The notes below the pieces were generated by a model, which was given only the letters and a program-made list of their open reading frames with translations, ran no database searches and was not told where the DNA came from. A stretch of 64,000 bases of DNA, taken from contig NZ_BNAD01000008.1 in the NCBI RefSeq assembly GCF_014653115.1, forward strand, positions 62,001 through 126,000, read 5' to 3'. Below, piece after piece: positions 1-64,000 of the stretch (positions are counted from its first letter, which is position 1; each line of letters begins with the position of its first letter). Origin of the DNA: Nocardioides flavus (ex Wang et al. 2016). GTDB taxonomy: Bacteria > Actinomycetota > Actinomycetes > Propionibacteriales > Nocardioidaceae. Both the position numbers and the translations under genes were made by a program.

Positions 1-1375
1 CCTCGTCGTCGACGACGCCGTGCACGAGGTGGCCGCAGGTCACCGTCACGACGCCCGCCCCGGCCGTGCCGCCCTCCTCGACGAGACGGGCCGCGATGTC
101 GTTCTCTCCGAGCAGCTCGACGAAGCGCTCGGCCGGGCCGTGACCGGCGTGCACGACGACGACGTCGAGACCTTCGGACGCCCAGCCGCGGATGTCGTCG
201 ACCGCCTGCTGGAGGTCGCCGCGGTAGGCCTCGGCGGCGTGGGTGGGCAGGGTGACGGAGTCGCCGTCCTCCTCGATCCCGAAGGGGCTCACCGCCCACC
301 ACGCGTGCCCGAGCCCGAGGGCGTGCAGGCGCACGTCGGCGATCTCGCGGTAGGACGCGGCGCCGAGGTCGATCGGAGCCGTGCCACCACCGGCAGCGGC
401 TGCCCAGGACGCCCCCAGGAACTCCTCGCTCGTCGCGACCAGGTCGTGCGCCCGGCTGCGCGCGCGCTCGGGGTCGAGGACCAGGACCGTGGTGCCGGCC
501 GGCATCAGGTCGACGAGGAGTTCCATCGAGTCGACGAGCGCAGGGGTGAGGGACTCCATGCCCTCCACGGCGATGCCGGCGGCCATCTTGTCGGTGAGCT
601 CGAGCAGCTGCGGGTGCGCCTGGCCGAGCTCGGCGGCGCGGCGGCGTACGTCCTCGGTCAGCAGCAGCTCGCGGCACGGCGGCGCCCACAGCCGCTGCAC
701 CGTCTCCAGCGTGCGCTGGTCGGCGACGGAGAAGGCCCGGATCTCCTCCACGTCGTCACCCCAGAACTCCACCCGCAGCGGGTGCTCCTCGGTGGGCGGG
801 AAGACGTCGACGATGCCGCCGCGCACCGCGAACTCACCGCGCCGCTCGACCATGTCGACGCGGGTGTACGCCGCCTCGGCCAGGCCGCGGACGACGTCGT
901 CGAGCGCCCGCGAGTCGCCGGGCGCGAGCTCGACCGGCTCGATGTCGGCCAACCCCGGGACCTGCGGCTGGAGCAGGCTGCGGATCGGTGCGACGACGAC
1001 CTTGAGGGGACCGTTGGCGGCGTCGGTGCCGGGGTGGCGCAGGCGGCGCAGGACGGCGAGCCGGCGCCCGACGGTGTCGCTGCGAGGGCTGAGCCGCTCG
1101 TGCGGGAGCGTCTCCCAGCTCGGGTAGTAGGCGACCGTGTCGGGGTCGACGAGGTCACCCAGCTCCTCGACGAGGTCCTCGGCCTCCCGCGAGGTCGCCG
1201 TGACGGCCAGGACCGTACGGCCGCGCTCGACGAGGCCGTGCACGACGAACGGACGGACCGCGGCCGGACCGGTGAGGTCCAGGGCGTTGCGGGTGGCGAC
1301 GTCGGCGAGTGCGCCCCCGAGCGTGGGGGCGCTGACGACGCGCCGGGCGACGGCGGCGAGCGGCGAGGACGGCAC
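1..1375 (-). CDS. mfd: Transcription-repair coupling factor Mfd, N-terminal 458 residues (3' end outside window)
   Basis: Mfd displaces RNA polymerase stalled at DNA lesions and recruits UvrA. Only the UvrB-like N-terminal module is inside the window; the polymerase-binding and translocase domains lie beyond position 1. The reading frame contains the family hallmark YYPSWETLPHERLSPRSDTV near residue 85, and a later block RRGEFAVRGGIVDVFPPTEE with VEFWGDDVEEIR, both typical of the Mfd/UvrB damage-recognition fold. I chose the GTG at 1375, preceded by GAAGGGAT at a spacing of about 6; an in-frame start further upstream is not evident. The frame stays open to the edge of the window. In other actinobacteria mfd usually lies close to pth, which here is about 39 kb away. 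Confidence 0.93.
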   Translation of the reverse strand, partial: MPSSPLAAVARRVVSAPTLGGALADVATRNALDLTGPAAVRPFVVHGLVERGRTVLAVTATSREAEDLVEELGDLVDPDTVAYYPSWETLPHERLSPRSDTVGRRLAVLRRLRHPGTDAANGPLKVVVAPIRSLLQPQVPGLADIEPVELAPGDSRALDDVVRGLAEAAYTRVDMVERRGEFAVRGGIVDVFPPTEEHPLRVEFWGDDVEEIRAFSVADQRTLETVQRLWAPPCRELLLTEDVRRRAAELGQAHPQLLELTDKMAAGIAVEGMESLTPALVDSMELLVDLMPAGTTVLVLDPERARSRAHDLVATSEEFLGASWAAAAGGGTAPIDLGAASYREIADVRLHALGLGHAWWAVSPFGIEEDGDSVTLPTHAAEAYRGDLQQAVDDIRGWASEGLDVVVVHAGHGPAERFVELLGENDIAARLVEEGGTAGAGVVTVTCGHLVHGVVDDE

Positions 1376-1529
1376 CGGGATCCCTTCGGAAGCACTTCAC
1401 GAGCACGCGGAAAAGCCCCCACTTGGCAAAGGAATGGGGGAGGATGAAAGTCTACGGGCGCTGCCCGACGGGGGTTCGTGGGGGACGAGGGGTTTGTCCC
1501 GTGCGCCTCAGGGGTAGCAAGCACCTGTG

Positions 1530-1546
1530 CCCGGCCGACGGCCGGG
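1530..1546 (+). other. Small perfect hairpin in the 5' leader of the first secreted-protein gene
   Basis: A 7-bp perfect stem (CCCGGCC / GGCCGGG) with loop GAC lies about 30 nt upstream of the ATG at 1580. It could affect leader folding or translation. No known riboswitch consensus was recognised in this leader. Confidence 0.35.
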
Positions 1547-1579
1547 ATCCAGAACTTCACTCGAGAGGAACAACGGGGA

Positions 1580-2299
1580 ATGCGCATCACTCGCTTCGTC
1601 GCCGGCACCGTCTCCGCCGGCCTGCTCGGCCTCACGCCGATCGCCATCGCCGCGCCGGGCCAGGCCGCCAGCACGTGGACCACCACCACCACCGCCACGC
1701 CCGACACCACGTCGGTGACGTACGGCGACGACCTCTACATCAACGTCGACGTCGCCGGCTCCGACGGGTACGGCCCGAGCTCCGGCACGTCCACCCTCTA
1801 CGCGATGGAGGCCGGCTCCTCGACCTGGGTCCCGGTGACCACCGGCGCCTACCCGGGCTCGGACTTCTACCCCGTGAAGCCGCGCATGACGACCACCTAC
1901 AAGGTCGTGTTCAACGGCTACACCGAGCCCGTGCAGACCGAGTACAGCGACAACTACACGCCCAGCGAGTCGGCCCCGTTCACCGTCGGCGTGACCCGCA
2001 ACGTCAAGATCGACAACGCCAAGGCGCGGATGACGATCAAGGGCAAGGTCAAGCCGAACTACAAGAAGAAGAAGGTCAAGGTCCAGATCAAGAAGGGCAA
2101 GCGGTACGTCAAGTTCAAGACGGTCAAGACCGACAAGAAGAGCAAGTTCCAGGTCCGGCTGCCCGCCCCCCGCCGTGGCAACAAGCTCTACTTCAAGATC
2201 ACGGTCCCCGGGAACTCGAAGTTCCAGTCCTACAGCGAGATCTGGTACACGTACAGCTACCGTTCGACCATCACCCCGCGCATCGCGAAGCTGGGCTGA
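1580..2299 (+). CDS. Secreted protein with Ig-like N-terminal domain and lysine-rich C-terminal beta domain
   Basis: The 239-residue product starts with a Sec signal peptide (MRITRFVAGTVSAGLLGL, cleavage probably after GQAAS around residue 31). The mature protein has a beta-rich, Thr/Ser/Asp-rich first half (about 32-140) ending in RMTTTYKVVFNGY. The second half (about 150-239) is very basic, with a VKPNYKKKKVKVQIKKGK stretch. I do not recognise a catalytic motif; a cell-surface or polymer-binding role is only a guess. The ATG at 1580 follows AGAGGAACAACGGGGA; the longer open frame from 1478 would put 34 residues before the signal peptide and is rejected. The next gene is a paralogue, so the pair arose by tandem duplication. 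Confidence 0.8.
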   Translation: MRITRFVAGTVSAGLLGLTPIAIAAPGQAASTWTTTTTATPDTTSVTYGDDLYINVDVAGSDGYGPSSGTSTLYAMEAGSSTWVPVTTGAYPGSDFYPVKPRMTTTYKVVFNGYTEPVQTEYSDNYTPSESAPFTVGVTRNVKIDNAKARMTIKGKVKPNYKKKKVKVQIKKGKRYVKFKTVKTDKKSKFQVRLPAPRRGNKLYFKITVPGNSKFQSYSEIWYTYSYRSTITPRIAKLG

Positions 2300-2320
2300 C
2301 GTCACCGGTCACTGATCCCC

Positions 2321-2354
2321 GACCGGCTCCGCCAGCCTGCTGGCGGGGCCGGTC
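2321..2354 (+). terminator. Strong hairpin between the two tandem secreted-protein genes
   Basis: GACCGGC and GCCGGTC flank GCCAGC/GCTGGC-type inner pairing, giving a near-continuous stem starting 22 nt after the first stop codon. There is no T-run, as is common in high-GC actinobacteria. It probably separates or attenuates the two tandem genes. Confidence 0.55.
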
Positions 2355-2393
2355 GTACCGTTCCACCCTCCCGAACCCCCGAGAGGACCGCCG

Positions 2394-3080
2394 ATGTCGA
2401 CACGACTCGCCGTCCGCGCGTGCACGGCAGGGCTCCTGGGCATGACCTCGCTCGGTGTCGTCCCGCCTGCGACCGCCCGTGACACGGTCGCCACCACCAC
2501 GGTCGCCGAGGCGGAGGCGTCGAAGGTCGACTTCGGCGAGGTGGTCGACGTCACGCTCGACGTCGACGGCGAGGACGGCTTCTCGCCCACCGAGGGCACC
2601 TCCACGCTCTATGCCAGGAAGGCGACGAGCTCCACCTGGGAGGCCGTCGCCACCAACTCCTCGGCGTCGCTCGACTTCCTCGACGTGCGTCCCCGCATGA
2701 CCACGACCTACAAGGTCGTCTACAACGGCCACGAGGCCGACGCCACGAGCGGCGACGACAGCTATGCGCGCAGCGAGTCCGCACCGTTCACCGTCGAGGT
2801 CGCCCGCACGATCACCCGCCCCCGCGGGGGGTTCGAGGTGAGCGGCCGCGTACGGCCCCGCTACGCCGGCCGCGCGATCGTGGTGCGGGTCTCGGCGGAG
2901 CGGCGCGGCGGGTTCACGCGGTTCAGGAAGCTGCGGACCGACCGCCGCGGCCGGTACTCGATCGTGCTCCCCCGGCGCGGCGGCGTCTGGTACTGGTCGT
3001 TCGTGGTGAAGGCCGACCAGTCGTACGCCGGCACCCGGTTCAAGTGGCGCACCTGGGTCTCCCCCGAGCGCGCACGCTGA
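2394..3080 (+). CDS. Secreted protein, paralogue of the preceding gene with an arginine-rich C-terminal domain
   Basis: This 228-residue protein has a signal peptide (MSTRLAVRACTAGLLGMTSL, cleavage near PATARD at about 29). It aligns with its neighbour along its length, sharing the blocks STLYA.KA.SSTW, VRPRMTTTYKVVYNGH and SESAPFTVEVARTIT. Where the neighbour is lysine-rich, this copy uses arginine (ERRGGFTRFRKLRTDRRGRY). No enzyme motif is visible. The start has the upstream box GAGAGGA at a good distance. Function is unknown; a cell-surface role is inferred from the signal peptide and basic beta domain. Confidence 0.8.
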   Translation: MSTRLAVRACTAGLLGMTSLGVVPPATARDTVATTTVAEAEASKVDFGEVVDVTLDVDGEDGFSPTEGTSTLYARKATSSTWEAVATNSSASLDFLDVRPRMTTTYKVVYNGHEADATSGDDSYARSESAPFTVEVARTITRPRGGFEVSGRVRPRYAGRAIVVRVSAERRGGFTRFRKLRTDRRGRYSIVLPRRGGVWYWSFVVKADQSYAGTRFKWRTWVSPERAR

Positions 3081-3097
3081 CCTGCGCCTCCCCCGCG

Positions 3098-3511
3098 TCA
3101 GCCGGCAGGCGGGGGCGGCCCGGCGTCCACCTCCGCCTGTGAGCGCAGGATGCAGAACTGGTTGCCCTCCGGGTCCGCCAGGACGACCCACCCCGTCCCG
3201 GGACCGTACGACCCGCGCCGGTCGTCGACCTGCGTGGCCCCGAGCCCGAGGACCCGCTCGACCTCCTCGTCCCGCGTGCCCTCGCGCGGACGCAGGTCGA
3301 GGTGGATCCGCTTGGCCGGCAGCTCGGCGTCGGGCACCTCGATGAACAGCAGGCTGTGACCGGTCTCCGGGTCGAGGATCATGCACTCCTCGTGACCGGG
3401 CTCGTTGGGGTCGCCCTCGACGTCGACGTAGCCGAGCAGCGCCTTCCACCACTCCGAGAGCCCGTAGGCGTCGTGGCAGTCGACGGTGGTGTGCGCGACG
3501 AAGGAGGTCAT
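3098..3511 (-). CDS. VOC/glyoxalase-like domain protein
   Basis: A 137-residue single-domain protein of the vicinal oxygen chelate superfamily, closest in style to the Glyoxalase_6 group. Visible hallmarks are HTTVDCHDAYGLSEWWKALLGY at the start, HLDLRPREG in the middle, and WVVLADPEGNQFCIL near the end, the usual last strand with its acidic metal ligand. The substrate cannot be read from the sequence. It is divergently oriented from the riboswitch-controlled exporter, and its -10 box overlaps that of the exporter. The start is probably leaderless: TAGCGT lies 6 nt before the ATG. Confidence 0.85.
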   Translation of the reverse strand: MTSFVAHTTVDCHDAYGLSEWWKALLGYVDVEGDPNEPGHEECMILDPETGHSLLFIEVPDAELPAKRIHLDLRPREGTRDEEVERVLGLGATQVDDRRGSYGPGTGWVVLADPEGNQFCILRSQAEVDAGPPPPAG

Positions 3512-3517
3512 GCGCCC

Positions 3518-3523
3518 ACGCTA
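3518..3523 (-). promoter_or_regulatory. -10 box TAGCGT of the VOC gene (leaderless)
   Basis: TAGCGT reads on the minus strand, separated by 6 nt from the ATG at 3511, which fits the TAnnnT pattern of actinobacterial leaderless promoters. It overlaps TAGTCT on the plus strand (3522-3527), which fits the -10 of the divergent exporter transcript. Confidence 0.5.
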
Positions 3524-3527
3524 GTCT
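3522..3527 (+). promoter_or_regulatory. -10 box TAGTCT for the riboswitch/exporter transcript
   Basis: TAGTCT matches the TAnnnT -10 pattern. Transcription starting about 7-10 nt downstream would place the whole guanidine-III aptamer (from 3552) inside a short 5' leader. No convincing -35 box is visible. Confidence 0.4.
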
Positions 3528-3551
3528 GGCACAGCCCCGACCCGTGGGCGA

Positions 3552-3589
3552 CCGGACGAGGGAGCCGTACCCGGCAGGACAAGACGGCC
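3552..3589 (+). ncRNA. Guanidine-III riboswitch (ykkC-III class)
   Basis: The leader contains CCGGACGAGG, then GCCGTACCCGG, then CAGGACAAGACGGC. This order and wording match the ykkC-III/guanidine-III consensus as I remember it. The stem GCCGT/ACGGC closes the hairpin, and the 5' CCGG can pair with the second CCGG to form the diagnostic pseudoknot. The aptamer ends about 15 nt before the exporter start and next to the Shine-Dalgarno sequence GAGGAG, so control is probably translational: guanidinium binding stabilises the pseudoknot and frees the ribosome site. The gene downstream is an SMR-type exporter, the expected target class. Confidence 0.9.
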
Positions 3590-3604
3590 ATCGAGGAGAT
3601 GGTG

Positions 3605-3919
3605 ATGTCCTGGTTCGTGCTCGTCCTGTCCGGCGTCCTGGAGGCGGTGTGGGCCACCGCCCTCGGCCGCTCCGACGGCCTCACCCGGCCCGTGCCCACC
3701 GCGACGTTCGTCGTCGCGCTCGTGCTCAGCATGGTCGGCCTGGGCTATGCGATGCGCACCCTGCCGGTCGGCACGTCGTACGCCGTGTGGGTCGGCATCG
3801 GCGCGACCCTGACCGTGGTGGTCGCGATGGCGACCGGCACCGAGTCGTTCTCGGTCCTCAAGGCCCTGCTGCTGACCGGCCTCGTCGGCTGCATCGTGGG
3901 CCTCAAGCTCGTCCACTGA
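3605..3919 (+). CDS. gdx: Guanidinium exporter, SMR family (Gdx/SugE type)
   Basis: This 104-residue membrane protein has the four-helix layout and size of small multidrug resistance transporters. The conserved proton/substrate-coupling glutamate is Glu13 in SGVLEAVWATALGRSDG, a stretch typical of the SugE/Gdx branch rather than the EmrE branch. Gdx proteins are antiparallel dimers that exchange guanidinium for protons. I chose the ATG at 3605 (MSWF, the usual family start) rather than the in-frame ATG at 3599, because AGGAG lies 6 nt before 3605. The guanidine-III riboswitch immediately upstream independently supports the substrate. Confidence 0.92.
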   Translation: MSWFVLVLSGVLEAVWATALGRSDGLTRPVPTATFVVALVLSMVGLGYAMRTLPVGTSYAVWVGIGATLTVVVAMATGTESFSVLKALLLTGLVGCIVGLKLVH

Positions 3920-3938
3920 GCCCGAGTGCCGACGGACG

Positions 3939-4709
3939 TCAGGCGGTGCCGTGGCGCCGGACGAAGTCGACGATCTGCTCGGCGAGCTCGGGCCGGCACA
4001 CGATGAGGTCGGGCAGGGAGGTGTCGTCCTCGTTGTAGACCAGCGGCGAGCCGTCGACGCGGCTGCAGTGCAGGCCGGCCGCGCGCGCGACCGCCACGGG
4101 CGCGGCGTTGTCCCACTGGTACTGGCCGCCGGCGTGGACGTAGGCGTCGGCGATGTCGCGCACGACGCTCATCACCTTCACGCCGGCGCTGCCCATGGGC
4201 ACCAGCTCGGCGTCGAGCTCGGCGGCCAGCGCCTCCACGAAGGCCGGCGGGCGGCTGCGGGAGACGGCGATGCGCGGACGGTCCGACGTGCGCGGGGGCA
4301 CGACGCTGGGCCGGCCGGTGCTGAAGGTCTCACCCAGCGCGGGCTGGGCGACGGCGCCGGCGACCAGGTCGCCGTCCTGCCAGAGCGCCACGTGGACGGC
4401 CCAGTCGTCGCGGGGCGGCTCGGAGAACTCCCGCGTGCCGTCGAGGGGGTCGATGATCCAGACCCGGCTCGCCGTGAGCCGCGCCTTGTCGTCGGCGGCC
4501 TCCTCGGAGAGCACCGCGTCGCCCGCGCGGTGCTGGGTCAGGATCCGGTCGAGCTCGGCCTGGGCAGCCGCGTCGCCGGCGTCCTTGAGGGCCTTGCCCT
4601 CGAGGCCGTCGGCCGCGGCACCGGCGCGTACGTCGAGGAGGACCGAGCCGGCCCGTTCGGCCGCCCAGACGGCGAAGGCGTGGTCGTCGAGCGAGGTGGG
4701 ATCGATCAT
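3939..4709 (-). CDS. Inositol monophosphatase-family phosphatase, CysQ-like
   Basis: A 256-residue member of the lithium-sensitive, magnesium-dependent phosphatase superfamily. The metal-site motifs are present in order: LSEEAADD (about residues 67-74), WIIDPLDGTREF (about 84-95) and QWDNAAPVAVARAAG (about 196-210). The overall pattern is closest to actinobacterial CysQ, 3'(2'),5'-bisphosphate nucleotidase, which hydrolyses the pAp left by sulfate assimilation and sulfotransferases; inositol phosphate is the alternative substrate. It appears leaderless, with TAGGCT 6 nt before the start. It is tail-to-tail with the exporter. Confidence 0.85.
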   Translation of the reverse strand: MIDPTSLDDHAFAVWAAERAGSVLLDVRAGAAADGLEGKALKDAGDAAAQAELDRILTQHRAGDAVLSEEAADDKARLTASRVWIIDPLDGTREFSEPPRDDWAVHVALWQDGDLVAGAVAQPALGETFSTGRPSVVPPRTSDRPRIAVSRSRPPAFVEALAAELDAELVPMGSAGVKVMSVVRDIADAYVHAGGQYQWDNAAPVAVARAAGLHCSRVDGSPLVYNEDDTSLPDLIVCRPELAEQIVDFVRRHGTA

Positions 4710-4715
4710 GGAGGC

Positions 4716-4721
4716 AGCCTA
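4716..4721 (-). promoter_or_regulatory. -10 box TAGGCT of the CysQ-like gene (leaderless)
   Basis: TAGGCT on the minus strand ends 6 nt before the ATG at 4709, and no Shine-Dalgarno sequence lies in between, which together suggest a leaderless transcript. Confidence 0.45.
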
Positions 4722-5546
4722 TCGACGCGCCAGCGACACCCCGCCGCCGCTCACCTCCCCGGCGGCGCCGACCCCGCGCTCGAGGCCCGGACCACCGCCC
4801 GCCACCTGGTCGGGCACGTGCTCCGACTCCGGCTCGGACACCGGCTCGGACACGGGCCGTGGCGCCGGCACGAGGTGGGCGGGGAGCACCCGCTCCTGGG
4901 CCTGGTGGTACATCGCCACCGCCTTGAGCTGGGTGGAGGCGCCGAGCTTGGCGCGCAGCGACTTGACGTGGCTGCGCACCGTCCCGCTCGACACGCCGAG
5001 CTCCGCGCCGACCTCGGAGACCCGGCGTCCGGCGGCGAGGAGCTCGAGCACCCGGCGCTGCTGGGGGGACAGCGTCGCCAGCAGCGACGCGAGCTGCTGC
5101 TGGCGGTCCACGGTGAGGGCCCAGGCGGTGCGCAGCGCCGCTCGCCGTCCGGGGTCCATCACCGGCGCGTCGCCGGCGAGCAGGTCGACCGCCTCGGCCA
5201 GCTCAGCCACCGACGTCGACTGCGTCACCACGTCGAGTCGCTCCGACTCCAGCAGCCGGCCCCACCTGACAGCGGCCTCGACCGACGTCACCACGAGAAC
5301 CCGGAGGCCGCTGACGGCGAGGTAGCGACGCACGTGCGCGATCACCGGCTCGTTGTCAAGCCCGTCGGTGATGACGACCAGACGCGACGGACCGACGTCC
5401 CCGCGACCCGGGGACGTGCGCGTCGTCAGGGTCTCGTCCCACCCCAGTGCGTCCGCCGGGGTCCCGACGGACCGCAGGGCGGCTGCGACGGCCTGGGCCA
5501 CCAGCAGGTGCGGCGACACCACCCCCACGCGCCCCGACACGCTCAT
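4719..5546 (-). CDS. LuxR/NarL-type regulator with a degenerate receiver domain
   Basis: The 275-residue protein has an N-terminal receiver-like domain (about 1-125) and a C-terminal LuxR helix-turn-helix (TLSPQQRRVLELLAAGRRVSEVGAELGVSSGTVRSHVKSLRAKLG, about 165-210). The tail is low complexity with SEPVSEPESE repeats. The receiver starts VGVVSPHLLVAQ, where active receivers have two acidic residues, so ordinary phosphorylation is doubtful. I chose the ATG at 5546, which follows GGAGGAGGG; the open frame continues upstream but has no better start. It is divergent from the kinase/regulator pair across a 405-nt control region. Confidence 0.85.
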   Translation of the reverse strand: MSVSGRVGVVSPHLLVAQAVAAALRSVGTPADALGWDETLTTRTSPGRGDVGPSRLVVITDGLDNEPVIAHVRRYLAVSGLRVLVVTSVEAAVRWGRLLESERLDVVTQSTSVAELAEAVDLLAGDAPVMDPGRRAALRTAWALTVDRQQQLASLLATLSPQQRRVLELLAAGRRVSEVGAELGVSSGTVRSHVKSLRAKLGASTQLKAVAMYHQAQERVLPAHLVPAPRPVSEPVSEPESEHVPDQVAGGGPGLERGVGAAGEVSGGGVSLARR

Positions 5547-5951
5547 CCGGTCCCTCCTCCAGCCGCCGTGTGGCGAGCATGACCGGCCCTGCGACGCATG
5601 GCGTCGACCCCCCGGCCAACGTGCACACAATTGGGGACGGTGCACACCGGCACCCGGACACCTGCGGGCGGGACGTGCGGCCGGGCCCGTCTTGCCGCTG
5701 GCTGGACGGACGCTGCCACCGCCCTTGCGACGCCCTTGACCAATTGTGGGCAAGGCCTCAAGGCTCCGGACCAGACCGCACCACCCACAAATGGGGTATG
5801 GGCCGCGAAGTGGTGGACAGGCGCCCCGAGCCGTCCCATGGTGCATGTGGGAGTCCTGCTCGTTCGGGGTCGAGCGAGTCCGCATCAGCCACTGGGGAGT
5901 GGTCGCGGGCCGCGAGCAGGTACAAGGGAAAGCACATCATCGGGGGAGCAC
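5547..5951. promoter_or_regulatory. 405-nt divergent control region with three AATTGG/AAATGGG dyads
   Basis: No gene is supported here. Three related sites stand out in otherwise GC-rich DNA: ACACAATTGGGGA at 5625-5637, flanked by two GTGCAC hexamers; CCAATTGTGG at 5740-5749 inside a CCTTG/CAAGG inverted repeat (5734-5755); and ACCCACAAATGGGGTA at 5783-5798, an imperfect palindrome. Similar sites recur near 37.99, 38.03 and 40.02 kb. The kinase gene follows GGGGGAG close to its ATG at 5952. Confidence 0.45.
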
Positions 5952-6728
5952 ATGCTCAGTACAGCAGTCAGCACGCGGGCCAGGTGGTCGGCCGTCCGGC
6001 CACACCTCACCTGGAGGGTGAGGCGCACTGCCCACCACTCGGCGCCCGCCGACGTCACACCTCAGAGCGACACGTCCCGCGAGCACCGCGAGCTGTTGCA
6101 CGAGCTTCGCAGCACGATGGCCGGTCTCGTGTCCGGGTCGGCCCTGCTCGACAACCCGGACGTGTCGCCGGAAGCACGGCAGCGCCTGTGGGAGTCGATG
6201 CGGCGCGAGCTCGACCGGATGGACCGTCTCCTGTCCGGTCGGCTCGGGCCGTCGTCCGAGATCGACCTCGACGAGGCGCTCGAGTCGATCCTGGAGCTCC
6301 AGCGCCTCAAGGGTCGCCACGTCGAGGTCCGCGGCGCGAGCGACGTCGTGTGCGGCCGGTACGACGCGCTGGCCGAGGTGCTCAACATCCTGGTCGACAA
6401 CGCGGCGACCCACGGCGGGGTCGACCACAGCGTCGTGGAGGTGGTCCGGCGCGACGAGGACACCGTCGACATCCGCGTGAGCGACGAGGGCAGGGGCATC
6501 CCGGCGGAGCAGCGCGACCGCATCTTCGACTGGGGCCTCCGCGGCGAGGACTCGCCCGGCGAGGGCATCGGCCTCAACCTCGCCCAGCGCCTGATGACCG
6601 AGGACGGCGGCACGCTGCGCCTCGCCGAGCACGACGGCACCGGCTCGTCCTTCGTCATCAGCCTCCCGGCCGCGCGCCGGCCGGTGGACGACCTGGCTCC
6701 GGGGAACCGTCGTGCATGGACTTTCTAG
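5952..6728 (+). CDS. Soluble sensor histidine kinase
   Basis: The 258-residue protein lacks membrane helices and a recognisable sensor domain. It has a short H-box region (LLHELRSTMAGLVSGSALL, phosphorylatable His near residue 50) and a HATPase_c domain with the N box LNILVDNAATHGG, G1 VSDEGRGIP, F box IFDWGLRGED and G2 GEGIGLNLAQRL. It probably phosphorylates the response regulator encoded by the next gene, whose start overlaps its last codons. The ATG at 5952 is preferred because GGGGGAG precedes it; the longer open frame from 5598 is unlikely to be translated. Confidence 0.87.
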   Translation: MLSTAVSTRARWSAVRPHLTWRVRRTAHHSAPADVTPQSDTSREHRELLHELRSTMAGLVSGSALLDNPDVSPEARQRLWESMRRELDRMDRLLSGRLGPSSEIDLDEALESILELQRLKGRHVEVRGASDVVCGRYDALAEVLNILVDNAATHGGVDHSVVEVVRRDEDTVDIRVSDEGRGIPAEQRDRIFDWGLRGEDSPGEGIGLNLAQRLMTEDGGTLRLAEHDGTGSSFVISLPAARRPVDDLAPGNRRAWTF

Positions 6729-7395
6729 GGCCGAGCACCGCGTCCTGATCATCGACGACCACGTGCTCTTCGCCGAGTCGCTGGAGCTCGCGCTGTCGTT
6801 GGAGGGCTACGACGTACGCCGGCTCGAGCTGCCCGAGGAGGGCGGGTCGATGGCCACCCTGCGGTCGCTGGCGCTGCGCGCCAACCCCCGTACGGTCATC
6901 CTCGACCTCGACCTGGGCCGCTTCGGCGACGGCGTCAACCTGGTCGCGCCGCTGGCCCGTGCCCACGTCAACGTCGTCGTGGTGACCGCGTCGCAGGAGC
7001 TCGGCCGCTGGGGCGAGTGCATGCGGCTCGGCGCGCGGAAGGTGCTCACCAAGAGCGGCGCGCTGCAGCAGGCCCTGTCGACGGTGCGGCGGCTCCACCA
7101 GGGCCTGCCGGTCACCACCCGCGAGGAGCTCGAGTCACTGCTCGACGCGTGGTCGCACCAGAGCCGCGTCGACGACGACATCCGCCGGCGGCTCGACCGG
7201 CTCACCCCGCGTGAGCGGCAGGTTCTCGGGGCCCTCATCGAGGGACGGACCGTGCGTGCCATCTCGCAGGAGAGCGTGGTGTCGGAGGCGACCGTGCGCA
7301 CCCAGGTGAAGTCGATCCTCAACAAGCTCGAGGTGTCGTCGCAGCTCGCCGCCGTCGGGATGGCGAACCAGATCGGCTGGAGGGTCGGGGCATGA
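6712..7395 (+). CDS. NarL/LuxR-family response regulator
   Basis: The 227-residue protein has a receiver domain (VLIIDDHVLFAESLELAL at the start; phospho-acceptor probably Asp65 in TVILDLDLG; VVVTAS and KVLTKSG later). A LuxR DNA-binding domain follows (LTPRERQVLGALIEGRTVRAISQESVVSEATVRTQVKSILNKL). The acidic pocket DD is intact, in contrast to the regulator at 4719-5546. It starts at the GTG at 6712, overlapping the kinase by 17 nt, and its stop overlaps the next ATG, so kinase, regulator and the asparagine-synthase-like gene are probably one transcript. Confidence 0.9.
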   Translation: MHGLSRAEHRVLIIDDHVLFAESLELALSLEGYDVRRLELPEEGGSMATLRSLALRANPRTVILDLDLGRFGDGVNLVAPLARAHVNVVVVTASQELGRWGECMRLGARKVLTKSGALQQALSTVRRLHQGLPVTTREELESLLDAWSHQSRVDDDIRRRLDRLTPRERQVLGALIEGRTVRAISQESVVSEATVRTQVKSILNKLEVSSQLAAVGMANQIGWRVGA

Positions 7396-9188
7396 CCGGC
7401 GCGGGGGTGTGCGGCATCCGCGCCCTCGGGTCCCGGCTCATCACCGAGGACACCCTCCTGCAGATGGCGGCGGCCCAGGACCACCGCGCCGGCGGGGGCG
7501 CCGACGTGTGGCTCGGTCCCGGGGTCGGTCTGGCCCGGTCCCGCCGAGCCGCGGGGCCGCACGCGCCGCTGGCCGAGGTCCGTCCGCAGCCGGTGCGGTC
7601 GGCCGACGGACGCTGGGTGGTGGTCCTCGACGGCGCGATCGTCAACCGGACGAGCCTGCGCGCGTACCTCGACCGTCCCCTCCGTGGCGACGACGCCGAG
7701 CTGGTCGCGGCGGGCCTCGCCCTGCAGGGCATCGGCTTCGTGGAGCGGGTGGAGGGGCGGTTCGCCCTCGTGGCGCACGACTTGCGCACCGGCACCACCC
7801 ACCTGGTGCGCGACCGCATCGGGGCCCTGCCGCTGCACTACCGCCGCGTGCCCGGCGGGGTGGCGTTCGCCTCCGAGGTCAAGGCGCTCCTCGTGCTGGG
7901 CCCTCCCGCGGACGTCGACCACCGCAGCCTCGACGCCTACCTCGCGCACCGCACGGTGCCCGCACCGGACACCCTCGTCGAGGGGGTGAGGAAGGTACGC
8001 CCCGCGCACCGCGTGGCGGTCATGCCCGACGGACACCTGGAGGAGACGGCCTACTGGGCGCCGCCCGACGCCGACCCGGAGGGGACGTGGACCGCCGACG
8101 ACGCGGTCGAGTCCGTGCGCGACGGTGTGCGCGAGGCCGTACGGTCGGCACTCGAGGCCGGCGCCCCGCCCGGCGTCCACCTCACCGGCGGGATCGCCGG
8201 CAGCGTGGTCGCCGCCCAGGCCCGGCAGCTGCTCGGCGACGAGCCCGTGCACACGTTCTCCCTGGCCCTCGGCGACGACGCCGGGGAAGAGCTCGCGCGC
8301 ACCCGGCGCGTGAGCGACCTGCTGGACACGCGTCACCACGACGTCCGCCTGGGTGCCGGCGACGTCGCCGAGCTGTGGGGCCCCCTGACGTGGCACCGCG
8401 ACGCCCCGCTGTCGGGTCCTGCGGACCTCGCCGCGCACGTCCTCGCCCGCACCGCGGCCGAGCACGTGCCGGTGCTCCTGTGCCCGCAGGGCGCCGACGA
8501 GCTCTTCGGAGGGCACTCCCGCCACCGGCTCGCGCGCGTGGCGGAGCGGTCGTACGGCCTGCCCGCGCCCCTCCGCTCGGGCCTGGAGCGACGGGTCGAG
8601 CGACGGCTGGGGGCGACCTTCACCACGTCCGAGCGCCGTCGGTTGCTCGGCCGGAAGGCTCCGCCGGAGCGTCGTGCGAGCCCGGTCGCCGGGGTGCGGC
8701 ACACCCTGCCCGACGACGTCCTCGAGCGCCTCGACCGGATGGCGACGGCAGCCGACCTCGAGGTGCGCCTGCCACTGCTCGAGAGCCGCCTCGTCGAGCT
8801 GGCGTTCCGCCTGCCGAGCCCGGTCAAGGTGCGCGCCGGGTGCACCACGTGGGTGCTGCGCGAGGCTGCCCGTCCGCTGCTGCCCGACGAGGTCCTCGAG
8901 CGCCGCGTGCCCGAGCCCGGCACCGGCTCGTGGTGGTACGCCGGCGTGCGCGACACCGTCCGGGAGCGCCTCACCGGTCCGGGGTCCTGGGTCGCGCAGA
9001 ACCTGGACGGGGCGATGGTGGGCGACATGATGCTGCGCCACGAGCACGGCGCCCACGAGCACGACCGCATCTGGACCCTGCTCTCGCTCGAGCTGTGGCA
9101 CGAGAGCTTCTTCGCAACCGTCCCGGCCGTGCCGCGACCCCGCGGGGCGGTGCACCGGACCGCGACCGGCGCGGCGCGCCTGTCCTGA
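7392..9188 (+). CDS. Asparagine-synthase-like protein with a degenerate ATP-pyrophosphatase loop
   Basis: The 598-residue protein has the two-domain layout of class II asparagine synthases: an N-terminal glutaminase-like domain and a C-terminal synthase-like domain (RDRIG, PQGADELFGG). Two motifs are altered. The P-loop SGGxDSS reads TGGIAGS (about residues 265-271), losing the aspartate that binds the ATP-bound metal, and NGEIYN reads DGAIVN. The ATG at 7392 has GGAGGG upstream and overlaps the regulator stop, but the GTG at 7407 would place Cys directly after Met (MCGIRAL), which an active glutaminase needs. Asparagine synthesis is doubtful; a binding or regulatory role is possible. Confidence 0.82.
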   Translation: MTGAGVCGIRALGSRLITEDTLLQMAAAQDHRAGGGADVWLGPGVGLARSRRAAGPHAPLAEVRPQPVRSADGRWVVVLDGAIVNRTSLRAYLDRPLRGDDAELVAAGLALQGIGFVERVEGRFALVAHDLRTGTTHLVRDRIGALPLHYRRVPGGVAFASEVKALLVLGPPADVDHRSLDAYLAHRTVPAPDTLVEGVRKVRPAHRVAVMPDGHLEETAYWAPPDADPEGTWTADDAVESVRDGVREAVRSALEAGAPPGVHLTGGIAGSVVAAQARQLLGDEPVHTFSLALGDDAGEELARTRRVSDLLDTRHHDVRLGAGDVAELWGPLTWHRDAPLSGPADLAAHVLARTAAEHVPVLLCPQGADELFGGHSRHRLARVAERSYGLPAPLRSGLERRVERRLGATFTTSERRRLLGRKAPPERRASPVAGVRHTLPDDVLERLDRMATAADLEVRLPLLESRLVELAFRLPSPVKVRAGCTTWVLREAARPLLPDEVLERRVPEPGTGSWWYAGVRDTVRERLTGPGSWVAQNLDGAMVGDMMLRHEHGAHEHDRIWTLLSLELWHESFFATVPAVPRPRGAVHRTATGAARLS

Positions 9189-9194
9189 CGTGCC

Positions 9195-9228
9195 GCGACG
9201 GTCGAGGAGGGGGAACCTCGACCGTCGC
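9195..9228 (+). terminator. Perfect 13-bp hairpin after the kinase/regulator operon
   Basis: GCGACGGTCGAGG pairs perfectly with CCTCGACCGTCGC across an 8-nt loop, 6 nt after the stop at 9188. There is no T-run, but stem strength and position fit a factor-independent terminator of a high-GC organism. Confidence 0.75.
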
Positions 9229-9517
9229 CACTGGTGCGCGTCGTCGTCCGTGGCGAGATGTGGGGCTGCTCGCCATCCGCTCGGTCACACAGACCATCGC
9301 CGGAAGAGTCAGCGTCGCGAACCAGCGTGGTGCACCTCTTCGAGGGTAGTCCCGGGCCCGGGTCGCGCCCATCCCTCTGAGTGGGTAACTCGTCGCCGCC
9401 ACCTGCAGGCCTTTCGTCGATTTGCGGCATGAGCAGGCGGTCGCCCGCTCCTAGGCTCGCAATCACTGTCAGCACAGGGTTGCCATCGGGGGGCACCTCG
9501 CAAGGGGTTGGGGAGCG
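9229..9517 (+). promoter_or_regulatory. Leader/promoter region of the sugar transferase gene
   Basis: Together with the terminator this makes a 329-nt gene-free stretch. A TAGGCT sequence at 9452-9457 fits a -10 box for the gene at 9518, and GGGGAG precedes its ATG. No -35 box, riboswitch or small gene could be supported. Confidence 0.35.
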
Positions 9518-11032
9518 ATGACTCAGATCTCGTTGAGGACCACCGGGCTGGACGTCGAGCCGGTCACGGCTGTCCCGAGGCCACGCGAGGCGGTGGTGGA
9601 CGGCCCGACCGTCCTCCTGCCCCCGCGACACCCCGAGCGTGCCGACGAGCAGCCGACCGCGGCCCACGGCAGGAAGCCCGCGTCCGAGTCCCCCGCCCGT
9701 GCCCGTGGACGCAGCCTGAGCGTGCGGTCGTTCGTCGTCGACGCGGTGCTCGCGGCCGGCCTGGCCGCCGCGTGGGCCGTGTCCGGGACACTGCCTCCCG
9801 GGCTCGCAGGTGCTGCCGCCCTTGCCTGGCCCGTGCTCCTGCTCGCGACCGGCCACTACCGACGCGGCGCGCTCGGCGAGACCCGCGCCGGACGTGTCCG
9901 CGCGATCCTCGGATCCGGCCTGCGCGGGTCGGTCCTGGCCCTGGCTGCCTCGCCCTTCCTCACCACCATCGACCTGATCGCGCTGGCCCAGCTGGTCGCG
10001 GCCTTCGCGGTCGCGAGCGGCACCCACCACCTCGTCGCCGCACGCCGCTCGCGTCCGCGGCTCGTGCTGGCCGGGCACGGGCCTGACCTGCGGACGGCCA
10101 TGGCAGAGCTCGACACGGCCGGCATCCACGAGGTCGTCGCGGTCTGCCTGACCGGGGGCTCGCAGGACTCGTTCGCCGACGAGCTGCCGGCCTACGAGGG
10201 CCTGGAGTCCGCCGTACGGGCCGCGGACGACCACCAGGCCGACGCCCTCGTGGTGCTGCCGAGCGCACGCCGCACCCCCGTCGAGATGCGACGCCTCCAC
10301 TGGGCGCTGGCCGGTGTCGGCGCCGAGCTGTGCGTCGGCACCGGGCTCCTCGACGTCGAGCCGCAGCGCACGCGCCTGCTGTCCGGCGCCGGCCTGGGCG
10401 TCCTGCACGTCAGCGGCCCCGTCCTCGACGGTCCGCGTCGCTTCCTCAAGGACGTGGTGGAGCGATCGGTCGCACTCCTCGCCCTGCTCGTGGCGCTGCC
10501 CCTGCTGGCCGCACTGGCACTGGCGATCCGCATCGAGACCCCGGGCGCGGCCCTCTTCCGGCAGCAGCGCATCGGGCGCAACGGCGTCCCGTTCACGATG
10601 CTCAAGCTGCGGTCGATGGGCGTGGACGCCGAGGCCCAGCGCACGGCGCTCTCCGACAGCAACGAGAAGGACGCCGTGCTCTTCAAGATCCAGCTCGACC
10701 CGCGGATCACTCCGCTCGGCCGGGTGCTGCGGAAGTACTCGCTGGACGAGCTGCCGCAGCTGTGGAACGTCGTGCGCGGGGACATGTCGCTCGTGGGGCC
10801 GCGCCCCGCGCTGCCCGGCGAGGTCGCCCGGTACGACGTGGACCCGCGACGCCGCCTCGTGGTGAAGCCCGGCGTCACCGGCCTGTGGCAGGTCTCCGGA
10901 CGCTCGGACCTCAGCTGGGAGGAGTCCGTGCGGCTCGACCTCAGGTACGTGGACAACTGGTCGCTGGGGCTGGACCTCGCGATCCTGGCCCGTACGGTCC
11001 GGGCCGTCCTCGGCCACCGCGGTGCCTACTGA
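9518..11032 (+). CDS. Exopolysaccharide initiating sugar-phosphate transferase (WcaJ/WbaP-like polyisoprenyl-phosphate transferase)
   Basis: This 504-residue membrane enzyme starts polysaccharide repeat-unit assembly by moving a sugar-1-phosphate onto a lipid phosphate. The N-terminal 65 residues are disordered. Hydrophobic segments follow (about 70-165), then a CoA-binding-like domain (LVLAGHGPDLRTAMAELD), then the catalytic C-terminal domain with its re-entrant helix (VALLALLVALPLLAALALAIRI), FRQQRIGRNG, LRKYSLDELPQLWNVVRG, DMSLVGPRPALPGE and KPGVTGLWQVSGRS. It heads the polysaccharide region and is likely co-transcribed with the ABC exporter gene 66 nt downstream. Confidence 0.93.
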   Translation: MTQISLRTTGLDVEPVTAVPRPREAVVDGPTVLLPPRHPERADEQPTAAHGRKPASESPARARGRSLSVRSFVVDAVLAAGLAAAWAVSGTLPPGLAGAAALAWPVLLLATGHYRRGALGETRAGRVRAILGSGLRGSVLALAASPFLTTIDLIALAQLVAAFAVASGTHHLVAARRSRPRLVLAGHGPDLRTAMAELDTAGIHEVVAVCLTGGSQDSFADELPAYEGLESAVRAADDHQADALVVLPSARRTPVEMRRLHWALAGVGAELCVGTGLLDVEPQRTRLLSGAGLGVLHVSGPVLDGPRRFLKDVVERSVALLALLVALPLLAALALAIRIETPGAALFRQQRIGRNGVPFTMLKLRSMGVDAEAQRTALSDSNEKDAVLFKIQLDPRITPLGRVLRKYSLDELPQLWNVVRGDMSLVGPRPALPGEVARYDVDPRRRLVVKPGVTGLWQVSGRSDLSWEESVRLDLRYVDNWSLGLDLAILARTVRAVLGHRGAY

Positions 11033-11097
11033 CGAGGCCGCTGGCAGGACCTGCGATCCGGCGGTACGAGCGATCGAGCTCGGATAGGTTGGAGCGC

Positions 11098-12960
11098 ATG
11101 GCGTCGACCGATCCGTTCGACCCCGTCTCGGTGCACGTCGCGGCTCGCTCGCAGCGCAGGTCGTGGAGCAGGCTCGTACGCCTGGTCAGGTCGAGCCTCG
11201 CCCTCGTGCGGGTCTCGGGCCGACGACACTTCTCGGCCCTGGTCTGCCTCCAGGTGGCGGCCGCTGCCGCCCTGGCCTTCCAGGTCCTCGCGGTGCAGTC
11301 GCTGCTCTCCGCCGTCCTCGCAGCGGAGGAGGGCGCGACCGTCGATGCGGCGATCGGCCCCATCCTCCTGCTCGCCGGGCTCACGGCGACGACGGCCGTC
11401 CTGGGCGTGTGCCAGTCGCAGCTGCAACGCGTGCTCGGCGAGCTCGTGGCCCGCACGATGTGGGGGCGCGTCCTCCGGGTGGCGACCGGGGTCGACCTCT
11501 ACCACTTCGAGACACCCGCGTTCTACGACCACCTCGAACGCGTCCAGACCCACGCCGTCGGCCGGCCCTACCAGGTGACACAGGGGTTGCTGGCCATGGC
11601 CGGGGCCACCGTGGCGAGCATCGGGCTAGGTGTCGCCCTGGCGAGCATCTCGCCCCTCCTCCTCGTCCTCGTCGCCGCCGGTGGGGTGCCGGTGCTCCTG
11701 ACGAGCCGTCGCGAGTCCCGGCTCGAGTTCGGGTTCTCGGTGCAGCAGACGGCGGTCCTGCGCGAGCGGACCTACCTCGCTCTCGTCCAGACCGGTCGGG
11801 ACGAGGCGAAGGAGGTGCGGGCGTTCGGCCTCGGCGACTGGCTCCGGTCGAGGTTCGACGACAGCTACGAGCGCTACCTGGGGGCGCTCCGCCGGCACGC
11901 AGCCCGACGGACCGTGCTCGCGCTCGTCGGCCAGCTGGGCTCGGCGGCCATCCTCGCGGGCACGCTCCTGGTGCTCGTACGGCTGGTCTCGCAGGGCAGC
12001 ATCGGCGTGGCCGAGGCGGGCGCCGCCGTCGTCGCCATGCGGCTGCTCGCCGGCCAGGTCCAGTCCCTGTTTCGCGGCATGCAGGTGATCTTCGAGTCCG
12101 GGCTGTTCCTCGACGACCTCGACCGGTTCCTGGAGCTCGGCCGCTCGTTCGTCGACCAGTCGCGGGGCGTCGAGGCACCCGTGTCGTTCGGGACCATCCG
12201 GGTGGACGACGTGCGGTTCAGCTACCCGGGTTCGTCCGTCGAGGCGTTGCGCGGGATCAGCCTGGAGCTCCACGCGGGCGAGATCGTCGCAGTGGTCGGC
12301 GAGAACGGGTCCGGCAAGACCACCCTGGCCAAGCTGTTGGCCGGTCTCTACCGCCCGGCCAGCGGCCGGATCACCTGGGACGGCTCCCACATCGACGACT
12401 TCCGTCCCGGCAGCCTGCGCGAGCGCATCAGCGTCACCTTCCAGGACTTCGTCCGCTACGCGTTCAGCGGCGCCGAGAACATCGCCGTGGGCCGGGTCGA
12501 GGAGGCGGCGTCGGACGACAGGGTGCGGCGGGCGGCCCACGTCGCCGGCGCAGATGACGTCCTGGAAGCACTGCCCCACGGCTACGACACGTTGCTGTCC
12601 CGGCTGTTCTCCGGTGGCGTCGACCTGTCCGGCGGGCAGTGGCAACGCGTCGCGCTCGCCCGGTCCTTCTTCCGCGACGCGCCGCTGATGATCCTCGACG
12701 AGCCGAGCGCCGCACTGGACCCGCGAGCGGAGCACGCGTTGTTCAGCAGCCTTCGCGACGTGCTCGACGGGCGGACCGCGCTGTTCATCTCCCACCGGTT
12801 CTCCACGGTGCGCGGGGCCGACCGCATCGTCGTCATGGACGCCGGCACCGTCGTCGAGGAGGGCACCCACTCCGAGTTGATGGCTGCCGGCGGCCTCTAC
12901 GCCGACCTCTACCGCTTGCAGTCGGACACCGACGTCGGCGGTGACGCTGCCTCGAGCTGA
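11098..12960 (+). CDS. ABC exporter (membrane domain fused to ATPase)
   Basis: The 620-residue half-transporter has an N-terminal six-helix membrane domain (about 35-340) and an ATPase domain with Walker A GENGSGKTT, signature LSGGQWQRVALARS and Walker B LMILDEPSAALD. The fusion and size suit a lipid, polysaccharide or peptide exporter. It lies convergent to the lasso-peptide operon (38 nt apart), so it could be the missing D-type lasso exporter, or it could serve the polysaccharide with the sugar transferase upstream; the sequence alone does not decide. The ATG at 11098 follows GGAG at 5 nt; the longer open frame is an overlap artefact. Confidence 0.9.
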   Translation: MASTDPFDPVSVHVAARSQRRSWSRLVRLVRSSLALVRVSGRRHFSALVCLQVAAAAALAFQVLAVQSLLSAVLAAEEGATVDAAIGPILLLAGLTATTAVLGVCQSQLQRVLGELVARTMWGRVLRVATGVDLYHFETPAFYDHLERVQTHAVGRPYQVTQGLLAMAGATVASIGLGVALASISPLLLVLVAAGGVPVLLTSRRESRLEFGFSVQQTAVLRERTYLALVQTGRDEAKEVRAFGLGDWLRSRFDDSYERYLGALRRHAARRTVLALVGQLGSAAILAGTLLVLVRLVSQGSIGVAEAGAAVVAMRLLAGQVQSLFRGMQVIFESGLFLDDLDRFLELGRSFVDQSRGVEAPVSFGTIRVDDVRFSYPGSSVEALRGISLELHAGEIVAVVGENGSGKTTLAKLLAGLYRPASGRITWDGSHIDDFRPGSLRERISVTFQDFVRYAFSGAENIAVGRVEEAASDDRVRRAAHVAGADDVLEALPHGYDTLLSRLFSGGVDLSGGQWQRVALARSFFRDAPLMILDEPSAALDPRAEHALFSSLRDVLDGRTALFISHRFSTVRGADRIVVMDAGTVVEEGTHSELMAAGGLYADLYRLQSDTDVGGDAASS

Positions 12961-12999
12961 CGCGGGGTCACCGAGGCACGACCCCTCGGGCCGACACGG

Positions 13000-13989
13000 T
13001 CACGGGTGCCCGACCTCGCGCACCTCCTCCACCAGCGCGGGCGACGCATGGAGGTAGGCCGTCGTGCGACGCTTCTGCTCGATGTCGCGATAGACACGCT
13101 GGACCTGCTCGACACTCAAGCCCGTGGCCTCGGCGACCTCCTCGGTGGGCACACCGTTGTTGAGGGCGTAGAGGCAGAGGTCCATGCGCGGGTACGGCAG
13201 GGAGAAGTAGAACTCCTCCTGCGACTGGGGCAGCGAGTAGGTGTCCGTCGTCGACGGGCGGTCCTGGATCTCCTGCGGCACGCCGAGGTGCGCCGCCAGG
13301 GCGTAGACCTGGGTCTTGTAGAGGTGGGCGATCGGCTTCACGTCGGCGGAACCGTCGCCCAGCTTCACGAAGAAGCCCTGGTCGTACTCGAGCCGGTTGG
13401 GCGTGCCGGCGACGACGTAGTTGAGGCGGTCGGCGTGGAAGTACTCCAGCATCTTGCGGGTGCGCTGCTTGAAGTTCGTGGCCGCCACGATCTCCAGGTA
13501 GGCCTCGGCTGTCAGGCGGTGCATGGTCTGGGTGCCGTCCGGCGCCTGCACGACCACGGAGTAGAGCCGCAGCGAATCAGAGTCGACGACGCTCGGCAGG
13601 ACGATCTTCGACTTGTGGTCTGGCCCGTAGTCAGGCACGACCCGGCGAATCGCGTCGTCGCGTCGTCTGTAGCACCCGGCCGCCTCGAGGATGGGTGAGA
13701 TGTCCTCGTGGACCGAGTCGATGCCGAGTGCGTCGGTGAGGCCGGTGCTGAGCCCCAGCGTCTCGTCCGCGGACTCCGACTCGGGCATGTGCAGTCCGAA
13801 CACCCGCTCGGGTCCGAGCGCGCGTACGCACAGTGCCGCGACCACGCTGGAGTCGATGCCTCCCGACACCGCGACGACCGCGCCCTTGCGCTTGTTGCGG
13901 CGCAGGTAGTCCCGCAGCATCTGCGTGACGCGGCCAACCTCCGCCTCTGCGTCGATGGCCAGGGCCTCGGGTCCGAACGCTAGCGCCAT
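13000..13989 (-). CDS. NAD synthase-like ATP-pyrophosphatase (ammonia-dependent type)
   Basis: A 329-residue protein with the NadE fold: P-loop AVSGGIDSSVVAALC (about 39-53), VVAGTPNRLEYDQGFFVKLGDGSADVKPIAHLYKTQV in the substrate region, and a C-terminal helical part. It lacks a glutaminase domain, so it would use free ammonia. The N-terminal half carries an insertion around 100-150 that I do not recognise. It overlaps the end of asnB by 10 nt and closes the lasso/AsnB operon, so a special role in making an amide or adenylated intermediate is as likely as housekeeping NAD synthesis. Catalytic residues look intact. Confidence 0.8.
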   Translation of the reverse strand: MALAFGPEALAIDAEAEVGRVTQMLRDYLRRNKRKGAVVAVSGGIDSSVVAALCVRALGPERVFGLHMPESESADETLGLSTGLTDALGIDSVHEDISPILEAAGCYRRRDDAIRRVVPDYGPDHKSKIVLPSVVDSDSLRLYSVVVQAPDGTQTMHRLTAEAYLEIVAATNFKQRTRKMLEYFHADRLNYVVAGTPNRLEYDQGFFVKLGDGSADVKPIAHLYKTQVYALAAHLGVPQEIQDRPSTTDTYSLPQSQEEFYFSLPYPRMDLCLYALNNGVPTEEVAEATGLSVEQVQRVYRDIEQKRRTTAYLHASPALVEEVREVGHP

Positions 13990-15980
13990 GCTGTGCTCCT
14001 CTGTGAGTCCACCAGGTCGAATACGGCTGTGGGATGGGGCGGGCGAGCCAGCACGCGAGCGTGCCCGTGGCCCATGAACTGTTCGTGCAGCAGCTGGACC
14101 GACAGCACCGCGGACACACGCATGCTGTCGGTGTGGGAGAGCGCCCTGCCGCGGGACCGACGCGCCTTCTCCAGCAGCGACCGGACCACCACCGGTTTGA
14201 AGACCCCGGCGGCGTCCACGGCCTCGGGCGACGTCACGTCCGCGACCCAGTCGGGGGCGTCGACACCCACGAAGCCCGAGGCGTCCGGCGCTCGGTAGGG
14301 CTGCTTGGGGCGCGCGACGATCTCGGGAGGGAGGAGGTCGCGGAACGCTCGCTTGAGCAAGTGCTTCTCATCGAGGCCGAGGATCTTCTGGCGCGCCGGC
14401 AGCCGCCCGGCGAGCTCAATGACATCGGCGTCGAGGAACGGGAACCGCCCCTCGACCGAGTTGGCCATGAGCATCCGGTCACCCTGCGAGGCGAGGATGT
14501 AACCGGGCAGCAGCGTGCTCATCTCGAGCCACTGGGCGCGTGACAGCCCGTCCCACCCGGATGCCTCCGCCGGCATCCGGCCGACGAGGTCGGCCGCGGC
14601 ATCGCTCACGCCCTCGCTCCACCCTCCGGCCAGCATCGCCTTGAGGGACGACGTGCTGTCCCACCGGGGCCGGTGCGAGAGCGCGAGATCGGCCGGGTCG
14701 AGGTTGCGACCGAAGAACCCGCGGGCGAACGCCGGCGCCTGGTTGGGATTGCGTCCCAACCACGGGTAGAGCAGCTCGATCGCGCGGGCCCGCTGCGGTG
14801 CCCCGGGGTCACGCGCCCAGAACTCGCGCACCCTGGCCTCGCGGAAGATGTCATAGCCCGCCAGCACCTCGTCGGAACCCTCGCCGGTCACGACCACCTT
14901 GTAGCCGGAGTCGCGCACGAGGCGCGACAGCAGGAACATCGGGGCCGGCGCCGTGCGCAGGAGGGGCGTCTCGGCGTGGCGAACGACCTCTGGGAACACC
15001 TCGCCGATGTCGCGGTGGGACACCACCACGTCCCTGTGGCTCGTGCCGAGCCGCCGAGCCATCGTCGCCTGGTGCTCTCCCTCGTCGTACTCGGCGTCGG
15101 CGAAACGGAGGGAGAAGGTGTGGAGGTCGGCGTCGGTGAACTCGCGGATGATGCCGGCCGTCACCGCCGAGTCGATGCCGCCCGAGAGATAGGCCCCGAC
15201 GGGGAAGTCGCTGCGCTCGAAGCGCAGCCGCGTCGCGTGGATGAGACGCTCCCGCAACTGCCCGGCGTGGGCGTCGAGGTCGTCCGAGGACCCGCCACCC
15301 CGCTCCGGGAAGGTGGGCTGCCAGAAGGTCTGCGGCTCACCGACGACGCCGTCGCGGCACACGACGTAGGTTCCGGGACGGACCTGTGAGACGCCGGCGA
15401 AGACGGTGCGGGGGGCGACGGCCGACCAGAAGGTGAACACCTGGTCGAGGCCCAGCGGGTCGAGTCCGCGGACCACCTGCGGATCGGCGAACAACGCCTT
15501 GACCTCGGAGGCGAACACCAGCCGATCCCCCGCCGACGCGTGGTAGAGCGGACGGACGCCGAGCCGGTCGCGGCAGAGCACGAGCTCGGAGGTCCGCCTG
15601 TCCCAGATCGCGAGCGCCCACTGGCCGTTGAAGCGCTCGAAGCAGCCGGGTCCCCACTCCTCCCACGCGTGCACGATGACCTCGGTGTCGCTGTGGGTGC
15701 GGAAGTCGTGACCGCGGTCCGCGAGCTGGGCGCGGAGCTCGACGTAGTTGAAGATCTCGCCGTTGAAGGTGACCCACACGTCCTCGCGCTCGCCGCACAT
15801 CGGCTGCACGCCGAGGCCCGGATCGATGATCGCGAGCCGCGTGTGGCCGAGGGCCACGGACTCGTCGCGGTAGTAGCCGCTGCCATCCGGGCCGCGGTGG
15901 CTCAGCGCCGTCATCATGCGCAGCAGCAGGTCGGTGTCGGGCAGGTCGGACTGCGACTGGATCCCCGCGATGCCGCACAT
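13980..15980 (-). CDS. asnB: Asparagine synthase (glutamine-hydrolysing), canonical class II type
   Basis: The 666-residue protein keeps every active-site motif: Cys2 (MCGIAGI), HRGPDGSGYY, FNGEIFNYVELR, HSDTEVIVHAW, the P-loop LSGGIDSAV, and VTGEGSDEVLAGYD. It should transfer glutamine-derived ammonia to a carboxylate activated with ATP. Free aspartate is the textbook substrate, but paralogues in polysaccharide and secondary-metabolite clusters amidate sugars or peptides. It starts within the stop of the carrier-like gene and ends inside the NAD synthase-like gene, so it belongs to the same transcript as the lasso genes. It is the only fully canonical member of the three AsnB-family proteins in this window. 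Confidence 0.88.
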   Translation of the reverse strand: MCGIAGIQSQSDLPDTDLLLRMMTALSHRGPDGSGYYRDESVALGHTRLAIIDPGLGVQPMCGEREDVWVTFNGEIFNYVELRAQLADRGHDFRTHSDTEVIVHAWEEWGPGCFERFNGQWALAIWDRRTSELVLCRDRLGVRPLYHASAGDRLVFASEVKALFADPQVVRGLDPLGLDQVFTFWSAVAPRTVFAGVSQVRPGTYVVCRDGVVGEPQTFWQPTFPERGGGSSDDLDAHAGQLRERLIHATRLRFERSDFPVGAYLSGGIDSAVTAGIIREFTDADLHTFSLRFADAEYDEGEHQATMARRLGTSHRDVVVSHRDIGEVFPEVVRHAETPLLRTAPAPMFLLSRLVRDSGYKVVVTGEGSDEVLAGYDIFREARVREFWARDPGAPQRARAIELLYPWLGRNPNQAPAFARGFFGRNLDPADLALSHRPRWDSTSSLKAMLAGGWSEGVSDAAADLVGRMPAEASGWDGLSRAQWLEMSTLLPGYILASQGDRMLMANSVEGRFPFLDADVIELAGRLPARQKILGLDEKHLLKRAFRDLLPPEIVARPKQPYRAPDASGFVGVDAPDWVADVTSPEAVDAAGVFKPVVVRSLLEKARRSRGRALSHTDSMRVSAVLSVQLLHEQFMGHGHARVLARPPHPTAVFDLVDSQRSTAWR

Positions 15981-16198
15981 CAGGCGTCACCCAGCAGGCG
16001 GCGTACGGTTCGCTCGCGCGCGGCAGGCGGCACGAGGTGCTCGGCGTCGAGCTGGTCGGCAGGAACGGTCACGCCGAGCGCCAGCTCGAGGTGGACCGCG
16101 AGGGCGAGCGCCGCGAGCTCCGGGTCGCCGGGCTCGACCGGCACCTCGGCGAGCTCGACGAGCACCCGGTCGATGGCTGACGCGTCCACGCTCAGCAT
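15980..16198 (-). CDS. Small carrier-protein-like protein lacking the phosphopantetheine serine
   Basis: A 72-residue protein encoded between the kinase and asnB, overlapping both neighbours by a few bases. The segment GDPELAALALAVHLELALG followed by VTVPADQLDAEHL resembles helix 2 to helix 3 of acyl carrier proteins, but the DSL motif is replaced by DPE, so it could not carry phosphopantetheine. The ATG at 16198 is set by overlap with the kinase stop. It may act as a docking or allosteric partner of AsnB, or carry a substrate in some other way; this is inference. It could also be an unrelated small helical protein. Confidence 0.65.
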   Translation of the reverse strand: MLSVDASAIDRVLVELAEVPVEPGDPELAALALAVHLELALGVTVPADQLDAEHLVPPAARERTVRRLLGDA

Positions 16199-17208
16199 CG
16201 TGCACCCAAGTCGCGGTCGATGTCCTCGGTTTGGGAGCGGGGGGCGAGAACGCCGTCGAGCTCGGCGAGGAGCCTGGCGGCGAGGTCGGGCTCGAACGGC
16301 GGCCCCCACGGGACGTCGGCGACGAGGACGGGTACGCGCTCGGCGAGGTCGCTCGTCTGGAGGAGCTGGCCGGCGAGCACGTCATGGTCACGGATGCCGG
16401 GGATCCGCGGAAGACCCAGCAGGCACAGCGTGGCCGCGGCCGGAGCCACCCGTGTGAGTGTCAGCATCGTGCTGTCACGGCGGGGCCGCGGGACGAGCAG
16501 TGCCGTCACCGGCAGGTCGTCCGCCGTGGCGGCCGGGACGGTCAAGGCGCGGCGCTGGTCGGCGGTGTCCCGGTGCGAGCCGCCCTCGGCGAAGTCCTCG
16601 ACCAGGCCGGAGGCGGCCTGGCGCAACCGCAGCTCGGTGGCGCCCAGGGCACAACGGTGGACACCCGTCGCGTCCCGGGTCACCCCCAGGACGTCGTCGG
16701 TGACGAGCAGGCCGCCGTCGCGGCACATGAGGGTCGCCATCGTGGACTTGCCCATGCCCGACGCCCCGACGAACCCGAGAGCCCGCCCGCCCACGTCGAC
16801 GGCGCTGGCGTGCAGCACCAGCTCGCCGCGCAGGATGAGCAGCCAGGACAGGACGGTCCCGCCGACGAGGACCCCTGCCATTGCGTCCGGGACCCCGTCG
16901 ACCATGTTCACCGTGATGCGATCGAGGGTCGCGGGGATGACGACGTCGCAGGTCCCCTCGAAGCGGAGCAGGTGGCTGCCGTCATCACGGCGTACGAAGC
17001 GTGCCGTCAGGTCTCCTGCCGTCGTCCACTGCGCCATCACCTCGCCCTCGGGCACCTCCTGCGTGGCAGGGATGGTCTCCCCCAGCCGGACGGTCACGTC
17101 ATGCCTGGTCGCCGACAGCGGGCGACGGGCGTGGAGGTCGATGTCGGAGATGACGTCGAGACCGTAGATGCGGCACGCGAAGCCGGCCCCTCCACCAGTG
17201 CCCGTCAC
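16192..17208 (-). CDS. HPr-kinase-like lasso-peptide precursor kinase
   Basis: The 338-residue protein has the HprK catalytic core: LHASAVDVGGRALGFVGASGMGKSTMA (HAS 133-135; Walker A 148-156) and LVTDDVLGV (Asp171/172). In lasso-peptide clusters such as that of paeninodin, HprK homologues phosphorylate the side chain of the C-terminal Ser of the precursor. Here the adjacent precursor also ends in Ser, so that role is the best hypothesis. It starts at a GTG overlapping the stop of B2 (GTGA), and its own end overlaps the carrier-like gene. The N-terminal 110 residues show no other known domain. Homology to HPr kinase itself is distant, and no HPr gene is near. Confidence 0.85.
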   Translation of the reverse strand: MTGTGGGAGFACRIYGLDVISDIDLHARRPLSATRHDVTVRLGETIPATQEVPEGEVMAQWTTAGDLTARFVRRDDGSHLLRFEGTCDVVIPATLDRITVNMVDGVPDAMAGVLVGGTVLSWLLILRGELVLHASAVDVGGRALGFVGASGMGKSTMATLMCRDGGLLVTDDVLGVTRDATGVHRCALGATELRLRQAASGLVEDFAEGGSHRDTADQRRALTVPAATADDLPVTALLVPRPRRDSTMLTLTRVAPAAATLCLLGLPRIPGIRDHDVLAGQLLQTSDLAERVPVLVADVPWGPPFEPDLAARLLAELDGVLAPRSQTEDIDRDLGARC

Positions 17209-17645
17209 GACCGAGCACTCTCGACAGGCGCGAAGTCGGCGGCGCCGGGGTCAATGCTGAGCCCGCCGATCTCGATCCATGCGTGGGCCTTGACCACTCC
17301 GTCGTGCTTGGCGACACCGATCCGCAGGACGGGGTCGAGGTCCCGGACCAGGAACCCCCCGACCAGGGCCATGCGCAGGCAGCTGTCGCCGAAGGGCCAG
17401 TACTTCAGTGCCCGGCGGGCTGCGGCGAGCCGACGCCGCGCGCGACGCGGCACGATGACGGGAGCGGCGATGTCGGGCTCGCGAGGGCCGACCGTGTCGA
17501 GAGGGACTCCGAGCAGCCGCGACAGACGCGGCAGCCGTACCGTGTGAAGACCGATCTCGACGACCGCACTGACGACCAGCGCGATTGCGGTCCTTGCCAC
17601 GTCGGTCGCTCCCACCCCGTGGACGGCGAATCCATCCCCGCTCAC
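17205..17645 (-). CDS. Lasso-peptide leader protease B2 (transglutaminase-like)
   Basis: This 146-residue protein is of the usual size for a stand-alone B2 protein. The catalytic triad is visible: Cys89 in FGDSCLRMALVGGFLVRD, His121 in VKAHAWIEIGG and Asp132 in SIDPGAADFAPV. The Cys-to-His spacing of 32 and the following Asp fit the McjB-type cysteine protease fold. It removes the leader from the precursor after delivery by the PqqD-like B1 protein. It starts at a GTG overlapping the cyclase stop (GTGA) and ends in a GTGA overlap with the kinase, so translation is coupled. It is easily missed because longer reading frames overlap it. Confidence 0.92.
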   Translation of the reverse strand: MSGDGFAVHGVGATDVARTAIALVVSAVVEIGLHTVRLPRLSRLLGVPLDTVGPREPDIAAPVIVPRRARRRLAAARRALKYWPFGDSCLRMALVGGFLVRDLDPVLRIGVAKHDGVVKAHAWIEIGGLSIDPGAADFAPVESARS

Positions 17646-18925
17646 CACGACGGCTCCTCTCGGTGTTGCACGGTGGCGAGCCACGCCGCGTGGAGCGGTG
17701 GGGTCGAGATCGCCGAAGGAAAGTCCGAGAGCCACTCCGCTCGGAGCACGTCGACGTCGACCAGGTCGGGAGCGAGCCCCGATCCGTCCCAGCTCTCGGC
17801 GAATGCGCGGGTCTCGGCGCCGATGAAGGCGCGGTTGAAGTAGGCCTTCGTCCGCCTCGCGATGACGACATCCGGCAGTAGGTCGCCGACGAGTGCACGC
17901 ATCGCCTCGGTGCGCGAGGCGTAGCCCCAGGTGCCGGCGCTGCGGGCGAGCGCTCCCACGAACCGAAGGTCGAGCAAGGGTTCGTGCATCACGAGCCCGT
18001 GCTCGGCAGCGAGGACCGCGTAGTTGTGGGAGGCCACCGCTGCGGCTCGCCGCGTGAGCAGCCACTCCAGCGATCGCGGAGCGCCGAGCGGCTCGGCGGC
18101 GATGTCCGCAGCCAGCAGCCGGTGGTGCCGCTCCCGAGCGGCGGGGCGCAGCCACGGCTGCATGTTGCTGCTCTCGAGGTGCGCCCGAGCGCGACGGCTG
18201 CGGTAGGAGCGAGGGGCTGCCGCGGAGCCGGCGGCGCGCAGGTCGTGCGCACGCAACGCGCGTGCGGGGCGTCGCCAGAGCCGGCTCACCTGGGCGCCAC
18301 GACGTCGGCCGAGCACCTCGTCGCCTCCCTCGCCGGTGACGATCGAGCCGGCACGTCCGAGCTGTGAGAGCACCGCGGGCTTCGCGTGCAGCGCGACGGG
18401 CCACAGCAGGCCTCGAGCCCGCAACGAGTCCTGCGCGGCAGACCCGAGCAGGTCGTTGCCTGCAGGGAACGACAGCCGCACCCAGTCACGAAGGCCCAGG
18501 TGCGCCATCACGAGATGCTGCCACTCGGACTCGTCGGACTCCGGCACGCCGGGGTAGAGCTCCGTGAACGGAACGGGGTCGGGCAGGCCATCTCGACGGG
18601 CGACCTGCGTGGCGACAGCCAGGAGCGCGGAGGAGTCGCGGCCGCCGGAGAAGGCAACGAAGCACGGCGGCTGCTCGAGTGCAGCCAGGACGAGGGCCTC
18701 CAGCGCCGCGCGTGGCGATTCGACGCGACGCGGGTCCAGCGCCTGCACGGAGGTCAGCCCGTGCACCCAGCTCGTGGCGACCTCGAAGGGCGAGGGACGG
18801 CAGTAGTCGACGACTGACGGTCGGTCGACCGTGTCGGACGGTCGTGGGCGGTCAGCCGTGCTCAGGTCATCCCACACGGTCGTGCTTGCTCGTGGCGATG
18901 GCGCCGAGCGTCCGGTCGACGACAC
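17642..18925 (-). CDS. Lasso-peptide cyclase C (asparagine-synthase-like), short form
   Basis: The 427-residue protein carries an asparagine-synthase-type ATP-pyrophosphatase domain: P-loop FVAFSGGRDSSALLAVA (about 89-105) and VTGEGGDEVLG (about 205). In lasso biosynthesis this enzyme adenylates the ring Asp/Glu and closes the macrolactam with the new N-terminus. Typical cyclases are about 500-600 residues because they keep a glutaminase-like N-terminal domain; here only about 90 unrecognised residues precede the P-loop. The GTG at 18925 (GAGG upstream) is the furthest useful start; a GTG at 18874 is possible. A 142-nt gap separates it from B1, the largest in the operon. Confidence 0.88.
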   Translation of the reverse strand: MSSTGRSAPSPRASTTVWDDLSTADRPRPSDTVDRPSVVDYCRPSPFEVATSWVHGLTSVQALDPRRVESPRAALEALVLAALEQPPCFVAFSGGRDSSALLAVATQVARRDGLPDPVPFTELYPGVPESDESEWQHLVMAHLGLRDWVRLSFPAGNDLLGSAAQDSLRARGLLWPVALHAKPAVLSQLGRAGSIVTGEGGDEVLGRRRGAQVSRLWRRPARALRAHDLRAAGSAAAPRSYRSRRARAHLESSNMQPWLRPAARERHHRLLAADIAAEPLGAPRSLEWLLTRRAAAVASHNYAVLAAEHGLVMHEPLLDLRFVGALARSAGTWGYASRTEAMRALVGDLLPDVVIARRTKAYFNRAFIGAETRAFAESWDGSGLAPDLVDVDVLRAEWLSDFPSAISTPPLHAAWLATVQHREEPSW

Positions 18926-19067
18926 ACGCCGCCTCGTGCAGTTTCATCTTCTCGCAGCCCCCCTCTCTCCGGATGCGGTAGCTCAGACGCAGGCGCACGC
19001 TCGTCGCTGACCAGTACCCGACGAGATGCGTCCCTGCACTGCGCGACGGACCAGCCTGCTGTCGAGC

Positions 19068-19367
19068 TCAGCCTCCGTCGTCCATGCGCGTGTGGATCAA
19101 CAGCCCCTGCTCGGCGAGCGCAGCGACGAACGAGCTCGCGTCTGCGTCTGCCTGAGCCGTGCTGATCCCGAACTCGCGGACCAGGCTCGACACGAGCGAC
19201 GGATGGTCCTGCGACTCCGTGAGCAGCCGCAGCAGGAACGTGCCCGTGCTGTTGGCTGCGAGGTAGGTCGAGCCGGCAAGATCCAGGAGGACCGCCTCAC
19301 CGTCGATCTCTCGCATCACGAGGTCGCGGTCGCGCAACCGCACGGTCGACGGACCGTCGACCATCAT
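19068..19367 (-). CDS. PqqD-like leader-binding protein B1 (RiPP recognition element)
   Basis: A 99-residue PqqD-family protein: VRLRDRDLVMREIDGEAVLLDLAGSTYLAANSTGTFLLRLL, followed by a helical half (LVREFGISTAQADADASSFVAALAEQGLL). The beta-strand part binds the YxxPxL motif of lasso leaders and hands the precursor to the B2 protease. The ATG at 19367 overlaps the stop codon of the precursor (TGATG), so A and B1 are translationally coupled. Length and domain order match B1 proteins of actinobacterial lasso clusters, in which B1 and B2 are separate polypeptides. Confidence 0.92.
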   Translation of the reverse strand: MMVDGPSTVRLRDRDLVMREIDGEAVLLDLAGSTYLAANSTGTFLLRLLTESQDHPSLVSSLVREFGISTAQADADASSFVAALAEQGLLIHTRMDDGG

Positions 19368-19528
19368 CAGGATCCAAATCCCGGGCCCGTGTAGTCGTCT
19401 CCGCCGAAGAGCGGTCCGAAGACAGGGACCCAGGCCAGGTTGTCGCTGCCGGGGTGAAAGGCCTGCCCCTGGGTCATGCCGACGACGGTGCCGATGACGT
19501 GCAATTCAGGTGCCTCGTAGTGACGCAT
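19367..19528 (-). CDS. Lasso-peptide precursor A (53 residues), predicted 33-residue core ending in Ser
   Basis: The leader is MRHYEAPELHVIGTVVGMTQ. It contains Y4-x-x-P7-x-L9, the motif read by B1, and Thr19 at the -2 position before the cut, as in characterised lasso leaders. The core would begin at Gly21 with GQAFHPGSD, so an isopeptide bond between Gly1 and Asp9 gives a nine-residue ring. The tail contains Trp13, several Gly/Pro/Phe residues and Asp24-Asp25, has no Cys, and ends GPGFGS. The final Ser fits phosphorylation by the kinase encoded downstream. GGGGG lies about 7 nt before the ATG. The gene is too short for ordinary gene finders. No other start/core combination places an acidic residue at position 7-9. 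Confidence 0.88.
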   Translation of the reverse strand: MRHYEAPELHVIGTVVGMTQGQAFHPGSDNLAWVPVFGPLFGGDDYTGPGFGS

Positions 19529-19552
19529 CAACAACCCCCAGAATCCGGACCA

Positions 19553-19565
19553 GTGAGAGTCTCAC
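19553..19565 (-). promoter_or_regulatory. 13-bp inverted repeat upstream of the precursor gene
   Basis: GTGAGA-G-TCTCAC is a perfect dyad located 25 nt upstream of the precursor ATG, next to TACGGT on the minus strand, which could be a -10 box. It is a candidate operator or start-site element for the lasso operon. Confidence 0.35.
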
Positions 19566-19636
19566 CGTAGGTCCCGGGTCGACCGCTCGGAGCGCGCCCG
19601 AAACCGACGTCACCGATTCTGATGACGGGGTGCCGA

Positions 19637-20023
19637 TCAGTCCGGCCCGGTCTCGGCGATGACGGTCGCCACGACCCGTCCGCCGGTGCGGCAGGTCGAG
19701 ACGTGGAGCCAGGCGAGACCCACGGCGGCCGCTGCCACGCCCATCTCGCCGTGCAGGACGACGCGCCAGGCCGCCTCCCTCTCGAGCACCTCGATGTCGC
19801 GCCACCTCACCTCGTGTGCGAAGCGAGCTCCCAGCGCCTTGTAGGACGCCTCCTTGACGGCGAAGCGAGTCGCGGCCGCTGTCGCCGGCTGGTCGTGCGC
19901 CAGGCACTCCCGGACCTCCGCCTCGGTGTACCAGTGTGCCCAGAGGCCACCCGGTCCACGACGGACGAGCCTGTCGAACCGGCGGGTGTCCGCAACGTCC
20001 ATGCCGACGCCGATGACGCTCAC
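19637..20023 (-). CDS. acpS: Holo-[acyl-carrier-protein] synthase (AcpS type)
   Basis: A 128-residue phosphopantetheinyl transferase that moves 4'-phosphopantetheine from CoA to a carrier-protein serine. Hallmarks are GVGMDVADTRRFDRLV (magnesium Asp near residue 9) and TRFAVKEASYKALG (the Glu/Lys pair, about residues 52-65). The natural local partner is the carrier protein encoded at 22546-22839. AcpS is normally encoded elsewhere among housekeeping genes, so this may be a dedicated second copy. It lies on the minus strand downstream of the SGNH-like and acyl-ligase genes. Confidence 0.88.
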   Translation of the reverse strand: MSVIGVGMDVADTRRFDRLVRRGPGGLWAHWYTEAEVRECLAHDQPATAAATRFAVKEASYKALGARFAHEVRWRDIEVLEREAAWRVVLHGEMGVAAAAVGLAWLHVSTCRTGGRVVATVIAETGPD

Positions 20024-20068
20024 CGACGAGGACCGTGGGGCGCGATCGCCTCGGATGTCATCGTCGGC

Positions 20069-20902
20069 TCAGGCGAGAGCGTCAGCCAGGACGGCGATGA
20101 ATGCGGAGGCCGCGACCTGAGCCCCTCGCGCGTTGAGGTGCCCGGGGTCCTTCGCATAGTCGTCACTCAGGGAGTAGTACGTCTCGCCGCGACTCGAGAA
20201 CGCGACGCGCTCGCCGCTCGGGTCAGTCGACTGCACCGCCGCTATGTCGAACAGGCGCCCGGGCTCGTCGAACTCCGCTCGTACGAGAGAGTTGAAGCGC
20301 TGACGGAGCACGTTGTGCTCCGGTCCGTACCGGTCGCCTCTGCCGAACAGCGCCTTGAGCTTGCCCTTCGGTCCCCGTTCGGTCGTGAGGGGGGCAGTAG
20401 CCGCGACGAACGCCGTCGCCGGGTAGTCGCGCGCCAACGCAGCGAGGGTGTCGCGATAGGCCGTGAAGATCTCGTCGACGTCCGCCTCACCAGCCCGCAG
20501 GTCCACGTAGCAGAGCTTCAGGACCGCGGCGTCGACCTGCTCCGCCATCCCCTCACGCATGATGCGGTCGAAGTTCGCGATCTTCTCCAGCGGACGGCCG
20601 TTCTCCCCGATCTCGACGTGCACGATGGCCTCAGCCTCTGGCGCTTCGCGAGACTCCACGATCGACGGGGCATCGACCCCAGCTCGCTCGTACACCTCAG
20701 GGAGCCCGTCGAGCACGTTGAAACCGACGGACCTGTGGCCGAAGAAGACCCGGCTACCTGCCACGGCCTGGAGGTCCGCCGTCGTGGCATCGGGCGCCTC
20801 GAACGGCTCACCGTCCACCCGATCGGCCCACACGACTGCGCCCAGCCCGACCGTGGCGAGCATCCCCAGCGCAGCAACGACGGCGACAACTGCCTTAACC
20901 AT
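20069..20902 (-). CDS. Secreted or membrane-anchored SGNH-hydrolase-like protein
   Basis: The 277-residue protein starts with an uncleaved or cleavable hydrophobic segment (MVKAVVAVVAALGMLATVGLG). It then has an alpha/beta domain with VFFGHRSVGFNVLDGLPE, VDAAVLKLCYVDL and the C-terminal block KDPGHLNARGAQVAASAFI, where the His/Asn-rich stretch resembles the last active-site block of SGNH enzymes. A clear GDS block is not visible, so esterase activity is unproven. The ATG at 20902 (AGGAGG upstream) overlaps the end of the acyl-ligase gene, so the two are coupled. A role in adding or removing acyl groups from the polysaccharide is inferred from context. Confidence 0.65.
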   Translation of the reverse strand: MVKAVVAVVAALGMLATVGLGAVVWADRVDGEPFEAPDATTADLQAVAGSRVFFGHRSVGFNVLDGLPEVYERAGVDAPSIVESREAPEAEAIVHVEIGENGRPLEKIANFDRIMREGMAEQVDAAVLKLCYVDLRAGEADVDEIFTAYRDTLAALARDYPATAFVAATAPLTTERGPKGKLKALFGRGDRYGPEHNVLRQRFNSLVRAEFDEPGRLFDIAAVQSTDPSGERVAFSSRGETYYSLSDDYAKDPGHLNARGAQVAASAFIAVLADALA

Positions 20903-22448
20903 GACGTCCTCCTGTCTGGACGAGCTCTGCGCCGTCGGTCGGCGCCTCCCCATCCGAGCGCGCCCAGGCGCGAAGCTCGGTCTTGACCACCTTGCCGTTC
21001 TGGTTGAGTGGCAGGTGGTCGATGATCCGGACCTCGTGCGGGACGAGGTGCTTGGCGAGGCGGGTCCGCAGGTGCGCCTCGATCTCGTCGACGCCCACCG
21101 TGGCCCCGGGCCGCAGGGCGGCGAAGAGCACCACAGCCTCGCCTGCGTCGGGGTCGGGGCGACCCACCGCAGCCGCCTGCGCCACGGCGCCGAGCTCGAG
21201 AGCGACGTCCTCGACCTCGTGGCTCGAGACCCGATAGCCCCAGGACTTGATGAAGTCGTCGCGGCGGTCGACCACGTGGAGGAAGCCGTCCTCGTCCATG
21301 CGGCCGAAGTCTCCCGTCAGCAGCTCCCCGTCGACGTACTTCTCGGCGGTGCCGGTCGGGTCATCCCAGTAGCCCAGGGTGACGTTTGCGCCGCGTGCGC
21401 GGATCTCTCCGACCGTCCCGGGGGCGACGTCGCGGCCCTGCTCGTCGGCGATGCGGAGCGACACTCCCGGGATCGCCCGGCCGACCGAACCCGCCTTGGC
21501 GGCGAGCATCTCGGGCGGGAGGTACGCCAGCCGCGCCGTGGCCTCGGTCTGGCCGTACATTAGGAACAGCCGGGCGTGCGGCTGGGCCGCCACGACCCTG
21601 TCCACCTGCGCGCTTGGCAGCCGCCCACCGGCCTGCTGCAGGTGACGCAGCGAAGGGAGGGCGCGGGACTCGAACGAGCTGGCTCGGAGGAGCAGCTGGT
21701 AGGACGACGGCACGCCGGCGAAGCCGGTGCAGCGATCCGCCTCGATCGCCTCGACGATGGTCTCGGGGAAGGCCTGGGTCTCGCAGATCCGCAGGCTGGC
21801 CCCGACGGCGAGGTGCGTGTGCAGCAAGGACGCACCGAAGCAGTAGGAGAACGGCAGGACCACGAGCATCCGGTCGTCACGCCTCAGATCGAGGTACTCG
21901 ACGATCGAGGCCGTGTTGGCGAGCACGTTGTCATGGCCGACCCTGACCGCTCGTGGACGGCTGGTGGTGCCCGACGTGAACACCAGCACGGCCGACTCTG
22001 CCGGCGGACGCGCGTCGGGAAGGGGTCGCTCCGCATCCGTTGCCAACAGCTCGCGCATGGCCGAGCTCGTCGCTGTGCGCTCCACAGACCCCGTCACCGT
22101 GGCGAACCGTCGCGTCAACCGCTCGTCGATCAACAGGGCCGCGCAGCCGGCGTGCGCCATCTTGCTGCGGATGTCGTCGGAGGTCAGCACGGGCGCGAGC
22201 GGTACGGCCGTGTGGCCGGCGCGCATGACGGCCAAGTAGCTTGCGACCCAGAAGATCGAGTTGGCCCCGAGGAGGGCTACCCGCGAGCCCGCAGGGAGGT
22301 CCCAGTAGAGCAGCAGCTTCGTCTGGTGGCCCACCGCGCGACGCAGGTCCCGGTAGGTGTGGCGGCCCGTCGCATCGATGATGGCGACGTCGTCCGGGCG
22401 CCCCTCGCACAACAAGGCATCACTCGCATTGCCGTTCGGCCGATCCAT
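20895..22448 (-). CDS. Acyl-CoA/acyl-ACP synthetase (AMP-binding family)
   Basis: A 517-residue adenylate-forming enzyme with the P-loop VFTSGTTSRPRAV, MYGQTEATARL, GDFGRMDEDGFLHVVDRRDD and the catalytic lysine in NQNGKVVKTEL near the C-terminus. It activates a carboxylic acid with ATP and passes it to CoA or a carrier protein. The divergent carrier-protein gene at 22546 and the AcpS downstream suggest loading of that carrier. I prefer the ATG at 22448 (AGGGGGAC upstream) over the longer frame from 22484. The acid substrate cannot be predicted by eye. Confidence 0.88.
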   Translation of the reverse strand: MDRPNGNASDALLCEGRPDDVAIIDATGRHTYRDLRRAVGHQTKLLLYWDLPAGSRVALLGANSIFWVASYLAVMRAGHTAVPLAPVLTSDDIRSKMAHAGCAALLIDERLTRRFATVTGSVERTATSSAMRELLATDAERPLPDARPPAESAVLVFTSGTTSRPRAVRVGHDNVLANTASIVEYLDLRRDDRMLVVLPFSYCFGASLLHTHLAVGASLRICETQAFPETIVEAIEADRCTGFAGVPSSYQLLLRASSFESRALPSLRHLQQAGGRLPSAQVDRVVAAQPHARLFLMYGQTEATARLAYLPPEMLAAKAGSVGRAIPGVSLRIADEQGRDVAPGTVGEIRARGANVTLGYWDDPTGTAEKYVDGELLTGDFGRMDEDGFLHVVDRRDDFIKSWGYRVSSHEVEDVALELGAVAQAAAVGRPDPDAGEAVVLFAALRPGATVGVDEIEAHLRTRLAKHLVPHEVRIIDHLPLNQNGKVVKTELRAWARSDGEAPTDGAELVQTGGRHG

Positions 22449-22545
22449 CCGTCCCCCTGTACAGCGCCGCACTCCGGGCGTCATCCTTACGCGGGAGCGT
22501 AGGTCGCCGATCGTCGGCAGTCATCGCTGAAATGGGGGTTGCGGA

Positions 22546-22839
22546 ATGCACGAGAACCGCGAGCATGGCGTTGTGAACCAAGGTGTGATGGATCAGGTAC
22601 GAGACTTCATCGTGACGAACTTCCTGTTCGGGGACGACTCGAGACTGCCCGGGGCGAACGACTCGCTCCTGGAGTCCGGGTTGGTGGACTCCACGGGCGT
22701 CCTCGAGATCGTGGACTTCCTCGAGACCGACATGCAGGTCGCGGTGGCGGATGACGAGACGCTGCCGAGCAACCTCGACAGCATCGAGAACCTGACCTCG
22801 TTCATCACGCGCAAACGCTCAGCCACCGCGATGGGCTGA
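22546..22839 (+). CDS. Acyl carrier protein
   Basis: A 97-residue acidic carrier protein. The phosphopantetheine serine is Ser49 in LLESGLVDSTGVLEIVDFLE. The preceding helix and the following VADDETLPSNLDSIENLTSFI fit the four-helix fold. Two starts are possible: the ATG at 22546 (GGGGG upstream) and an in-frame ATG at 22588 giving an 83-residue form closer to the usual ACP length. It is divergent from the acyl ligase, with a 97-nt shared upstream region. It probably carries an acyl unit delivered to the polysaccharide or another product by a neighbouring transferase. Confidence 0.88.
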   Translation: MHENREHGVVNQGVMDQVRDFIVTNFLFGDDSRLPGANDSLLESGLVDSTGVLEIVDFLETDMQVAVADDETLPSNLDSIENLTSFITRKRSATAMG

Positions 22840-22859
22840 GGCCTCGGCTCCTCGAGATC

Positions 22860-23486
22860 TCAGTCGGTGACGTCGTAGGCGTCGATGAACTCCTGGATGT
22901 CGTCGGACATCATGAGGTCGAGGGCCGCCACGATCTTGTCCTCGTCCCAGTCCCACCACCTGATCCTGAGAAGCGCCTCGATCTGCTCCGGCCGGAAGCG
23001 GAAGCCGGAGACCCTCGCAGGATTGCCCGCGACGATCGCGTAGGGCGGCACGTTCTGCCGTACGACGCTGCCCGCGCCGATCACGGCGCCGTCCCCGACC
23101 GTGACGCCCGAGAGGATCATCGCTCTGTGCCCGATCCACACGTCGTTGCCGATGGTCAGGTCGCCTCGGGCGACGGCGCTGTTGGAGTGCGCGGAGCCGT
23201 ACACCTCGTCGAAGGGTGGGTAGCTGCCAAAACGATAGGTGGAGACGAAGTCCGTCCGGTGCTCGCCTCCCAGGAACACCTCGGTGCCGAACGCGAACGA
23301 GCAGAACTGGCCGACCGTGAGCATGCAGCCCGCTTGACGGTTCGCGATGGTGAGGTGCCCCCAGGAGTACCTGCCGATCTGGAACCCAGCGAGGTCGGGC
23401 CGCTCGTCGAGGCGGCGGGCGGTCGGCACGAGCAGCTTGCGCTTCATCTGCCCGAGCTTGCGTCGAACCATCGCATCGATTCTCAC
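22860..23486 (-). CDS. Hexapeptide-repeat O-acetyltransferase (CatB/XAT-like)
   Basis: The 208-residue protein has a left-handed beta-helix. [30 protein letters not shown] holds the likely catalytic His, [35 protein letters not shown] the repeat coils, and [10 protein letters not shown] the typical end; a helical tail follows. This is the pattern of CoA-dependent xenobiotic and sugar O-acetyltransferases. In this position it most likely acetylates a sugar of the exopolysaccharide. It lies on the minus strand downstream of the Wzz/Wzy/GT genes. Confidence 0.87.
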
Positions 23487-23565
23487 GAGCCCGCTCCCCC
23501 ATCAGGTGACTACTGCTGCGTCGTCCGGCGCCATCCTAGCGGTGCCCGTCGGCCCCCAACGTCGA

Positions 23566-24453
23566 TCAGTGTCGCGCTGGTCGCCTCGTTCGCAGGGCCA
23601 ACCGCGTCATGTGCCAGGCAGCCGCGTACCGGTTGAAGAACTCTCCCATCACGTAGGCCACCCGGGCAGTCGGTGTGACGAGCTCCGGGGCCCGCGCGCG
23701 ACCGAAGGCGCCGATCGGCGGCGCAAGAGCTCGTGGCGCGGGCCAGGGAGCGACCTCGGGACCGCCGTCGAGCTTGTCGCGCTCGAACCGCCCCGTGATC
23801 ACCCTCTCGAGCTTCTTGCTGAGGGCCGCGTACGACTCCCTAGCGGGGTGGTGGACCACGGACGTCGGGCAGTAGACGGTGCGCATGCCGAGGGCCGTCG
23901 CCCGCTGCGACCACTCGATGTCGGCCCCGGAGTAGAGCTCGGGTCGGAACGGCCCAGCAGCGTCGAACGCTGCTCGAGTCGTACACATGTTTGCCGTGAC
24001 GGACGCGCCGCCGCGGCTGACGTAGGTCTCCTGCGGAAAGGCACGCACCAGCTCGTAGGCTTCGACGGGATGGGGACGGCGGCAGTCGCGGGCGTACACG
24101 CTGACGTGGCCCGCGACCACGTCCGCTCCGGCCGCGATCGCCTTCACTGCCTCCTCCAACCATGTCGCAGTCGGCAGGCAGTCGGCATCAGTGAAAGCCA
24201 GGACCTCGCTGCTGCTGGCGAGGACCGCCGCGTTGCGTGCGGCATAGGAGCCTCCAGACGGTTCCCACACGCACCGGACATTGCCCTCAGCCGGCTCAAC
24301 CACGGGTGGGTTGCTCCCGTTGTCGGCTATCAGCACCTCGACGAGCTCTGACGGGTAGGTCTGCTGCTGAATCGCCGCCAGGCAGGTCGACAGCCGCGAG
24401 TCGTCACGCACCGGGATGATCACCGAGACGCGGGTCGGATGCTCGATGGTCAC
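23566..24453 (-). CDS. Family 2 glycosyltransferase
   Basis: A 295-residue GT-A fold enzyme: VSVIIPVRDDSRLSTCLAAI at the start, LIADNGSNPP, the nucleotide-sugar/metal motif FTDADCLPTATW, and GADIEWSQRATALGMRTVYCPTSVVHHPAR in the acceptor part. It should add one sugar to the lipid-linked repeat unit. The GTG at 24453 overlaps the stop of the polymerase gene (GTGA); the longer open frame from 24519 lies inside that gene and is rejected. The donor sugar cannot be predicted. Confidence 0.87.
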   Translation of the reverse strand: MTIEHPTRVSVIIPVRDDSRLSTCLAAIQQQTYPSELVEVLIADNGSNPPVVEPAEGNVRCVWEPSGGSYAARNAAVLASSSEVLAFTDADCLPTATWLEEAVKAIAAGADVVAGHVSVYARDCRRPHPVEAYELVRAFPQETYVSRGGASVTANMCTTRAAFDAAGPFRPELYSGADIEWSQRATALGMRTVYCPTSVVHHPARESYAALSKKLERVITGRFERDKLDGGPEVAPWPAPRALAPPIGAFGRARAPELVTPTARVAYVMGEFFNRYAAAWHMTRLALRTRRPARH

Positions 24454-25994
24454 GTCGCCCGCCCGCCCTGCTCCACGGTGCTCGACACACTGCGACCTAC
24501 CGGCGACGCTTCGTTCCACCCGTCCTTGATCCGTCGCCGGGCGTCCGCGAAGAGAGGCGCGGCTACGTGACGATCTTCAGGCGCACGAACCTGCATCTCT
24601 CGCGCGACACTCACACCGTCGAGTCGCCACAACGCGCCCACAGCCCCGATCAGAAAGCTCATCACGCCGACCCACGTGGCGAAGGAGAACGCGTCGAAGG
24701 TCCCGGCTGACATCACGGCAGCCGGCATGGTCACGGCAAGCGCTTGCCCCAAGTGTCGCGTCTCCTCGTCCTGACCTCGCAACCTGATGCTCCGAGCCAT
24801 CAGATACGGCACGACGAAGAAGCCCGCGAGGATCAGAACACCCACGACCCCGCCCGCAAGCAGCGTCATGAACCATTGGTTGTCCAGCAGGATGTACTCC
24901 TCGGGGGTCACCATCCCGGCCCCGCGGCCAAGCCACGGGCGTTCTTGCCAGAGGCTCAACACGTAACCCGTCCGTTCGATCCTGTCTGTCACGCTGGTGT
25001 CGTTCTCAGCGTTCGCGAACAACGCCCGAATGGTGCCCAGCACACCCGGGTTGACTGCCCTGAACGCCACGATCGCGACAAGGGCCACCACGAACGCGTT
25101 GTAGCGCAAACGCCACGGCCACACGACTGCGAGCAGGAGGAACGTGAGGGCCACGGTCAGCGTGGCTGACCGGGAGATGGACAACGGGATCCCGAAGGCG
25201 ACCAGCGCCACCATCGCCCAGGACCAGACCCTCGAGCGACCTGGCGGCGTGAAGAACGCGTAGTGCAGCGCCACAGGAAGCACGAGGGCAAGCACGACGC
25301 CGAACTCGATGTAGTGGGTGGCAGTGCCGGCGACCCGCGCGAAGTCCTCGGACCCTCGAACAGAGATGCCGATCAGCGATGAATTGAGTTGCAGACCCGG
25401 GAGGGTGATCCTCTGGGAGAGATCCACGATGCGCAGGAACTGCAGGACTCCCACGACCGACATGGTGGCGGCAAGGAACACCATGAACCGCAGGAGCTGA
25501 TCCAGCACGATCCGTGACCTGACTCCGTCTGCGACCGCCAGCATGACGCCAGCAATCGATGTGACGAAGATCAGCCAGCGTGTCGCCGAGCTCGCCTCCG
25601 CTGGGGAAGGCAATCGGTCGAAGCCGACGACGTAGCCCAGGAGCTGCGCACTCACGAAGATCCCGACGACCCATCTGATCGGCTGGTGACCGCTCGGGAG
25701 CTGGCCCTGCCGCGCTGCCGAGACCGCCCACAGGAATGCCAGGAGACAGCCGATCGCGGCGGACGGACGACCTGCGGCACCCATTCCGCTGATCACCAGC
25801 CGGGCTGGGATGAGGAACTGCAGTGCCAAGAAGGCCACGAGGAGAGTGGCGGTACTCAGCAGTGCGCGCCTTCTCAGCACGATGGGGAGCCATTCCTCGG
25901 CCGCTCGAACCAGCGGGTCTGGGACCTTCAGCAGCGCAGGTCGCCATCCGGCTGCTCCCGGTCGCGGCCGAGCCAACCCACCTGTGACAGCCAT
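24450..25994 (-). CDS. O-antigen ligase/Wzy-like polysaccharide polymerase
   Basis: The 514-residue integral membrane protein has roughly ten to twelve hydrophobic segments and a large extracytoplasmic loop near the middle-to-end (NPGVLGTIRALFANAENDTSVTDRIERTG, then SLWQERPWLGRGAGMVTPEEY). The arrangement, including the RxGyWxxaL..I.dhPllGvGp-like loop, fits the Wzy_C/O-antigen ligase family that polymerises repeat units. It overlaps the Wzz-like gene upstream (TGATG) and the glycosyltransferase downstream (GTGA), so the three are one operon. Confidence 0.85.
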   Translation of the reverse strand: MAVTGGLARPRPGAAGWRPALLKVPDPLVRAAEEWLPIVLRRRALLSTATLLVAFLALQFLIPARLVISGMGAAGRPSAAIGCLLAFLWAVSAARQGQLPSGHQPIRWVVGIFVSAQLLGYVVGFDRLPSPAEASSATRWLIFVTSIAGVMLAVADGVRSRIVLDQLLRFMVFLAATMSVVGVLQFLRIVDLSQRITLPGLQLNSSLIGISVRGSEDFARVAGTATHYIEFGVVLALVLPVALHYAFFTPPGRSRVWSWAMVALVAFGIPLSISRSATLTVALTFLLLAVVWPWRLRYNAFVVALVAIVAFRAVNPGVLGTIRALFANAENDTSVTDRIERTGYVLSLWQERPWLGRGAGMVTPEEYILLDNQWFMTLLAGGVVGVLILAGFFVVPYLMARSIRLRGQDEETRHLGQALAVTMPAAVMSAGTFDAFSFATWVGVMSFLIGAVGALWRLDGVSVAREMQVRAPEDRHVAAPLFADARRRIKDGWNEASPVGRSVSSTVEQGGRAT

Positions 25995-26836
25995 CACGGA
26001 TCGCCGGTGACCGTCTCAGCGAGCGCCTTGCCGGCTCTCGGGTCGTGGCCTGCGGCGGATGGATGTCCCCTGCCCCTGACGTACCTCCGGGAGACAAGGT
26101 TCCCTGGCCGGTTGGGCGCGATCGACGTCTCATCCTTGCCCGACTGCTTCACCGGGGCCTCTGGTCCCGTCGCCGGTTGAGGCGTCTCTGCTGCGGGCGA
26201 AGACGGAGCCACGGCAGCGCGCCTGGTCGACCTTCTGCGTCGACGGGCCAGCCCGACGAGGTCATCGAGGAAGACCGCTGTCACCAAGGACAGCGCGGTG
26301 CCGAGAACGCCGATCACAGCCATGTTCCGAAGCTTGCCGTCCGTCACCGCCGCTTCGACGTACGGCGGCTGCAGCACCTGCAGGCGGTAGCGGGCATACC
26401 CGGGCAGGCCGGCTACTCGCTGCCTCTCCTCGAGCTCGTCCGCCACCATGTCGAACACTGCGTTCCCCGTGCTGATCCCCACCTCGGGCGAGTCCGCGCG
26501 CACCGTCACGTCCATGAGTGCGCTCCGGCTACCGGGCTCGAGCTCGTAGTCCGGATCGAGTCCAGCAGCCTCGATGCTCGAGCGCGCCTCGGGCCCGCCC
26601 ACCACGATCCCGAGGACGACGTTCGCACTCTCCATCGAACCCAGCGGGTTCGGGACCCATGACTCCTCTTCCTCGACCGAACCCGGACCGGGGACGAGCA
26701 TCGCGGCGCCGGTCACCTCGTACTCCGGCTCCATGCCGCGCCCCACGCTCATCGCAACGACGACCGTCAGTCCCACCAGTGGCAGGAAGACGTACCAACG
26801 ACGCAGCGTCGCAAGCGTGATCCCCCACACATCCAT
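25994..26836 (-). CDS. Wzz/YveK-like chain-length determinant protein
   Basis: The 280-residue protein has an N-terminal membrane helix (WYVFLPLVGLTVVVAMSVG), an extracytoplasmic Wzz-type domain (about 35-165) and a second membrane helix (MAVIGVLGTALSLVTAVFL, about 172-190). A cytoplasmic, Arg/Pro-rich, probably disordered tail of about 85 residues follows. Such proteins set polymer length together with a Wzy polymerase, encoded next. No tyrosine-kinase domain follows in this window. The tail lacks the tyrosine cluster of kinase-regulated partners. Confidence 0.82.
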   Translation of the reverse strand: MDVWGITLATLRRWYVFLPLVGLTVVVAMSVGRGMEPEYEVTGAAMLVPGPGSVEEEESWVPNPLGSMESANVVLGIVVGGPEARSSIEAAGLDPDYELEPGSRSALMDVTVRADSPEVGISTGNAVFDMVADELEERQRVAGLPGYARYRLQVLQPPYVEAAVTDGKLRNMAVIGVLGTALSLVTAVFLDDLVGLARRRRRSTRRAAVAPSSPAAETPQPATGPEAPVKQSGKDETSIAPNRPGNLVSRRYVRGRGHPSAAGHDPRAGKALAETVTGDP

Positions 26837-27149
26837 GCCATCGTCCCCTCGCAGACTCCCCGCGCGCCTCGCGGACCTGGCCGCCGCAACGGCGGACGAC
26901 CCGCGTCCCCGTCCCCGTCCCCGCAGCCGTTGCCGCCGCGCGCTGCTCCCTGATTATGCGCCCAGCACCGACCGAGCCCCGGAGCTGACTAGACCGGATC
27001 GACACAGCACGATGCCTAGACCAGCGGGGTCGAGCCTCGACAAGACCCTGCGCACGTGACCACACTCGTGGGTCCACGGAACGATGGGGGTGACGTCCGT
27101 GGCGGGTGGCCAGGGGGCGCTCGGTGAACGATCCGAATCGGGGGAACGG
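26837..27149. promoter_or_regulatory. Divergent control region of the two polysaccharide operons
   Basis: No gene is supported. The stretch separates the Wzz-Wzy-GT operon (minus) from the methyltransferase-pyruvyl-transferase-GT operon (plus). A CATAAT sequence on the minus strand (26953-26958) is the best -10 candidate for wzz and would give a leader of about 115 nt. A CGTCCC triplicate near 26905-26925 and a CCGCCG/CGGCGG hairpin next to it are visible. Confidence 0.35.
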
Positions 27150-27200
27150 ATGAACAGCATGAAGGTGTACCGCATCGACCCGTTGGTCGGTCGACCGTGA
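27150..27200 (+). CDS. Possible 16-residue leader peptide coupled to the methyltransferase gene
   Basis: ATGAACAGCATG opens a 16-residue frame, MNSMKVYRIDPLVGRP. It is preceded by GGGGGAA and its stop overlaps the GTG start at 27197 (GTGA). The methyltransferase start has no ribosome-binding site of its own, so translation of this peptide could feed ribosomes onto it. The peptide has no recognisable function and the call rests only on layout. Confidence 0.35.
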   Translation: MNSMKVYRIDPLVGRP

Positions 27201-27865
27201 ACGTCGCGCGAGCCTTGCGTCGGTCGGTGGTCGAGGGGCCGGACTCGCTCGGCGCGCGCCTCAGAGCCGGTCGTTGGTCGATGACCCTCGACCGCTTCCC
27301 GGACCTGGCAGAGATGCGGGTGGTGGACCTCGGCGGAACGGTGGAGGCTTGGGAGCGCGCTCCCGTACGTCCAGCGCACGTGACCGTCCTCAACCTCACT
27401 GAACCAGGCGAGTCGGCGAGCGACTCGATCGTCGCGGTTCGCGGTGACGCATGCGAGGCCGTGCCGGTGCTCGCTGCGGCTGGAGCATCGACGTCCTTCG
27501 ACCTCGTCTTCTCCAACTCCGTTCTCGAGCACGTGGGAGGACACGCCAACCGATCCCGGCTGGCCGATTCCGTCCACGCCCTGGCTCCGAGGCACTGGGT
27601 TCAGACTCCGTACCGCTACTTCCCCATCGAGCCGCACTGGCTCTTCCCAGGCATGCAGTTCCTACCCCTGTTCATGAAGGCTCGAATTGCTGCTCGCTGG
27701 CCGCTTGCACACTCGCCCTCCCCCAGCCTGGAACGGGCGACGTCGGCCGCGCTGTGGACCGAGCTCATCAGCGTGACCGAGATGCGGCACTACTTCCCCG
27801 AGTCCGAGATCGCACGCGAGCGTTTCCTCCGGGTCACCAAGTCGATCATCGCGATCCGGAGCTGA
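27197..27865 (+). CDS. SAM-dependent methyltransferase (class I)
   Basis: The 222-residue protein has a Rossmann methyltransferase core: MRVVDLGGTVEAW as motif I, a short strand (VTVLNLTEP) ending the second unit, and FDLVFSNSVLEHVGGHANR as motif IV/post-I, the pattern of class I enzymes. The part HWVQTPYRYFPIEPHWLFPGMQFLPL is shared with sugar methyltransferases of polysaccharide clusters. It probably O-methylates a sugar of the repeat unit or the chain end. The start is the GTG at 27197, overlapping a possible leader peptide; the next gene follows one base after its stop. Confidence 0.82.
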   Translation: MNVARALRRSVVEGPDSLGARLRAGRWSMTLDRFPDLAEMRVVDLGGTVEAWERAPVRPAHVTVLNLTEPGESASDSIVAVRGDACEAVPVLAAAGASTSFDLVFSNSVLEHVGGHANRSRLADSVHALAPRHWVQTPYRYFPIEPHWLFPGMQFLPLFMKARIAARWPLAHSPSPSLERATSAALWTELISVTEMRHYFPESEIARERFLRVTKSIIAIRS

Positions 27866-27866
27866 C

Positions 27867-29174
27867 GTGCCGGCTGAGACCTTGCTTGCCGACGGACCAC
27901 GCCTCGTTCTCGCGGGGGCGGCCCTCGGCAATGGCAACCGGGGCGTCGAGGCTCTCGCCCGCTCCGTCGCAGACGGAGTCGACCGAGAAGCACCCGGCGC
28001 TCAGTTGAGCATCCTCGACGACGGCTGGGGGGTACGTCCCGACACGAGCGGCCGGTACGACGCCATCCACTGCGAGCTCGTCGGGGTGCGTCGCTCCCGT
28101 CGATGGCACCGGCCCGAGAGCTGGGCGCAGGTGCGACTTGCCCAGGCCACGTTCCCACGGCTCAATCCGGTCGCAGACAGGTTTCGTGCTGCCGATGTGG
28201 TCCTGGACCTCAGTGCTGGCGACAGCTTCACCGACCTCTACGGTCCCGGACGGCTGGACACCGTCACCGCGCCCAAGATCGCCGCGCTCCGCGCAGGACG
28301 TCCGCTCGTGCTCCTGCCCCAGACCTACGGTCCGTTCACCACACCTCGAGCTCGTCGTCTGGCGGAACGAATCGTTCGCTCCGCGACAGTGGCCTACGCA
28401 CGTGATCCTCGAAGCTTCGAGCAGCTGCGCGAGCTCGCCGGGCCCGATGCCGACATGACCCGCCTTCGCGACGGCGTGGACGTCGCGTTCGCCTTGGAAC
28501 CACGGCGACCGAACGCGCGCACGATGGATCTGCTTGCCCCTGCGGATGGGCGGCCCACCGCCGGAGTCAACGTCAGCGGGCTACTGCGCGATGCGACCGC
28601 TGCCGCGCAGTTCAACATCGTCGGCGACTACGTCGCAACGATGGCATCGCTGGTCCGGGCTCTTCTCGAGGCCGACAGCCACGTCGTGCTGGTGCCCCAT
28701 GTGCATGCACCGGGAGGGCACGGTGAGAGCGACATCGACGCGATCGAGATGGTGCTCGAGAGACTGCCTGCCGACATGAAGCAGCACACCACCGTCGTCC
28801 CTCCCACCCTCGACGCCGCCGAGCTCAAATGGTGCATCTCACGCTTCGACTGGTTCGTCGGCACCCGCATGCACGCGACGATCGCCGCACTGTCCACGCT
28901 CACGCCTGCGGCTGCTTACGCCTACAGCGACAAGACCCTCGGAGTCTTCGAGACGTGCGGCGTGGGCGAACACGTCATCGATGCGCGAGTCCGCAGCGGC
29001 CATGAGGCGGTGGAGCGGTTGCTTGCGAGCTACGAGGCACGGACGGAGACACGAGCCATCCTGGCGCGGACCGCGACGGCCACGGTGGAGCGATCCCGGA
29101 ACCAGATGCGTGAGGTGCTGGACTTCACGCGCGATCCGGCGCCTGGGTCGCGCGGGACGAGGGAGGTGAGGTAG
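27867..29174 (+). CDS. Polysaccharide pyruvyl transferase family protein
   Basis: A 435-residue enzyme of the family that adds a pyruvate ketal from phosphoenolpyruvate to a sugar of exopolysaccharides or wall polymers. Visible hallmarks are LAGAALGNGNRGVEALARSVADG at the N-terminus, LLPQTYGPF in the middle and ISRFDWFVGTRMHATIAALS toward the end, the signature GxRxH block of the family. Pyruvylation would give the polymer negative charge. It starts with a GTG one base after the methyltransferase stop, and its stop abuts the next gene start, so the operon is very tight. Confidence 0.88.
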   Translation: MPAETLLADGPRLVLAGAALGNGNRGVEALARSVADGVDREAPGAQLSILDDGWGVRPDTSGRYDAIHCELVGVRRSRRWHRPESWAQVRLAQATFPRLNPVADRFRAADVVLDLSAGDSFTDLYGPGRLDTVTAPKIAALRAGRPLVLLPQTYGPFTTPRARRLAERIVRSATVAYARDPRSFEQLRELAGPDADMTRLRDGVDVAFALEPRRPNARTMDLLAPADGRPTAGVNVSGLLRDATAAAQFNIVGDYVATMASLVRALLEADSHVVLVPHVHAPGGHGESDIDAIEMVLERLPADMKQHTTVVPPTLDAAELKWCISRFDWFVGTRMHATIAALSTLTPAAAYAYSDKTLGVFETCGVGEHVIDARVRSGHEAVERLLASYEARTETRAILARTATATVERSRNQMREVLDFTRDPAPGSRGTREVR

Positions 29175-30020
29175 GTGGGAAGACGAGCCGACGTCCTCAT
29201 GATCACCTACCGCAGCGCCGGGTACCTGCACCTCTCGTTGCCCCGCCTCCTGGAGACCTTGGGACCCGAGGATCGCGTCTGGTTGTGGCACAACGGGGAC
29301 GACGAAGCAACCCTCGAAGCCCTTCGTCGCTACCGCTACGACGACCGCGTGGCGCGCTATCACCACAGCCGGGAGAACGTGCGGCTTCGCGAGCCGACGA
29401 ACTGGCTCTGGCAGAACTCCCAAGCCCGATTCGTCTCGAAGGTCGACGACGACTGTCTGGTGTCCTACGGCTGGTTGGACACACTCAGTGCGGCTCACCA
29501 GGACAACCCGGCATTCGGCGTGATTGGCAGCTGGCGGCACTGGGACGACGAGTTCCGGCCCGACCTGGCCAGCCAGAAGATTGAGGAGTTTGCAGGCGGC
29601 CACTCGCTGCTACGCAACCTGTGGGTCCAGGGCAGCGGTTACCTGATGCGACACGAGCTGGTGAAGAGCCATGGTCTGCTCGGCGCGGATGAGTCGTTCA
29701 CGGGGTACTGCATCCGGCTCGCTCGAGCGGGTGCGGTCAACGGCTTCTACTACCCGTTCATCCGCGAGGACCACATGGATGATCCGCGGTCGCCGCACAC
29801 CCTGATCCATGACGATGCGGATCTTCTCGATCGCATGCCGTTGTCGGCCAAGAGGAACGGGGTGACGACGGTCGCGCAGTGGACGGCACAGCTCGAGCAG
29901 AGTGCGTTGCTGCTTCAGACGGCATCGCTCGATCCTCGGACCTACTCGGGATGGCGTCGTCGGGCAATCAGTCTGCGCAGGCGCGCGCGCCGACTAGTAG
30001 GACTTCCCGCTCGGTGGTGA
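29175..30020 (+). CDS. Glycosyltransferase family 2-like protein
   Basis: The 281-residue protein has a GT-A core: VLMITYRSAGYLHLSLPRLLE at the start and FVSKVDDDCLVSYGWLDTL carrying the metal-binding acidic motif. A C-terminal basic stretch (WRRRAISLRRRARRLVG) could sit at the membrane. It begins with a GTG right after the pyruvyl-transferase stop, and its stop overlaps the start of the next glycosyltransferase. The donor is unknown. Confidence 0.82.
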   Translation: MGRRADVLMITYRSAGYLHLSLPRLLETLGPEDRVWLWHNGDDEATLEALRRYRYDDRVARYHHSRENVRLREPTNWLWQNSQARFVSKVDDDCLVSYGWLDTLSAAHQDNPAFGVIGSWRHWDDEFRPDLASQKIEEFAGGHSLLRNLWVQGSGYLMRHELVKSHGLLGADESFTGYCIRLARAGAVNGFYYPFIREDHMDDPRSPHTLIHDDADLLDRMPLSAKRNGVTTVAQWTAQLEQSALLLQTASLDPRTYSGWRRRAISLRRRARRLVGLPARW

Positions 30021-31024
30021 GCCGGATAGCCGCCCCGGAGACGCTCGTCGTCGATCCGTCACGCCAAGCCGACGTCGTCGTCATCTGTGTGACGTACAAC
30101 AGTGCGAGCGTTGTCCAGGCACTGCTCGCTGCGCTACCAGCCGCATTGTCCGGGGTGGACAGCTGCCGCGTGGTGTTCATCGACAACGACTCGACCGACG
30201 GCACCTCGGCGGTCATCCGTGCGATTGCGCCTTGGGCGGTGGTCATCCCCGCGGGCGGCAACGATGGTTACGCAGCAGGCATCAACATCGCGCTGCGTGC
30301 ACACCCGGCTCGGAGAGCCACCTACGTCCTCAACCCGGACACCATCCCGTCTCCGAGCAGCGTGCGGCTGCTGCTACAGGCCCTCGAGCTCTCGCCCTCC
30401 GTCGGAGCCGCCGTTCCGCGAACCCTCGACCCTGACGGGAGCCTGCGCAGATCGCTGCGCCGCGAACCGACTGTGCTGCGCGCACTCGCTGAGGCGATTG
30501 TCGGTGGGTCCTGGGCATCGCGGTTCTCTCCACTCGGCGAGATCGTGGGAGACCCCTGCCTGTACGCGGACGGTGCCGTGGCCGACTGGGCGACGGGCGC
30601 CGCCCTGTTCCTGTCTCGATCGGCGATCGATGCTGTCGGGGAGTGGGACGAGCGGTTCTTCCTCTACTCGGAGGAGACCGACTACTGCCTGCGCCTACGC
30701 GACGCCGGCTTCTGCCTTCGTCTCGTCGACGACGCTGTCGTCGTGCACCAGGGAGGGGCCCAGACGACCTCACCAGCACTGTGGGCACTGTCGGCGGTCA
30801 ACAGGACCCGCCTGTACCGCAAGCGGCATGGTCGCGTCTCCAGTGCGATGTACTGGTCGGCGGTTCTCATCAACGAGGGATTACGCGCACTGACCGGCTC
30901 GCGCCACCGGGCCGCCGTGCGCGCCTTGCTTGCCCTGGGGCCGAACCGACCCGGCACGGAGTCAACGCTCGCGCTGTTGACGGAAGCCAGACTGAGCGGC
31001 ATCCCTGCCCCGGCCCACCGGTGA
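30017..31024 (+). CDS. Family 2 glycosyltransferase, rhamnosyltransferase-like
   Basis: A 335-residue GT2 enzyme: VVVICVTYNSASVVQALLAALP, VVFIDNDSTDGTSAVI, GNDGYAAGINIAL, YVLNPDTIPSPSSVRLL and ERFFLYSEETDYCLRLRDAGF. This set is typical of the dTDP-rhamnose-type transferases of polysaccharide clusters, although the donor cannot be proven by eye. I chose the GTG at 30017 (GTGA overlap with the upstream stop); a longer frame from 29879 would add 46 residues inside the previous gene and is unlikely. Confidence 0.87.
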   Translation: MSRIAAPETLVVDPSRQADVVVICVTYNSASVVQALLAALPAALSGVDSCRVVFIDNDSTDGTSAVIRAIAPWAVVIPAGGNDGYAAGINIALRAHPARRATYVLNPDTIPSPSSVRLLLQALELSPSVGAAVPRTLDPDGSLRRSLRREPTVLRALAEAIVGGSWASRFSPLGEIVGDPCLYADGAVADWATGAALFLSRSAIDAVGEWDERFFLYSEETDYCLRLRDAGFCLRLVDDAVVVHQGGAQTTSPALWALSAVNRTRLYRKRHGRVSSAMYWSAVLINEGLRALTGSRHRAAVRALLALGPNRPGTESTLALLTEARLSGIPAPAHR

Positions 31025-31044
31025 GATCACCGGCCCCGAGGCGC

Positions 31045-32076
31045 TCACCAGCGGTCGTCAGCCCGCATCGCCGTCAACACCCGTAGGTCTGCCTCAAGGT
31101 GGCGGCACCAGGTCTCCAGCATGGTCCCGTCGGCTACTCGCCCGCGAGCGTGTGCGTCGATCGACCAGAGGATCGAGCGCACGCACTTCAACTCCATCCC
31201 GAGTCGCACTGCCCTTGGGTCTGGCCGCGTTCGGGCGGTCCGGGCGTACGACTCCATGAAGCGCTCGAATCGCGCTGCATCGGTGCCGATCAGGACGACA
31301 GCGGCTGCGCCGATCTCCAGCGCTCGGGGCAAAGTGCGCGCGTTGTCGAAGTCGAGCACGGCGAGGACCTCGAGGGACGGTCCGAAGACCAGGTTCTCCC
31401 AGTTGACGTCATTGTGCGCAAGTATGGCGTCGGCCGGGTCCACCCGTGCTGCCACCTGCGGCAGCGTGCAGGACTCGGCCCGGTGAACGATGTCCGGAAG
31501 GATCTGCTCGAACCAGGCGTCGAGAGGGGTGCGGCGTCGACGAAGCAGCTTCGCCGACGCCTGGAGCCGCTGGAACAGTCCGCGGCGCACGGTCGCTATC
31601 GCCGGGTAGGGCGTGGTCGGCAGCGCGGTCGCAGGGACCAGCCCAGGGACGCCATCGAGCGCCTGTTGTCCTTCCCGGTGGAGGTCGCCCATCACGCTCC
31701 CCAACCGGGACGCAAGGTCCGGGTGTTCAGCGTGCATCGCGCCCCTGTCCGCGATCGAGAACTGTCGGCCGCTCACCCACGAGTGCAGGTCGAACACTCC
31801 TTCCCTCGTCTCGACGACGGTTGCGCCGGAGGCCGCGCGACGCAGGGGTGCGACCGGGAAGCCGGACTCGGCCAGTCGGACCTCAAACCGGTGCGAGTCG
31901 CTCAGGCGAGCGCGGGCCGCGGCTGGGTGGCGCTTGAGAACCCACTCCGCGTCGCCGACGCGCACCCTGAAGTTGAGGTTCTTGATGCCCCGCGGCAGGG
32001 GCTCGATGTGTTGCACCTCGCCCGCGTGGAAGCCGAAGGCGGCGAGCGCAGCGTCCAGCTGAACTCGACCGGTCAT
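31045..32076 (-). CDS. Aminoglycoside-phosphotransferase-fold kinase
   Basis: The 343-residue protein has the APH/choline-kinase fold: NLNFRVRVGDAEWVLKRHP holds the ATP-binding lysine, ILAHNDVNWENLVFG is the catalytic loop (HxDxxxxN), and LAVLDFDNARTLPRALEIG carries the metal-binding Asp. Proteins of this kind in polysaccharide clusters probably phosphorylate a sugar or aminoalcohol; antibiotic resistance is less likely given the context. The ATG overlaps the stop of the ABC exporter gene (ATGA). Confidence 0.82.
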   Translation of the reverse strand: MTGRVQLDAALAAFGFHAGEVQHIEPLPRGIKNLNFRVRVGDAEWVLKRHPAAARARLSDSHRFEVRLAESGFPVAPLRRAASGATVVETREGVFDLHSWVSGRQFSIADRGAMHAEHPDLASRLGSVMGDLHREGQQALDGVPGLVPATALPTTPYPAIATVRRGLFQRLQASAKLLRRRRTPLDAWFEQILPDIVHRAESCTLPQVAARVDPADAILAHNDVNWENLVFGPSLEVLAVLDFDNARTLPRALEIGAAAVVLIGTDAARFERFMESYARTARTRPDPRAVRLGMELKCVRSILWSIDAHARGRVADGTMLETWCRHLEADLRVLTAMRADDRW

Positions 32077-33827
32077 GAAGGCGTTCGCTGACGCTGGGTG
32101 ATCTCGTTGACTTCCCTGAAGAAGTCACTGTGGCTGAGCAGGTCGTCGGGCGAGCCGGCGGCCGACACCCGGCCGTCCACCATCACCACGATGCGGTCGC
32201 ACATCGAGAGCGTCGAGAGTCGGTGGGCGATCAGCACCAGGATGGTGTCGGTCTTGATCTCGTGCAACGACTCCCGAACGGCCTCCTCCGACCGTACGTC
32301 CAGCGCGCTGGTCGGTTCGTCGAGGACGAGCACCTGAGGCGCGTCGGCGAGAGCACGAGCGAGGCAGACACGCTGTCGCTGACCACCGGAGATCGCGCTG
32401 GCTCGCTGCCCGATGATCGTCTCGTAGCCCTCCGGCCACGATACGATGTCCTCGTCGATGTGAGCGCGACGCGCGGCGACCTCGATCTGCTCGTCGGTGA
32501 GCCACTCCCGGTGAAAACGGATGTTGTCACGCACCGAACCACGTATGAGCTGCGATGACTGGGGAACGTAGGCGACCTTCTGTCGCCAATCTGCCCGCCT
32601 GATCTCGCGGACGTCCTGACCATTGACGCGAACGGCTCCCGAACTCGGTTCGCGCAGCCGGAGCAGGAGCTGCACGATCGTGGACTTCCCGGCCCCCGAG
32701 GGGCCGACGATGCCGACGGCCTCGCCGCGAGCAACTGAGAAGCTCACTCCGGACAGCACCGGGAGATCTTCACGATAGGCGAACGAGACGTTCTCCAACC
32801 CGAGTGAACGCACCGCGTCGAGCTCACCGGCGCCTTCTTGCTGCGGGTGCGTTCGATACCGCTCCAGGGCGTCCGCGATCTGGTAGATGAACGGAACCCG
32901 CTCATCGATGCCGGTGACCGCCGTCTGTATCTGCTGGGCGTAGGTGAGGGCGCGTATGAGCATCAGGATGACCGCTGCCAAGGCAGCGAGGTCTGTGGCT
33001 CCCGAGAGCGACACCGCGATCAACGCGACCACCAGCATCGTGAGGGCAACGCTCTGGTAGAGGGCCGGCAACGCTGCGGAGAGAAAGCGGGTTCGAGCGT
33101 AGGGGCGTCGCACCCTGTCGACCTGTTGCTGGAAGCTGGAGACGTAGTGGCGGGTGGCGCCGAAGACCTCGGTCTCCTCAGCGATGAGGACGATCTCCTG
33201 GACGGTCTCGGTGAAGCTCACTGCCTCGCGGCTCAAGCCCTTGGCATGCCGTCGAAGTATTCGGGACAGGGGCCGCAGTGCGACGAAGAGGACCAACGCG
33301 GCCGCGGCAAGGACACCCGCGGTCAACGCGTTCTGCATGAGGGCGACCACGACCATCATCGCGAACATGATCGTCGCAGTCATCCCGTTCCCCAGGCCCG
33401 TGACCGCCTGGGACACGTTCGTCACGTTCTGGGTCATCAGCGTCTGGAAGGCCCCGTCACGCTCTCGCGCCTTCGTGGACCAACTCGTACCGGTGAAGGC
33501 GGTGAACAGCTGCAGACGCAGATCGGCCATCACCTTGGCGCTGATCTGTGCCGGCAGGTAGGCCAGCGCAAGCTGGATCAGAGTGCGTCCCAGCGTCAGC
33601 GCGATCGCGACGGTGAACGTGGCGGTCTGGGACATCTCCGCGTCGACCGGCCCCAGTCTCAAGGTTGTGCTGCGATCGCCTTCTGACAGGGAGACGGCCA
33701 TCGAAGCGATCAGCGCGAGGACCGAGGCCTCGAGCAGACCGGCGAGGACAGCCAGCGCCACCAACAGCGCAAGCCACTTCCGGGACCCGTGCATGAATGG
33801 CAGCAGACGCTGCCATGCACGTCGCAC
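32073..33827 (-). CDS. ABC exporter (membrane domain fused to ATPase)
   Basis: A half-transporter of about 584 residues with an N-terminal membrane domain (first helix LALLVALAVLAGLLEASVLALIA) and a C-terminal ATPase: Walker A GPSGAGKST, Q-loop VPQSSQ, signature ISGGQRQRVCLARAL and Walker B VLVLDEPTSALD. This group exports lipids, lipid-linked sugars or peptides. The start is uncertain. The GTG at 33827 gives the typical basic N-terminus RRAWQRLLPF before helix 1, and an ATG at 33794 is also possible; the open frame up to 34013 looks non-coding. It is one of two such exporters in this block. Confidence 0.85.
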   Translation of the reverse strand: MRRAWQRLLPFMHGSRKWLALLVALAVLAGLLEASVLALIASMAVSLSEGDRSTTLRLGPVDAEMSQTATFTVAIALTLGRTLIQLALAYLPAQISAKVMADLRLQLFTAFTGTSWSTKARERDGAFQTLMTQNVTNVSQAVTGLGNGMTATIMFAMMVVVALMQNALTAGVLAAAALVLFVALRPLSRILRRHAKGLSREAVSFTETVQEIVLIAEETEVFGATRHYVSSFQQQVDRVRRPYARTRFLSAALPALYQSVALTMLVVALIAVSLSGATDLAALAAVILMLIRALTYAQQIQTAVTGIDERVPFIYQIADALERYRTHPQQEGAGELDAVRSLGLENVSFAYREDLPVLSGVSFSVARGEAVGIVGPSGAGKSTIVQLLLRLREPSSGAVRVNGQDVREIRRADWRQKVAYVPQSSQLIRGSVRDNIRFHREWLTDEQIEVAARRAHIDEDIVSWPEGYETIIGQRASAISGGQRQRVCLARALADAPQVLVLDEPTSALDVRSEEAVRESLHEIKTDTILVLIAHRLSTLSMCDRIVVMVDGRVSAAGSPDDLLSHSDFFREVNEITQRQRTPS

Positions 33828-34056
33828 GCCCCGGAGCCGTCGGAACGGTTTGCCGCGCGCGTGTCCGTGCAGCGGGCGGTCGTGGCTCAACGGACAGGCT
33901 CCGGAACACCGACCGCAACGACGCGACCGTCTGCAGGAGCTTGCAGCATGTCCACGATCGTCACGGTAGACGAGCCAGTTGGGCAGAAGGACGCATCGCA
34001 CCGATCTGCGCACTGGTCTGGACCGCGCCGCCGCGGCATCGGCTCAGCGCCCCACA

Positions 34057-35268
34057 TCATGACAGCCCACTTTCGACACGGGCCGCGGACTCGACGGCAG
34101 CGAGGTAGGCGTCCAAGCAAGCGCGGTCGGCCCTCACCCGCCCCGTCTTGGGCTCGCTTCCACCGGCAGTCACCTGCCTCAGCAGCCGCGAGGCATTGAG
34201 CGCGACCGTCGCCGCTGTCGCCGGACCGCTTGGACGCACGGCACGGGCGACGAACTTGTTCAGTCCAACGTTGCGGCGCGACGTCTCGACTGGTGCGACA
34301 CGATCCGTCACCGCCATGAGGGACTGGAGCATCCGCGACAGGCCGAGGCGATGATCGAGGTCCCTCGGGACAGGGGCTCCCAGCACCCGGTGCGACCTGC
34401 CCAGCACCAGCGCGACCTGCGACTGTGCCCGCCACGCCACGGCTCTCGACACGACCTCGTTCCAGTCAACGACGTCGAGGCTGAGTCGTTCAACGTCGAT
34501 GAGGTAGATCAGCCTGTTCGCACCCGCCAGGGACGCGTGGACGCAGGCATGCACGAGTGCGTCGACCGGGTCGAGAGTCCACACGACGTCCGAGCCCAGC
34601 TCGACGCGGACCCTGCGCTGCAGAAGCTCGGCAGTATGAATGGCGAACAGCCTTCTTCGAGAGGCCATGTTGACCATGGACCAGTGCAGGTCGACGAGGA
34701 CGCCGGCCGGAGTCACCCAGTGCATCTCCCCCGGCACCGCCTCGTTGCGCAGCATGTCCTGGTAGTCCGCCACCCGCCACCCCGCGCCGAGCAGCATGTG
34801 GGCGGCGTCGCGCAGCTGGAACGGGTCCAGCAGCACATCGACGTCGTTGTAGCTGCGGAGACCCGGAACGGGGTGCGCCCGCTCGGAGTAGACGGGACCT
34901 TTGAAGGTCACCCAGTCGAGGTCGGCCAAGAGCGTGGACACCTCTCCGAGTGCGTCGCAGGCACTGACGTGCATCGTGATTGCCCGCACTCGATCGGCGC
35001 GGGACGCCTCCGCAAGCGCGCCTGCGCTGTCGCGGTACGCCACGTGCACCAGCGGGGCGATCCGGTGGAAGCGTGCCGCGTCGACGAGCTCAGGCACCAA
35101 CATGTCGTCGACGTCTCGCATGGTCCTGCGCTGCCTGGCAACGTCGACCAAGACGTCAGAGACCTCCTTGGCACGCCGTCGAGCAGACCGTCGGGTGAGT
35201 CCCGCGTATCGAGCGCAGTGATCCTCGCCTGACACCGAGCGTTGGGCGTGGTGGCCTTGAGCCCTCAC
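34057..35268 (-). CDS. Nucleotidyltransferase family protein (NTP_transf_5 type)
   Basis: The 403-residue protein contains WVTFKGPVYSERAHPVPGLRSYNDVDVLLDPFQL, with the DxD pair of the polymerase-beta nucleotidyltransferase fold, followed by GVLVDLHWSM and a helical C-terminal half. This family occurs in polysaccharide and lasso-peptide clusters, and its exact reaction is not well established. It starts at a GTG overlapping the stop of the beta-helix gene; the first 45 residues are basic and may not be translated, so a shorter form is possible. Confidence 0.75.
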   Translation of the reverse strand: MRAQGHHAQRSVSGEDHCARYAGLTRRSARRRAKEVSDVLVDVARQRRTMRDVDDMLVPELVDAARFHRIAPLVHVAYRDSAGALAEASRADRVRAITMHVSACDALGEVSTLLADLDWVTFKGPVYSERAHPVPGLRSYNDVDVLLDPFQLRDAAHMLLGAGWRVADYQDMLRNEAVPGEMHWVTPAGVLVDLHWSMVNMASRRRLFAIHTAELLQRRVRVELGSDVVWTLDPVDALVHACVHASLAGANRLIYLIDVERLSLDVVDWNEVVSRAVAWRAQSQVALVLGRSHRVLGAPVPRDLDHRLGLSRMLQSLMAVTDRVAPVETSRRNVGLNKFVARAVRPSGPATAATVALNASRLLRQVTAGGSEPKTGRVRADRACLDAYLAAVESAARVESGLS

Positions 35269-36209
35269 CTCGCCGGTGCCCCGGTGTCGTCCCAGACGTT
35301 GGTCGAGTCCCAGGCGCTGTTGTCGAGATTGCCGCTCACCGCGTACCGGTAGTTGCGACCGAAGCGGTTCCCTCGGTAGACAGCGCTCTCGACCTCGTCG
35401 CGGCCGCCGCCGTTGACCGTGTAGTTCCCGCCATCCATGTAGTTGTCGACCACTTCCAGGTCGCTGATCCGGTCATCTCCGAGCAACGATCCGATCTGGA
35501 TGGCGGCATTCATCGGATCGTTCGTTGCCTCGACGAAGGGGAGGAGGGTATTTCCGCGGATGACCACGTCGTCGCCTCGACGAATCTGGATGGCGTCGTG
35601 GTGGCCGCCCGGCTGTCGATGCAGGTCGTGTATGTAGGACGACTCGACGACCACGTCGTCCCCCTCGATCCGGATGCCGTCCTCGGCAGAGTGGATGTTC
35701 ACTCGCCGAACAGTCCCGCTGGCCCGCGAGAAGAAGATGCCGATCCCGGTCCCGCCCATCGCGTCGATCTCGACGTCCTCGATCACGACGTTCGATGCGT
35801 CCTCGACCTTCACGGGATAGAGCGAGGTGTCAGTCTGTATCAACGTGTTGCGAAGCACGACGTAGTCCGCCGAGATGGTGACCGTCCCCCTCACGTGCAG
35901 TCCATCCACCACCGTCCCGTCCTCGGTGATGTCGAGTCCTTCCGACGCAGTCAGCTCGAGGCCTTCCGGGACGCCGGTGTTCGACGAGTCGGGGCGAGCC
36001 GGGGACGCCGTGTCGGTGCGCGACCTCGGAGTGGTCGTCGCGGAACCCCGCGAGTCGACCTCGGTGGTCACCCCGGGGCCGTCGACGTCCGGGGATCGGT
36101 CGGTCCCCGCCGTGAGGGAGCACGCAGCAGCGCCGACAGCGGTCGTCGCACAGATCAGCGCCCAACGGATGGCGCGTCTCGTGACCGGCCCTGCTGGTCG
36201 TGTCCCCAT
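35265..36209 (-). CDS. Right-handed beta-helix lipoprotein
   Basis: The 314-residue protein has a lipoprotein signal (WALICATTAVGAAAC, lipid-anchored Cys near residue 30), a Ser/Thr/Asp-rich linker, and a parallel beta-helix domain (about 80-314) built from repeats such as GTVVDGLHVRGTVTISADYVVLRN and DGIRIEGDDVVVESSYIHDL. Such folds are found in polysaccharide lyases, epimerases and surface proteins; no lyase signature is evident. It is a paralogue of the next upstream gene, with nearly identical C-terminal blocks (MNAAIQIGSLLGDDRIS, YAVSGNLDNSAWDSTNV). It probably binds or trims the exported polysaccharide. Confidence 0.8.
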   Translation of the reverse strand: MGTRPAGPVTRRAIRWALICATTAVGAAACSLTAGTDRSPDVDGPGVTTEVDSRGSATTTPRSRTDTASPARPDSSNTGVPEGLELTASEGLDITEDGTVVDGLHVRGTVTISADYVVLRNTLIQTDTSLYPVKVEDASNVVIEDVEIDAMGGTGIGIFFSRASGTVRRVNIHSAEDGIRIEGDDVVVESSYIHDLHRQPGGHHDAIQIRRGDDVVIRGNTLLPFVEATNDPMNAAIQIGSLLGDDRISDLEVVDNYMDGGNYTVNGGGRDEVESAVYRGNRFGRNYRYAVSGNLDNSAWDSTNVWDDTGAPAR

Positions 36210-36250
36210 CGTCGTCTCCCGCCTTGACGCCGTCCCGTCGAGGCTAAGGT

Positions 36251-36290
36251 GGGGATCTCACCCGACCCACGGTGGCCGGGTGAGATCCCC
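36251..36290 (-). terminator. Perfect 14-bp hairpin between the two beta-helix genes
   Basis: GGGGATCTCACCCG pairs perfectly with CGGGTGAGATCCCC around a 12-nt loop. It lies 15 nt after the stop of the gene at 36306-37580 and about 40 nt before the next start, so it probably ends or attenuates that transcript. Confidence 0.7.
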
Positions 36291-36305
36291 CAACTAGGGG
36301 ATACG

Positions 36306-37580
36306 TCAGCGCGCGAACTCGCCGGTGTCGTCATAGACGTTGGTGTCATCCCACACGCTGTTGTCCAGGTTGCCGCTCACTCCGTAACGGAAGTTGCGAC
36401 CGAACCTGTTCCCGCTGTAGAGCGCGCTGTCCACCTCGTTGCGGCCTCCACCATTCACCGTGAAGTTGCCGCCGTCCATGTAGTTGCCGATCACTCGCAG
36501 GTTCGAGATCTGGTCGTCCCCGAGGAGCGAGCCGATCTGCAGTGCAGCGTTCATCGGGTCCCCGGTCGACGAGTCGTACGGCAACAGCGTGTTGCCCGAG
36601 AGCGTGATGTTGTCGCCGCGCCGGATCTGGATGGTGTCGTGGTGGCCATCAGGCTGCCGCTGGAGGTCGTGGACGTACGAATACTCGACGGTGACGTCGT
36701 CAGCCTCGATGCGGATGCCGTCCTCCGCAGAGTGGACGTTCGCACGCCGAACTGTCCCGCTGCCCCGCGAGAAGAAGATTCCGAGGCCCGTCCCGCCCAT
36801 GTTGTCGACCTCGACGTCCTCGATCAGGGCGCCGGTTGCGCCCTCGTCCACCAAGATCGGGTATCCGCTCGTGGAGGATTGCACCAGCGAGTTACGGATC
36901 GTGACGTTGTCGGCCTCGATGGTGATCGTGCCTCGCACGAGCAGCCCATCAATCACTGTGCCGTCTTGCGTGATGGTCATCCCGTCTGACGGCGTCAGCA
37001 CCGTGCCTGCCGGCACACCGGTGTTGTGCGCACCAGGACGCCCCGGACTCGGAGTGACCACCGGGGTCTCGACCGAGTTCCTGTTGTCATAGGACTCGCC
37101 GTCGATCCAGCTCTTGATCACCGTCGCCGGGTGCCGGTCACTGCTCACGAAGTCACGTCGGCAGTTGTTGACGGCGACTCTCTTGGCCAGGTAGCGACCG
37201 GGGACGAGACCATTGGTGCGCTCCCCCACGCACTTGACCTTGGTTCGCTTGACCTTGGTGCCCGTCGCGCCCGGCAGGATGCGGATCGCGTACTTCCCCG
37301 ACGCGCGCACCGTGGTGTTCTTGATCGTCACGTCGTCGGCGTCGACCGCTATCCACCCCTTCACCTTGCGGGCGTTGACGACAGCGCCGTCCTTGGTGAC
37401 CTTGAGCTTCTTGACCACCTTCGCGGACTTCGGTGCACCGACCGAGTGGCTTCCGGCACGGTCGTGGACCGCCTCGCGGCCGTCACTGACGTGCGCGTCG
37501 GCGCTCGCGTGGACGAGGCCGACCGACACCGTCGCGGCGACGACTAGCTTGATCAGGGAAATCTTGACTGGGTACGTCAC
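36306..37580 (-). CDS. Secreted right-handed beta-helix protein
   Basis: The 424-residue protein has a signal peptide (VKISLIKLVVAATVSVGLVHASADA) and two beta-helix regions: a short N-terminal one (KKLKVTKDGAVVNARKVKGWIAVDADDVTIKN) and a C-terminal one homologous to the lipoprotein encoded downstream. A pair of Cys residues (VKCVGERT and VNNCRRD) may form a disulfide. The GTG at 37580 follows GGAGA; the longer frame from 37688 is not used. It probably acts outside the cell on the polysaccharide. The gene is preceded by a 507-nt region with several dyads. Confidence 0.8.
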   Translation of the reverse strand: MTYPVKISLIKLVVAATVSVGLVHASADAHVSDGREAVHDRAGSHSVGAPKSAKVVKKLKVTKDGAVVNARKVKGWIAVDADDVTIKNTTVRASGKYAIRILPGATGTKVKRTKVKCVGERTNGLVPGRYLAKRVAVNNCRRDFVSSDRHPATVIKSWIDGESYDNRNSVETPVVTPSPGRPGAHNTGVPAGTVLTPSDGMTITQDGTVIDGLLVRGTITIEADNVTIRNSLVQSSTSGYPILVDEGATGALIEDVEVDNMGGTGLGIFFSRGSGTVRRANVHSAEDGIRIEADDVTVEYSYVHDLQRQPDGHHDTIQIRRGDNITLSGNTLLPYDSSTGDPMNAALQIGSLLGDDQISNLRVIGNYMDGGNFTVNGGGRNEVDSALYSGNRFGRNFRYGVSGNLDNSVWDDTNVYDDTGEFAR

Positions 37581-38087
37581 TGTGGGGTTCTCCGCTCGAG
37601 GGTTCGGCTCGCGCCAGGAGAGAGCGCGGCCACGGGCTTCGAGACCCAACCTGGGGGCTGGACCTGCGCGGACGGGCCCGGGGTTCATGTCCTCGAGGCC
37701 GGTGTCATCCGCTCGTCACTCGCCACGTGCTGCTGTGTCACACGGTAGGGGGGCTGGCGAATGAACGCAGGGAAACTAGCAGAATCGTCGGAGCCAGATG
37801 AAACCGTTGGCAATGTGCAAAGCACGTGTGTGACACGTGAGGCGTTACTGAAAAGCCATGGGGTCGGGGGCCGTGACCGGCACCGCCACGGCCGACAACG
37901 CCGACGTTCACGCGTGAAACTACCTCACGTGGTGTAGGCCGGGAAAGGTTCACCAGGATCGTTTGCACCGCATTCACCATCGGCATCTACCCCAAATTGG
38001 GTAAATCTGTTGTGGCCAGAACTTATGGGGAAATTGGGTGGCAATGACGGGATCGACGGATGCTCAGCGGGCCAGGCTTCGGGCCGT
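37581..38087. promoter_or_regulatory. 507-nt intergenic region with CACGTG and AAATTGGG dyads
   Basis: No gene is supported, although the AT content is locally higher than around it. It contains the perfect dyad CACGTGT-GTG-ACACGTG at 37823-37839, a second CACGTG element TACCTCACGTGGTGTA near 37921-37936, and a TGTGTCACACG element near 37735. It also holds the palindrome TACCCCAAATTGGGTA at 37988-38003 and a related half, GGGGAAATTGGGTGG, at 38027-38041. The region lies upstream of the minus-strand beta-helix gene and downstream of the glycosyltransferase gene that ends at 38088. Confidence 0.45.
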
Positions 38088-39044
38088 TCACTCAGAGCCA
38101 CGACGAGGCGGCGGCACGAGGTCCAGGCTGGAGGGGAGAGCGGACTTGGTGACGCGTCTCGCAGCGGCGTGCTGGAGATCGGCGAGCTTCAGACTGTCGG
38201 CATCACGTGAGATGCAGAGGTCCCGCAGGCTCAGCTCCGAGGCGATCGTCAGCTGGTGGTCGTCGACGTGCTCCCCGTGCCGTGCTCGCCGCGGGACCAG
38301 CACGGGGAACTTGCCGTTCTCGAGCGCCATCAACGCGATCCCGGTTCCCGCGTGGGCGACGACGACGTCAGCCTCGCGCACGGCGGAGGCCATGTCGGCC
38401 GACGGCACCGAGGAGCGAGCGTCGATCTCGAGGCCACGGACGTCGGTCGATCCGGTCTGCCACAGGACCTCGGCCCCGGCGGGCACGAGCGGCACCAGGC
38501 GCTCCACCAGCCGCCGGAACCCGAACCCCTCCTGGGTCCCGAGGCTGACCACCATCTTCGAGATCGGTCGCGTCTCGGTCCGGATCGACTCGTAGAGGTC
38601 CCACGGGGAGGCCAGGTAGGTCCAGCGCCGGGTGTGCAGCGCGGCGGACTGGCTGAAGGTCCGCACGCCCGGCATCATCGCGAGCACGCGTCCGGACATC
38701 GACGGCGCGTCGTACCTCGTGGCCGACTCGATGTAGACGGTCTCGATGTTGCGCATCCGCGCCTGGGGCAGCACCGCCAGCGCCAGGGCCGCACCGGTGC
38801 TCACGACGAGCGTGACGGCGTACTGCTCGAAGAGCACCCGGCAGCCAGCCGCGTTGTGCATGACCGCGGCCAGGTCGCGGGGCGGGCACGGGTCGGTCCA
38901 GTGGACGACCTCGCCGGCGAGCAGCGACTCGGTCTGCGGGGTGCGCGGCGTCACCCACACGACGTCCTCGACCCCGAGCCGCGGGCGCATCGTGTGCAGC
39001 TGCATGATGTGGCCGCCGTCGTTGGCGACGAGGAGCACGGTCAC
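38088..39044 (-). CDS. Alg14/Alg13-like glycosyltransferase (single polypeptide)
   Basis: A 318-residue GT-B enzyme. The N-terminal half (VLLVANDGGHIMQLHTMRPRLG) resembles Alg14/EpsE-type membrane subunits, and the C-terminal half (MVVSLGTQEGFGFRRLVERL; ADVVVAHAGTGIALMALENGKFPVLVPRR) resembles Alg13/MurG donor-binding domains. In many bacteria these are two proteins; here they are fused. It likely transfers a sugar, often a uronic acid or N-acetylhexosamine, to the lipid-linked intermediate. The GTG at 39044 overlaps the stop of the neighbouring GT2 gene (GTGA). Confidence 0.84.
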   Translation of the reverse strand: MTVLLVANDGGHIMQLHTMRPRLGVEDVVWVTPRTPQTESLLAGEVVHWTDPCPPRDLAAVMHNAAGCRVLFEQYAVTLVVSTGAALALAVLPQARMRNIETVYIESATRYDAPSMSGRVLAMMPGVRTFSQSAALHTRRWTYLASPWDLYESIRTETRPISKMVVSLGTQEGFGFRRLVERLVPLVPAGAEVLWQTGSTDVRGLEIDARSSVPSADMASAVREADVVVAHAGTGIALMALENGKFPVLVPRRARHGEHVDDHQLTIASELSLRDLCISRDADSLKLADLQHAAARRVTKSALPSSLDLVPPPRRGSE

Positions 39045-39919
39045 GACGACCGTCCGGCCGCGGTGCGCGTGTCGACCGGCAGGCGCGAGCTGTCGTCGCG
39101 CTGCCACGTGGTGAAGTCCCCCGACCGGACTGCCCGCCGGGCACCGATGTGTCCGGCCACGCTGATGGCGAGGTACACCGGCAGTCGCAGCGCCAGGCCC
39201 GGTCTGGTGACCGCCAGCCTCAGGAGGGTGCGAACACGCGTGCGCGAGGAGGAGCGCCGCACCCCGTGCTGCGCTGCCTGGGCGTTGCCGGTGGCGATGC
39301 GGATGCGGCGCCGGACGAGGTCGCGGACCGTGCGCGGCGGGTGGACCACCGCGACCGCGGACGTGACCACACGGCGCTCCCCGGGGGAGAACGAGTCCGA
39401 CATGGCGAGGTCGTCGCTCATCAGGCGCGGCAGCGCGGTGACCCGGGCCTGCGCCTCACGGGACAGCGCGACGACGCCGCGGCCGAAGAGGCCGGACTGG
39501 ACCTGGGGCAGCTCCTCCCAGACCTCGTAGTACCACCGGACCCAGCGCGAGCAGCCCGACGTGGGGACCTCGCGCCTCGGCGCGGTGGCCAGGACGCCGT
39601 CGCTCATGGTGGGCTCGACGAGCGCGAGCACGTCGGTGCCCCGGAGCTCGATGTCGGCGTCGAGGTGCACCCGCGGGAAAACGTCGGTCGCACGGTTGCC
39701 GATCCGCACCGCCTCGGCCTTCGACGGTTCCTCGATCTCGATGATCCGCGCCCGTGGATCCGCGACCTGCGCCGCGGCAGCGGTGTCGTCGGTGCATCCG
39801 TTGCACACCACGACGACGTCGAGCTCGTCCGCGCGCGTGCCCTGTCGCAGTGCGCGCAGGGTGCGACCGATCGACGCAGCCTCGTCGTGCGCCGGGATGA
39901 CGACGCTGACCAGGGCCAT
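39041..39919 (-). CDS. Family 2 glycosyltransferase
   Basis: A 292-residue GT-A enzyme: VSVVIPAHDEAASIGRTLRAL, VVVCNGCTDDTAAAA and VFPRVHLDADIELRGTDVL, where the acidic motif reads DAD. The C-terminal part has a hydrophobic stretch (RPGLALRLPVYLAISVAGHIGA) that may anchor it at the membrane. The ATG at 39919 follows GGGGGAG; a GTG at 39934 is also in frame. It is the last polysaccharide gene before the conserved pth gene and is co-transcribed with the Alg13/14-like gene. Confidence 0.86.
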   Translation of the reverse strand: MALVSVVIPAHDEAASIGRTLRALRQGTRADELDVVVVCNGCTDDTAAAAQVADPRARIIEIEEPSKAEAVRIGNRATDVFPRVHLDADIELRGTDVLALVEPTMSDGVLATAPRREVPTSGCSRWVRWYYEVWEELPQVQSGLFGRGVVALSREAQARVTALPRLMSDDLAMSDSFSPGERRVVTSAVAVVHPPRTVRDLVRRRIRIATGNAQAAQHGVRRSSSRTRVRTLLRLAVTRPGLALRLPVYLAISVAGHIGARRAVRSGDFTTWQRDDSSRLPVDTRTAAGRSS

Positions 39920-40014
39920 CTCCCACTCCCCCACGTCCGGGTGCCGGCTGATGGCGGCACCCCCCGATCGTGCGGTCGGGTGGGCGCCGACGGGCGAGCC
40001 GACCGGCGGTTTCG

Positions 40015-40028
40015 CTCAATTTGGTGAG
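40015..40028. promoter_or_regulatory. AATTTGG dyad upstream of the glycosyltransferase gene
   Basis: CTCAATTTGGTGAG is a near-perfect dyad (CTCA/TGAG arms) in an otherwise very GC-rich 146-nt gap between the glycosyltransferase start and the end of pth. It resembles the AATTGG-centred sites at 5.6-5.8 and 38.0 kb. Confidence 0.35.
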
Positions 40029-40065
40029 TGCCCGCGCCCCGGTGGGTCCGGCGTCCCGGCCACGC

Positions 40066-40671
40066 TCAGGAGTTGAAGCGCTGCTGGGTCTTCTCGAGGC
40101 CGTCGGTGATGAGCGACTCGACCGCGTCGGCGGCGTCGGAGACCTGGAAGGGCAGCTCCTTGCGCTCGACGGTGGAGTAGTTGGAGAGCACGAAGTCGGC
40201 GACGTCCTGGCGACCGGGCGGTCGGCCGATGCCGGCCCGGACGCGGTAGAAGTCGCCGGTGCCGAGCGAGGAGCGCATGGACTTCAGCCCGTTGTGACCG
40301 TTGTCGCCGCCGCCGAGCTTGATCCGCAGCGTGCCGAACGCGATGTCGAGCTCGTCGTGGATCGCGACGACGTGGTCGGGCGCGACCTTGTAGAACGACG
40401 CGAGCGCCTTGACCGGGCCGCCGGACTCGTTCATGTAGCCCCGTCCCCGGGCGAGCACCACCCGCGGGCCGCCCGGTGACAGCCGGCCCTCCACCACGTC
40501 GGCGCGGGCGGCCTTGTGCGAGCGGAAGGGCGAGCCCATCCGCGAGGCCAGCTCGTCGGTGACCAGGTAGCCGATGTTGTGCCGGTGCCCGGCGTACGAC
40601 GGGCCGGGGTTGCCGAGGCCGACGACCAGCCACACGTCGCTGGAGGCAGCGGCGTCAGTCACGGCGTCCAT
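40066..40671 (-). CDS. pth: Peptidyl-tRNA hydrolase
   Basis: A 201-residue Pth that recycles peptidyl-tRNA released from stalled ribosomes. Family motifs are [22 protein letters not shown] (catalytic His near 31), [11 protein letters not shown] (Asn ligand), [13 protein letters not shown] and [15 protein letters not shown]. Length is normal. It follows rplY on the same strand, the usual actinobacterial order; the normal further neighbour mfd is missing here and is found at the start of the window. Confidence 0.96.
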
Positions 40672-40687
40672 CCTTCCATCCAGGGGT

Positions 40688-40792
40688 GAGCGGGCACTTC
40701 GTGCCCGTCATGCGCATCGACCGGGCGGTTCCTGCCCGTGTCGGGCAGGAACCGCCCGGCCGGCGGTGAGGACGGGCACGAAGTGCCCGCTC
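40688..40792. repeat. Nested palindrome between rplY and pth (three hairpins, 105 nt)
   Basis: An outer inverted repeat of 22-nt arms (40688-40709 and 40771-40792) is perfect. Each arm is itself a hairpin (CGGGCAC, 3-nt loop, GTGCCCG). Between them lies an inner perfect 18-bp hairpin (40721-40738 and 40742-40759) with loop TGT. The whole can fold as one long cruciform or as three stem-loops. It may act as a terminator or stability element after rplY, or be a REP-type element. Confidence 0.8.
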
Positions 40793-40810
40793 AGGGGTCG
40801 TGCTACGACG

Positions 40811-41494
40811 TCACTCGGAGTCGGAGCCCTCGGCGGCGTCCTCGGCCGGAGCCTCGGCACCCTCGGCGGCCTCCTCGGACTCGGGGGCGTCGTGCTCGAT
40901 GCCGGCCTCGGCCTCGGCCTCCTCCAGCTCGGCCTCGAGGGCCTCGGCGGAGATCTGCTCGGTCACGTTGACGATGAGCAGCTCCTCGTCGGCGAGCAGC
41001 GTGGTGCCGGACGGGAGGTCGAGGTCCTTGGCGTGGATCTGGGTGCCGACCTCGGCGCCCTCGACGGAGACCTCGAAGAACTCGGGGATGTGGGTGGCCT
41101 CTGCCTCGACGGACACGAGGGCGTTCTCGGTGACGACCAGCGTGTCGGGACCGGCCTCGCCGACCACGTGGACGGGGACGTCGACGGTGACCTTCTCGCC
41201 GCGCTTGACGGCGACGAAGTCGACGTGCTCGATGACGCGGCGGATCGGGTCGACCTGCACGTCCTTGGTCAGGGCGAGCTGCTCGGAGCCGTCGATGTCG
41301 AGGGCGAGGAGCGCGTTGGCACCGCCGTGCTTGAGGGCCATCATCGTCTGGTGGCCGGGCAGGATGACGTGGACCGGGTCGTTGCCGTGGCCGTAGAGGA
41401 CCGCGGGGATCTTGTCCTCGCGGCGGATGCGGCGCGCGGCGCCCTTGCCGAACTCGGTGCGGGCCTCGGCGACGATCTTCTCGGGGGCAGACAT
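40811..41494 (-). CDS. rplY: 50S ribosomal protein bL25 (CTC/TL5 form)
   Basis: A 227-residue protein of the two-domain bL25/CTC family, which binds 5S rRNA. The N-terminal domain contains GKGAARRIRREDKIPAVLYGHG; the C-terminal beta domain spans about 95-185; the last 40 residues are a Glu/Ala-rich acidic tail common in actinobacteria. The ATG at 41494 follows AGGAGAAGAAC; the upstream open frame to 41659 is non-coding. It lies between prs and pth apart from the inserted convergent pepN, and is followed by a large palindrome. Confidence 0.95.
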   Translation of the reverse strand: MSAPEKIVAEARTEFGKGAARRIRREDKIPAVLYGHGNDPVHVILPGHQTMMALKHGGANALLALDIDGSEQLALTKDVQVDPIRRVIEHVDFVAVKRGEKVTVDVPVHVVGEAGPDTLVVTENALVSVEAEATHIPEFFEVSVEGAEVGTQIHAKDLDLPSGTTLLADEELLIVNVTEQISAEALEAELEEAEAEAGIEHDAPESEEAAEGAEAPAEDAAEGSDSE

Positions 41495-41726
41495 GTTCTT
41501 CTCCTGGGTGGGGTGGTGATCACGACTTCTGATCTCGTTCGAGGGCCTCGGGGCCGGAGACGACGAACGCCGCGCTCCGGATCGAGGGCGCGGCGCAGGG
41601 TGCGGACCGGCCCAGTCGATCACGGAGTCCCGGTCGTACGGGCTCCCTCGCCGAGGCAACCACAGAACTCTAGACCCGGTCGGGGCGGACGGTCGAATCC
41701 CGGCTGCGTCCCACGGACCGGCACCC

Positions 41727-41732
41727 TAGGGT
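41727..41732 (+). promoter_or_regulatory. -10 box TAGGGT of the aminopeptidase gene (leaderless)
   Basis: TAGGGT ends 6 nt before the GTG at 41739, and no ribosome-binding site is present, which supports leaderless initiation and the choice of this GTG over the ATG at 41748. Confidence 0.5.
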
Positions 41733-41738
41733 GTCCCG

Positions 41739-44159
41739 GTGCCCCTGATGCTTCCCGAGGCGCGCGAGCGCGCCGCCCTGCTGACCGACGTCCACACCGA
41801 GCTCCGCCTCGACCTCACCTCGACCGAGGACTTCGGCGTCGAGGCGACCATCTCCTTCGGCTGCACCGAGCCCGGCGCCTCGACGTTCCTCGAGCTCAAC
41901 GGCGGCACCGACGTCACGCTGGACGGTCGCCCCGCGGCGTACGCCGACGGCCGCATCCCGCTGACCGACCTGGCCGCCGCCAACACGGTCCGCGTCACCG
42001 CCCGCATGCCCTACGTCACCGACGGCGACGGCATGACCGTCACCGTCGACCCGGCCGACGGGGAGCGCTACGTGTGCGCCCACACGTCGATGGACATCAC
42101 CCAGAAGGTGATCCCCTGCTTCGACCAGCCCGACATCAAGACCACCTTCGCCGTCACCGTGGTCGCGCCGTCGCACTGGACGGTGCTCGCCAACGGCCCG
42201 CTCGAGGAGCGCGCCTCGGGCGAGGGCGCGGACACCTGGCGGTTCGGCACCACCCCCCGGTTCTCCTCCTACCTGTTCACCCTCGTCGGCGGGCCCTGGG
42301 TCTCGGTGACCTGGGACGAGCCGTACGCCCCGGCGCCGGGCGGCACGCTGCCCTTCGGCTGGCACGCGCGCGCCTCGCAGGAGCGCGAACTGCGTCGTGA
42401 CGCCGAGGAGCTGCGGCGCATCACCAGCGCCTGCTTCCAGCACTACACGACGGTCTTCGAGCCGGAGTACCCCTACGCCGACTACCAGCAGGTCTTCGCC
42501 CCGGGCCTCAACTGGGGGGCGATGGAGTTCCCCGGCTGCGTCGTCTACCGCGACCAGGCGCTCACCCGGGGCGCCCCCACCGAGCTCGAGCGCCAGTGGC
42601 TGGCGTCCACGATCGCCCACGAGATGGCGCACATGTGGTTCGGCGACCTGGTCACCATGAGGTGGTGGGAGGACTCCTGGCTCAACGAGTCCTTCGCCGA
42701 CTTCATGGGCTACGACGTCGCCGGCACCGCGGCCGGCTACTCCGACGCCTGGACCTCGGCCGCCATCAGCCGCAAGCCGGCGGGCTACCGCGCCGACCGC
42801 CGCCGCTCCTCGCACCCGATCGCCGAGGACACCGAGAAGATCGTCGACGTCGACACGGCGTTCGCCAACTTCGACATGATCACCTACGCCAAGGGCAACG
42901 CCACCCTGGCCCAGCTCGGCCACTGGCTCGGCGACGAGGACTTCCTCGCCGGGGTCAACACGCACCTCACCACGCACGCGTTCGGCAACGCCGACCTGGC
43001 CGCCTTCCTCGACTCGCTCGACTCCGCCACCGACAAGGACGTACGCGCGTGGGCGGCGGCGTGGCTGCGCACCACCGGCTTCGACACCCTGCGCGTCACG
43101 CGCGACGACTCCGGCGTGCCGGTGCTCACGCGTGAGGGCTCCCGGCCCCACCGCCTCACCGTGTCGGCCTACGACGACGACATGCGCCTGGTGAGCTCGC
43201 GCGACGTGCACCTGGGCGAGGAGCCCGTACGGCTCGAGGAGTTCGCCGGACGCGTCGTGGTGCCCAACTCCGGCGACGAGACCTTCGCGGTCGTCCGTCC
43301 CGACGAGCGGTCGTGGGCCGCCGTCACCGCGGGGCTGTCGTCGGTGGAGTCGCAGCTGACCCGGGCGATGCTCTGGTGGACCGCCGTCGACCTGTGCGAG
43401 TCGCAGGCCATCGGCGTCGGCGAGCTCGTCGACCTCGCCGACCGCCACCTGCGCCCCGAGACCCACCCGCTCGTCTTCGAGGGTGTCGTACGTGCCCTCC
43501 AGACCGTGGTCCGCCGCTACGCGGCCCCCGGGGAGGTCGCCGCTCACCTCGCCGTCGTCTCCGACATCGCGCGCGGTGCCGTCGAGGGCGGCGACCCCGC
43601 GCTCGCCCCCGGCGCGGCCCGGACACTGGCGCGCCTCAGCGCGGACCGGACCTTCCTCGTCGAGTGGCTCGGGCGCGACGACTTCGACCAGAACGTCCGC
43701 TGGGCCGCGGTGCACCGCCTCGCCGAGCTGGGCGACGCCTCCCACGTCGACGCCGAGGCCGAGCGCGACCGGTCCGTGGCCGGTCACCACGCCGCCCTGA
43801 CCGCCCGTGCCGCGATCCCCACCCCCGAGGCCAAGGAGGCGGCCTGGGCGCAGCTGATGGGCGGCGAGCTCGGCAGCCACGAGTTCCACGCCGTCGGCGC
43901 CGGGTTCTGGGGCTGGGAGCAGGCCGACCTGGTCCGCCCATGGCTCCAGCGCTACGTCACCGACGGGCTCGCGCTCGCGCAGCGGTCGGGGCAGGCCATG
44001 GGCGACGTGATCGGCGACGCCTTCCCGGTGCTGCCGCTGGACCCCGACGTACGGCGCGGGCTCCGGGACGCGGTCGCCTCCGCACTCGAGGGGGACGTGC
44101 CGACGGTGCTGGCCCGGTCGTGGAACGACTCGCTCGACGACCTCGACCGGACGCTGTAG
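41739..44159 (+). CDS. pepN: M1-family zinc aminopeptidase (PepN-like)
   Basis: The 806-residue protein has an N-terminal beta domain, a thermolysin-like catalytic domain and a C-terminal alpha domain. Zinc ligands are His294 and His298 in IAHEMAHMWFGDL and Glu317 in WLNESFADFMGYDV. The exopeptidase motif that binds the substrate N-terminus, normally GAMEN, reads GAMEF (about 260-264), so Asn is replaced by Phe. It removes N-terminal amino acids from peptides in the cytoplasm. It interrupts the common rplY-prs order on the opposite strand. Confidence 0.92.
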   Translation: MPLMLPEARERAALLTDVHTELRLDLTSTEDFGVEATISFGCTEPGASTFLELNGGTDVTLDGRPAAYADGRIPLTDLAAANTVRVTARMPYVTDGDGMTVTVDPADGERYVCAHTSMDITQKVIPCFDQPDIKTTFAVTVVAPSHWTVLANGPLEERASGEGADTWRFGTTPRFSSYLFTLVGGPWVSVTWDEPYAPAPGGTLPFGWHARASQERELRRDAEELRRITSACFQHYTTVFEPEYPYADYQQVFAPGLNWGAMEFPGCVVYRDQALTRGAPTELERQWLASTIAHEMAHMWFGDLVTMRWWEDSWLNESFADFMGYDVAGTAAGYSDAWTSAAISRKPAGYRADRRRSSHPIAEDTEKIVDVDTAFANFDMITYAKGNATLAQLGHWLGDEDFLAGVNTHLTTHAFGNADLAAFLDSLDSATDKDVRAWAAAWLRTTGFDTLRVTRDDSGVPVLTREGSRPHRLTVSAYDDDMRLVSSRDVHLGEEPVRLEEFAGRVVVPNSGDETFAVVRPDERSWAAVTAGLSSVESQLTRAMLWWTAVDLCESQAIGVGELVDLADRHLRPETHPLVFEGVVRALQTVVRRYAAPGEVAAHLAVVSDIARGAVEGGDPALAPGAARTLARLSADRTFLVEWLGRDDFDQNVRWAAVHRLAELGDASHVDAEAERDRSVAGHHAALTARAAIPTPEAKEAAWAQLMGGELGSHEFHAVGAGFWGWEQADLVRPWLQRYVTDGLALAQRSGQAMGDVIGDAFPVLPLDPDVRRGLRDAVASALEGDVPTVLARSWNDSLDDLDRTL

Positions 44160-44176
44160 GCCTCAGCGCGGACCAG

Positions 44177-44208
44177 GCCTGATCAGCGTCGGACGACGCT
44201 GATCAGGC
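44177..44208. terminator. Perfect 14-bp hairpin between convergent pepN and prs
   Basis: GCCTGATCAGCGTC pairs perfectly with GACGCTGATCAGGC over a GGAC loop, and overlaps the last codon of prs. As the two genes converge here, it probably serves both strands. Confidence 0.75.
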
Positions 44209-45183
44209 GTGGCCGTCGAACATGGAGGTGACGGACCCGTCCTCGAAGACCTCGCGGATCGCCCGGGCGATGAGCGGGGCGATGGAGAGCGTGGTGAGCT
44301 TGTCGAACTGCTTGTCCGCCGGGACGGGGAGCGTGTTGGTGACCACGACCTCCATGGCGGAGGAGTTCTTGAGGCGGTCGACGGCGGGGTCGGACAGGAT
44401 CGGGTGGGTCGCGGCGATGATGACGCCCGCGGCACCGTCGGCCATGCACGCCTCGGCGGCCTTCACGATCGTGCCGCCGGTGTCGACCATGTCGTCGGTG
44501 AGGATGCAGATCTTGCCCTTGACCTCGCCGACCACGCGGTTGGCGACGACCTCGTTGGCCACGTCGATGCGGCGCGTCTTGTGGATGAACGCCAGCGGAA
44601 CGCCGCCGAGGCGGGCCGACCAGCGCTCGGCGACCTTGATCCGGCCGGCGTCCGGGGAGACGACGGCCAGCTGCTGGTCGCCGTACTTCTCCTTGACGTA
44701 GTCGGTGAGGATCGGCAGCGCCATCAGGTGGTCGACGGGGCCGTCGAAGAAGCCCTGGATCTGGTCGGCGTGCAGGTCCACGGTGATGAGCCGGTCGGCG
44801 CCGGCGGTCTTGAACAGGTCGGCGATCAGCCGGGCAGAGATCGGCTCGCGGCCGCGGTGCTTCTTGTCCTGGCGGGCGTAGCCGTAGAACGGCATGACCA
44901 CGGTGATCCGCTTGGCCGAGGCCCGCTTGAGGGCGTCGACCATGATCAGGTGCTCCATGATCCACTCGTTGATCGGAGCCGTGTGGCTCTGGATCACGAA
45001 GGCGTCGCACCCGCGTACGGACTCCTCGTAGCGGACGTAGAGCTCGCCGTTGGCGAACGCCCGCGCGTCCTGCGGGACGAGCCCGCACTCCAGGAGGTCG
45101 GCGACCTCGTGGGCGAGGTCGGGGTAGGCCCGGCCGCTGAAGACCATCAGGTTCTTCTCGGTGGTCCGCTTCATTCCGGTCAC
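44203..45183 (-). CDS. prs: Ribose-phosphate pyrophosphokinase
   Basis: A 326-residue class I PRPP synthase that makes phosphoribosyl pyrophosphate from ribose 5-phosphate and ATP. Motifs include VMPFYGYARQDKKHRGREPISARL (ATP loop), the PRPP-binding ILTDDMVDTGGTIVKAAE, VVSPDAGRIKVAERW and ITVDLHADQIQGFFD. The GTG at 45183 with GAGGAG upstream is chosen; an ATG three codons later is possible. It follows glmU at a 101-nt distance on the same strand, the usual actinobacterial order. Confidence 0.96.
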   Translation of the reverse strand: MTGMKRTTEKNLMVFSGRAYPDLAHEVADLLECGLVPQDARAFANGELYVRYEESVRGCDAFVIQSHTAPINEWIMEHLIMVDALKRASAKRITVVMPFYGYARQDKKHRGREPISARLIADLFKTAGADRLITVDLHADQIQGFFDGPVDHLMALPILTDYVKEKYGDQQLAVVSPDAGRIKVAERWSARLGGVPLAFIHKTRRIDVANEVVANRVVGEVKGKICILTDDMVDTGGTIVKAAEACMADGAAGVIIAATHPILSDPAVDRLKNSSAMEVVVTNTLPVPADKQFDKLTTLSIAPLIARAIREVFEDGSVTSMFDGHA

Positions 45184-45284
45184 GCCGGCGACTCCTCGCT
45201 GTGTGGTCAGCCTCGGGGGGTGGCTAGGTTCGGAGGTGCTGCCAAGGATTGTTCCCCACGCCGGGCCCCTCGACCAACCCCGGG

Positions 45285-46721
45285 TCAGTCCTCGTGGGAT
45301 GCCTCACGTTCACGCGCCGTTCGCGCGGCCTCCGCCTGCGCCGTCCCGGCCCGCCGGGACTCGGTCCAGCCCTCGAGGTTGCGCTGCGGGCTGCTGCTGA
45401 CGGCGAGCGCGCCGGCCGGCACGTCGCGGCGTACGGTCGTGCCGCCGGCGGTGCCCGCGCCGTCGCCGATCTCGACGGGGGCGACGAAGGTGTTGTTGGA
45501 GCCGGTCCGGGCGTGCCGGCCGATGACGGTGCGGTGCTTGGCCACCCCGTCGTAGTTGGCGAAGATCGTGCCGGCGCCGATGTTGGTGCCCTCGCCGATC
45601 TCGGCATCGCCGACGTAGGACAGGTGCGGCACCTTGGCGCCGTCGCCGATGCTGGCGTTCTTGGTCTCGACGAAGGTCCCGATCTTCCCGGCGACGCCGA
45701 GCCGGGTGCCCGGGCGCAGGTAGGCGAAGGGCCCGACGGTGGCACGGTCGCCGATCACGGCGAGCTCGGCATGGGCGCGGACGACCCGCGCACCGGCGCC
45801 CACCTCGCAGTCCTTGAGCGTGGTGTCGGGGCCGACCACCGCGTCCTCGTGGACGACGGTGGCGCCGAGGAGCTGCGTGCCCGGCAGGATCGTGGCGTCG
45901 GGCTCGATCACCACGTCGGCCTCGATCCAGGTGGTCGCCGGGTCCATGACGGTGACGCCCTCGCGCATCCAGCGGGTGACGATCCGCTGGTTGAGCTTGC
46001 GGCCGAGCTCGGCGAGCTGGACGCGGTCGTTGGCCCCCTCGGTCTGCTCGACGTCGTCGATCACGTGCGCGCCGACGGTCAGGCCGTCCTCGCGCGCGAG
46101 GCCGACGGCGTCGGTGAGGTAGTACTCGCCCTTGGCGTTGTCGTTGGTGATCCGCGCCAACGCCGAGACGAGGAACTCGGCGTCGAAGGCCAGGATGCCG
46201 GAGCTGATCTCGGAGATCTCGCGCTGCTGGGGCGTGGCGTCCTTCTCCTCCACGATCGCCTCGACGTCGCCCTCGTGGTTGCGCACGATCCGGCCGTAGC
46301 CGAACGGGTTCGCCACCCGGCCGCTCAGGATGCTCACCGCGCGCTGCGCCGCCTCGTGCTCCTCGGCGAAGGCGCGCAGCGACTCCCCCTCGAGCAGCGG
46401 GGTGTCACCGGCCGCGACGAGCACGGTGCCGGTGGTCGTGCCGCATGCCTCCATCGCGACTCGTACGGCGTGCCCCGTGCCCTGCTGCGTCTCCTGGACG
46501 GCCAGCACGGCGCCCGGCAGCTGCTCGGTGATGTGCGGACCGACCTGCTCACGCTGGTGGCCGACGACCGCGACCACCTGGGTCGGCTCCACGGCCTGCA
46601 CGGCGCGGAGCACGTGGCCGATCATCGAGCGGCCCGCGATCGGGTGCAGCACCTTCATGGTCTTCGACTTCATGCGGGTGCCGCCGCCGGCGGCGAGGAC
46701 GATGACGGTGAGGTTGTCCAT
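45285..46721 (-). CDS. glmU: Bifunctional N-acetylglucosamine-1-phosphate uridyltransferase / glucosamine-1-phosphate acetyltransferase
   Basis: The 478-residue enzyme makes UDP-GlcNAc for peptidoglycan. The N-terminal pyrophosphorylase domain has VIVLAAGGGTRMKSKTMKVLHPI. The C-terminal left-handed beta-helix includes RPGTRLGVAGKIGTFVETKNASIG and AGTIFANYDGVAKHRTVIGRHARTGSN, with the acetyltransferase His in the last part. The end carries a charged actinobacterial extension (RTAREREASHED). It also supplies UDP-GlcNAc that the polysaccharide pathway could use. Confidence 0.97.
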   Translation of the reverse strand: MDNLTVIVLAAGGGTRMKSKTMKVLHPIAGRSMIGHVLRAVQAVEPTQVVAVVGHQREQVGPHITEQLPGAVLAVQETQQGTGHAVRVAMEACGTTTGTVLVAAGDTPLLEGESLRAFAEEHEAAQRAVSILSGRVANPFGYGRIVRNHEGDVEAIVEEKDATPQQREISEISSGILAFDAEFLVSALARITNDNAKGEYYLTDAVGLAREDGLTVGAHVIDDVEQTEGANDRVQLAELGRKLNQRIVTRWMREGVTVMDPATTWIEADVVIEPDATILPGTQLLGATVVHEDAVVGPDTTLKDCEVGAGARVVRAHAELAVIGDRATVGPFAYLRPGTRLGVAGKIGTFVETKNASIGDGAKVPHLSYVGDAEIGEGTNIGAGTIFANYDGVAKHRTVIGRHARTGSNNTFVAPVEIGDGAGTAGGTTVRRDVPAGALAVSSSPQRNLEGWTESRRAGTAQAEAARTAREREASHED

Positions 46722-46857
46722 GTCCGCAGTCTGTCACCGGTCCGGCGTGACGCCGCAACCGCGGGACGAGGCGGTCGTGCGCTCCACGTCGACGGGACGT
46801 TGGTCCCTACCGGGACGTCGCCCGGCCGCGGTCGACTGGGCGCAGGAGGTGATCGCG

Positions 46858-48513
46858 GTGCCGCTGGGTCCGCCCCCGCACGGGGCGCTGCGCGGTGACG
46901 TCGTCGCGGGGATCACCGTCGCGGCCTACCTGGTCCCGCAGGTGCTGGCCTACTCCGGCCTGGCCCGGGTGCCGCCGGCCGCGGGGCTCTGGGCGGCCTT
47001 CGTCGCCCTCGCCGTCTACTTCCTCCTCGGGTCCTCGCCGCAGCTCTCCGTGGGCCCGGAGTCCACGACCGCGCTGATGACGGGCGCCGCCCTGGCGACG
47101 CTCGCGATCCCGGGCGCGTCCGCGCAGGACACCGCGGCGGTGCTCGCGCTCGCCGTCGGCGCCGTGTGCCTGCTGGCCTGGGCCGGCGGCCTCGGCTTCC
47201 TCGCCGACCTGCTCTCCAAGCCGGTGCTCGTGGGATACATGGCCGGGATCGCCGGGCTCATGGTCCTGTCACAGGCGGCCCGCGCGAGCGGCACCGACGT
47301 CCCGGACGCCAGCGTGCTGGCGCAGACCTGGTGGCTCGTCCAGCACCCGGCCCAGGCGCACGGCCCCACCGTCCTGGTCTTCGCCGGCACGCTGGTGCTG
47401 CTCCTGCTCGGTGCCCGGCTCTGGCCCACGGGCCCGGTCCCGCTCCTCGGCATGCTCCTGGCGACCCTGGCCGTCGCAGCGGCAGGGCTCTCCGACGACG
47501 GCGTGGCCGTCGTCGGCACGCTCCCCTTCGCCCTCCCGTCGATCGGGCTGCCGCCGGTGTCGTCGCTCGGGTCGTACGTGGGGTCGTGGGCGCTGCTGAC
47601 GACCGCGCTGGCCATCGCCGTGGTCGGCTTCACCGACAACGTCCTCACCGCGCGGGCGTTCGGCGACCGGCACGGCGACCGGGTCGACGCCCGACGCGAG
47701 CTGTTGGCGCTCGGGGCGGCGAACGTCGCGGCCGGGATGGTGCACGGCTTCCCGGTGAGCAGCTCGGGGAGCCGGACGGCGATCGTCGACGCCGTCGGGG
47801 GACGGTCACGGTGGGCGGGGCTGTCCACCCTGGGGGCCGCGCTCGTCCTCGTCCTGGCGCTGCGTCCGGTGCTGGCCAGGTTCCCCGACGCCGCGCTGGC
47901 GGGCGTCGTGGTCTACGCCGGGCTCCGGCTGATCGACGTCGCGGAGTTCGTCCGGATCGCGCGCTACCGGCGCACCGAGCTCGCCATCGCGCTCGCCACG
48001 ACCGCCGGGGTGCTCGCCCTCGGCGTGCTCGAGGGCGTGCTCGTGGCGATCAGTCTCTCGCTCGTCGACGTGATCGGCCGCGTGGCCCGGCCCCACGACG
48101 CGATCGAGGGCCTCGTCCCCGACCTGGCCGGCATGCACGACGTCGACGACCACGCCGGCGCGGTGGTCGTGCCGGGCCTGCTCGTCTACCGCTACGACGC
48201 GCCCCTCTTCTTCGCCAACGCCGACAACTTCCTGACCCGCGTGCGGGAGGCGGTCGCGGCGTACGGGCCGCAGTGGGTGCTGCTCAACACCGAGGCCATC
48301 GGCGAGGTCGACTTCACCGGCGCGGTCGCGCTCGAGACGCTCCGCGCGGAGCTCGAGGCCGAGGGCGTCGTGCTGGCGCTGGCCCGTCTCAAGCAGGACC
48401 AGCGCGACGCGCTGGAGCCGAGCGGACTGCTGGACCGGATCGGTGCGGAGCACATCTTCCCGACGCTGCCGACCGCGCTCGAGGGATACCGGGCGGCCAC
48501 CGGGCAGCCGTGA
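46858..48513 (+). CDS. SulP-family anion transporter with STAS domain
   Basis: The 551-residue protein has the SLC26/SulP membrane domain (GDVVAGITVAAYLVPQVLAYSGLA at helix 1; VGPESTTALMTGAALATLA at helix 3; PVSSSGSRTAIVDAVGGRSRWAGL near helix 10) and a C-terminal STAS domain (APLFFANADNFLTRVREAV). Substrates of the family are sulfate, bicarbonate or dicarboxylates; this one cannot be assigned. I chose the GTG at 46858 because AGGAGG lies 8 nt upstream; the longer open frame overlaps glmU on the other strand. Confidence 0.9.
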   Translation: MPLGPPPHGALRGDVVAGITVAAYLVPQVLAYSGLARVPPAAGLWAAFVALAVYFLLGSSPQLSVGPESTTALMTGAALATLAIPGASAQDTAAVLALAVGAVCLLAWAGGLGFLADLLSKPVLVGYMAGIAGLMVLSQAARASGTDVPDASVLAQTWWLVQHPAQAHGPTVLVFAGTLVLLLLGARLWPTGPVPLLGMLLATLAVAAAGLSDDGVAVVGTLPFALPSIGLPPVSSLGSYVGSWALLTTALAIAVVGFTDNVLTARAFGDRHGDRVDARRELLALGAANVAAGMVHGFPVSSSGSRTAIVDAVGGRSRWAGLSTLGAALVLVLALRPVLARFPDAALAGVVVYAGLRLIDVAEFVRIARYRRTELAIALATTAGVLALGVLEGVLVAISLSLVDVIGRVARPHDAIEGLVPDLAGMHDVDDHAGAVVVPGLLVYRYDAPLFFANADNFLTRVREAVAAYGPQWVLLNTEAIGEVDFTGAVALETLRAELEAEGVVLALARLKQDQRDALEPSGLLDRIGAEHIFPTLPTALEGYRAATGQP

Positions 48514-48530
48514 GGTCCGCCCGGGCGTGG

Positions 48531-49886
48531 CTAGGCCCCGTCCGCGCCGAGCAGCTGCGCGAAGAGGTCGACGTACTGGATGAGGTGGCGGTCGGCGAGG
48601 TAGTGCTCGTGCACGCGGTCGTGGGCGTTGCGTCCCAGCTCCCGACGCCACTTCGCGTCCCCGAGGAGCCCGGCCAGCGCGGCCGCGAGCGCGGCACCGT
48701 CGCGCGGGTCCTCGAGCAGGATCCCGCTGACCCCGTCCTCGATCTGGTCGCGGATGCCGCCCACGGCGGAGGCGACCACGGGACGGGCCTTCCACATCGG
48801 CTCGGTGACGGTGAGGCCGAACCCCTCGGCGAGGCTCTTCTGGACGACGACCGTCGCGCGACGCTGGAGGGCGTTGACGGTCCGGGCATTGGCGACGGGG
48901 TCGTCCATCGGGATCGCGAGCAGGTGGGCGCGCCGGCGGGCCGCCGGGGCGAGCGAGCGCCAGCGGTCCCGGCACTCCGCGAGCACCTCGCCGGCCTCGG
49001 GGTCGTCGGCCACCCCGTCGGCCGGACCCGCGAGCACGAGGTGCACGTCGGGGGGCAGCTCGGCGAGGTGACCTGCGAAGGCGTCCAGGACGCCGGACAT
49101 GTCCTTGAGGCGGTCCCACCGGCTGACCTGCAGCACGAACGGGTCGGCCAGCGGCACCGCCGGCCCCTCCACGACCAGCCCCAGGCGCCGCACCAGCGAC
49201 TTGTCCTCGCGCGGGGTCAGCTCGACGTTCTTGGCGCTGAAGGGGTCGAGCGACGGCGGGATGATCCGCAACCACCGCCGGTCGACCCAGGCGGGCGCGA
49301 ACTGCTCACGCGAGAAGACGCAGGCGTGCGCGGGCGCGACCAGGTCCTGCAGGAACCCCCACGCCTCCTGCGTCCACCGGTTGCTCTCGTCCACCCCCAC
49401 GTGGCAGCGCCACACGACGTGCGCGCCCCGCTCACGCAGCGCACCGGCCAGCCCCGCGGTCTGGGGGTCGTGCAGCAGGACCAGGTCGCCGGGACGTACC
49501 AGGTCGACGAGCTCGCCGACGTGGCCCGCGAGGGTGGCGTCGTACGTCGCGCGTGCCGCGGCGTCGAGGGCGCCGTCGTCACCCGGGACGCCGTGCAGCC
49601 GGTTGTGGATGCGCTTGGTCAGCGCGAAGAAGTCCGGGGAGCCACCGATCACGAGCCAGCGGATGTCCACGCCGGTCCCGGCCGCGTAGGCGACGAGGGC
49701 GGCCAGCATCTCGGCCACGCCACCTCCGCGGGCCGTCGAGCTGATGTTCCAGACGGTGCGCCCGGCGAGAAGCCGCCGGGCCGCGGCGGCGTACGTCTCG
49801 ACCCGGTCGACCCGCTCCGGCGGCAGCAGCGCGGTCAGCCGCGCGAGCGCGACCGGCGCCACTGCGACCTCGACCAGTCGTGTCAC
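48531..49886 (-). CDS. GT4-family glycosyltransferase, trehalose synthase (TreT)-like
   Basis: A 451-residue GT-B enzyme. VWNISSTARGGGVAEMLAALV near residue 45 is the TreT-type substrate loop. VLQVSRWDRLKDMSGVLDAF starts the donor domain, and SLAEGFGLTVTEPMWKARPVVASAVGGIRDQI is the EX7E donor-site motif. TreT makes trehalose from a nucleotide-activated glucose and glucose; related enzymes make other glucosides, so specificity is uncertain. The GTG at 49886 overlaps the stop of the small upstream gene (GTGA). The long open frame to 50234 is not coding beyond that. Confidence 0.85.
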   Translation of the reverse strand: MTRLVEVAVAPVALARLTALLPPERVDRVETYAAAARRLLAGRTVWNISSTARGGGVAEMLAALVAYAAGTGVDIRWLVIGGSPDFFALTKRIHNRLHGVPGDDGALDAAARATYDATLAGHVGELVDLVRPGDLVLLHDPQTAGLAGALRERGAHVVWRCHVGVDESNRWTQEAWGFLQDLVAPAHACVFSREQFAPAWVDRRWLRIIPPSLDPFSAKNVELTPREDKSLVRRLGLVVEGPAVPLADPFVLQVSRWDRLKDMSGVLDAFAGHLAELPPDVHLVLAGPADGVADDPEAGEVLAECRDRWRSLAPAARRRAHLLAIPMDDPVANARTVNALQRRATVVVQKSLAEGFGLTVTEPMWKARPVVASAVGGIRDQIEDGVSGILLEDPRDGAALAAALAGLLGDAKWRRELGRNAHDRVHEHYLADRHLIQYVDLFAQLLGADGA

Positions 49887-50185
49887 GGCGCACCCCGGGG
49901 GCGGGGCACCCGGACGTGGGGGCCGACCCGCACCTGCACACCGGGCGCGGCCCGTCTGGCCGCCGCCAGCGCGACGTCCATGCGCTGGATCAGCTCCGCC
50001 CGCGCGGCGTGGTCGTGCTCCGCCACGTCGGGCTCGACGAGCTCCACGGCGCGGTGGCAGGCGACCGCCCGTCGTGCGGCGTCGCCCACGCGCTGCTCGA
50101 GGTCGTGGACGTCGTCGACCACGACCTGCACCGGCGCGGGCGCGCGCGTGGCTGCGGCTGGGTGGGGGGCTGTCGCGCGGCTCAT
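49883..50185 (-). CDS. Small hypothetical protein coupled to the TreT-like gene
   Basis: A 100-residue protein starting MSRATAPHPAAATRAPAPVQ, rich in Ala, Arg, His and Val. The middle (DDVHDLEQRVGDAARRAVACHRAVE) looks helical and the C-terminus is basic with a VRVGPHVRVPRPRG tail. GAGGAGGACGCC precedes the ATG and its stop overlaps the next start, which supports a real gene. I do not recognise the family. Confidence 0.6.
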   Translation of the reverse strand: MSRATAPHPAAATRAPAPVQVVVDDVHDLEQRVGDAARRAVACHRAVELVEPDVAEHDHAARAELIQRMDVALAAARRAAPGVQVRVGPHVRVPRPRGAP

Positions 50186-50300
50186 GGCGTCCTCCTCGGT
50201 CCTTGCCCCGAGTCTCACCGGCCCACGGCGCCACCGGCAGGGCCGTAGGACCCGGGGCTCTCGGCCCTCCGCCCCCGGGGCCGGGACCCCGGCCGGCGAC

Positions 50301-50765
50301 TCAGCCCAGCCTGGCGTAGGCCACCGACAGCGCGGTCGCGACCGACAGCCACAACGCGTACGGGGTGAGGAGCAGGCCGCCCCAGGCCTCGACCCGGCCG
50401 ACCACCACGACCAACGCCCAGGTGAGGACCGCGGCACCGGTCAGCGAGGCAGCGGCCGGCGCGAGGGCGTGCGGGACGTAGAACAGCCACGCCCAGCCGA
50501 GCGCCAGCGCCACCGACGCGGCGAGCACGCCGGTGGCGACCCACGCCGGGCCGGCCGACGCGGTGCGGACGACGCCCAGCCCGACGACGAGCAGCAGCGC
50601 GAAGTTGAGCGGCCACATCACGGCGAACACGACGTCGGGCGGCTGGAACGACGGCCGCGCGAGCGAGGCGTACCAGCCGGGGTCGTGGCCGTTCCAGACG
50701 TTCGACAGCGCGGCGAAGGCCACGACGAGAACGCACCAGGTGAGCACCGGCGCCCACGCCGTCAC
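50301..50765 (-). CDS. tspO: TspO/MBR family membrane protein
   Basis: The 154-residue protein has five predicted membrane helices and the family block WYASLARPSFQPPDVVFAVMWPLNFALLLVVG; the late GGLLLTPYALWLSVATALSVAYARLG fits the last helix. TspO proteins bind porphyrins and are linked to oxidative stress and heme turnover. The start is the GTG at 50765 in a GTGA overlap with the upstream gene. Confidence 0.88.
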   Translation of the reverse strand: MTAWAPVLTWCVLVVAFAALSNVWNGHDPGWYASLARPSFQPPDVVFAVMWPLNFALLLVVGLGVVRTASAGPAWVATGVLAASVALALGWAWLFYVPHALAPAAASLTGAAVLTWALVVVVGRVEAWGGLLLTPYALWLSVATALSVAYARLG

Positions 50766-51136
50766 GTCGACTCCCCCTCGAGGCGCGCCCGCACGGCGGC
50801 ATCGAAGGCCGCGACCGATCCGGTCATGCCGTCCAGCTCGCTCGCGCCGAGCAGGACACGCCAACGGTCGCCCTCGCGGGTCAGGACCACGGGCGCCCCG
50901 CTCGACGCGACCGCGTCACGCAGCTCGTCGTCGAGCTCGTTCAGGTGCAGCAGGCGCACCCGTACGGGGAGCCGGGCCGCCATCCGGTCCCACTCCCCCT
51001 TGCGCCGGACCGTGCCGTGGGTGATGTCGCACAGGCCGCAGTGCCGGGTGCCGCGCAGCTTGCCCCAGACGTACGCCGCCTCGCCGAGCAGGCCAGCGTC
51101 CGCGTCGTAGACGCCCACGATCTCGGTCACACCCAT
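50762..51136 (-). CDS. Conserved-looking hypothetical protein with a CxxC motif
   Basis: The 124-residue protein contains RHCGLCDITHGTVRRKGEWD (CxxC near residues 33-36) and an alternating charged region. The CxxC and following His could bind metal or be redox active, but I do not recognise the family. It begins at the ATG at 51136 with TAGCGT 6 nt before it (leaderless) and is coupled to TspO by GTGA. Confidence 0.75.
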   Translation of the reverse strand: MGVTEIVGVYDADAGLLGEAAYVWGKLRGTRHCGLCDITHGTVRRKGEWDRMAARLPVRVRLLHLNELDDELRDAVASSGAPVVLTREGDRWRVLLGASELDGMTGSVAAFDAAVRARLEGEST

Positions 51137-51142
51137 GTCACG

Positions 51143-51148
51143 ACGCTA
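51143..51148 (-). promoter_or_regulatory. -10 box TAGCGT of the CxxC-protein/tspO transcript (leaderless)
   Basis: TAGCGT on the minus strand ends 6 nt before the ATG at 51136. It lies directly downstream of tRNA-Gln on the same strand. Confidence 0.45.
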
Positions 51149-51156
51149 CCGAGCGG

Positions 51157-51235
51157 CTCCCCGGGTAGGAGTCGAACCTACGTCGCTAGTCCTGATTCAA
51201 AGTCAGGCGGGCCCTACCGGCAGACCAACCGGGGA
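51157..51235 (-). tRNA. tRNA-Gln (anticodon UUG)
   Basis: The acceptor arm TCCCCGG pairs with CCGGGGA. The anticodon arm is CCTGA-CTTTGAA-TCAGG with anticodon TTG, and the T arm is GTAGG-TTCGACT-CCTAC. The discriminator is G, and CCA is not encoded. The D stem GGTC/GGCC is followed by two bases before the anticodon stem, and the variable region is 9 nt (ACTAGCGAC), so it is 79 nt and slightly atypical. A tRNA-Gln next to glmU/prs is normal for actinobacteria. Confidence 0.88.
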
Positions 51236-51358
51236 TAGGAGGCCAAGCCTAGGGCCCGAGCGGACCGATCTTCACCACACCTCCACACGGGTCGGGGCCA
51301 TCCCTGATGTCGCGGTGCCTGCGTGACCGCTAGCGTGAGGCGCGTGACGGGGGAACTC

Positions 51359-52303
51359 ATGGGACGCCCGCCGGTCATCTCGACCGCGGGCCTCACCAAG
51401 CACTACGGGACGGTCCACGCCCTGACCGACCTCACGGTCGACGTCGGGGCGGGCGTGACGGGCCTGGTCGGCGCCAACGGCGCCGGCAAGTCGACGCTCA
51501 TCAAGATCCTGCTCGGACTGCTCGAGCCCACCGGCGGGAACGCCAGCGTCCTGGGCCACGACATCGAGCACGAGGGCCAGGAGATCCGCCGGCTCGTCGG
51601 CTACATGCCCGAGCACGACTGCCTGCCGCCCGACGTCAGCGCCAGCGACTTCGTGGTGCACATGGCGCGGATGTCCGGTCTGGGGGCGTCGGCTGCCCGT
51701 GAGCGCGCCGCCGACGTGCTGCGCCACGTCGGCCTCGACGAGGAGCGCTACCGGCCGATGGGTGGCTACTCCACCGGCATGAAGCAGCGCGCCAAGCTCG
51801 CCCAGGCCCTCGCCCACGACCCGCGACTGGTCTTCCTCGACGAGCCGACCAACGGCCTCGACCCGGCCGCGCGCACCGACATGCTGCGACTCGTCGAGCG
51901 CATCGGCAGCGAGTTCGGCATCGCCGTGCTCGTCACCTCCCACCTGCTCGGCGAGCTCGAGCAGGTCAGCGACCACGTGATCGTGCTCGACGGCGGCCAC
52001 CTGCTGCGCAGCAGCGCGACGGGCGAGTTCACCCAGCACACCGGCGGCCTGCTCGTCGAGGTCGTCGGCACCGAGACCGAGCGGGACCGCCTCGGGGAGG
52101 CGCTCGCCCAGCGGGGGCTCACCTGTCGACCGCGCGGTGCGATGGTCGCCGTCGACCCACCGCCGCCGGACCTCGCCGAGGGCGCGGCCGTCCACGACCT
52201 CATCCGCGACGTGGCCGCGGACCTCGGCCTCGGCCTGATGCGCCTCCAGCCGGACCGGCGCCACCTCGAGGACGTCTTCCTCGAAGGAGGCACCCGTGCC
52301 TGA
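51359..52303 (+). CDS. ABC transporter ATPase, first of a two-ATPase cassette
   Basis: A 314-residue ATPase: Walker A GANGAGKSTLIKILLG, Q-loop region YMPEHDCLPPDV, signature YSTGMKQRAKLAQAL and Walker B LVFLDEPTNGLD, followed by about 100 residues of C-terminal extension. I chose the ATG at 51359 (GGGGGA upstream); a GTG at 51344 lies 7 nt after a TAGCGT box and could be a leaderless start. It pairs with the adjacent ABC-2 type permease; the stop overlaps the next start. The substrate is unknown. Confidence 0.88.
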   Translation: MGRPPVISTAGLTKHYGTVHALTDLTVDVGAGVTGLVGANGAGKSTLIKILLGLLEPTGGNASVLGHDIEHEGQEIRRLVGYMPEHDCLPPDVSASDFVVHMARMSGLGASAARERAADVLRHVGLDEERYRPMGGYSTGMKQRAKLAQALAHDPRLVFLDEPTNGLDPAARTDMLRLVERIGSEFGIAVLVTSHLLGELEQVSDHVIVLDGGHLLRSSATGEFTQHTGGLLVEVVGTETERDRLGEALAQRGLTCRPRGAMVAVDPPPPDLAEGAAVHDLIRDVAADLGLGLMRLQPDRRHLEDVFLEGGTRA

Positions 52304-53191
52304 CCTCTCCGCCCCGGGCCCGGGTCGCTCCGGTGTCATCCACGACCTCGGCTACCGCCACTTCGACGGCGTCCGCGAGGGCTCCGGCGCCATCGCGCGC
52401 ACCCTGTTCACCACCGGTCTACGCCACGCGTACGGGCTCGGCCGGTCGGGCAAGTCGAAGGTCATGCCCTTCCTCCTGCTCGCGATGTCGTTGCTGCCTG
52501 CGACGATCGTCGTCGGTGTCGTCGTCCTCACCGGCCTCGCCGACCTCCCCGTGTCGTACGCCGACTACACCAACCAGACGCAGCTGCTGGTCAGCCTCTT
52601 CGCCGCCGCACAGGCACCGGTGCTGTTCTCCCGCGACCTGCGCCACCGCTCGATCGTGCTCTACCTCGCGCGTCCGCTGTCCTCGCACGTGTTCGCCCTC
52701 GTGCGGTGGCTCTCGCTGACCGTCGCGATCCTGCTCTTCACCGCGATCCCCACGACCGTGCTCTACGCCGGCGCGATGCTGGCCGGGCTCGACAAGAGCG
52801 ACCAGACCACCGACCTGCTCAAGGCGCTCGTCCTGCAGGTCCTGCTCGCCATGCTCGTCGCCGGCGTGTCCGGCCTGATCTCGTCGATCTCGCTGCGACG
52901 CGGCTTCGCCGTCGTCGGATCGGTGATGGCCCTGATCGTCCTGACCGGCATCGTCACCGTCGTCCAGAACATCGCCTGGTACGAGGCCGACAGCGAGACC
53001 GTCCCGGTCGCCGTCGGGCTGCTGTCGCCCTGGTCGCTCGTCAACGGCCTGGCCAACTCCTGGGACGCCGGCGTCGACACCGTCGTGCCGGTCGACGGCG
53101 CGTGGGTCCCGGCGTACGCCATCATCGCCGTCCTGCTCGTGGCCGGTTGCCTGCTCGGGCTCGTCGCCCGCTTCCAGAAGGTGGGCTCCCG

Positions 53192-53195
<4 letters not shown>
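52296..53195 (+). CDS. ABC-2 type membrane permease
   Basis: The 299-residue protein has about six hydrophobic helices after a cytoplasmic N-terminal stretch (VIHDLGYRHFDGVREGS) with conserved permease blocks such as RDLRHRSIVLYLARPLSSHVFALVRW. This organisation is typical of ABC-2 permeases exporting drugs or lipids. It starts with a GTG inside the first ATPase gene and overlaps the second ATPase start (ATGA). Confidence 0.86.
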
Positions 53196-54099
<904 letters not shown>

Positions 54100-54103
<4 letters not shown>

Positions 54104-54813
54104 ACGCGGGGATGATGAACGCGACCATTGCCAAGCTCGCGCTGCAGGCGCTCCTCGGCCGGCGACGGTTCTACCTGCTGCTGGCCTTCCCGGTGCTGCT
54201 CATCGGGCTGGTCGTGCTGATCACGGCCCTGACCGACGGCGACGCTGCGTACGGCGTGCTGCCCAACCTCGGCTTCCCGCTGGTGCTGCCGCTCGTCGCG
54301 ATCCTCGCGGCGTCGTCGGTGCTCGGCCCCGAGGTCGACGACGGCTCGATCGTCTACCTGCTGTCCAAGCCGGTGAACCGCTACGGCGTGGCGATCAGCA
54401 AGTGGGTCGTGGCGCTCGCCGCGACGCTGGTGGCCGGCGCGCTGCCGATCCTCGTCGCGGCGCTGATCACCGGCGACAGCACCCGGGCGGTCGCGCTCTT
54501 CGTCGCCGCCGCGGTCGCCGGCACGGCGTACTCCGCGCTCTTCCTCGCGATCTCGGCGGTCACCCGGCACGCCGTCATCGCGTCGCTGATGTTCGTGCTG
54601 ATCTGGGAGGGCCTGCTCGGCAACCTGTTCAGCGGCATCGCGTGGCTGAGCATCGGCCAGTGGGGACTGCGGATCGGCCACGCGATCTCCGACGAGCTGC
54701 CCGACCCCGCGAGCCTGCCGTACGCGGTCGTCGCCAGCCTCGTCGTGACGGTCGTCGGCGTGTGGTTCGCCGGAGACCGGCTGCGGTCGTTCTCCCTGCG
54801 CGGCGAGGCCTGA
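54100..54813 (+). CDS. ABC-2 type membrane permease (NosY-like)
   Basis: The 237-residue protein has about six membrane helices. Conserved ABC-2 features are RRRFYLLLAFPVLLIGLVVL, LGPEVDDGSIVYLLSKPVNR and AVTRHAVIASLMFVLIWEGLLGN. It is the last gene of the cassette and overlaps the ATPase stop by 4 nt. The exported substrate cannot be deduced; the family handles antibiotics, lipids and metals. Confidence 0.85.
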
Positions 54814-54836
54814 GCACCGCTCGCGCGTGCGCGCAC

Positions 54837-54842
54837 TAGGGT
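54837..54842 (+). promoter_or_regulatory. -10 box TAGGGT of the DNA ligase gene (leaderless)
   Basis: TAGGGT ends 7 nt before the GTG at 54850, and no ribosome-binding site lies between, as expected for leaderless initiation. Confidence 0.5.
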
Positions 54843-54849
54843 CGGAACC

Positions 54850-55971
54850 GTGGAACTCCCCGTCATGCCGCCCGTGCAGCCGATGCTCGCCAAGAGCGTC
54901 AGCGGCGTGCCCGACCCGGCGAAGCACGGGGGCCTGAGCTTCGAGCCCAAGTGGGACGGCTTCCGCTGCCTGGTCTTCAAGGACGGCGACGAGGTCGAGC
55001 TCGCGAGCCGCAACACCAAGCCGCTCACGCGCTACTTCCCCGAGGTCGTCGACGCCTGCCGCGAGCAGCTGCCGGACCGCATCGTGCTCGACGGCGAGAT
55101 CTTCGTCGGCCTGCAGGGCGCCGACGGCTGGCGGCTGGAGTTCGAGACGCTGCAGGAGCGCATCCACCCCGCCGCGAGCCGCGTCGACAGGCTGGCCACC
55201 GAGACCCCGGCCGGGTTCGTGGCCTTCGACCTGCTGGCACTCGGCGACGAGTCCTTCATGGACCGGCCCTTCTCCGAGCGACGTGCGGCCCTCGTCGCGG
55301 CGCTCGGCCACCTCGACGGCACCGGCCCCTGCTTCCTCACCCGCACCACCGAGGACGCGACCGAGGCGGAGCGCTGGTTCGAGGAGTTCGAGGGCGCCGG
55401 GCTCGACGGCGTCGTCGCCAAGCCGCTCGGCGCGGCCTACGAGCCCAACAAGCGCACCATGCTCAAGATCAAGCACGAGCGCACCGCCGACGTGGTCCTC
55501 GCGGGCTACCGCGAGCACAAGACCTCGACCCCCGAGGAGCCGCTGATCGGCTCGCTGCTCCTGGGCTTGTACGACGAGGCGGGCGAGCTGCAGCACATCG
55601 GCGTCTCGGCCAGCTTCACCGCCAAGCGGCGCGCCGAGCTGTGGCACGAGCTGCAGCCGCTGGTCTGCGACGTCGCCGACCACCCGTGGGGCCGGTGGAA
55701 CGAGTTCCTCACCGCCAACCCGGACCGGGTCCCCGGCACGCAGAGCCGCTGGAGCGCCGGCAAGGACCTCGGCTTCACCGCGCTGCGACCCGAGCGGGTG
55801 CTCGAGGTGAAGTACGACCACATGGAGGGCCGCCGCTTCCGCCACACCGCTCACTTCAAGCGCTGGCGTCCCGACCGCGACCCGGAGTCCTGCGGCTACG
55901 CCCAGCTCGACGAGCCCGCGGGCTACGACCTCACTAGAATCCTCAGCACCGACACCGGAGGCGAGTCATGA
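54850..55971 (+). CDS. ATP-dependent DNA ligase (LigC-type)
   Basis: A 373-residue stand-alone ligase. The nucleotidylated lysine is Lys34 in FEPKWDGFR (motif I). DGEIF (motif III), LDGVVAKP (motif IV) and MLKIKH (motif V) follow, then an OB-fold domain. It lacks the polymerase and nuclease domains of LigD. In actinobacteria such enzymes act in excision repair or backup end joining. A LigD-type polymerase is encoded separately at 61262-62347. Its stop overlaps the next gene start (ATGA). Confidence 0.92.
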   Translation: MELPVMPPVQPMLAKSVSGVPDPAKHGGLSFEPKWDGFRCLVFKDGDEVELASRNTKPLTRYFPEVVDACREQLPDRIVLDGEIFVGLQGADGWRLEFETLQERIHPAASRVDRLATETPAGFVAFDLLALGDESFMDRPFSERRAALVAALGHLDGTGPCFLTRTTEDATEAERWFEEFEGAGLDGVVAKPLGAAYEPNKRTMLKIKHERTADVVLAGYREHKTSTPEEPLIGSLLLGLYDEAGELQHIGVSASFTAKRRAELWHELQPLVCDVADHPWGRWNEFLTANPDRVPGTQSRWSAGKDLGFTALRPERVLEVKYDHMEGRRFRHTAHFKRWRPDRDPESCGYAQLDEPAGYDLTRILSTDTGGES

Positions 55972-56570
55972 GCACCCCCCACGTTCCCGAGAACACCCCC
56001 AGCAGCCCAGAGGACTCCATCCACGACGGACGGGGCACCTACGACGTGGTGCTCCTCGTCGAGCAGGCCCTCACGTCCGTCGACGCCGAGCAGGTGCGCT
56101 CGCTGCACAGCGAGATCGAGGACCCGGTCGTCTACCACGTGCTGCTGCCCCTCGAGGACGCCGCGGCCCGCATCGAGGCCACCCTCGGCACGCTCGGCGC
56201 CGGGGACCTGATGGCCGCGCCCGCGCTGGCGATGAACGACGTCGACATCGACGCGTTGCGGCGCGAGTGCGAGGAGCAGTCCTCGTCCGACCTCCAGCAG
56301 ACCCTCAAGGCCATCGCCGCGGCCGGCGGCACTGCCCACGGCAAGGTCACCTCCGAGCCGCCGGTCGACGCGCTGGCCGCGCTCGTCACCGCGGTCGACG
56401 CGCGCGAGGCCATCATCCTGACCCGTCCGCACGTCGTCGCCGAGTTCTTCCACGTCGACTGGACGTCCCGCGCGCGCCGCAAGCTCGGCGTACCGGTCCT
56501 CCACCTGATCGAGCACGAGAACTTCGACGAGCAGGCCTCAGGCTCCGGCGAGGGCGTGAGCGGGCTCTGA
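55968..56570 (+). CDS. Hypothetical alpha/beta protein coupled to the DNA ligase gene
   Basis: The 200-residue protein has an alternating strand/helix pattern (YDVVLLVEQALTSVDAEQV; PVVYHVLLPLED; EAIILTRPHVVAEFFHVDW; ARRKLGVPVLHLIEHENF) that resembles universal-stress or nucleotide-binding folds, but without a clear ATP motif. It overlaps the ligase stop, so it is co-translated with it; whether it takes part in DNA repair is unknown. Confidence 0.7.
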   Translation: MSTPHVPENTPSSPEDSIHDGRGTYDVVLLVEQALTSVDAEQVRSLHSEIEDPVVYHVLLPLEDAAARIEATLGTLGAGDLMAAPALAMNDVDIDALRRECEEQSSSDLQQTLKAIAAAGGTAHGKVTSEPPVDALAALVTAVDAREAIILTRPHVVAEFFHVDWTSRARRKLGVPVLHLIEHENFDEQASGSGEGVSGL

Positions 56571-56583
56571 CGGCCACGACCGC

Positions 56584-56663
56584 TGGTTGAGGAGCTCGCG
56601 CCGCGACCGTCACGAAACCGGATCGGGGTCTCGTGACCGGCGCCAGGGCGCCTTCCTCGACCA
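56584..56663. repeat. Large imperfect inverted repeat between convergent genes
   Basis: TGGTTGAGGAG at the left pairs with CTTCCTCGACCA at the right, and GTCACGAAACC with GGTCTCGTGAC inside. The sequence is of the TGGTTGAGGAG...CGAAACC type often seen between convergent genes of actinobacteria. It probably works as a two-way terminator. Confidence 0.7.
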
Positions 56664-56671
56664 ACGGGTGG

Positions 56672-57757
56672 TCAGCGGCGGGTGACGCGGCGTACGACCG
56701 CGCGGCGCAGGATCGCTGCCGCCTCGCGCCCGCCGACGGCGGGCTCCTTCGTGGCCCTGACCTGCGCGAGGTCGCGGCGCAGCTGCTGCACCGTGGCCCG
56801 CTGGGCGTCGCGCGCCTCGCGGGCGGCGAGGGTGGACTCGGCCTTGGTGTGGTCGAAGGTGAGCGCCACGGCGTCGGCGTAGCGGGCGTTGTAGTCCTCG
56901 TGCACCCGGTCGAGGGCCAGCAGCGTGTCACGGTCGTGCGGGTCCTCGACGAGGACGCCGAGCAGGTCCCAGACGCCCTCGGCCATCTCGCGCAGCCAGT
57001 CGGGGGTGCGGACGTCGTCCCAGGTGAGCTGCGACTTGCGCATCGACGGCTCGATGAAGTCGTCGACCGGGTGGTGCTCGCGCGAGGCGAGGTCGGTGTC
57101 GAGCGCGAGGTCGAGCTGCTGCTGCACGGGAGTGAGCGCGGCGCGCCAGTCGGCGAGCAGGTCGGTGTAACGCACGAAGGACCGCTTCGAGCCGCGGCCG
57201 GCCTTCTCGGTGAGGAGCGCGGCGTGCACCCAGCCGGCGACGTTGGACGTCTCCTTGGTGAGCCGCAGCTCCTCGGACTGGCTCGAGAGGTACGCGATGT
57301 CGCGCGAGCCGACGACCTCGGCGGGGTGGCGCAGCGCGGTCAGCCAGCGCAGGTCGGCGCCCAGCTCGGCGCTGACGACCTCCCACACCTGGGCGAACCA
57401 GAACGCGTGGGGGTCCTTGACGACGATCTGGTCCCCGGGCCGGTCGTGCTCGGCGAGCTGTCCCGAGAGCCACTCGTGGAGCTCCGCGGTCGGCACGCCC
57501 GACTCGACGTGGCGGGCGACGATGTCGACGGCCGCGGGGCGGCTGTCGATGTTGAAGAGCGCGAGCTCCTTGAGGTGGCGCTTGTGGAAGTCGATGACCC
57601 ACTGCGGCTCGTAGAACCCGCGCGGGTTGGTCTCCGAGGCCTGCACCTCGGGCTGCGGCACGTGGAGGCCGAGACGCTTCAGGGTGCCGGCGAGGGAGCT
57701 GGTGCCGCTGCGACCGGAGCCGGAGACGAGGACCAGCGGGGTGGAGGACGTCGGCAT
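56672..57757 (-). CDS. Sulfotransferase-family protein
   Basis: The 361-residue protein begins with LVLVSGSGRSGTSSLAGTLKRLGLHV, the PAPS-binding loop of sulfotransferases, and has IVVKDPHAFWFAQVW and LRWLTALRHPAEVVGSRD as later cofactor-binding parts. A C-terminal predicted coiled coil (AAREARDAQRATVQQLRRDLAQ) follows. It probably sulfates or only binds a surface glycan; the neighbouring GT4-Stealth gene (divergent, 87 nt) suggests a glycan. The ATG at 57757 is chosen. Confidence 0.82.
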   Translation of the reverse strand: MPTSSTPLVLVSGSGRSGTSSLAGTLKRLGLHVPQPEVQASETNPRGFYEPQWVIDFHKRHLKELALFNIDSRPAAVDIVARHVESGVPTAELHEWLSGQLAEHDRPGDQIVVKDPHAFWFAQVWEVVSAELGADLRWLTALRHPAEVVGSRDIAYLSSQSEELRLTKETSNVAGWVHAALLTEKAGRGSKRSFVRYTDLLADWRAALTPVQQQLDLALDTDLASREHHPVDDFIEPSMRKSQLTWDDVRTPDWLREMAEGVWDLLGVLVEDPHDRDTLLALDRVHEDYNARYADAVALTFDHTKAESTLAAREARDAQRATVQQLRRDLAQVRATKEPAVGGREAAAILRRAVVRRVTRR

Positions 57758-57844
57758 GCGGCTCACCCTATCGGCCGGACCGGCTCCCCCTAGGATCGTG
57801 CCGACCGTTCCGCGGATCGTCGAGGACAGAGGACTGAGGACCAC

Positions 57845-60601
57845 GTGGCACTGACCGACAGGCTCGGCGGGAAGGTGCGCTCGGCGGTGCGACGCGTGCG
57901 CCGCGACGGCCCGCTCGACATCGTCTTCGTCCTGTTCAACGCCGACGGCATGGGCGGCACCGCCCGCTCCGGCATCGAGCAGGCCAACGCACTGCTCTCC
58001 CTCGGCGAGGGCCACCGGGTGCGCATCCTCAGCGTGACCCGCAGCGGCGACTCGACCCACTACAGACTGGTCGACGGCCTCGAGGTCACCTACCTCGTCG
58101 ACGTGCGCGGCGAGCGCCCTGTCGCGGTCGACGGCCGGCACGCCGCCGAGCTGGCCGAGCGTGAGTCGCTGATCGTGCCGCGCAGCTGGGACGCGCTCTA
58201 CAACGGCCTCACCGACGCCACGATGCGCGAGGCGCTCGGCGGCATCGACGCCGACGTGCTGGTCACCACCACCCCCGAGCTGCTGGCCGTCGTCGCGCAG
58301 CTCGCCCCCGCCGACGTCGCGCTGGTGCACCAGGAGCACCGCGCCTCCTCGAGCCGGGTCAACGACCTCGGCGCCCTGCTCCAGTTCGCCCCCCGCGCCG
58401 ACGTGGTCGTCTCGCTCACCGAGTCGATGTCGCGGTGGCTCGCCGGTCGCCTCGGCGGGGCGGCGCCCGAGCTGCAGGTCATCCCGAACCCGCTGCCCGC
58501 GCACCGCCAGGAGCGCTCCCCGCTCGACCAGAGGACGTTCGTCACCGCCGGCCGGCTGGCGCCGGAGAAGCAGTTCGAGCACGTGGTCGACGCGTTCTGG
58601 CGCATCCACGAGCACGTGCCCGGCTGGACGCTGACCGTCTGGGGCGACGGGCCGCGCGCGGACAACCTGGCCGCGCAGGTGCGCAAGCTCGGGCTCGAGG
58701 ACCGCGTACGCCTCCCCGGGTCGACCGACGACCTGGCCGCCGAGTGGGCGCGCGCGAGCGTCGCTGTGCTCGCCTCGCGCGGCGAGGGCTACCCGCTCGT
58801 GCTGCAGGAGGCGATGTCGGCCGGCGTCCCGCCGGTGTCGTACGACTGCCCGTCCGGGCCGCGCGAGATCATCACCCCCGACGTCGACGGTCTCCTCGTC
58901 CCGCCGGGGTCGAAGGCCGCGCTCGCCGCCGCGATGCTGCGCATCGCCACCGACGACGACCTCCGTACGGGCCTCGGCGCCGCCGCGCTGGAGCGCTCGC
59001 GGCGGTGGGACGGGCAGCTGCTCGCCCGCCAGTGGCTCGACACCTTCCGCACGGCCGTCGCCCGTCGCGCCGACCCGCTCGCCCCGCGTCGCGTGCTGCA
59101 CGGCCTGCGGCCCGGACCGCTCGGCGACCTGCCCGAGACCGACGGCGCGCGCGGTGTCACGCCCGCCCGGGCGCGTACGACCGCGCTGGCCGCACTGACC
59201 TCCGCGGCCGCCGCAACGGGCAACGGGTGGTTCGTGGTGCCCGCCCGCGGCCTCGACCCGCACCCGCTCGTCGTGGTGCCGTCCTCGTGTCGCGGCGAGT
59301 TCCTGGCCGCGCTGGCCGCGGGGTCCGTGCCCGACTGGCTCTCGGTGCGCGATCCCGCCGAGCGCGGCTGGCCCGAGCGGCGCGGCACGGTCGCGGTGAT
59401 GACCGAGGAGCTCGCCCGGACCCGTACGGCCTCGCTGTTCCTCGAGCCGTGGCCGATGCGCGGCGGCCACGACGGCCTCCTCGGCGAGGGCGTTGAGGTG
59501 GGCGTGCAGTTCTGGGAGGAGTCGCCCGACGGCGACCTGCTCGCGCCGGGACCCAACCGCTGGGGCGACCGCGTCCCGGCCAGCACGCCCCACACCACCA
59601 CCACGGTCGAGGGCGTGGAGGTCCCCACGCTCGAGCTGATGGCGCTGCCCACGGTCGACGACTGCCGCTTCGACGTGGACGTCGTCTACACCTGGGTCGA
59701 CGGGGACGACGAGGCCTGGCTGGCGGCCCGCAACGAGCGGATCACCGGTCTCGGCGGCACGCCCAGCGCCCGCGCCGGCGGCGCCTCGCGCTACCGCAGC
59801 CGTGACGAGCTGCGCTACTCGATGCGCAGCATCCACCTGTTCGCGCCGTGGGTGCGCCGCATCCACCTCGTCACCGCCGGCCAGGTGCCCGACTGGCTCG
59901 ACACCTCGCACGAGCGCGTACGCCTCGTCGACCACCGCGACATCCTCCCGGCCTCCGCGCTGCCGACCTTCAGCTCCCACGCGATCGAGACCCGCCTGCA
60001 CGCCGTGCCCGACCTCGCCGAGCACTTCGTCTACGTCAACGACGACGTCTTCCTCGGGCGGCCGCGCCGCAAGGAGCACTTCTTCGCCCCGGGCGGGCAG
60101 TACGCCGCGTTCGTCGCCGACCACCGCGCCGTCGGGCTGCCCGGCACCGACGACCGGCCCTACCTCTCTGCCGCGCAGAACAACCGCCGCGTGCTCGCCG
60201 ACGCCTTCGGGGTGACGCTGACCCACACGATGATGCACAGCCCGCACCCGCAGCGGCGCTCGACGCTGGAGGAGATCGCGGAGCGGTTCGCCTCCGAGGT
60301 GGACCGGACGACGCACGCGCCGTTCCGCTCCGAGACCGACCTGTCGATGCTCTCCTCCTTCGCGCAGTCGTACGGGCTGATCACCGGTCAGGCGTTCCGG
60401 GCGAGCGCGCACCACGGCTACGTCGACCTCGGCCACCAGCAGCTGCCGGTGCAGCTGCGGCAGATGCTCAAGCGCGACCGCGACTTCTTCTGCGTCGCCG
60501 ACAACCTCCTCGCCGCCTTCGACGAGGAGCGCGCCGACGGCCTGCTCCACGACTTCCTGGAGCGGTACTTCCCGATCGCGGCGCCCTGGGAGCGCGGCTG
60601 A
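57845..60601 (+). CDS. Fused GT4 glycosyltransferase and Stealth-family hexose-1-phosphate transferase
   Basis: The 918-residue protein has two catalytic parts. Residues about 24-400 are a GT4 glycosyltransferase (FVTAGRLAPEKQFEHVVDAFWRI; SRGEGYPLVLQEAMSAGVPPVSYD, the EX7E site). Residues about 612-918 hold the four Stealth blocks: DVVYTWVDGDDEAW; RDELRYSMRSIHLFAPWVRRIHLVTAGQ; FSSHAIETRLHAVPDLAEHFVYVNDDVFLG; and HHGYVDLGHQQ with FFCVADN. Stealth enzymes add sugar-1-phosphates to capsular or wall glycans. One chain could therefore both extend and phosphodiester-link a surface polymer. It starts at a GTG with GAGGACCAC upstream and a TAGGAT box about 50 nt before. Confidence 0.9.
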   Translation: MALTDRLGGKVRSAVRRVRRDGPLDIVFVLFNADGMGGTARSGIEQANALLSLGEGHRVRILSVTRSGDSTHYRLVDGLEVTYLVDVRGERPVAVDGRHAAELAERESLIVPRSWDALYNGLTDATMREALGGIDADVLVTTTPELLAVVAQLAPADVALVHQEHRASSSRVNDLGALLQFAPRADVVVSLTESMSRWLAGRLGGAAPELQVIPNPLPAHRQERSPLDQRTFVTAGRLAPEKQFEHVVDAFWRIHEHVPGWTLTVWGDGPRADNLAAQVRKLGLEDRVRLPGSTDDLAAEWARASVAVLASRGEGYPLVLQEAMSAGVPPVSYDCPSGPREIITPDVDGLLVPPGSKAALAAAMLRIATDDDLRTGLGAAALERSRRWDGQLLARQWLDTFRTAVARRADPLAPRRVLHGLRPGPLGDLPETDGARGVTPARARTTALAALTSAAAATGNGWFVVPARGLDPHPLVVVPSSCRGEFLAALAAGSVPDWLSVRDPAERGWPERRGTVAVMTEELARTRTASLFLEPWPMRGGHDGLLGEGVEVGVQFWEESPDGDLLAPGPNRWGDRVPASTPHTTTTVEGVEVPTLELMALPTVDDCRFDVDVVYTWVDGDDEAWLAARNERITGLGGTPSARAGGASRYRSRDELRYSMRSIHLFAPWVRRIHLVTAGQVPDWLDTSHERVRLVDHRDILPASALPTFSSHAIETRLHAVPDLAEHFVYVNDDVFLGRPRRKEHFFAPGGQYAAFVADHRAVGLPGTDDRPYLSAAQNNRRVLADAFGVTLTHTMMHSPHPQRRSTLEEIAERFASEVDRTTHAPFRSETDLSMLSSFAQSYGLITGQAFRASAHHGYVDLGHQQLPVQLRQMLKRDRDFFCVADNLLAAFDEERADGLLHDFLERYFPIAAPWERG

Positions 60602-60610
60602 GCGGTGCCT

Positions 60611-60710
60611 GAGACATGTTCTGAGTCTTCAGAACCTGCGTCACGCACCGCCGTCCGCTCGGGCGGTGAGTAAGACATGTTCTGAGCCACCGGAACCTGC
60701 GTCACACACC
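60611..60710. repeat. Two 39-nt direct repeats (60611-60649 and 60672-60710)
   Basis: Each copy reads A/GAGACATGTTCTGAG, a short variable part, then GAACCTGCGTCAC and CACC; 31 of 39 positions or more agree by eye. They are separated by 22 nt containing a CACCGCC/GGCGGTG hairpin, and lie between convergent genes. They look like a REP-type repeat unit. Confidence 0.7.
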
Positions 60711-60737
60711 TCTCGACTACGGTGAGGCCGAGAGAGG

Positions 60738-61265
60738 TCAATCGGCGAGCTCGGCCACCACGTCCAGGTGACCGGCGTGCCGGGCGTACTCGGCGAGGAC
60801 GTGGAAGCAGATCCATTCCAGCGTGGGCGGGTCGTCGGCGAACCGGCCACCCGTGGCTGCCGTCGCGTCGAGGGGGTGGTCGCGGAGCACGCCCAGGGTG
60901 CGGGCGGCGACGTCCTCGAGCCGGGTCGCCAGCGACTCGGCGGTCACGTCGTCAGCCACGTGCCACCGCGACGGTGGTCCGGGGTCCCCGTCGGCCCAGT
61001 CACCCCACGGTTCGGCGACCCGCTCGCCGAGGAACCCCCAGACGAACCACCGCTGCTCCATGTGGAGCACGTGGCTGAGCAGCTCCAGCGGCGTCCATCC
61101 CGAGGGCAACCGCGACGTGCGCTGGTCGGCGTACGACAGCGACAGCACCGTGGCCGCGAGGTCGCCACGCACCCAGTCGAGGTAGTCGGCCCACCGCTGC
61201 GCGCCGGCCGGTCCTGTCTTCGGCGGCTCGCCGCTGTTGCGGGAGACCCGCTGGTCCTCGCTCAC
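60738..61265 (-). CDS. DinB-like/DUF664 family protein
   Basis: The 175-residue helical protein has WVRGDLAATVLSLSYADQR, LLSHVLHMEQRWFVWGFLGE and ICFHVLAEYARHAGHLDVVAEL. The three His in the two His-rich helices fit the metal site of the DinB fold. Proteins of this type act as thiol-dependent transferases or are uncharacterised. The GTG at 61265 overlaps the stop of the LigD-type polymerase gene (GTGA), so it is co-transcribed with it. Confidence 0.8.
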   Translation of the reverse strand: MSEDQRVSRNSGEPPKTGPAGAQRWADYLDWVRGDLAATVLSLSYADQRTSRLPSGWTPLELLSHVLHMEQRWFVWGFLGERVAEPWGDWADGDPGPPSRWHVADDVTAESLATRLEDVAARTLGVLRDHPLDATAATGGRFADDPPTLEWICFHVLAEYARHAGHLDVVAELAD

Positions 61266-62347
61266 GTGCCCTCGATCCGGTTGCCGTCGGCGTCCCAGTG
61301 CGCCTCGACCTTCTTGCTCGGCTGCACCCGCGGCGGCTCCCCGGGCATCTTCGGGTGGTCGGGCGGGTAGTTGAGCTCGACCGGGTGCTCCTCCCACAGG
61401 TCGAGCAGGGGCTGGAGCGAGTGGTGCACGTCGTCGATGCCCTCCCACGGGTCACCGTCCAGCATGAGGCGCGAGGGCACGGAGAACAGGTTGAGGTGGT
61501 GGGGGTCGGTGAGCTCGGCGAGCTCGTCCCACGCCAGCGGCGTCGACACGGGCGCGCCGGCGATCGGCCGCAGCGAGTAGGCCGAGGCGATCGTGCGGTC
61601 GCGGGTGTTCTGGTTGAAGTCGACGAAGATCCGCTCCCCGCGCTCCTCCTTCCACCACGCCGTGGTCACGCCGTCGTCGCGCTTCTCCAGCTCGCGACCG
61701 AACGCGATCGCGGCGTGGCGCACCTCGCCGAAGTCCCAGCGCGGCTCGATCCGTACGTAGACGTGGATCCCGCGGTTGCCAGACGTCTTCGCGAAGCCGG
61801 TCATCCCGAGATCGGCCAGCAGCTCGCGAGCGACACCCGCGACCCGTACGGCGTCGGCGAACGTCGTGCCCGGCTGCGGGTCGAGGTCGATGCGCAGCTC
61901 GTCGGGGTGGTCCACGTCGGCGCGCCGCACCGGCCAGGGGTGGAAGGTGAGGGTGCCCATCTGCGCGCACCACACCGGCACCGCGATCTCGGTGGGGCAG
62001 ATCTCCTCGGCCGTGCGCCCCGAGGGGAACGTGATCTGCACGGACTCGAGGTAGTCGGGAGCGCCCTTGGGCACGCGCTTCTGGTAGAACGCGTCGGCGT
62101 CGCGGTCCTGCGGACCGGTGGCCAGCTTCATGCCGGGCCGCACCCCCGACGTCCAGCGCTCCAGCGCTGTCGGCCGGTCGCGCAGCGCGCGCATCAGCCC
62201 CTCCTCCACGCTCGTGAAGTACTCCGCGACCATCAGCTTGGTCACCGCGGGCGTGCGGTCGGTCGCCTCGTAGATCACGCGATCGGGGGACGAGATCCTG
62301 ACCTCGCGGTCCCCCGCCTGGACGTACGCCTCCGCAGCCTTGGCCAT
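61262..62347 (-). CDS. LigD-type polymerase/primase domain protein (stand-alone)
   Basis: A 361-residue archaeo-eukaryotic primase-like enzyme. Catalytic acidic pair: ELRIDLDPQPGTTFADAV; then FAKTSGNRGIHVYVRI and RIFVDFNQNTRDRTIASAYSLR, the set typical of LigD polymerase domains. In bacterial end joining it fills gaps together with Ku and LigD ligase; here ligase (54850-55971) and polymerase are separate, and no Ku gene is in the window. It starts at the ATG at 62347, with TAGGGT 6 nt upstream. Confidence 0.9.
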   Translation of the reverse strand: MAKAAEAYVQAGDREVRISSPDRVIYEATDRTPAVTKLMVAEYFTSVEEGLMRALRDRPTALERWTSGVRPGMKLATGPQDRDADAFYQKRVPKGAPDYLESVQITFPSGRTAEEICPTEIAVPVWCAQMGTLTFHPWPVRRADVDHPDELRIDLDPQPGTTFADAVRVAGVARELLADLGMTGFAKTSGNRGIHVYVRIEPRWDFGEVRHAAIAFGRELEKRDDGVTTAWWKEERGERIFVDFNQNTRDRTIASAYSLRPIAGAPVSTPLAWDELAELTDPHHLNLFSVPSRLMLDGDPWEGIDDVHHSLQPLLDLWEEHPVELNYPPDHPKMPGEPPRVQPSKKVEAHWDADGNRIEGT

Positions 62348-62353
62348 CCCCCG

Positions 62354-62359
62354 ACCCTA
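62354..62359 (-). promoter_or_regulatory. -10 box TAGGGT of the LigD-type polymerase gene (leaderless)
   Basis: TAGGGT on the minus strand ends 6 nt before the ATG at 62347 and sits within the palindrome CCCGACTAGGGTCGGG, which could also influence start-site use. Confidence 0.45.
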
Positions 62360-62365
62360 GTCGGG

Positions 62366-63265
62366 TCAGCCGACGGGCCGGAGGACCGAGTCGACCACGA
62401 CCACACCCTCGCCGAACTCGCGATCGACCCACTGCTGGATGCGGCCGTCGTCGTGGAACACCGTGACGAGGAGTCGGTTGCTCGGGTCGCCCGCGCCGCT
62501 CTCGACGAACCCGGGCAGGTCGAGCGTCGTGCGCTGGAGGGCCAGCATCTCCTTCTCCGTGCGCTCGACCTCGGTCACGCAGAGCATCCCGCTCCAGACC
62601 TCCCGGACAGCCGCCTCGGCCACGCCCGGGTCACCTGCGACGGAGACGGACACCACCGTGTTCGCCGGGTCGCGCGGGCCGGGCTCGCCCTCCGGGCTGC
62701 TGACCGAGACCGCCGCGAAGTCGTCCAGTCCCTGTGCGGTCGATGTCGCCCGGAGGAAGTCGTCCTGGGTGACCCGGCTGCGATCGAGCACCTGCCATCC
62801 GCCGTCCGGGGTCGGGCAGGGGATCTCGACCTCGAACGGTTCCGGTTCGACCTCCGACTGCGTCGCCTCCTCGACGGCGAAGGTCGAGCCGTCGAAGGTG
62901 CCCACCAGGCGGTAGGTGCCCATCCGCACCCCCTTCTCCTCGGTGAACTCCCCGCCGTCGCGGTCCCAGTCCCACCCCGCGACGGACGCGTCGCGGCACA
63001 CCAGGGGGTCGGGCAGTCCGCCTCCCCAGAGCACGTCGCTGAAGCACAGCTGGGCGCCCGAGCCGTCGTCGGTCACGGTCACCGGCCGGGAGCTGACCAC
63101 CCGCCGGTCGGCCCCGGGGACGGCGGTCGGCCGCACGACCGGACCGTCGTACGTCGCCCGCGCCGTCGCCGTGTCCGTCGGCTCCGACGACGCCCCGCCG
63201 CACGCGCCCGTCACGAGCGCCAGCGCGCCGGCGACCAGCCATCTCCCCCACGAGTCCCCCGTCAT
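62366..63265 (-). CDS. Putative secreted lipoprotein, paralogue of the truncated gene at the window end
   Basis: The 299-residue protein has a lipoprotein signal (WLVAGALALVTGACGG, lipid Cys near residue 22) followed by a Ser/Thr/Asp-rich linker and a beta-rich domain with two Cys pairs (LCFSDVLWGGGLPDPLVC; VEIPCPTPDGG; MLCVTEVERT). The C-terminal block LLVTVFHDDGRIQQWVDREFGEGVVVVDSVLRPVG is repeated in the partial gene at 63863-64000. No function is recognised. The ATG at 63265 is chosen over the longer frame. Confidence 0.75.
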   Translation of the reverse strand: MTGDSWGRWLVAGALALVTGACGGASSEPTDTATARATYDGPVVRPTAVPGADRRVVSSRPVTVTDDGSGAQLCFSDVLWGGGLPDPLVCRDASVAGWDWDRDGGEFTEEKGVRMGTYRLVGTFDGSTFAVEEATQSEVEPEPFEVEIPCPTPDGGWQVLDRSRVTQDDFLRATSTAQGLDDFAAVSVSSPEGEPGPRDPANTVVSVSVAGDPGVAEAAVREVWSGMLCVTEVERTEKEMLALQRTTLDLPGFVESGAGDPSNRLLVTVFHDDGRIQQWVDREFGEGVVVVDSVLRPVG

Positions 63266-63335
63266 GACGTCACCGTGCCGCACGACGACGCCGGTGACGA
63301 GGGGTGTGGCTGGATCGTGACCTTCCCCCGCCTCG

Positions 63336-63341
63336 TACGCT
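63336..63341 (+). promoter_or_regulatory. -10 box TACGCT of msrB (leaderless)
   Basis: TACGCT ends 6 nt before the ATG at 63348. GGGGGC between them is too close to act as a normal ribosome-binding site. Confidence 0.45.
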
Positions 63342-63347
63342 GGGGGC

Positions 63348-63746
63348 ATGGCCTACGACGTGCAGAAGACCGACGAGCAGTGGCGCGAGGAGCTCACCCC
63401 CGAGGAGTACGCCGTGCTCCGCCAGGCCGGCACCGAGCGCGCGTTCACCGGCGAGTACACCGACACCGAGACCGAGGGCACCTACTCGTGCAAGGCCTGC
63501 GGCTCGGAGCTGTTCACCAGCGACACCAAGTTCCACTCCGGCTGCGGCTGGCCGAGCTTCTACCAGCCGATGACCGACACCGTGGAGTACATCGAGGACA
63601 ACTCCCACGGCATGAAGCGCGTGGAGGTGCGCTGCGCCAAGTGCGGCTCGCACCTGGGCCACGTCTTCCCCGACGGCTTCGGCACTCCCACCGGCGACCG
63701 CTACTGCATCAACTCGATCAGCATCACGCTCAACGAGAAGAAGTAG
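63348..63746 (+). CDS. msrB: Peptide-methionine (R)-S-oxide reductase
   Basis: The 132-residue protein reduces methionine R-sulfoxide. Zinc-binding cysteines are in YSCKACGSELF and VRCAKCGSHLGH, HSGCGWPSFYQP is the substrate loop, and the catalytic Cys lies in GDRYCINSISI near residue 120. Length is normal. It is probably leaderless and stands alone, divergent from the lipoprotein gene and followed by a large inverted repeat. Confidence 0.96.
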   Translation: MAYDVQKTDEQWREELTPEEYAVLRQAGTERAFTGEYTDTETEGTYSCKACGSELFTSDTKFHSGCGWPSFYQPMTDTVEYIEDNSHGMKRVEVRCAKCGSHLGHVFPDGFGTPTGDRYCINSISITLNEKK

Positions 63747-63774
63747 CGGCCCCTTCCCGCCTGCTCCCCCTCGG

Positions 63775-63834
63775 TAGTCAGGGACGTTCCGGTAGGCGAT
63801 TCGGCCGTTCCACCTACCGGAACGTCCCTAACTA
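63775..63834. repeat. Inverted repeat with 22-nt arms downstream of msrB
   Basis: The arms (63775-63796 and 63813-63834) contain AGGGACGTTCCGGTAGG and CCTACCGGAACGTCCCT, match except one position, and surround a 16-nt loop. It lies between msrB and the convergent partial gene, so it can act as a two-way terminator, and it looks like a REP-type element. Confidence 0.75.
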
Positions 63835-63862
63835 GCCCGGACCCCGGACCCCGGGCCCCGGG

Positions 63863-64000
63863 TCAGGAGACGGGGACGAGCGCGGAGCTGATCCGCACCA
63901 GCCCCTCGCCGTACGTCTCGTCGGCCCACGCCTGGATCGAGCCGTCGTCGAACACGACCTGCGCGTCGAGGGAGTCCGGGGCGAACGACCCGCTGGTCAG
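63863..64000 (-). CDS. C-terminal part of a second lipoprotein-like protein (5' end outside window)
   Basis: The last 45 residues read, in part, DAQVVFDDGSIQAWADETYG and EGLVRISSALVPVS, and correspond to the end of the lipoprotein at 62366-63265 (VFHDDGRIQQWVDREFGEG...). The frame is open from the window edge at 64000 to the TGA at 63863. It shows that a paralogue follows msrB. No function is known. Confidence 0.75.
   Translation of the reverse strand: MTSGSFAPDSLDAQVVFDDGSIQAWADETYGEGLVRISSALVPVS

Follow-up and report, generated by a model that had tools for sequence, protein, structure and literature searches.

A lasso-peptide gene cluster, probably of the phosphorylated kind, in a polysaccharide locus of Nocardioides flavus, with a candidate cyclase that lacks the glutaminase-like domain

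The 64,000-nucleotide stretch of the Nocardioides flavus genome analysed here (the window) contains a lasso-peptide system, probably of the phosphorylated kind, which is unusual in two respects: the absence of a domain from its candidate cyclase, and its polysaccharide setting. Judging from the sequences, it is probable that the pathway comprises the proteins B1, K, B2, C, N and D in the roles proposed below. Its likely product is an exported, disulfide-free lasso peptide with a phosphorylated C-terminal Ser.

The precursor gene A (19367..19528, minus strand) runs from an ATG at 19528 to a TGA at 19367, a frame of 53 codons that the ORF listing of the window starts at a TTG 6 bases further upstream. 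Its product has a leader of 20 residues, with the motif YEAPEL and a terminal Thr(-2)-Gln(-1), and a core of 33 residues, which begins with Gly1, contains Asp9 and ends in GFGS. That is, A shows the features of a lasso precursor: a YxxPx leader, Thr(-2), a suitable residue 1, and Asp or Glu within positions 7-9. Core residue 3 is Ala, and since the core contains no Cys, the predicted product is free of disulfides. We searched the window with a leader profile built from 11 related precursors, the window's own sequence being excluded. The A frame was the best match (E 3.3e-8), with the runner-up among 1,092 stop-to-stop frames at 0.85; by this rank, the match is more than chance. The first-pass annotation had placed a 53-codon precursor with a YxxPxL leader, Thr(-2), Gly1 and Asp9 at this site, and the frame and the leader profile both bear it out. 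A small ORF in the gap between B1 and C was considered as a decayed precursor; its frame is absent from the leader-profile matches listed.

The stop codon of A overlaps the start of B1 in the sequence TGATG, such that the A of TGA doubles as the first base of ATG. B1 (19068..19367, minus strand; its start may lie a few codons later) is a PqqD-like leader-binding protein (RRE). It matches PqqD PF05402 above the gathering score (E 8e-13) and the NCBIfam lasso PqqD models below their cut-off (46.5 of 70 bits), so that the overlap reported earlier, between the precursor and a PqqD-like gene, is upheld. To judge from its family, B1 would bind the YxxPxL leader. The leader peptidase B2 (17205..17648, minus strand) passes the NCBIfam lasso B2 model NF033537, with 55.7 bits against a cut-off of 33, and also matches Transglut_core3. 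Residues C89, H121 and D132 are unchanged in all four aligned sequences, in agreement with the Cys-His-Asp protease first described, and B2 would cleave after Thr(-2)-Gln(-1). Among relatives, too, A-like genes adjoin genes for B1, C and B2. The precursor, B1 and B2 matches support the region as a lasso-peptide cluster with a 33-residue core.

The candidate lasso cyclase, C (17642..18877, minus strand; a GTG start at 18925 is possible), consists of a synthetase domain only. Asn_synthase PF00733 is found in the window and in all seven C proteins compared, the ATP-binding motif SGGxDSS is invariant in the same number (7/7), and the predicted model of C resembles asparagine synthetase-type enzymes. 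The window's C has no glutaminase-like (GATase) domain, in line with 8/8 C proteins scanned, and this appears to be an unusual trait of the cluster. Against the NCBIfam lasso cyclase model, which includes the domain that C is without, C scores 11.3 bits where the cut-off is 525. Because of this score and the missing domain, ring closure by C is a prediction: it would activate Asp9 with ATP and close the Gly1-Asp9 ring around the tail, yielding a 33-residue lasso of predicted threading. Thus, the earlier call of an ATP-pyrophosphatase cyclase is supported by the PF00733 domain and not by the lasso cyclase model. A literature search on cyclases and glutaminases returned nothing on lasso cyclases among the matches listed. 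As a naturally pared-down enzyme, a C of this form would help in probing the role of the glutaminase-like domain in lasso cyclases. Neither B2 nor C had a match in the plasmid search, and PDB sequence searches with their two profiles gave 0 hits. We also considered a 598-aa AsnB homologue (7392-9188) as the missing half of the cyclase. It was rejected: it occurs in 15 of 198 genomes of the family (E 1e-60), only 3 of which are close lasso genomes.

The kinase K (16192..17208, minus strand) is HprK-like and is proposed to act on the C-terminal Ser. Its match to the Pfam HprK domain PF07475 lies below gathering (E 7e-5), its fold is like those of PEPCK and HprK/P, a PDB profile match to HprK/P reaches E 1.4e-7, and the motif H133 K154 D171 D172 is invariant in 6/6 sequences. 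The window combines an HprK-like kinase bearing the H-K-D-D motif with a precursor whose last residue is Ser, the residue that most known lasso kinases phosphorylate according to the available part of the literature. In the accessible portion of PMC9266682, the reported sequence of events for PadeK provides a model for a kinase that acts on the linear precursor. Taken with the H-K-D-D motif and the conservation of the Ser, this order suggests that K would act before ring closure, on the C-terminal Ser of a precursor that is still linear. The product mass predicted earlier, the core minus one water, is retained as a base, to which steps of +79.97 Da should be added. The calculated masses are 3347.53 Da for the 33-residue core minus water, 3427.50 with one phosphate, 3507.46 with two, and 3589.55 with a phosphate and a hexose.

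The conservation of the final Ser was assessed in 12 precursors, drawn from nine genomes. All 12 keep the Tyr, Pro and Thr, core position 9 is acidic in 10/12, and the final residue is Ser in 11/12, or in 9/10 without the two precursors that were found by a pattern requiring Ser. A 13th candidate, from G351, was excluded from these counts (included, final Ser would stand at 11/13): it has no Thr before the core and ends in Ala, and a kinase match is absent from its 20 kb. Assuming cleavage after Thr-x, the acidic residue of the Cellulomonas and G028 precursors lies at positions 10 and 11; the kinase candidate of G028 has no Pfam match at 0.01. Four further precursors are not among the 12: those of G118 and G109, which have a full-length C, and those of G115 and G162, which are without a cyclase and end in Ser. 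G162 stands outside the lasso set, with a B2 match at E 4e-6 and no cyclase match within 20 kb. Kinase and final Ser are not always paired, since one precursor adjoining a kinase in G315 ends in Gly, and those of G118 and G109 end in Lys although kinases are present. One locus (L038; weak match, no gene calls) was left out of the comparison, and the Motilibacter stretch (L036), which ends at 10.4 kb with its contig, is too short to judge for a kinase.

Two further proteins lie outside the compact set. N (34057..35121, minus strand) is a nucleotidyltransferase of family PF14907 (E 8e-34), to which PsmN of pseudomycoidin presumably belongs as well; it is encoded 15 kb from A and is proposed to act on phosphoserine. 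D (11098..12960, plus strand) is an MsbA-like ABC protein with a TIGR02203 match below cut-off, and would export the product. Among the 198 family genomes, N occurs in five, all with a lasso cluster (N of G141 and G183 being detected by tblastn), and D in seven, all with lasso or kinase-type clusters. Both are present in all four family genomes in which B2 and K have close relatives; treating related genomes as independent, Fisher tests of co-occurrence with the close lasso genomes give p 8e-8 for N and 6e-7 for D. The few other N and D matches also sit in lasso-type clusters, and the plasmid search with N gave one weak Halopiger match. More tentatively than for the other steps, N may decorate the phosphoserine, as reported for PsmN in pseudomycoidin in the available part of PMC9266682. 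The first-pass annotation had missed the meaning of the kinase for the C-terminal Ser, the distant N and the opposite-strand exporter, along with the absent cyclase domain and the polysaccharide locus.

It is conceivable, though quite unlikely, that the short C closes no ring and that the product is a phosphorylated linear peptide, as in the linear polyphosphorylated peptide (LPP) systems of Bacillota. C does lack the glutaminase-like domain and fails the lasso cyclase model, and the parts of the LPP descriptions at hand share with the window an RRE, an HprK-like kinase, an NTP transferase, an MsbA-like pump and capsule loci. However, LPP systems as described there have an SpI-like peptidase and no cyclase, whereas the window has B2, a lasso peptidase, and C, whose ATP-binding motif is invariant; moreover, a Gly/Ala-like residue 1 and Asp at position 9 are conserved in most precursors.

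A lasso product remains the preferred reading, and its nearest counterparts, as far as the available excerpts describe them, are the paeninodin-like lasso peptides of Bacillota (PadeK, ThcoK). These share A, split B1/B2, C, an HprK-like H-K-D-D kinase, the final Ser, an NTP transferase, an MsbA-like pump and a polysaccharide locus. They differ in phylum, in the leader residue (Trp, where the window has Tyr), in the glutaminase-like domain that the window's C is without, and in layout, N and the exporter being spread over 24 kb in the window. The paeninodin clade is defined by Bacillota and by a Trp-type leader preferred by its RREs; here the residue is Tyr in 12/12 leaders and all named relatives are actinobacteria. 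Pseudomycoidin (PsmK, PsmN), in the same partial sources, shares a kinase and a nucleotidyltransferase with a precursor ending in Ser, but belongs to another phylum, and N is remote from A in the window. The Bsf cluster of Bradymonadales, from a similarly partial account, shares B1/B2/C and an HprK-type kinase with an H...GK...DD motif; it has Ile(-2), and BsfK phosphorylates Ser3 instead of the C-terminal Ser, whereas the window has Thr(-2) and the final Ser. A literature search for lasso peptides with Nocardioides, at the level of titles and abstract starts, gave nothing useful.

The cluster is surrounded by a polysaccharide locus (9518..39919) with genes for a sugar transferase (9518-11032), Wzy_C (24450-25838), a pyruvyl transferase and GT2 proteins. 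Using a marker set taken from the window's own proteins, we find polysaccharide markers at 6 of 9 lasso loci versus 0 of 20 control stretches; the nine include three of the window's genus and one with a broken C (G351). This position suggests a role at the cell surface rather than that of a classical antibiotic. Many lasso peptides are antimicrobial, and the product may instead be an antibiotic or signal unlinked to polysaccharide, the locus serving as a landing place for mobile gene sets. We regard this as a real possibility, though short of probable: polysaccharide markers are missing from the examined DNA of three of the nine loci, and patchy gain and loss is described in Bacilli in the available part of PMC13381572. 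Against it stand the excess of markers over controls and, in the sources as available, the same neighbourhood in the Bacillota relatives. The same 2026 paper (PMC13381572), in that part, reports phosphorylated lasso peptides of Bacilli often in capsule loci, and calls paeninodins Bacillota-restricted and of unknown role. With a gene set of this kind in similar surroundings, the actinobacteria add a second example, far removed from the Bacilli, and the idea of a surface role thus becomes testable in another phylum. A more specific version, in which the lasso is itself a surface component, its ring made by the stripped-down cyclase, its tail Ser phosphate carrying a sugar linkage made by N, and the whole secreted alongside the polysaccharide or anchored to it, is unlikely when taken as a whole.

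Immediately beyond K, and overlapping it, lie carrier-like, AsnB and NAD-synthase-like genes (13000..16198, minus strand), which we do not assign to the pathway. The cluster had been described as an operon continuing by overlaps to the NAD synthase; the overlaps from the kinase onward are real and recur in G150, but alone they do not place these genes in the pathway. That A to NAD synthase form one tailoring operon, which uses the products of these three genes to modify the lasso peptide with an additional group, is in our view very doubtful. The NAD synthase is indeed enriched in close lasso genomes (3/4 vs 6/194 others, p 3e-4, relatedness ignored). Yet AsnB and NAD synthase lie on a different contig from the lasso genes in G141, the NAD synthase was not found at E 1e-30 in G183, which has the lasso genes, and no B2 match was obtained in six of the nine genomes of the family that carry the NAD synthase. 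The AsnB/NAD synthase pair also occurs in G152 and G190, there amid other polysaccharide-type genes. Because it is separable from the lasso genes across genomes, we rejected pathway membership for this tail, which appears to behave as a separate module; K, D and N are the better partners of the lasso genes. An APH-type phosphotransferase and a second ABC transporter (31045..33794, minus strand) form a possible pair, classed as accessory since, of the 198 genomes, just two carry it, that of the window and G150; a 26% ABC relative adjoins B2 in G315.

The 53-residue lasso precursor gene A (19367-19528, minus strand), which the first-pass annotation had proposed as part of a lasso cluster, is confirmed as real: a leader profile built without the window recovers its frame at E 3.3e-8 among 1,092 frames, and its relatives stand beside B1, C and B2 genes in other genomes. 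Gene A is the first of a minus-strand run that continues through the leader-binding protein B1 (19068-19367; Pfam PqqD, E 8e-13), the candidate cyclase C (17642-18877; Asn_synthase, E 2e-12), the leader peptidase B2 (17205-17648; Transglut_core3, E 1.5e-12) and the HprK-like kinase K (16192-17208; HprK C-terminal domain at E 7e-5, below gathering). There follow, on the same strand, a 72-residue carrier-like protein with no Pfam match, AsnB (Asn_synthase and GATase) and a NAD-synthase-like gene (NAD_synthase) that ends the run at 13000. The NCBIfam lasso B2 model is passed by the window's B2; the lasso PqqD and lasso cyclase models are not passed in the window.

The precursor consists of a 20-residue leader and a 33-residue core with Gly1, Asp9 and the C-terminus GFGS. 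Relatives beside B1, C and B2 genes occur in G150, G141 and G183, members of the window's own genus (Nocardioides, by its kinship with named records), and further ones come from Jiangella and Motilibacter (two each), G315 (also two), Cellulomonas and G028. In this set of 12 precursors, which counts the window's own and excludes a thirteenth candidate from G351, the leader Tyr, the leader Pro and the Thr before the cleavage site are each present in 12/12, and core position 9 is acidic in 10/12. The final residue is Ser in 11/12, or in 9/10 once we set aside one Jiangella and one Motilibacter precursor that were found by a pattern demanding a final Ser.

We predict that the window system is, in function, of the C-terminally phosphorylated lasso peptide type. 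Residues H133, K154, D171 and D172 are invariant in 6/6 aligned kinases, the Cellulomonas one included; the same H-K-D-D set is reported for lasso kinases in PMC9266682, and the BsfK motif in PMC10368454. The AlphaFold model of K (pLDDT 76) best matches PEPCK (E 2e-9), and also HprK/P (E 1.5e-5). PadeK-type kinases are described as phosphorylating the linear precursor at its C-terminal Ser (PMC9266682), and BsfK as acting on Ser3 (PMC10368454). A strict pairing of kinase with final Ser is contradicted by G315, where one kinase-adjacent precursor ends in Gly, and by G118 and G109, which have kinases and precursors ending in Lys.

The last two genomes, of the same family, hold a second type of kinase-bearing lasso cluster with a full-length C (L031:4737-11396 in G118; L069:5165-11823 in G109), whose precursors, with Val(-2) and Ser3 read by eye, resemble the Bsf type of PMC10368454. 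The G315 locus (L049:3700-15400), of polysaccharide type, carries short cyclases, HprK-like kinases and differing precursors, two of each; the precursor ending in Gly has two Cys.

Cyclase C has the synthetase domain alone in all seven members scanned with Pfam (a scan that left out the G315 and G351 copies), and also in G028; the C of G118 is a 619-residue protein with a GATase domain. Because the B1-C gap in the window is only 190 bases, there is no room upstream for the missing domain. The model of C (pLDDT 86) is closest to TsnB9, asparagine synthetase and beta-lactam synthetase. We found no literature report of a short lasso cyclase, a weak negative, since the matches listed held nothing on lasso cyclases. 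The same gap, the position occupied by A in G150, G141 and G183, contains a small minus-strand ORF (18867-18998) preceded by a G-rich, Shine-Dalgarno-like stretch; this ORF is possibly vestigial, or serves coupling.

Across 198 family genomes, an even draw that counts the window's own, B2 has matches in five (four close lasso genomes, and G162 at E 4e-6) and K in six (the same four, and, as distant matches, G115 and G118). The PF14907 nucleotidyltransferase N (34057-35121) matches in five at E 1e-15, namely these four and G028, and the MsbA-like ABC exporter (11098-12960) in seven at E 1e-90, the four together with G028, G109 and G118. The last three also contain lasso-type clusters, in which the G028 kinase is a candidate and the G109 B2 putative. 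Co-occurrence with the lasso system gives Fisher p-values of 8e-8 for N and 6e-7 for the exporter, relatedness ignored; moreover, N directly follows K in G183 and lies <3 kb from B1 in G141. We therefore conclude that N and the exporter go with the lasso system, despite their distance from A in the window. Next to N, an APH-type phosphotransferase and a second ABC transporter (31045-33794) occur in the window and G150 only, of the 198 genomes.

Clusters of another make-up, L070:8502-13450 (G115) and L025:7478-10580 (G162), combine a kinase, a PF14907 gene and a B2-type peptidase, which passes NF033537 in G115 and in G162 is matched weakly by tblastn. Their YxxP-leader peptides carry Gly/Asp-Ile repeats and end in GLGS. 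No cyclase match occurs within the 20 kb examined in either genome. These clusters may make linear phosphorylated peptides with the help of a B2 of lasso type.

The AsnB and NAD synthase genes (13000-16198), joined in one set by a PPTase, an AMP-binding ligase and an ACP-like gene (19637-22839), look like a polysaccharide-associated module of their own, since G152 and G190 have a set of this kind unaccompanied by lasso genes. NAD synthase matches in 9/198 genomes, among them three close lasso genomes (p 3e-4); it was not found in the fourth, G183, lies on a different contig from the lasso genes in G141, and occurs in six genomes without a B2 match. A 598-residue AsnB homologue (7392-9188) is found in 15/198 genomes, three of them close lasso genomes.

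The window cluster is surrounded by sugar transferase, Wzy_C, pyruvyl transferase and GT2 genes. Among nine other lasso loci, six match one or more of eight such window proteins, versus 0/20 control stretches drawn from four of the genomes with these loci (p 2e-4); outside the genus, 3/6 lasso loci do so (p 0.008). In the four Nocardioides and in Jiangella the cluster lies within ~31 kb of a prs-rplY-pth block, its genes named by eye, and in Motilibacter it adjoins a prs-like gene. In Bacilli, PMC13381572 places paeninodin-like clusters in capsular polysaccharide loci, with HprK, an NTP transferase and an MsbA-like transporter, and states that paeninodins are restricted to Bacillota and of unknown role. 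PMC7533575 describes lasso clusters of rumen Firmicutes with HPr kinase, nucleotidyltransferase and EpsH nearby, and a Ser conserved towards the C-terminus in most precursors. Because of its Tyr leader and its different phylum, we keep the window system outside the paeninodin clade as described in PMC13381572. What is new is an actinobacterial branch of the predicted C-terminally phosphorylated lasso type, in which the cyclase is poor in domains and the genes are scattered within a polysaccharide locus; no such actinobacterial cluster is named in the titles or abstract openings among the literature matches listed. The window also encodes, at 57845-60601, a 918-residue protein in which a group 1 glycosyltransferase is fused to Stealth regions CR1-CR4.
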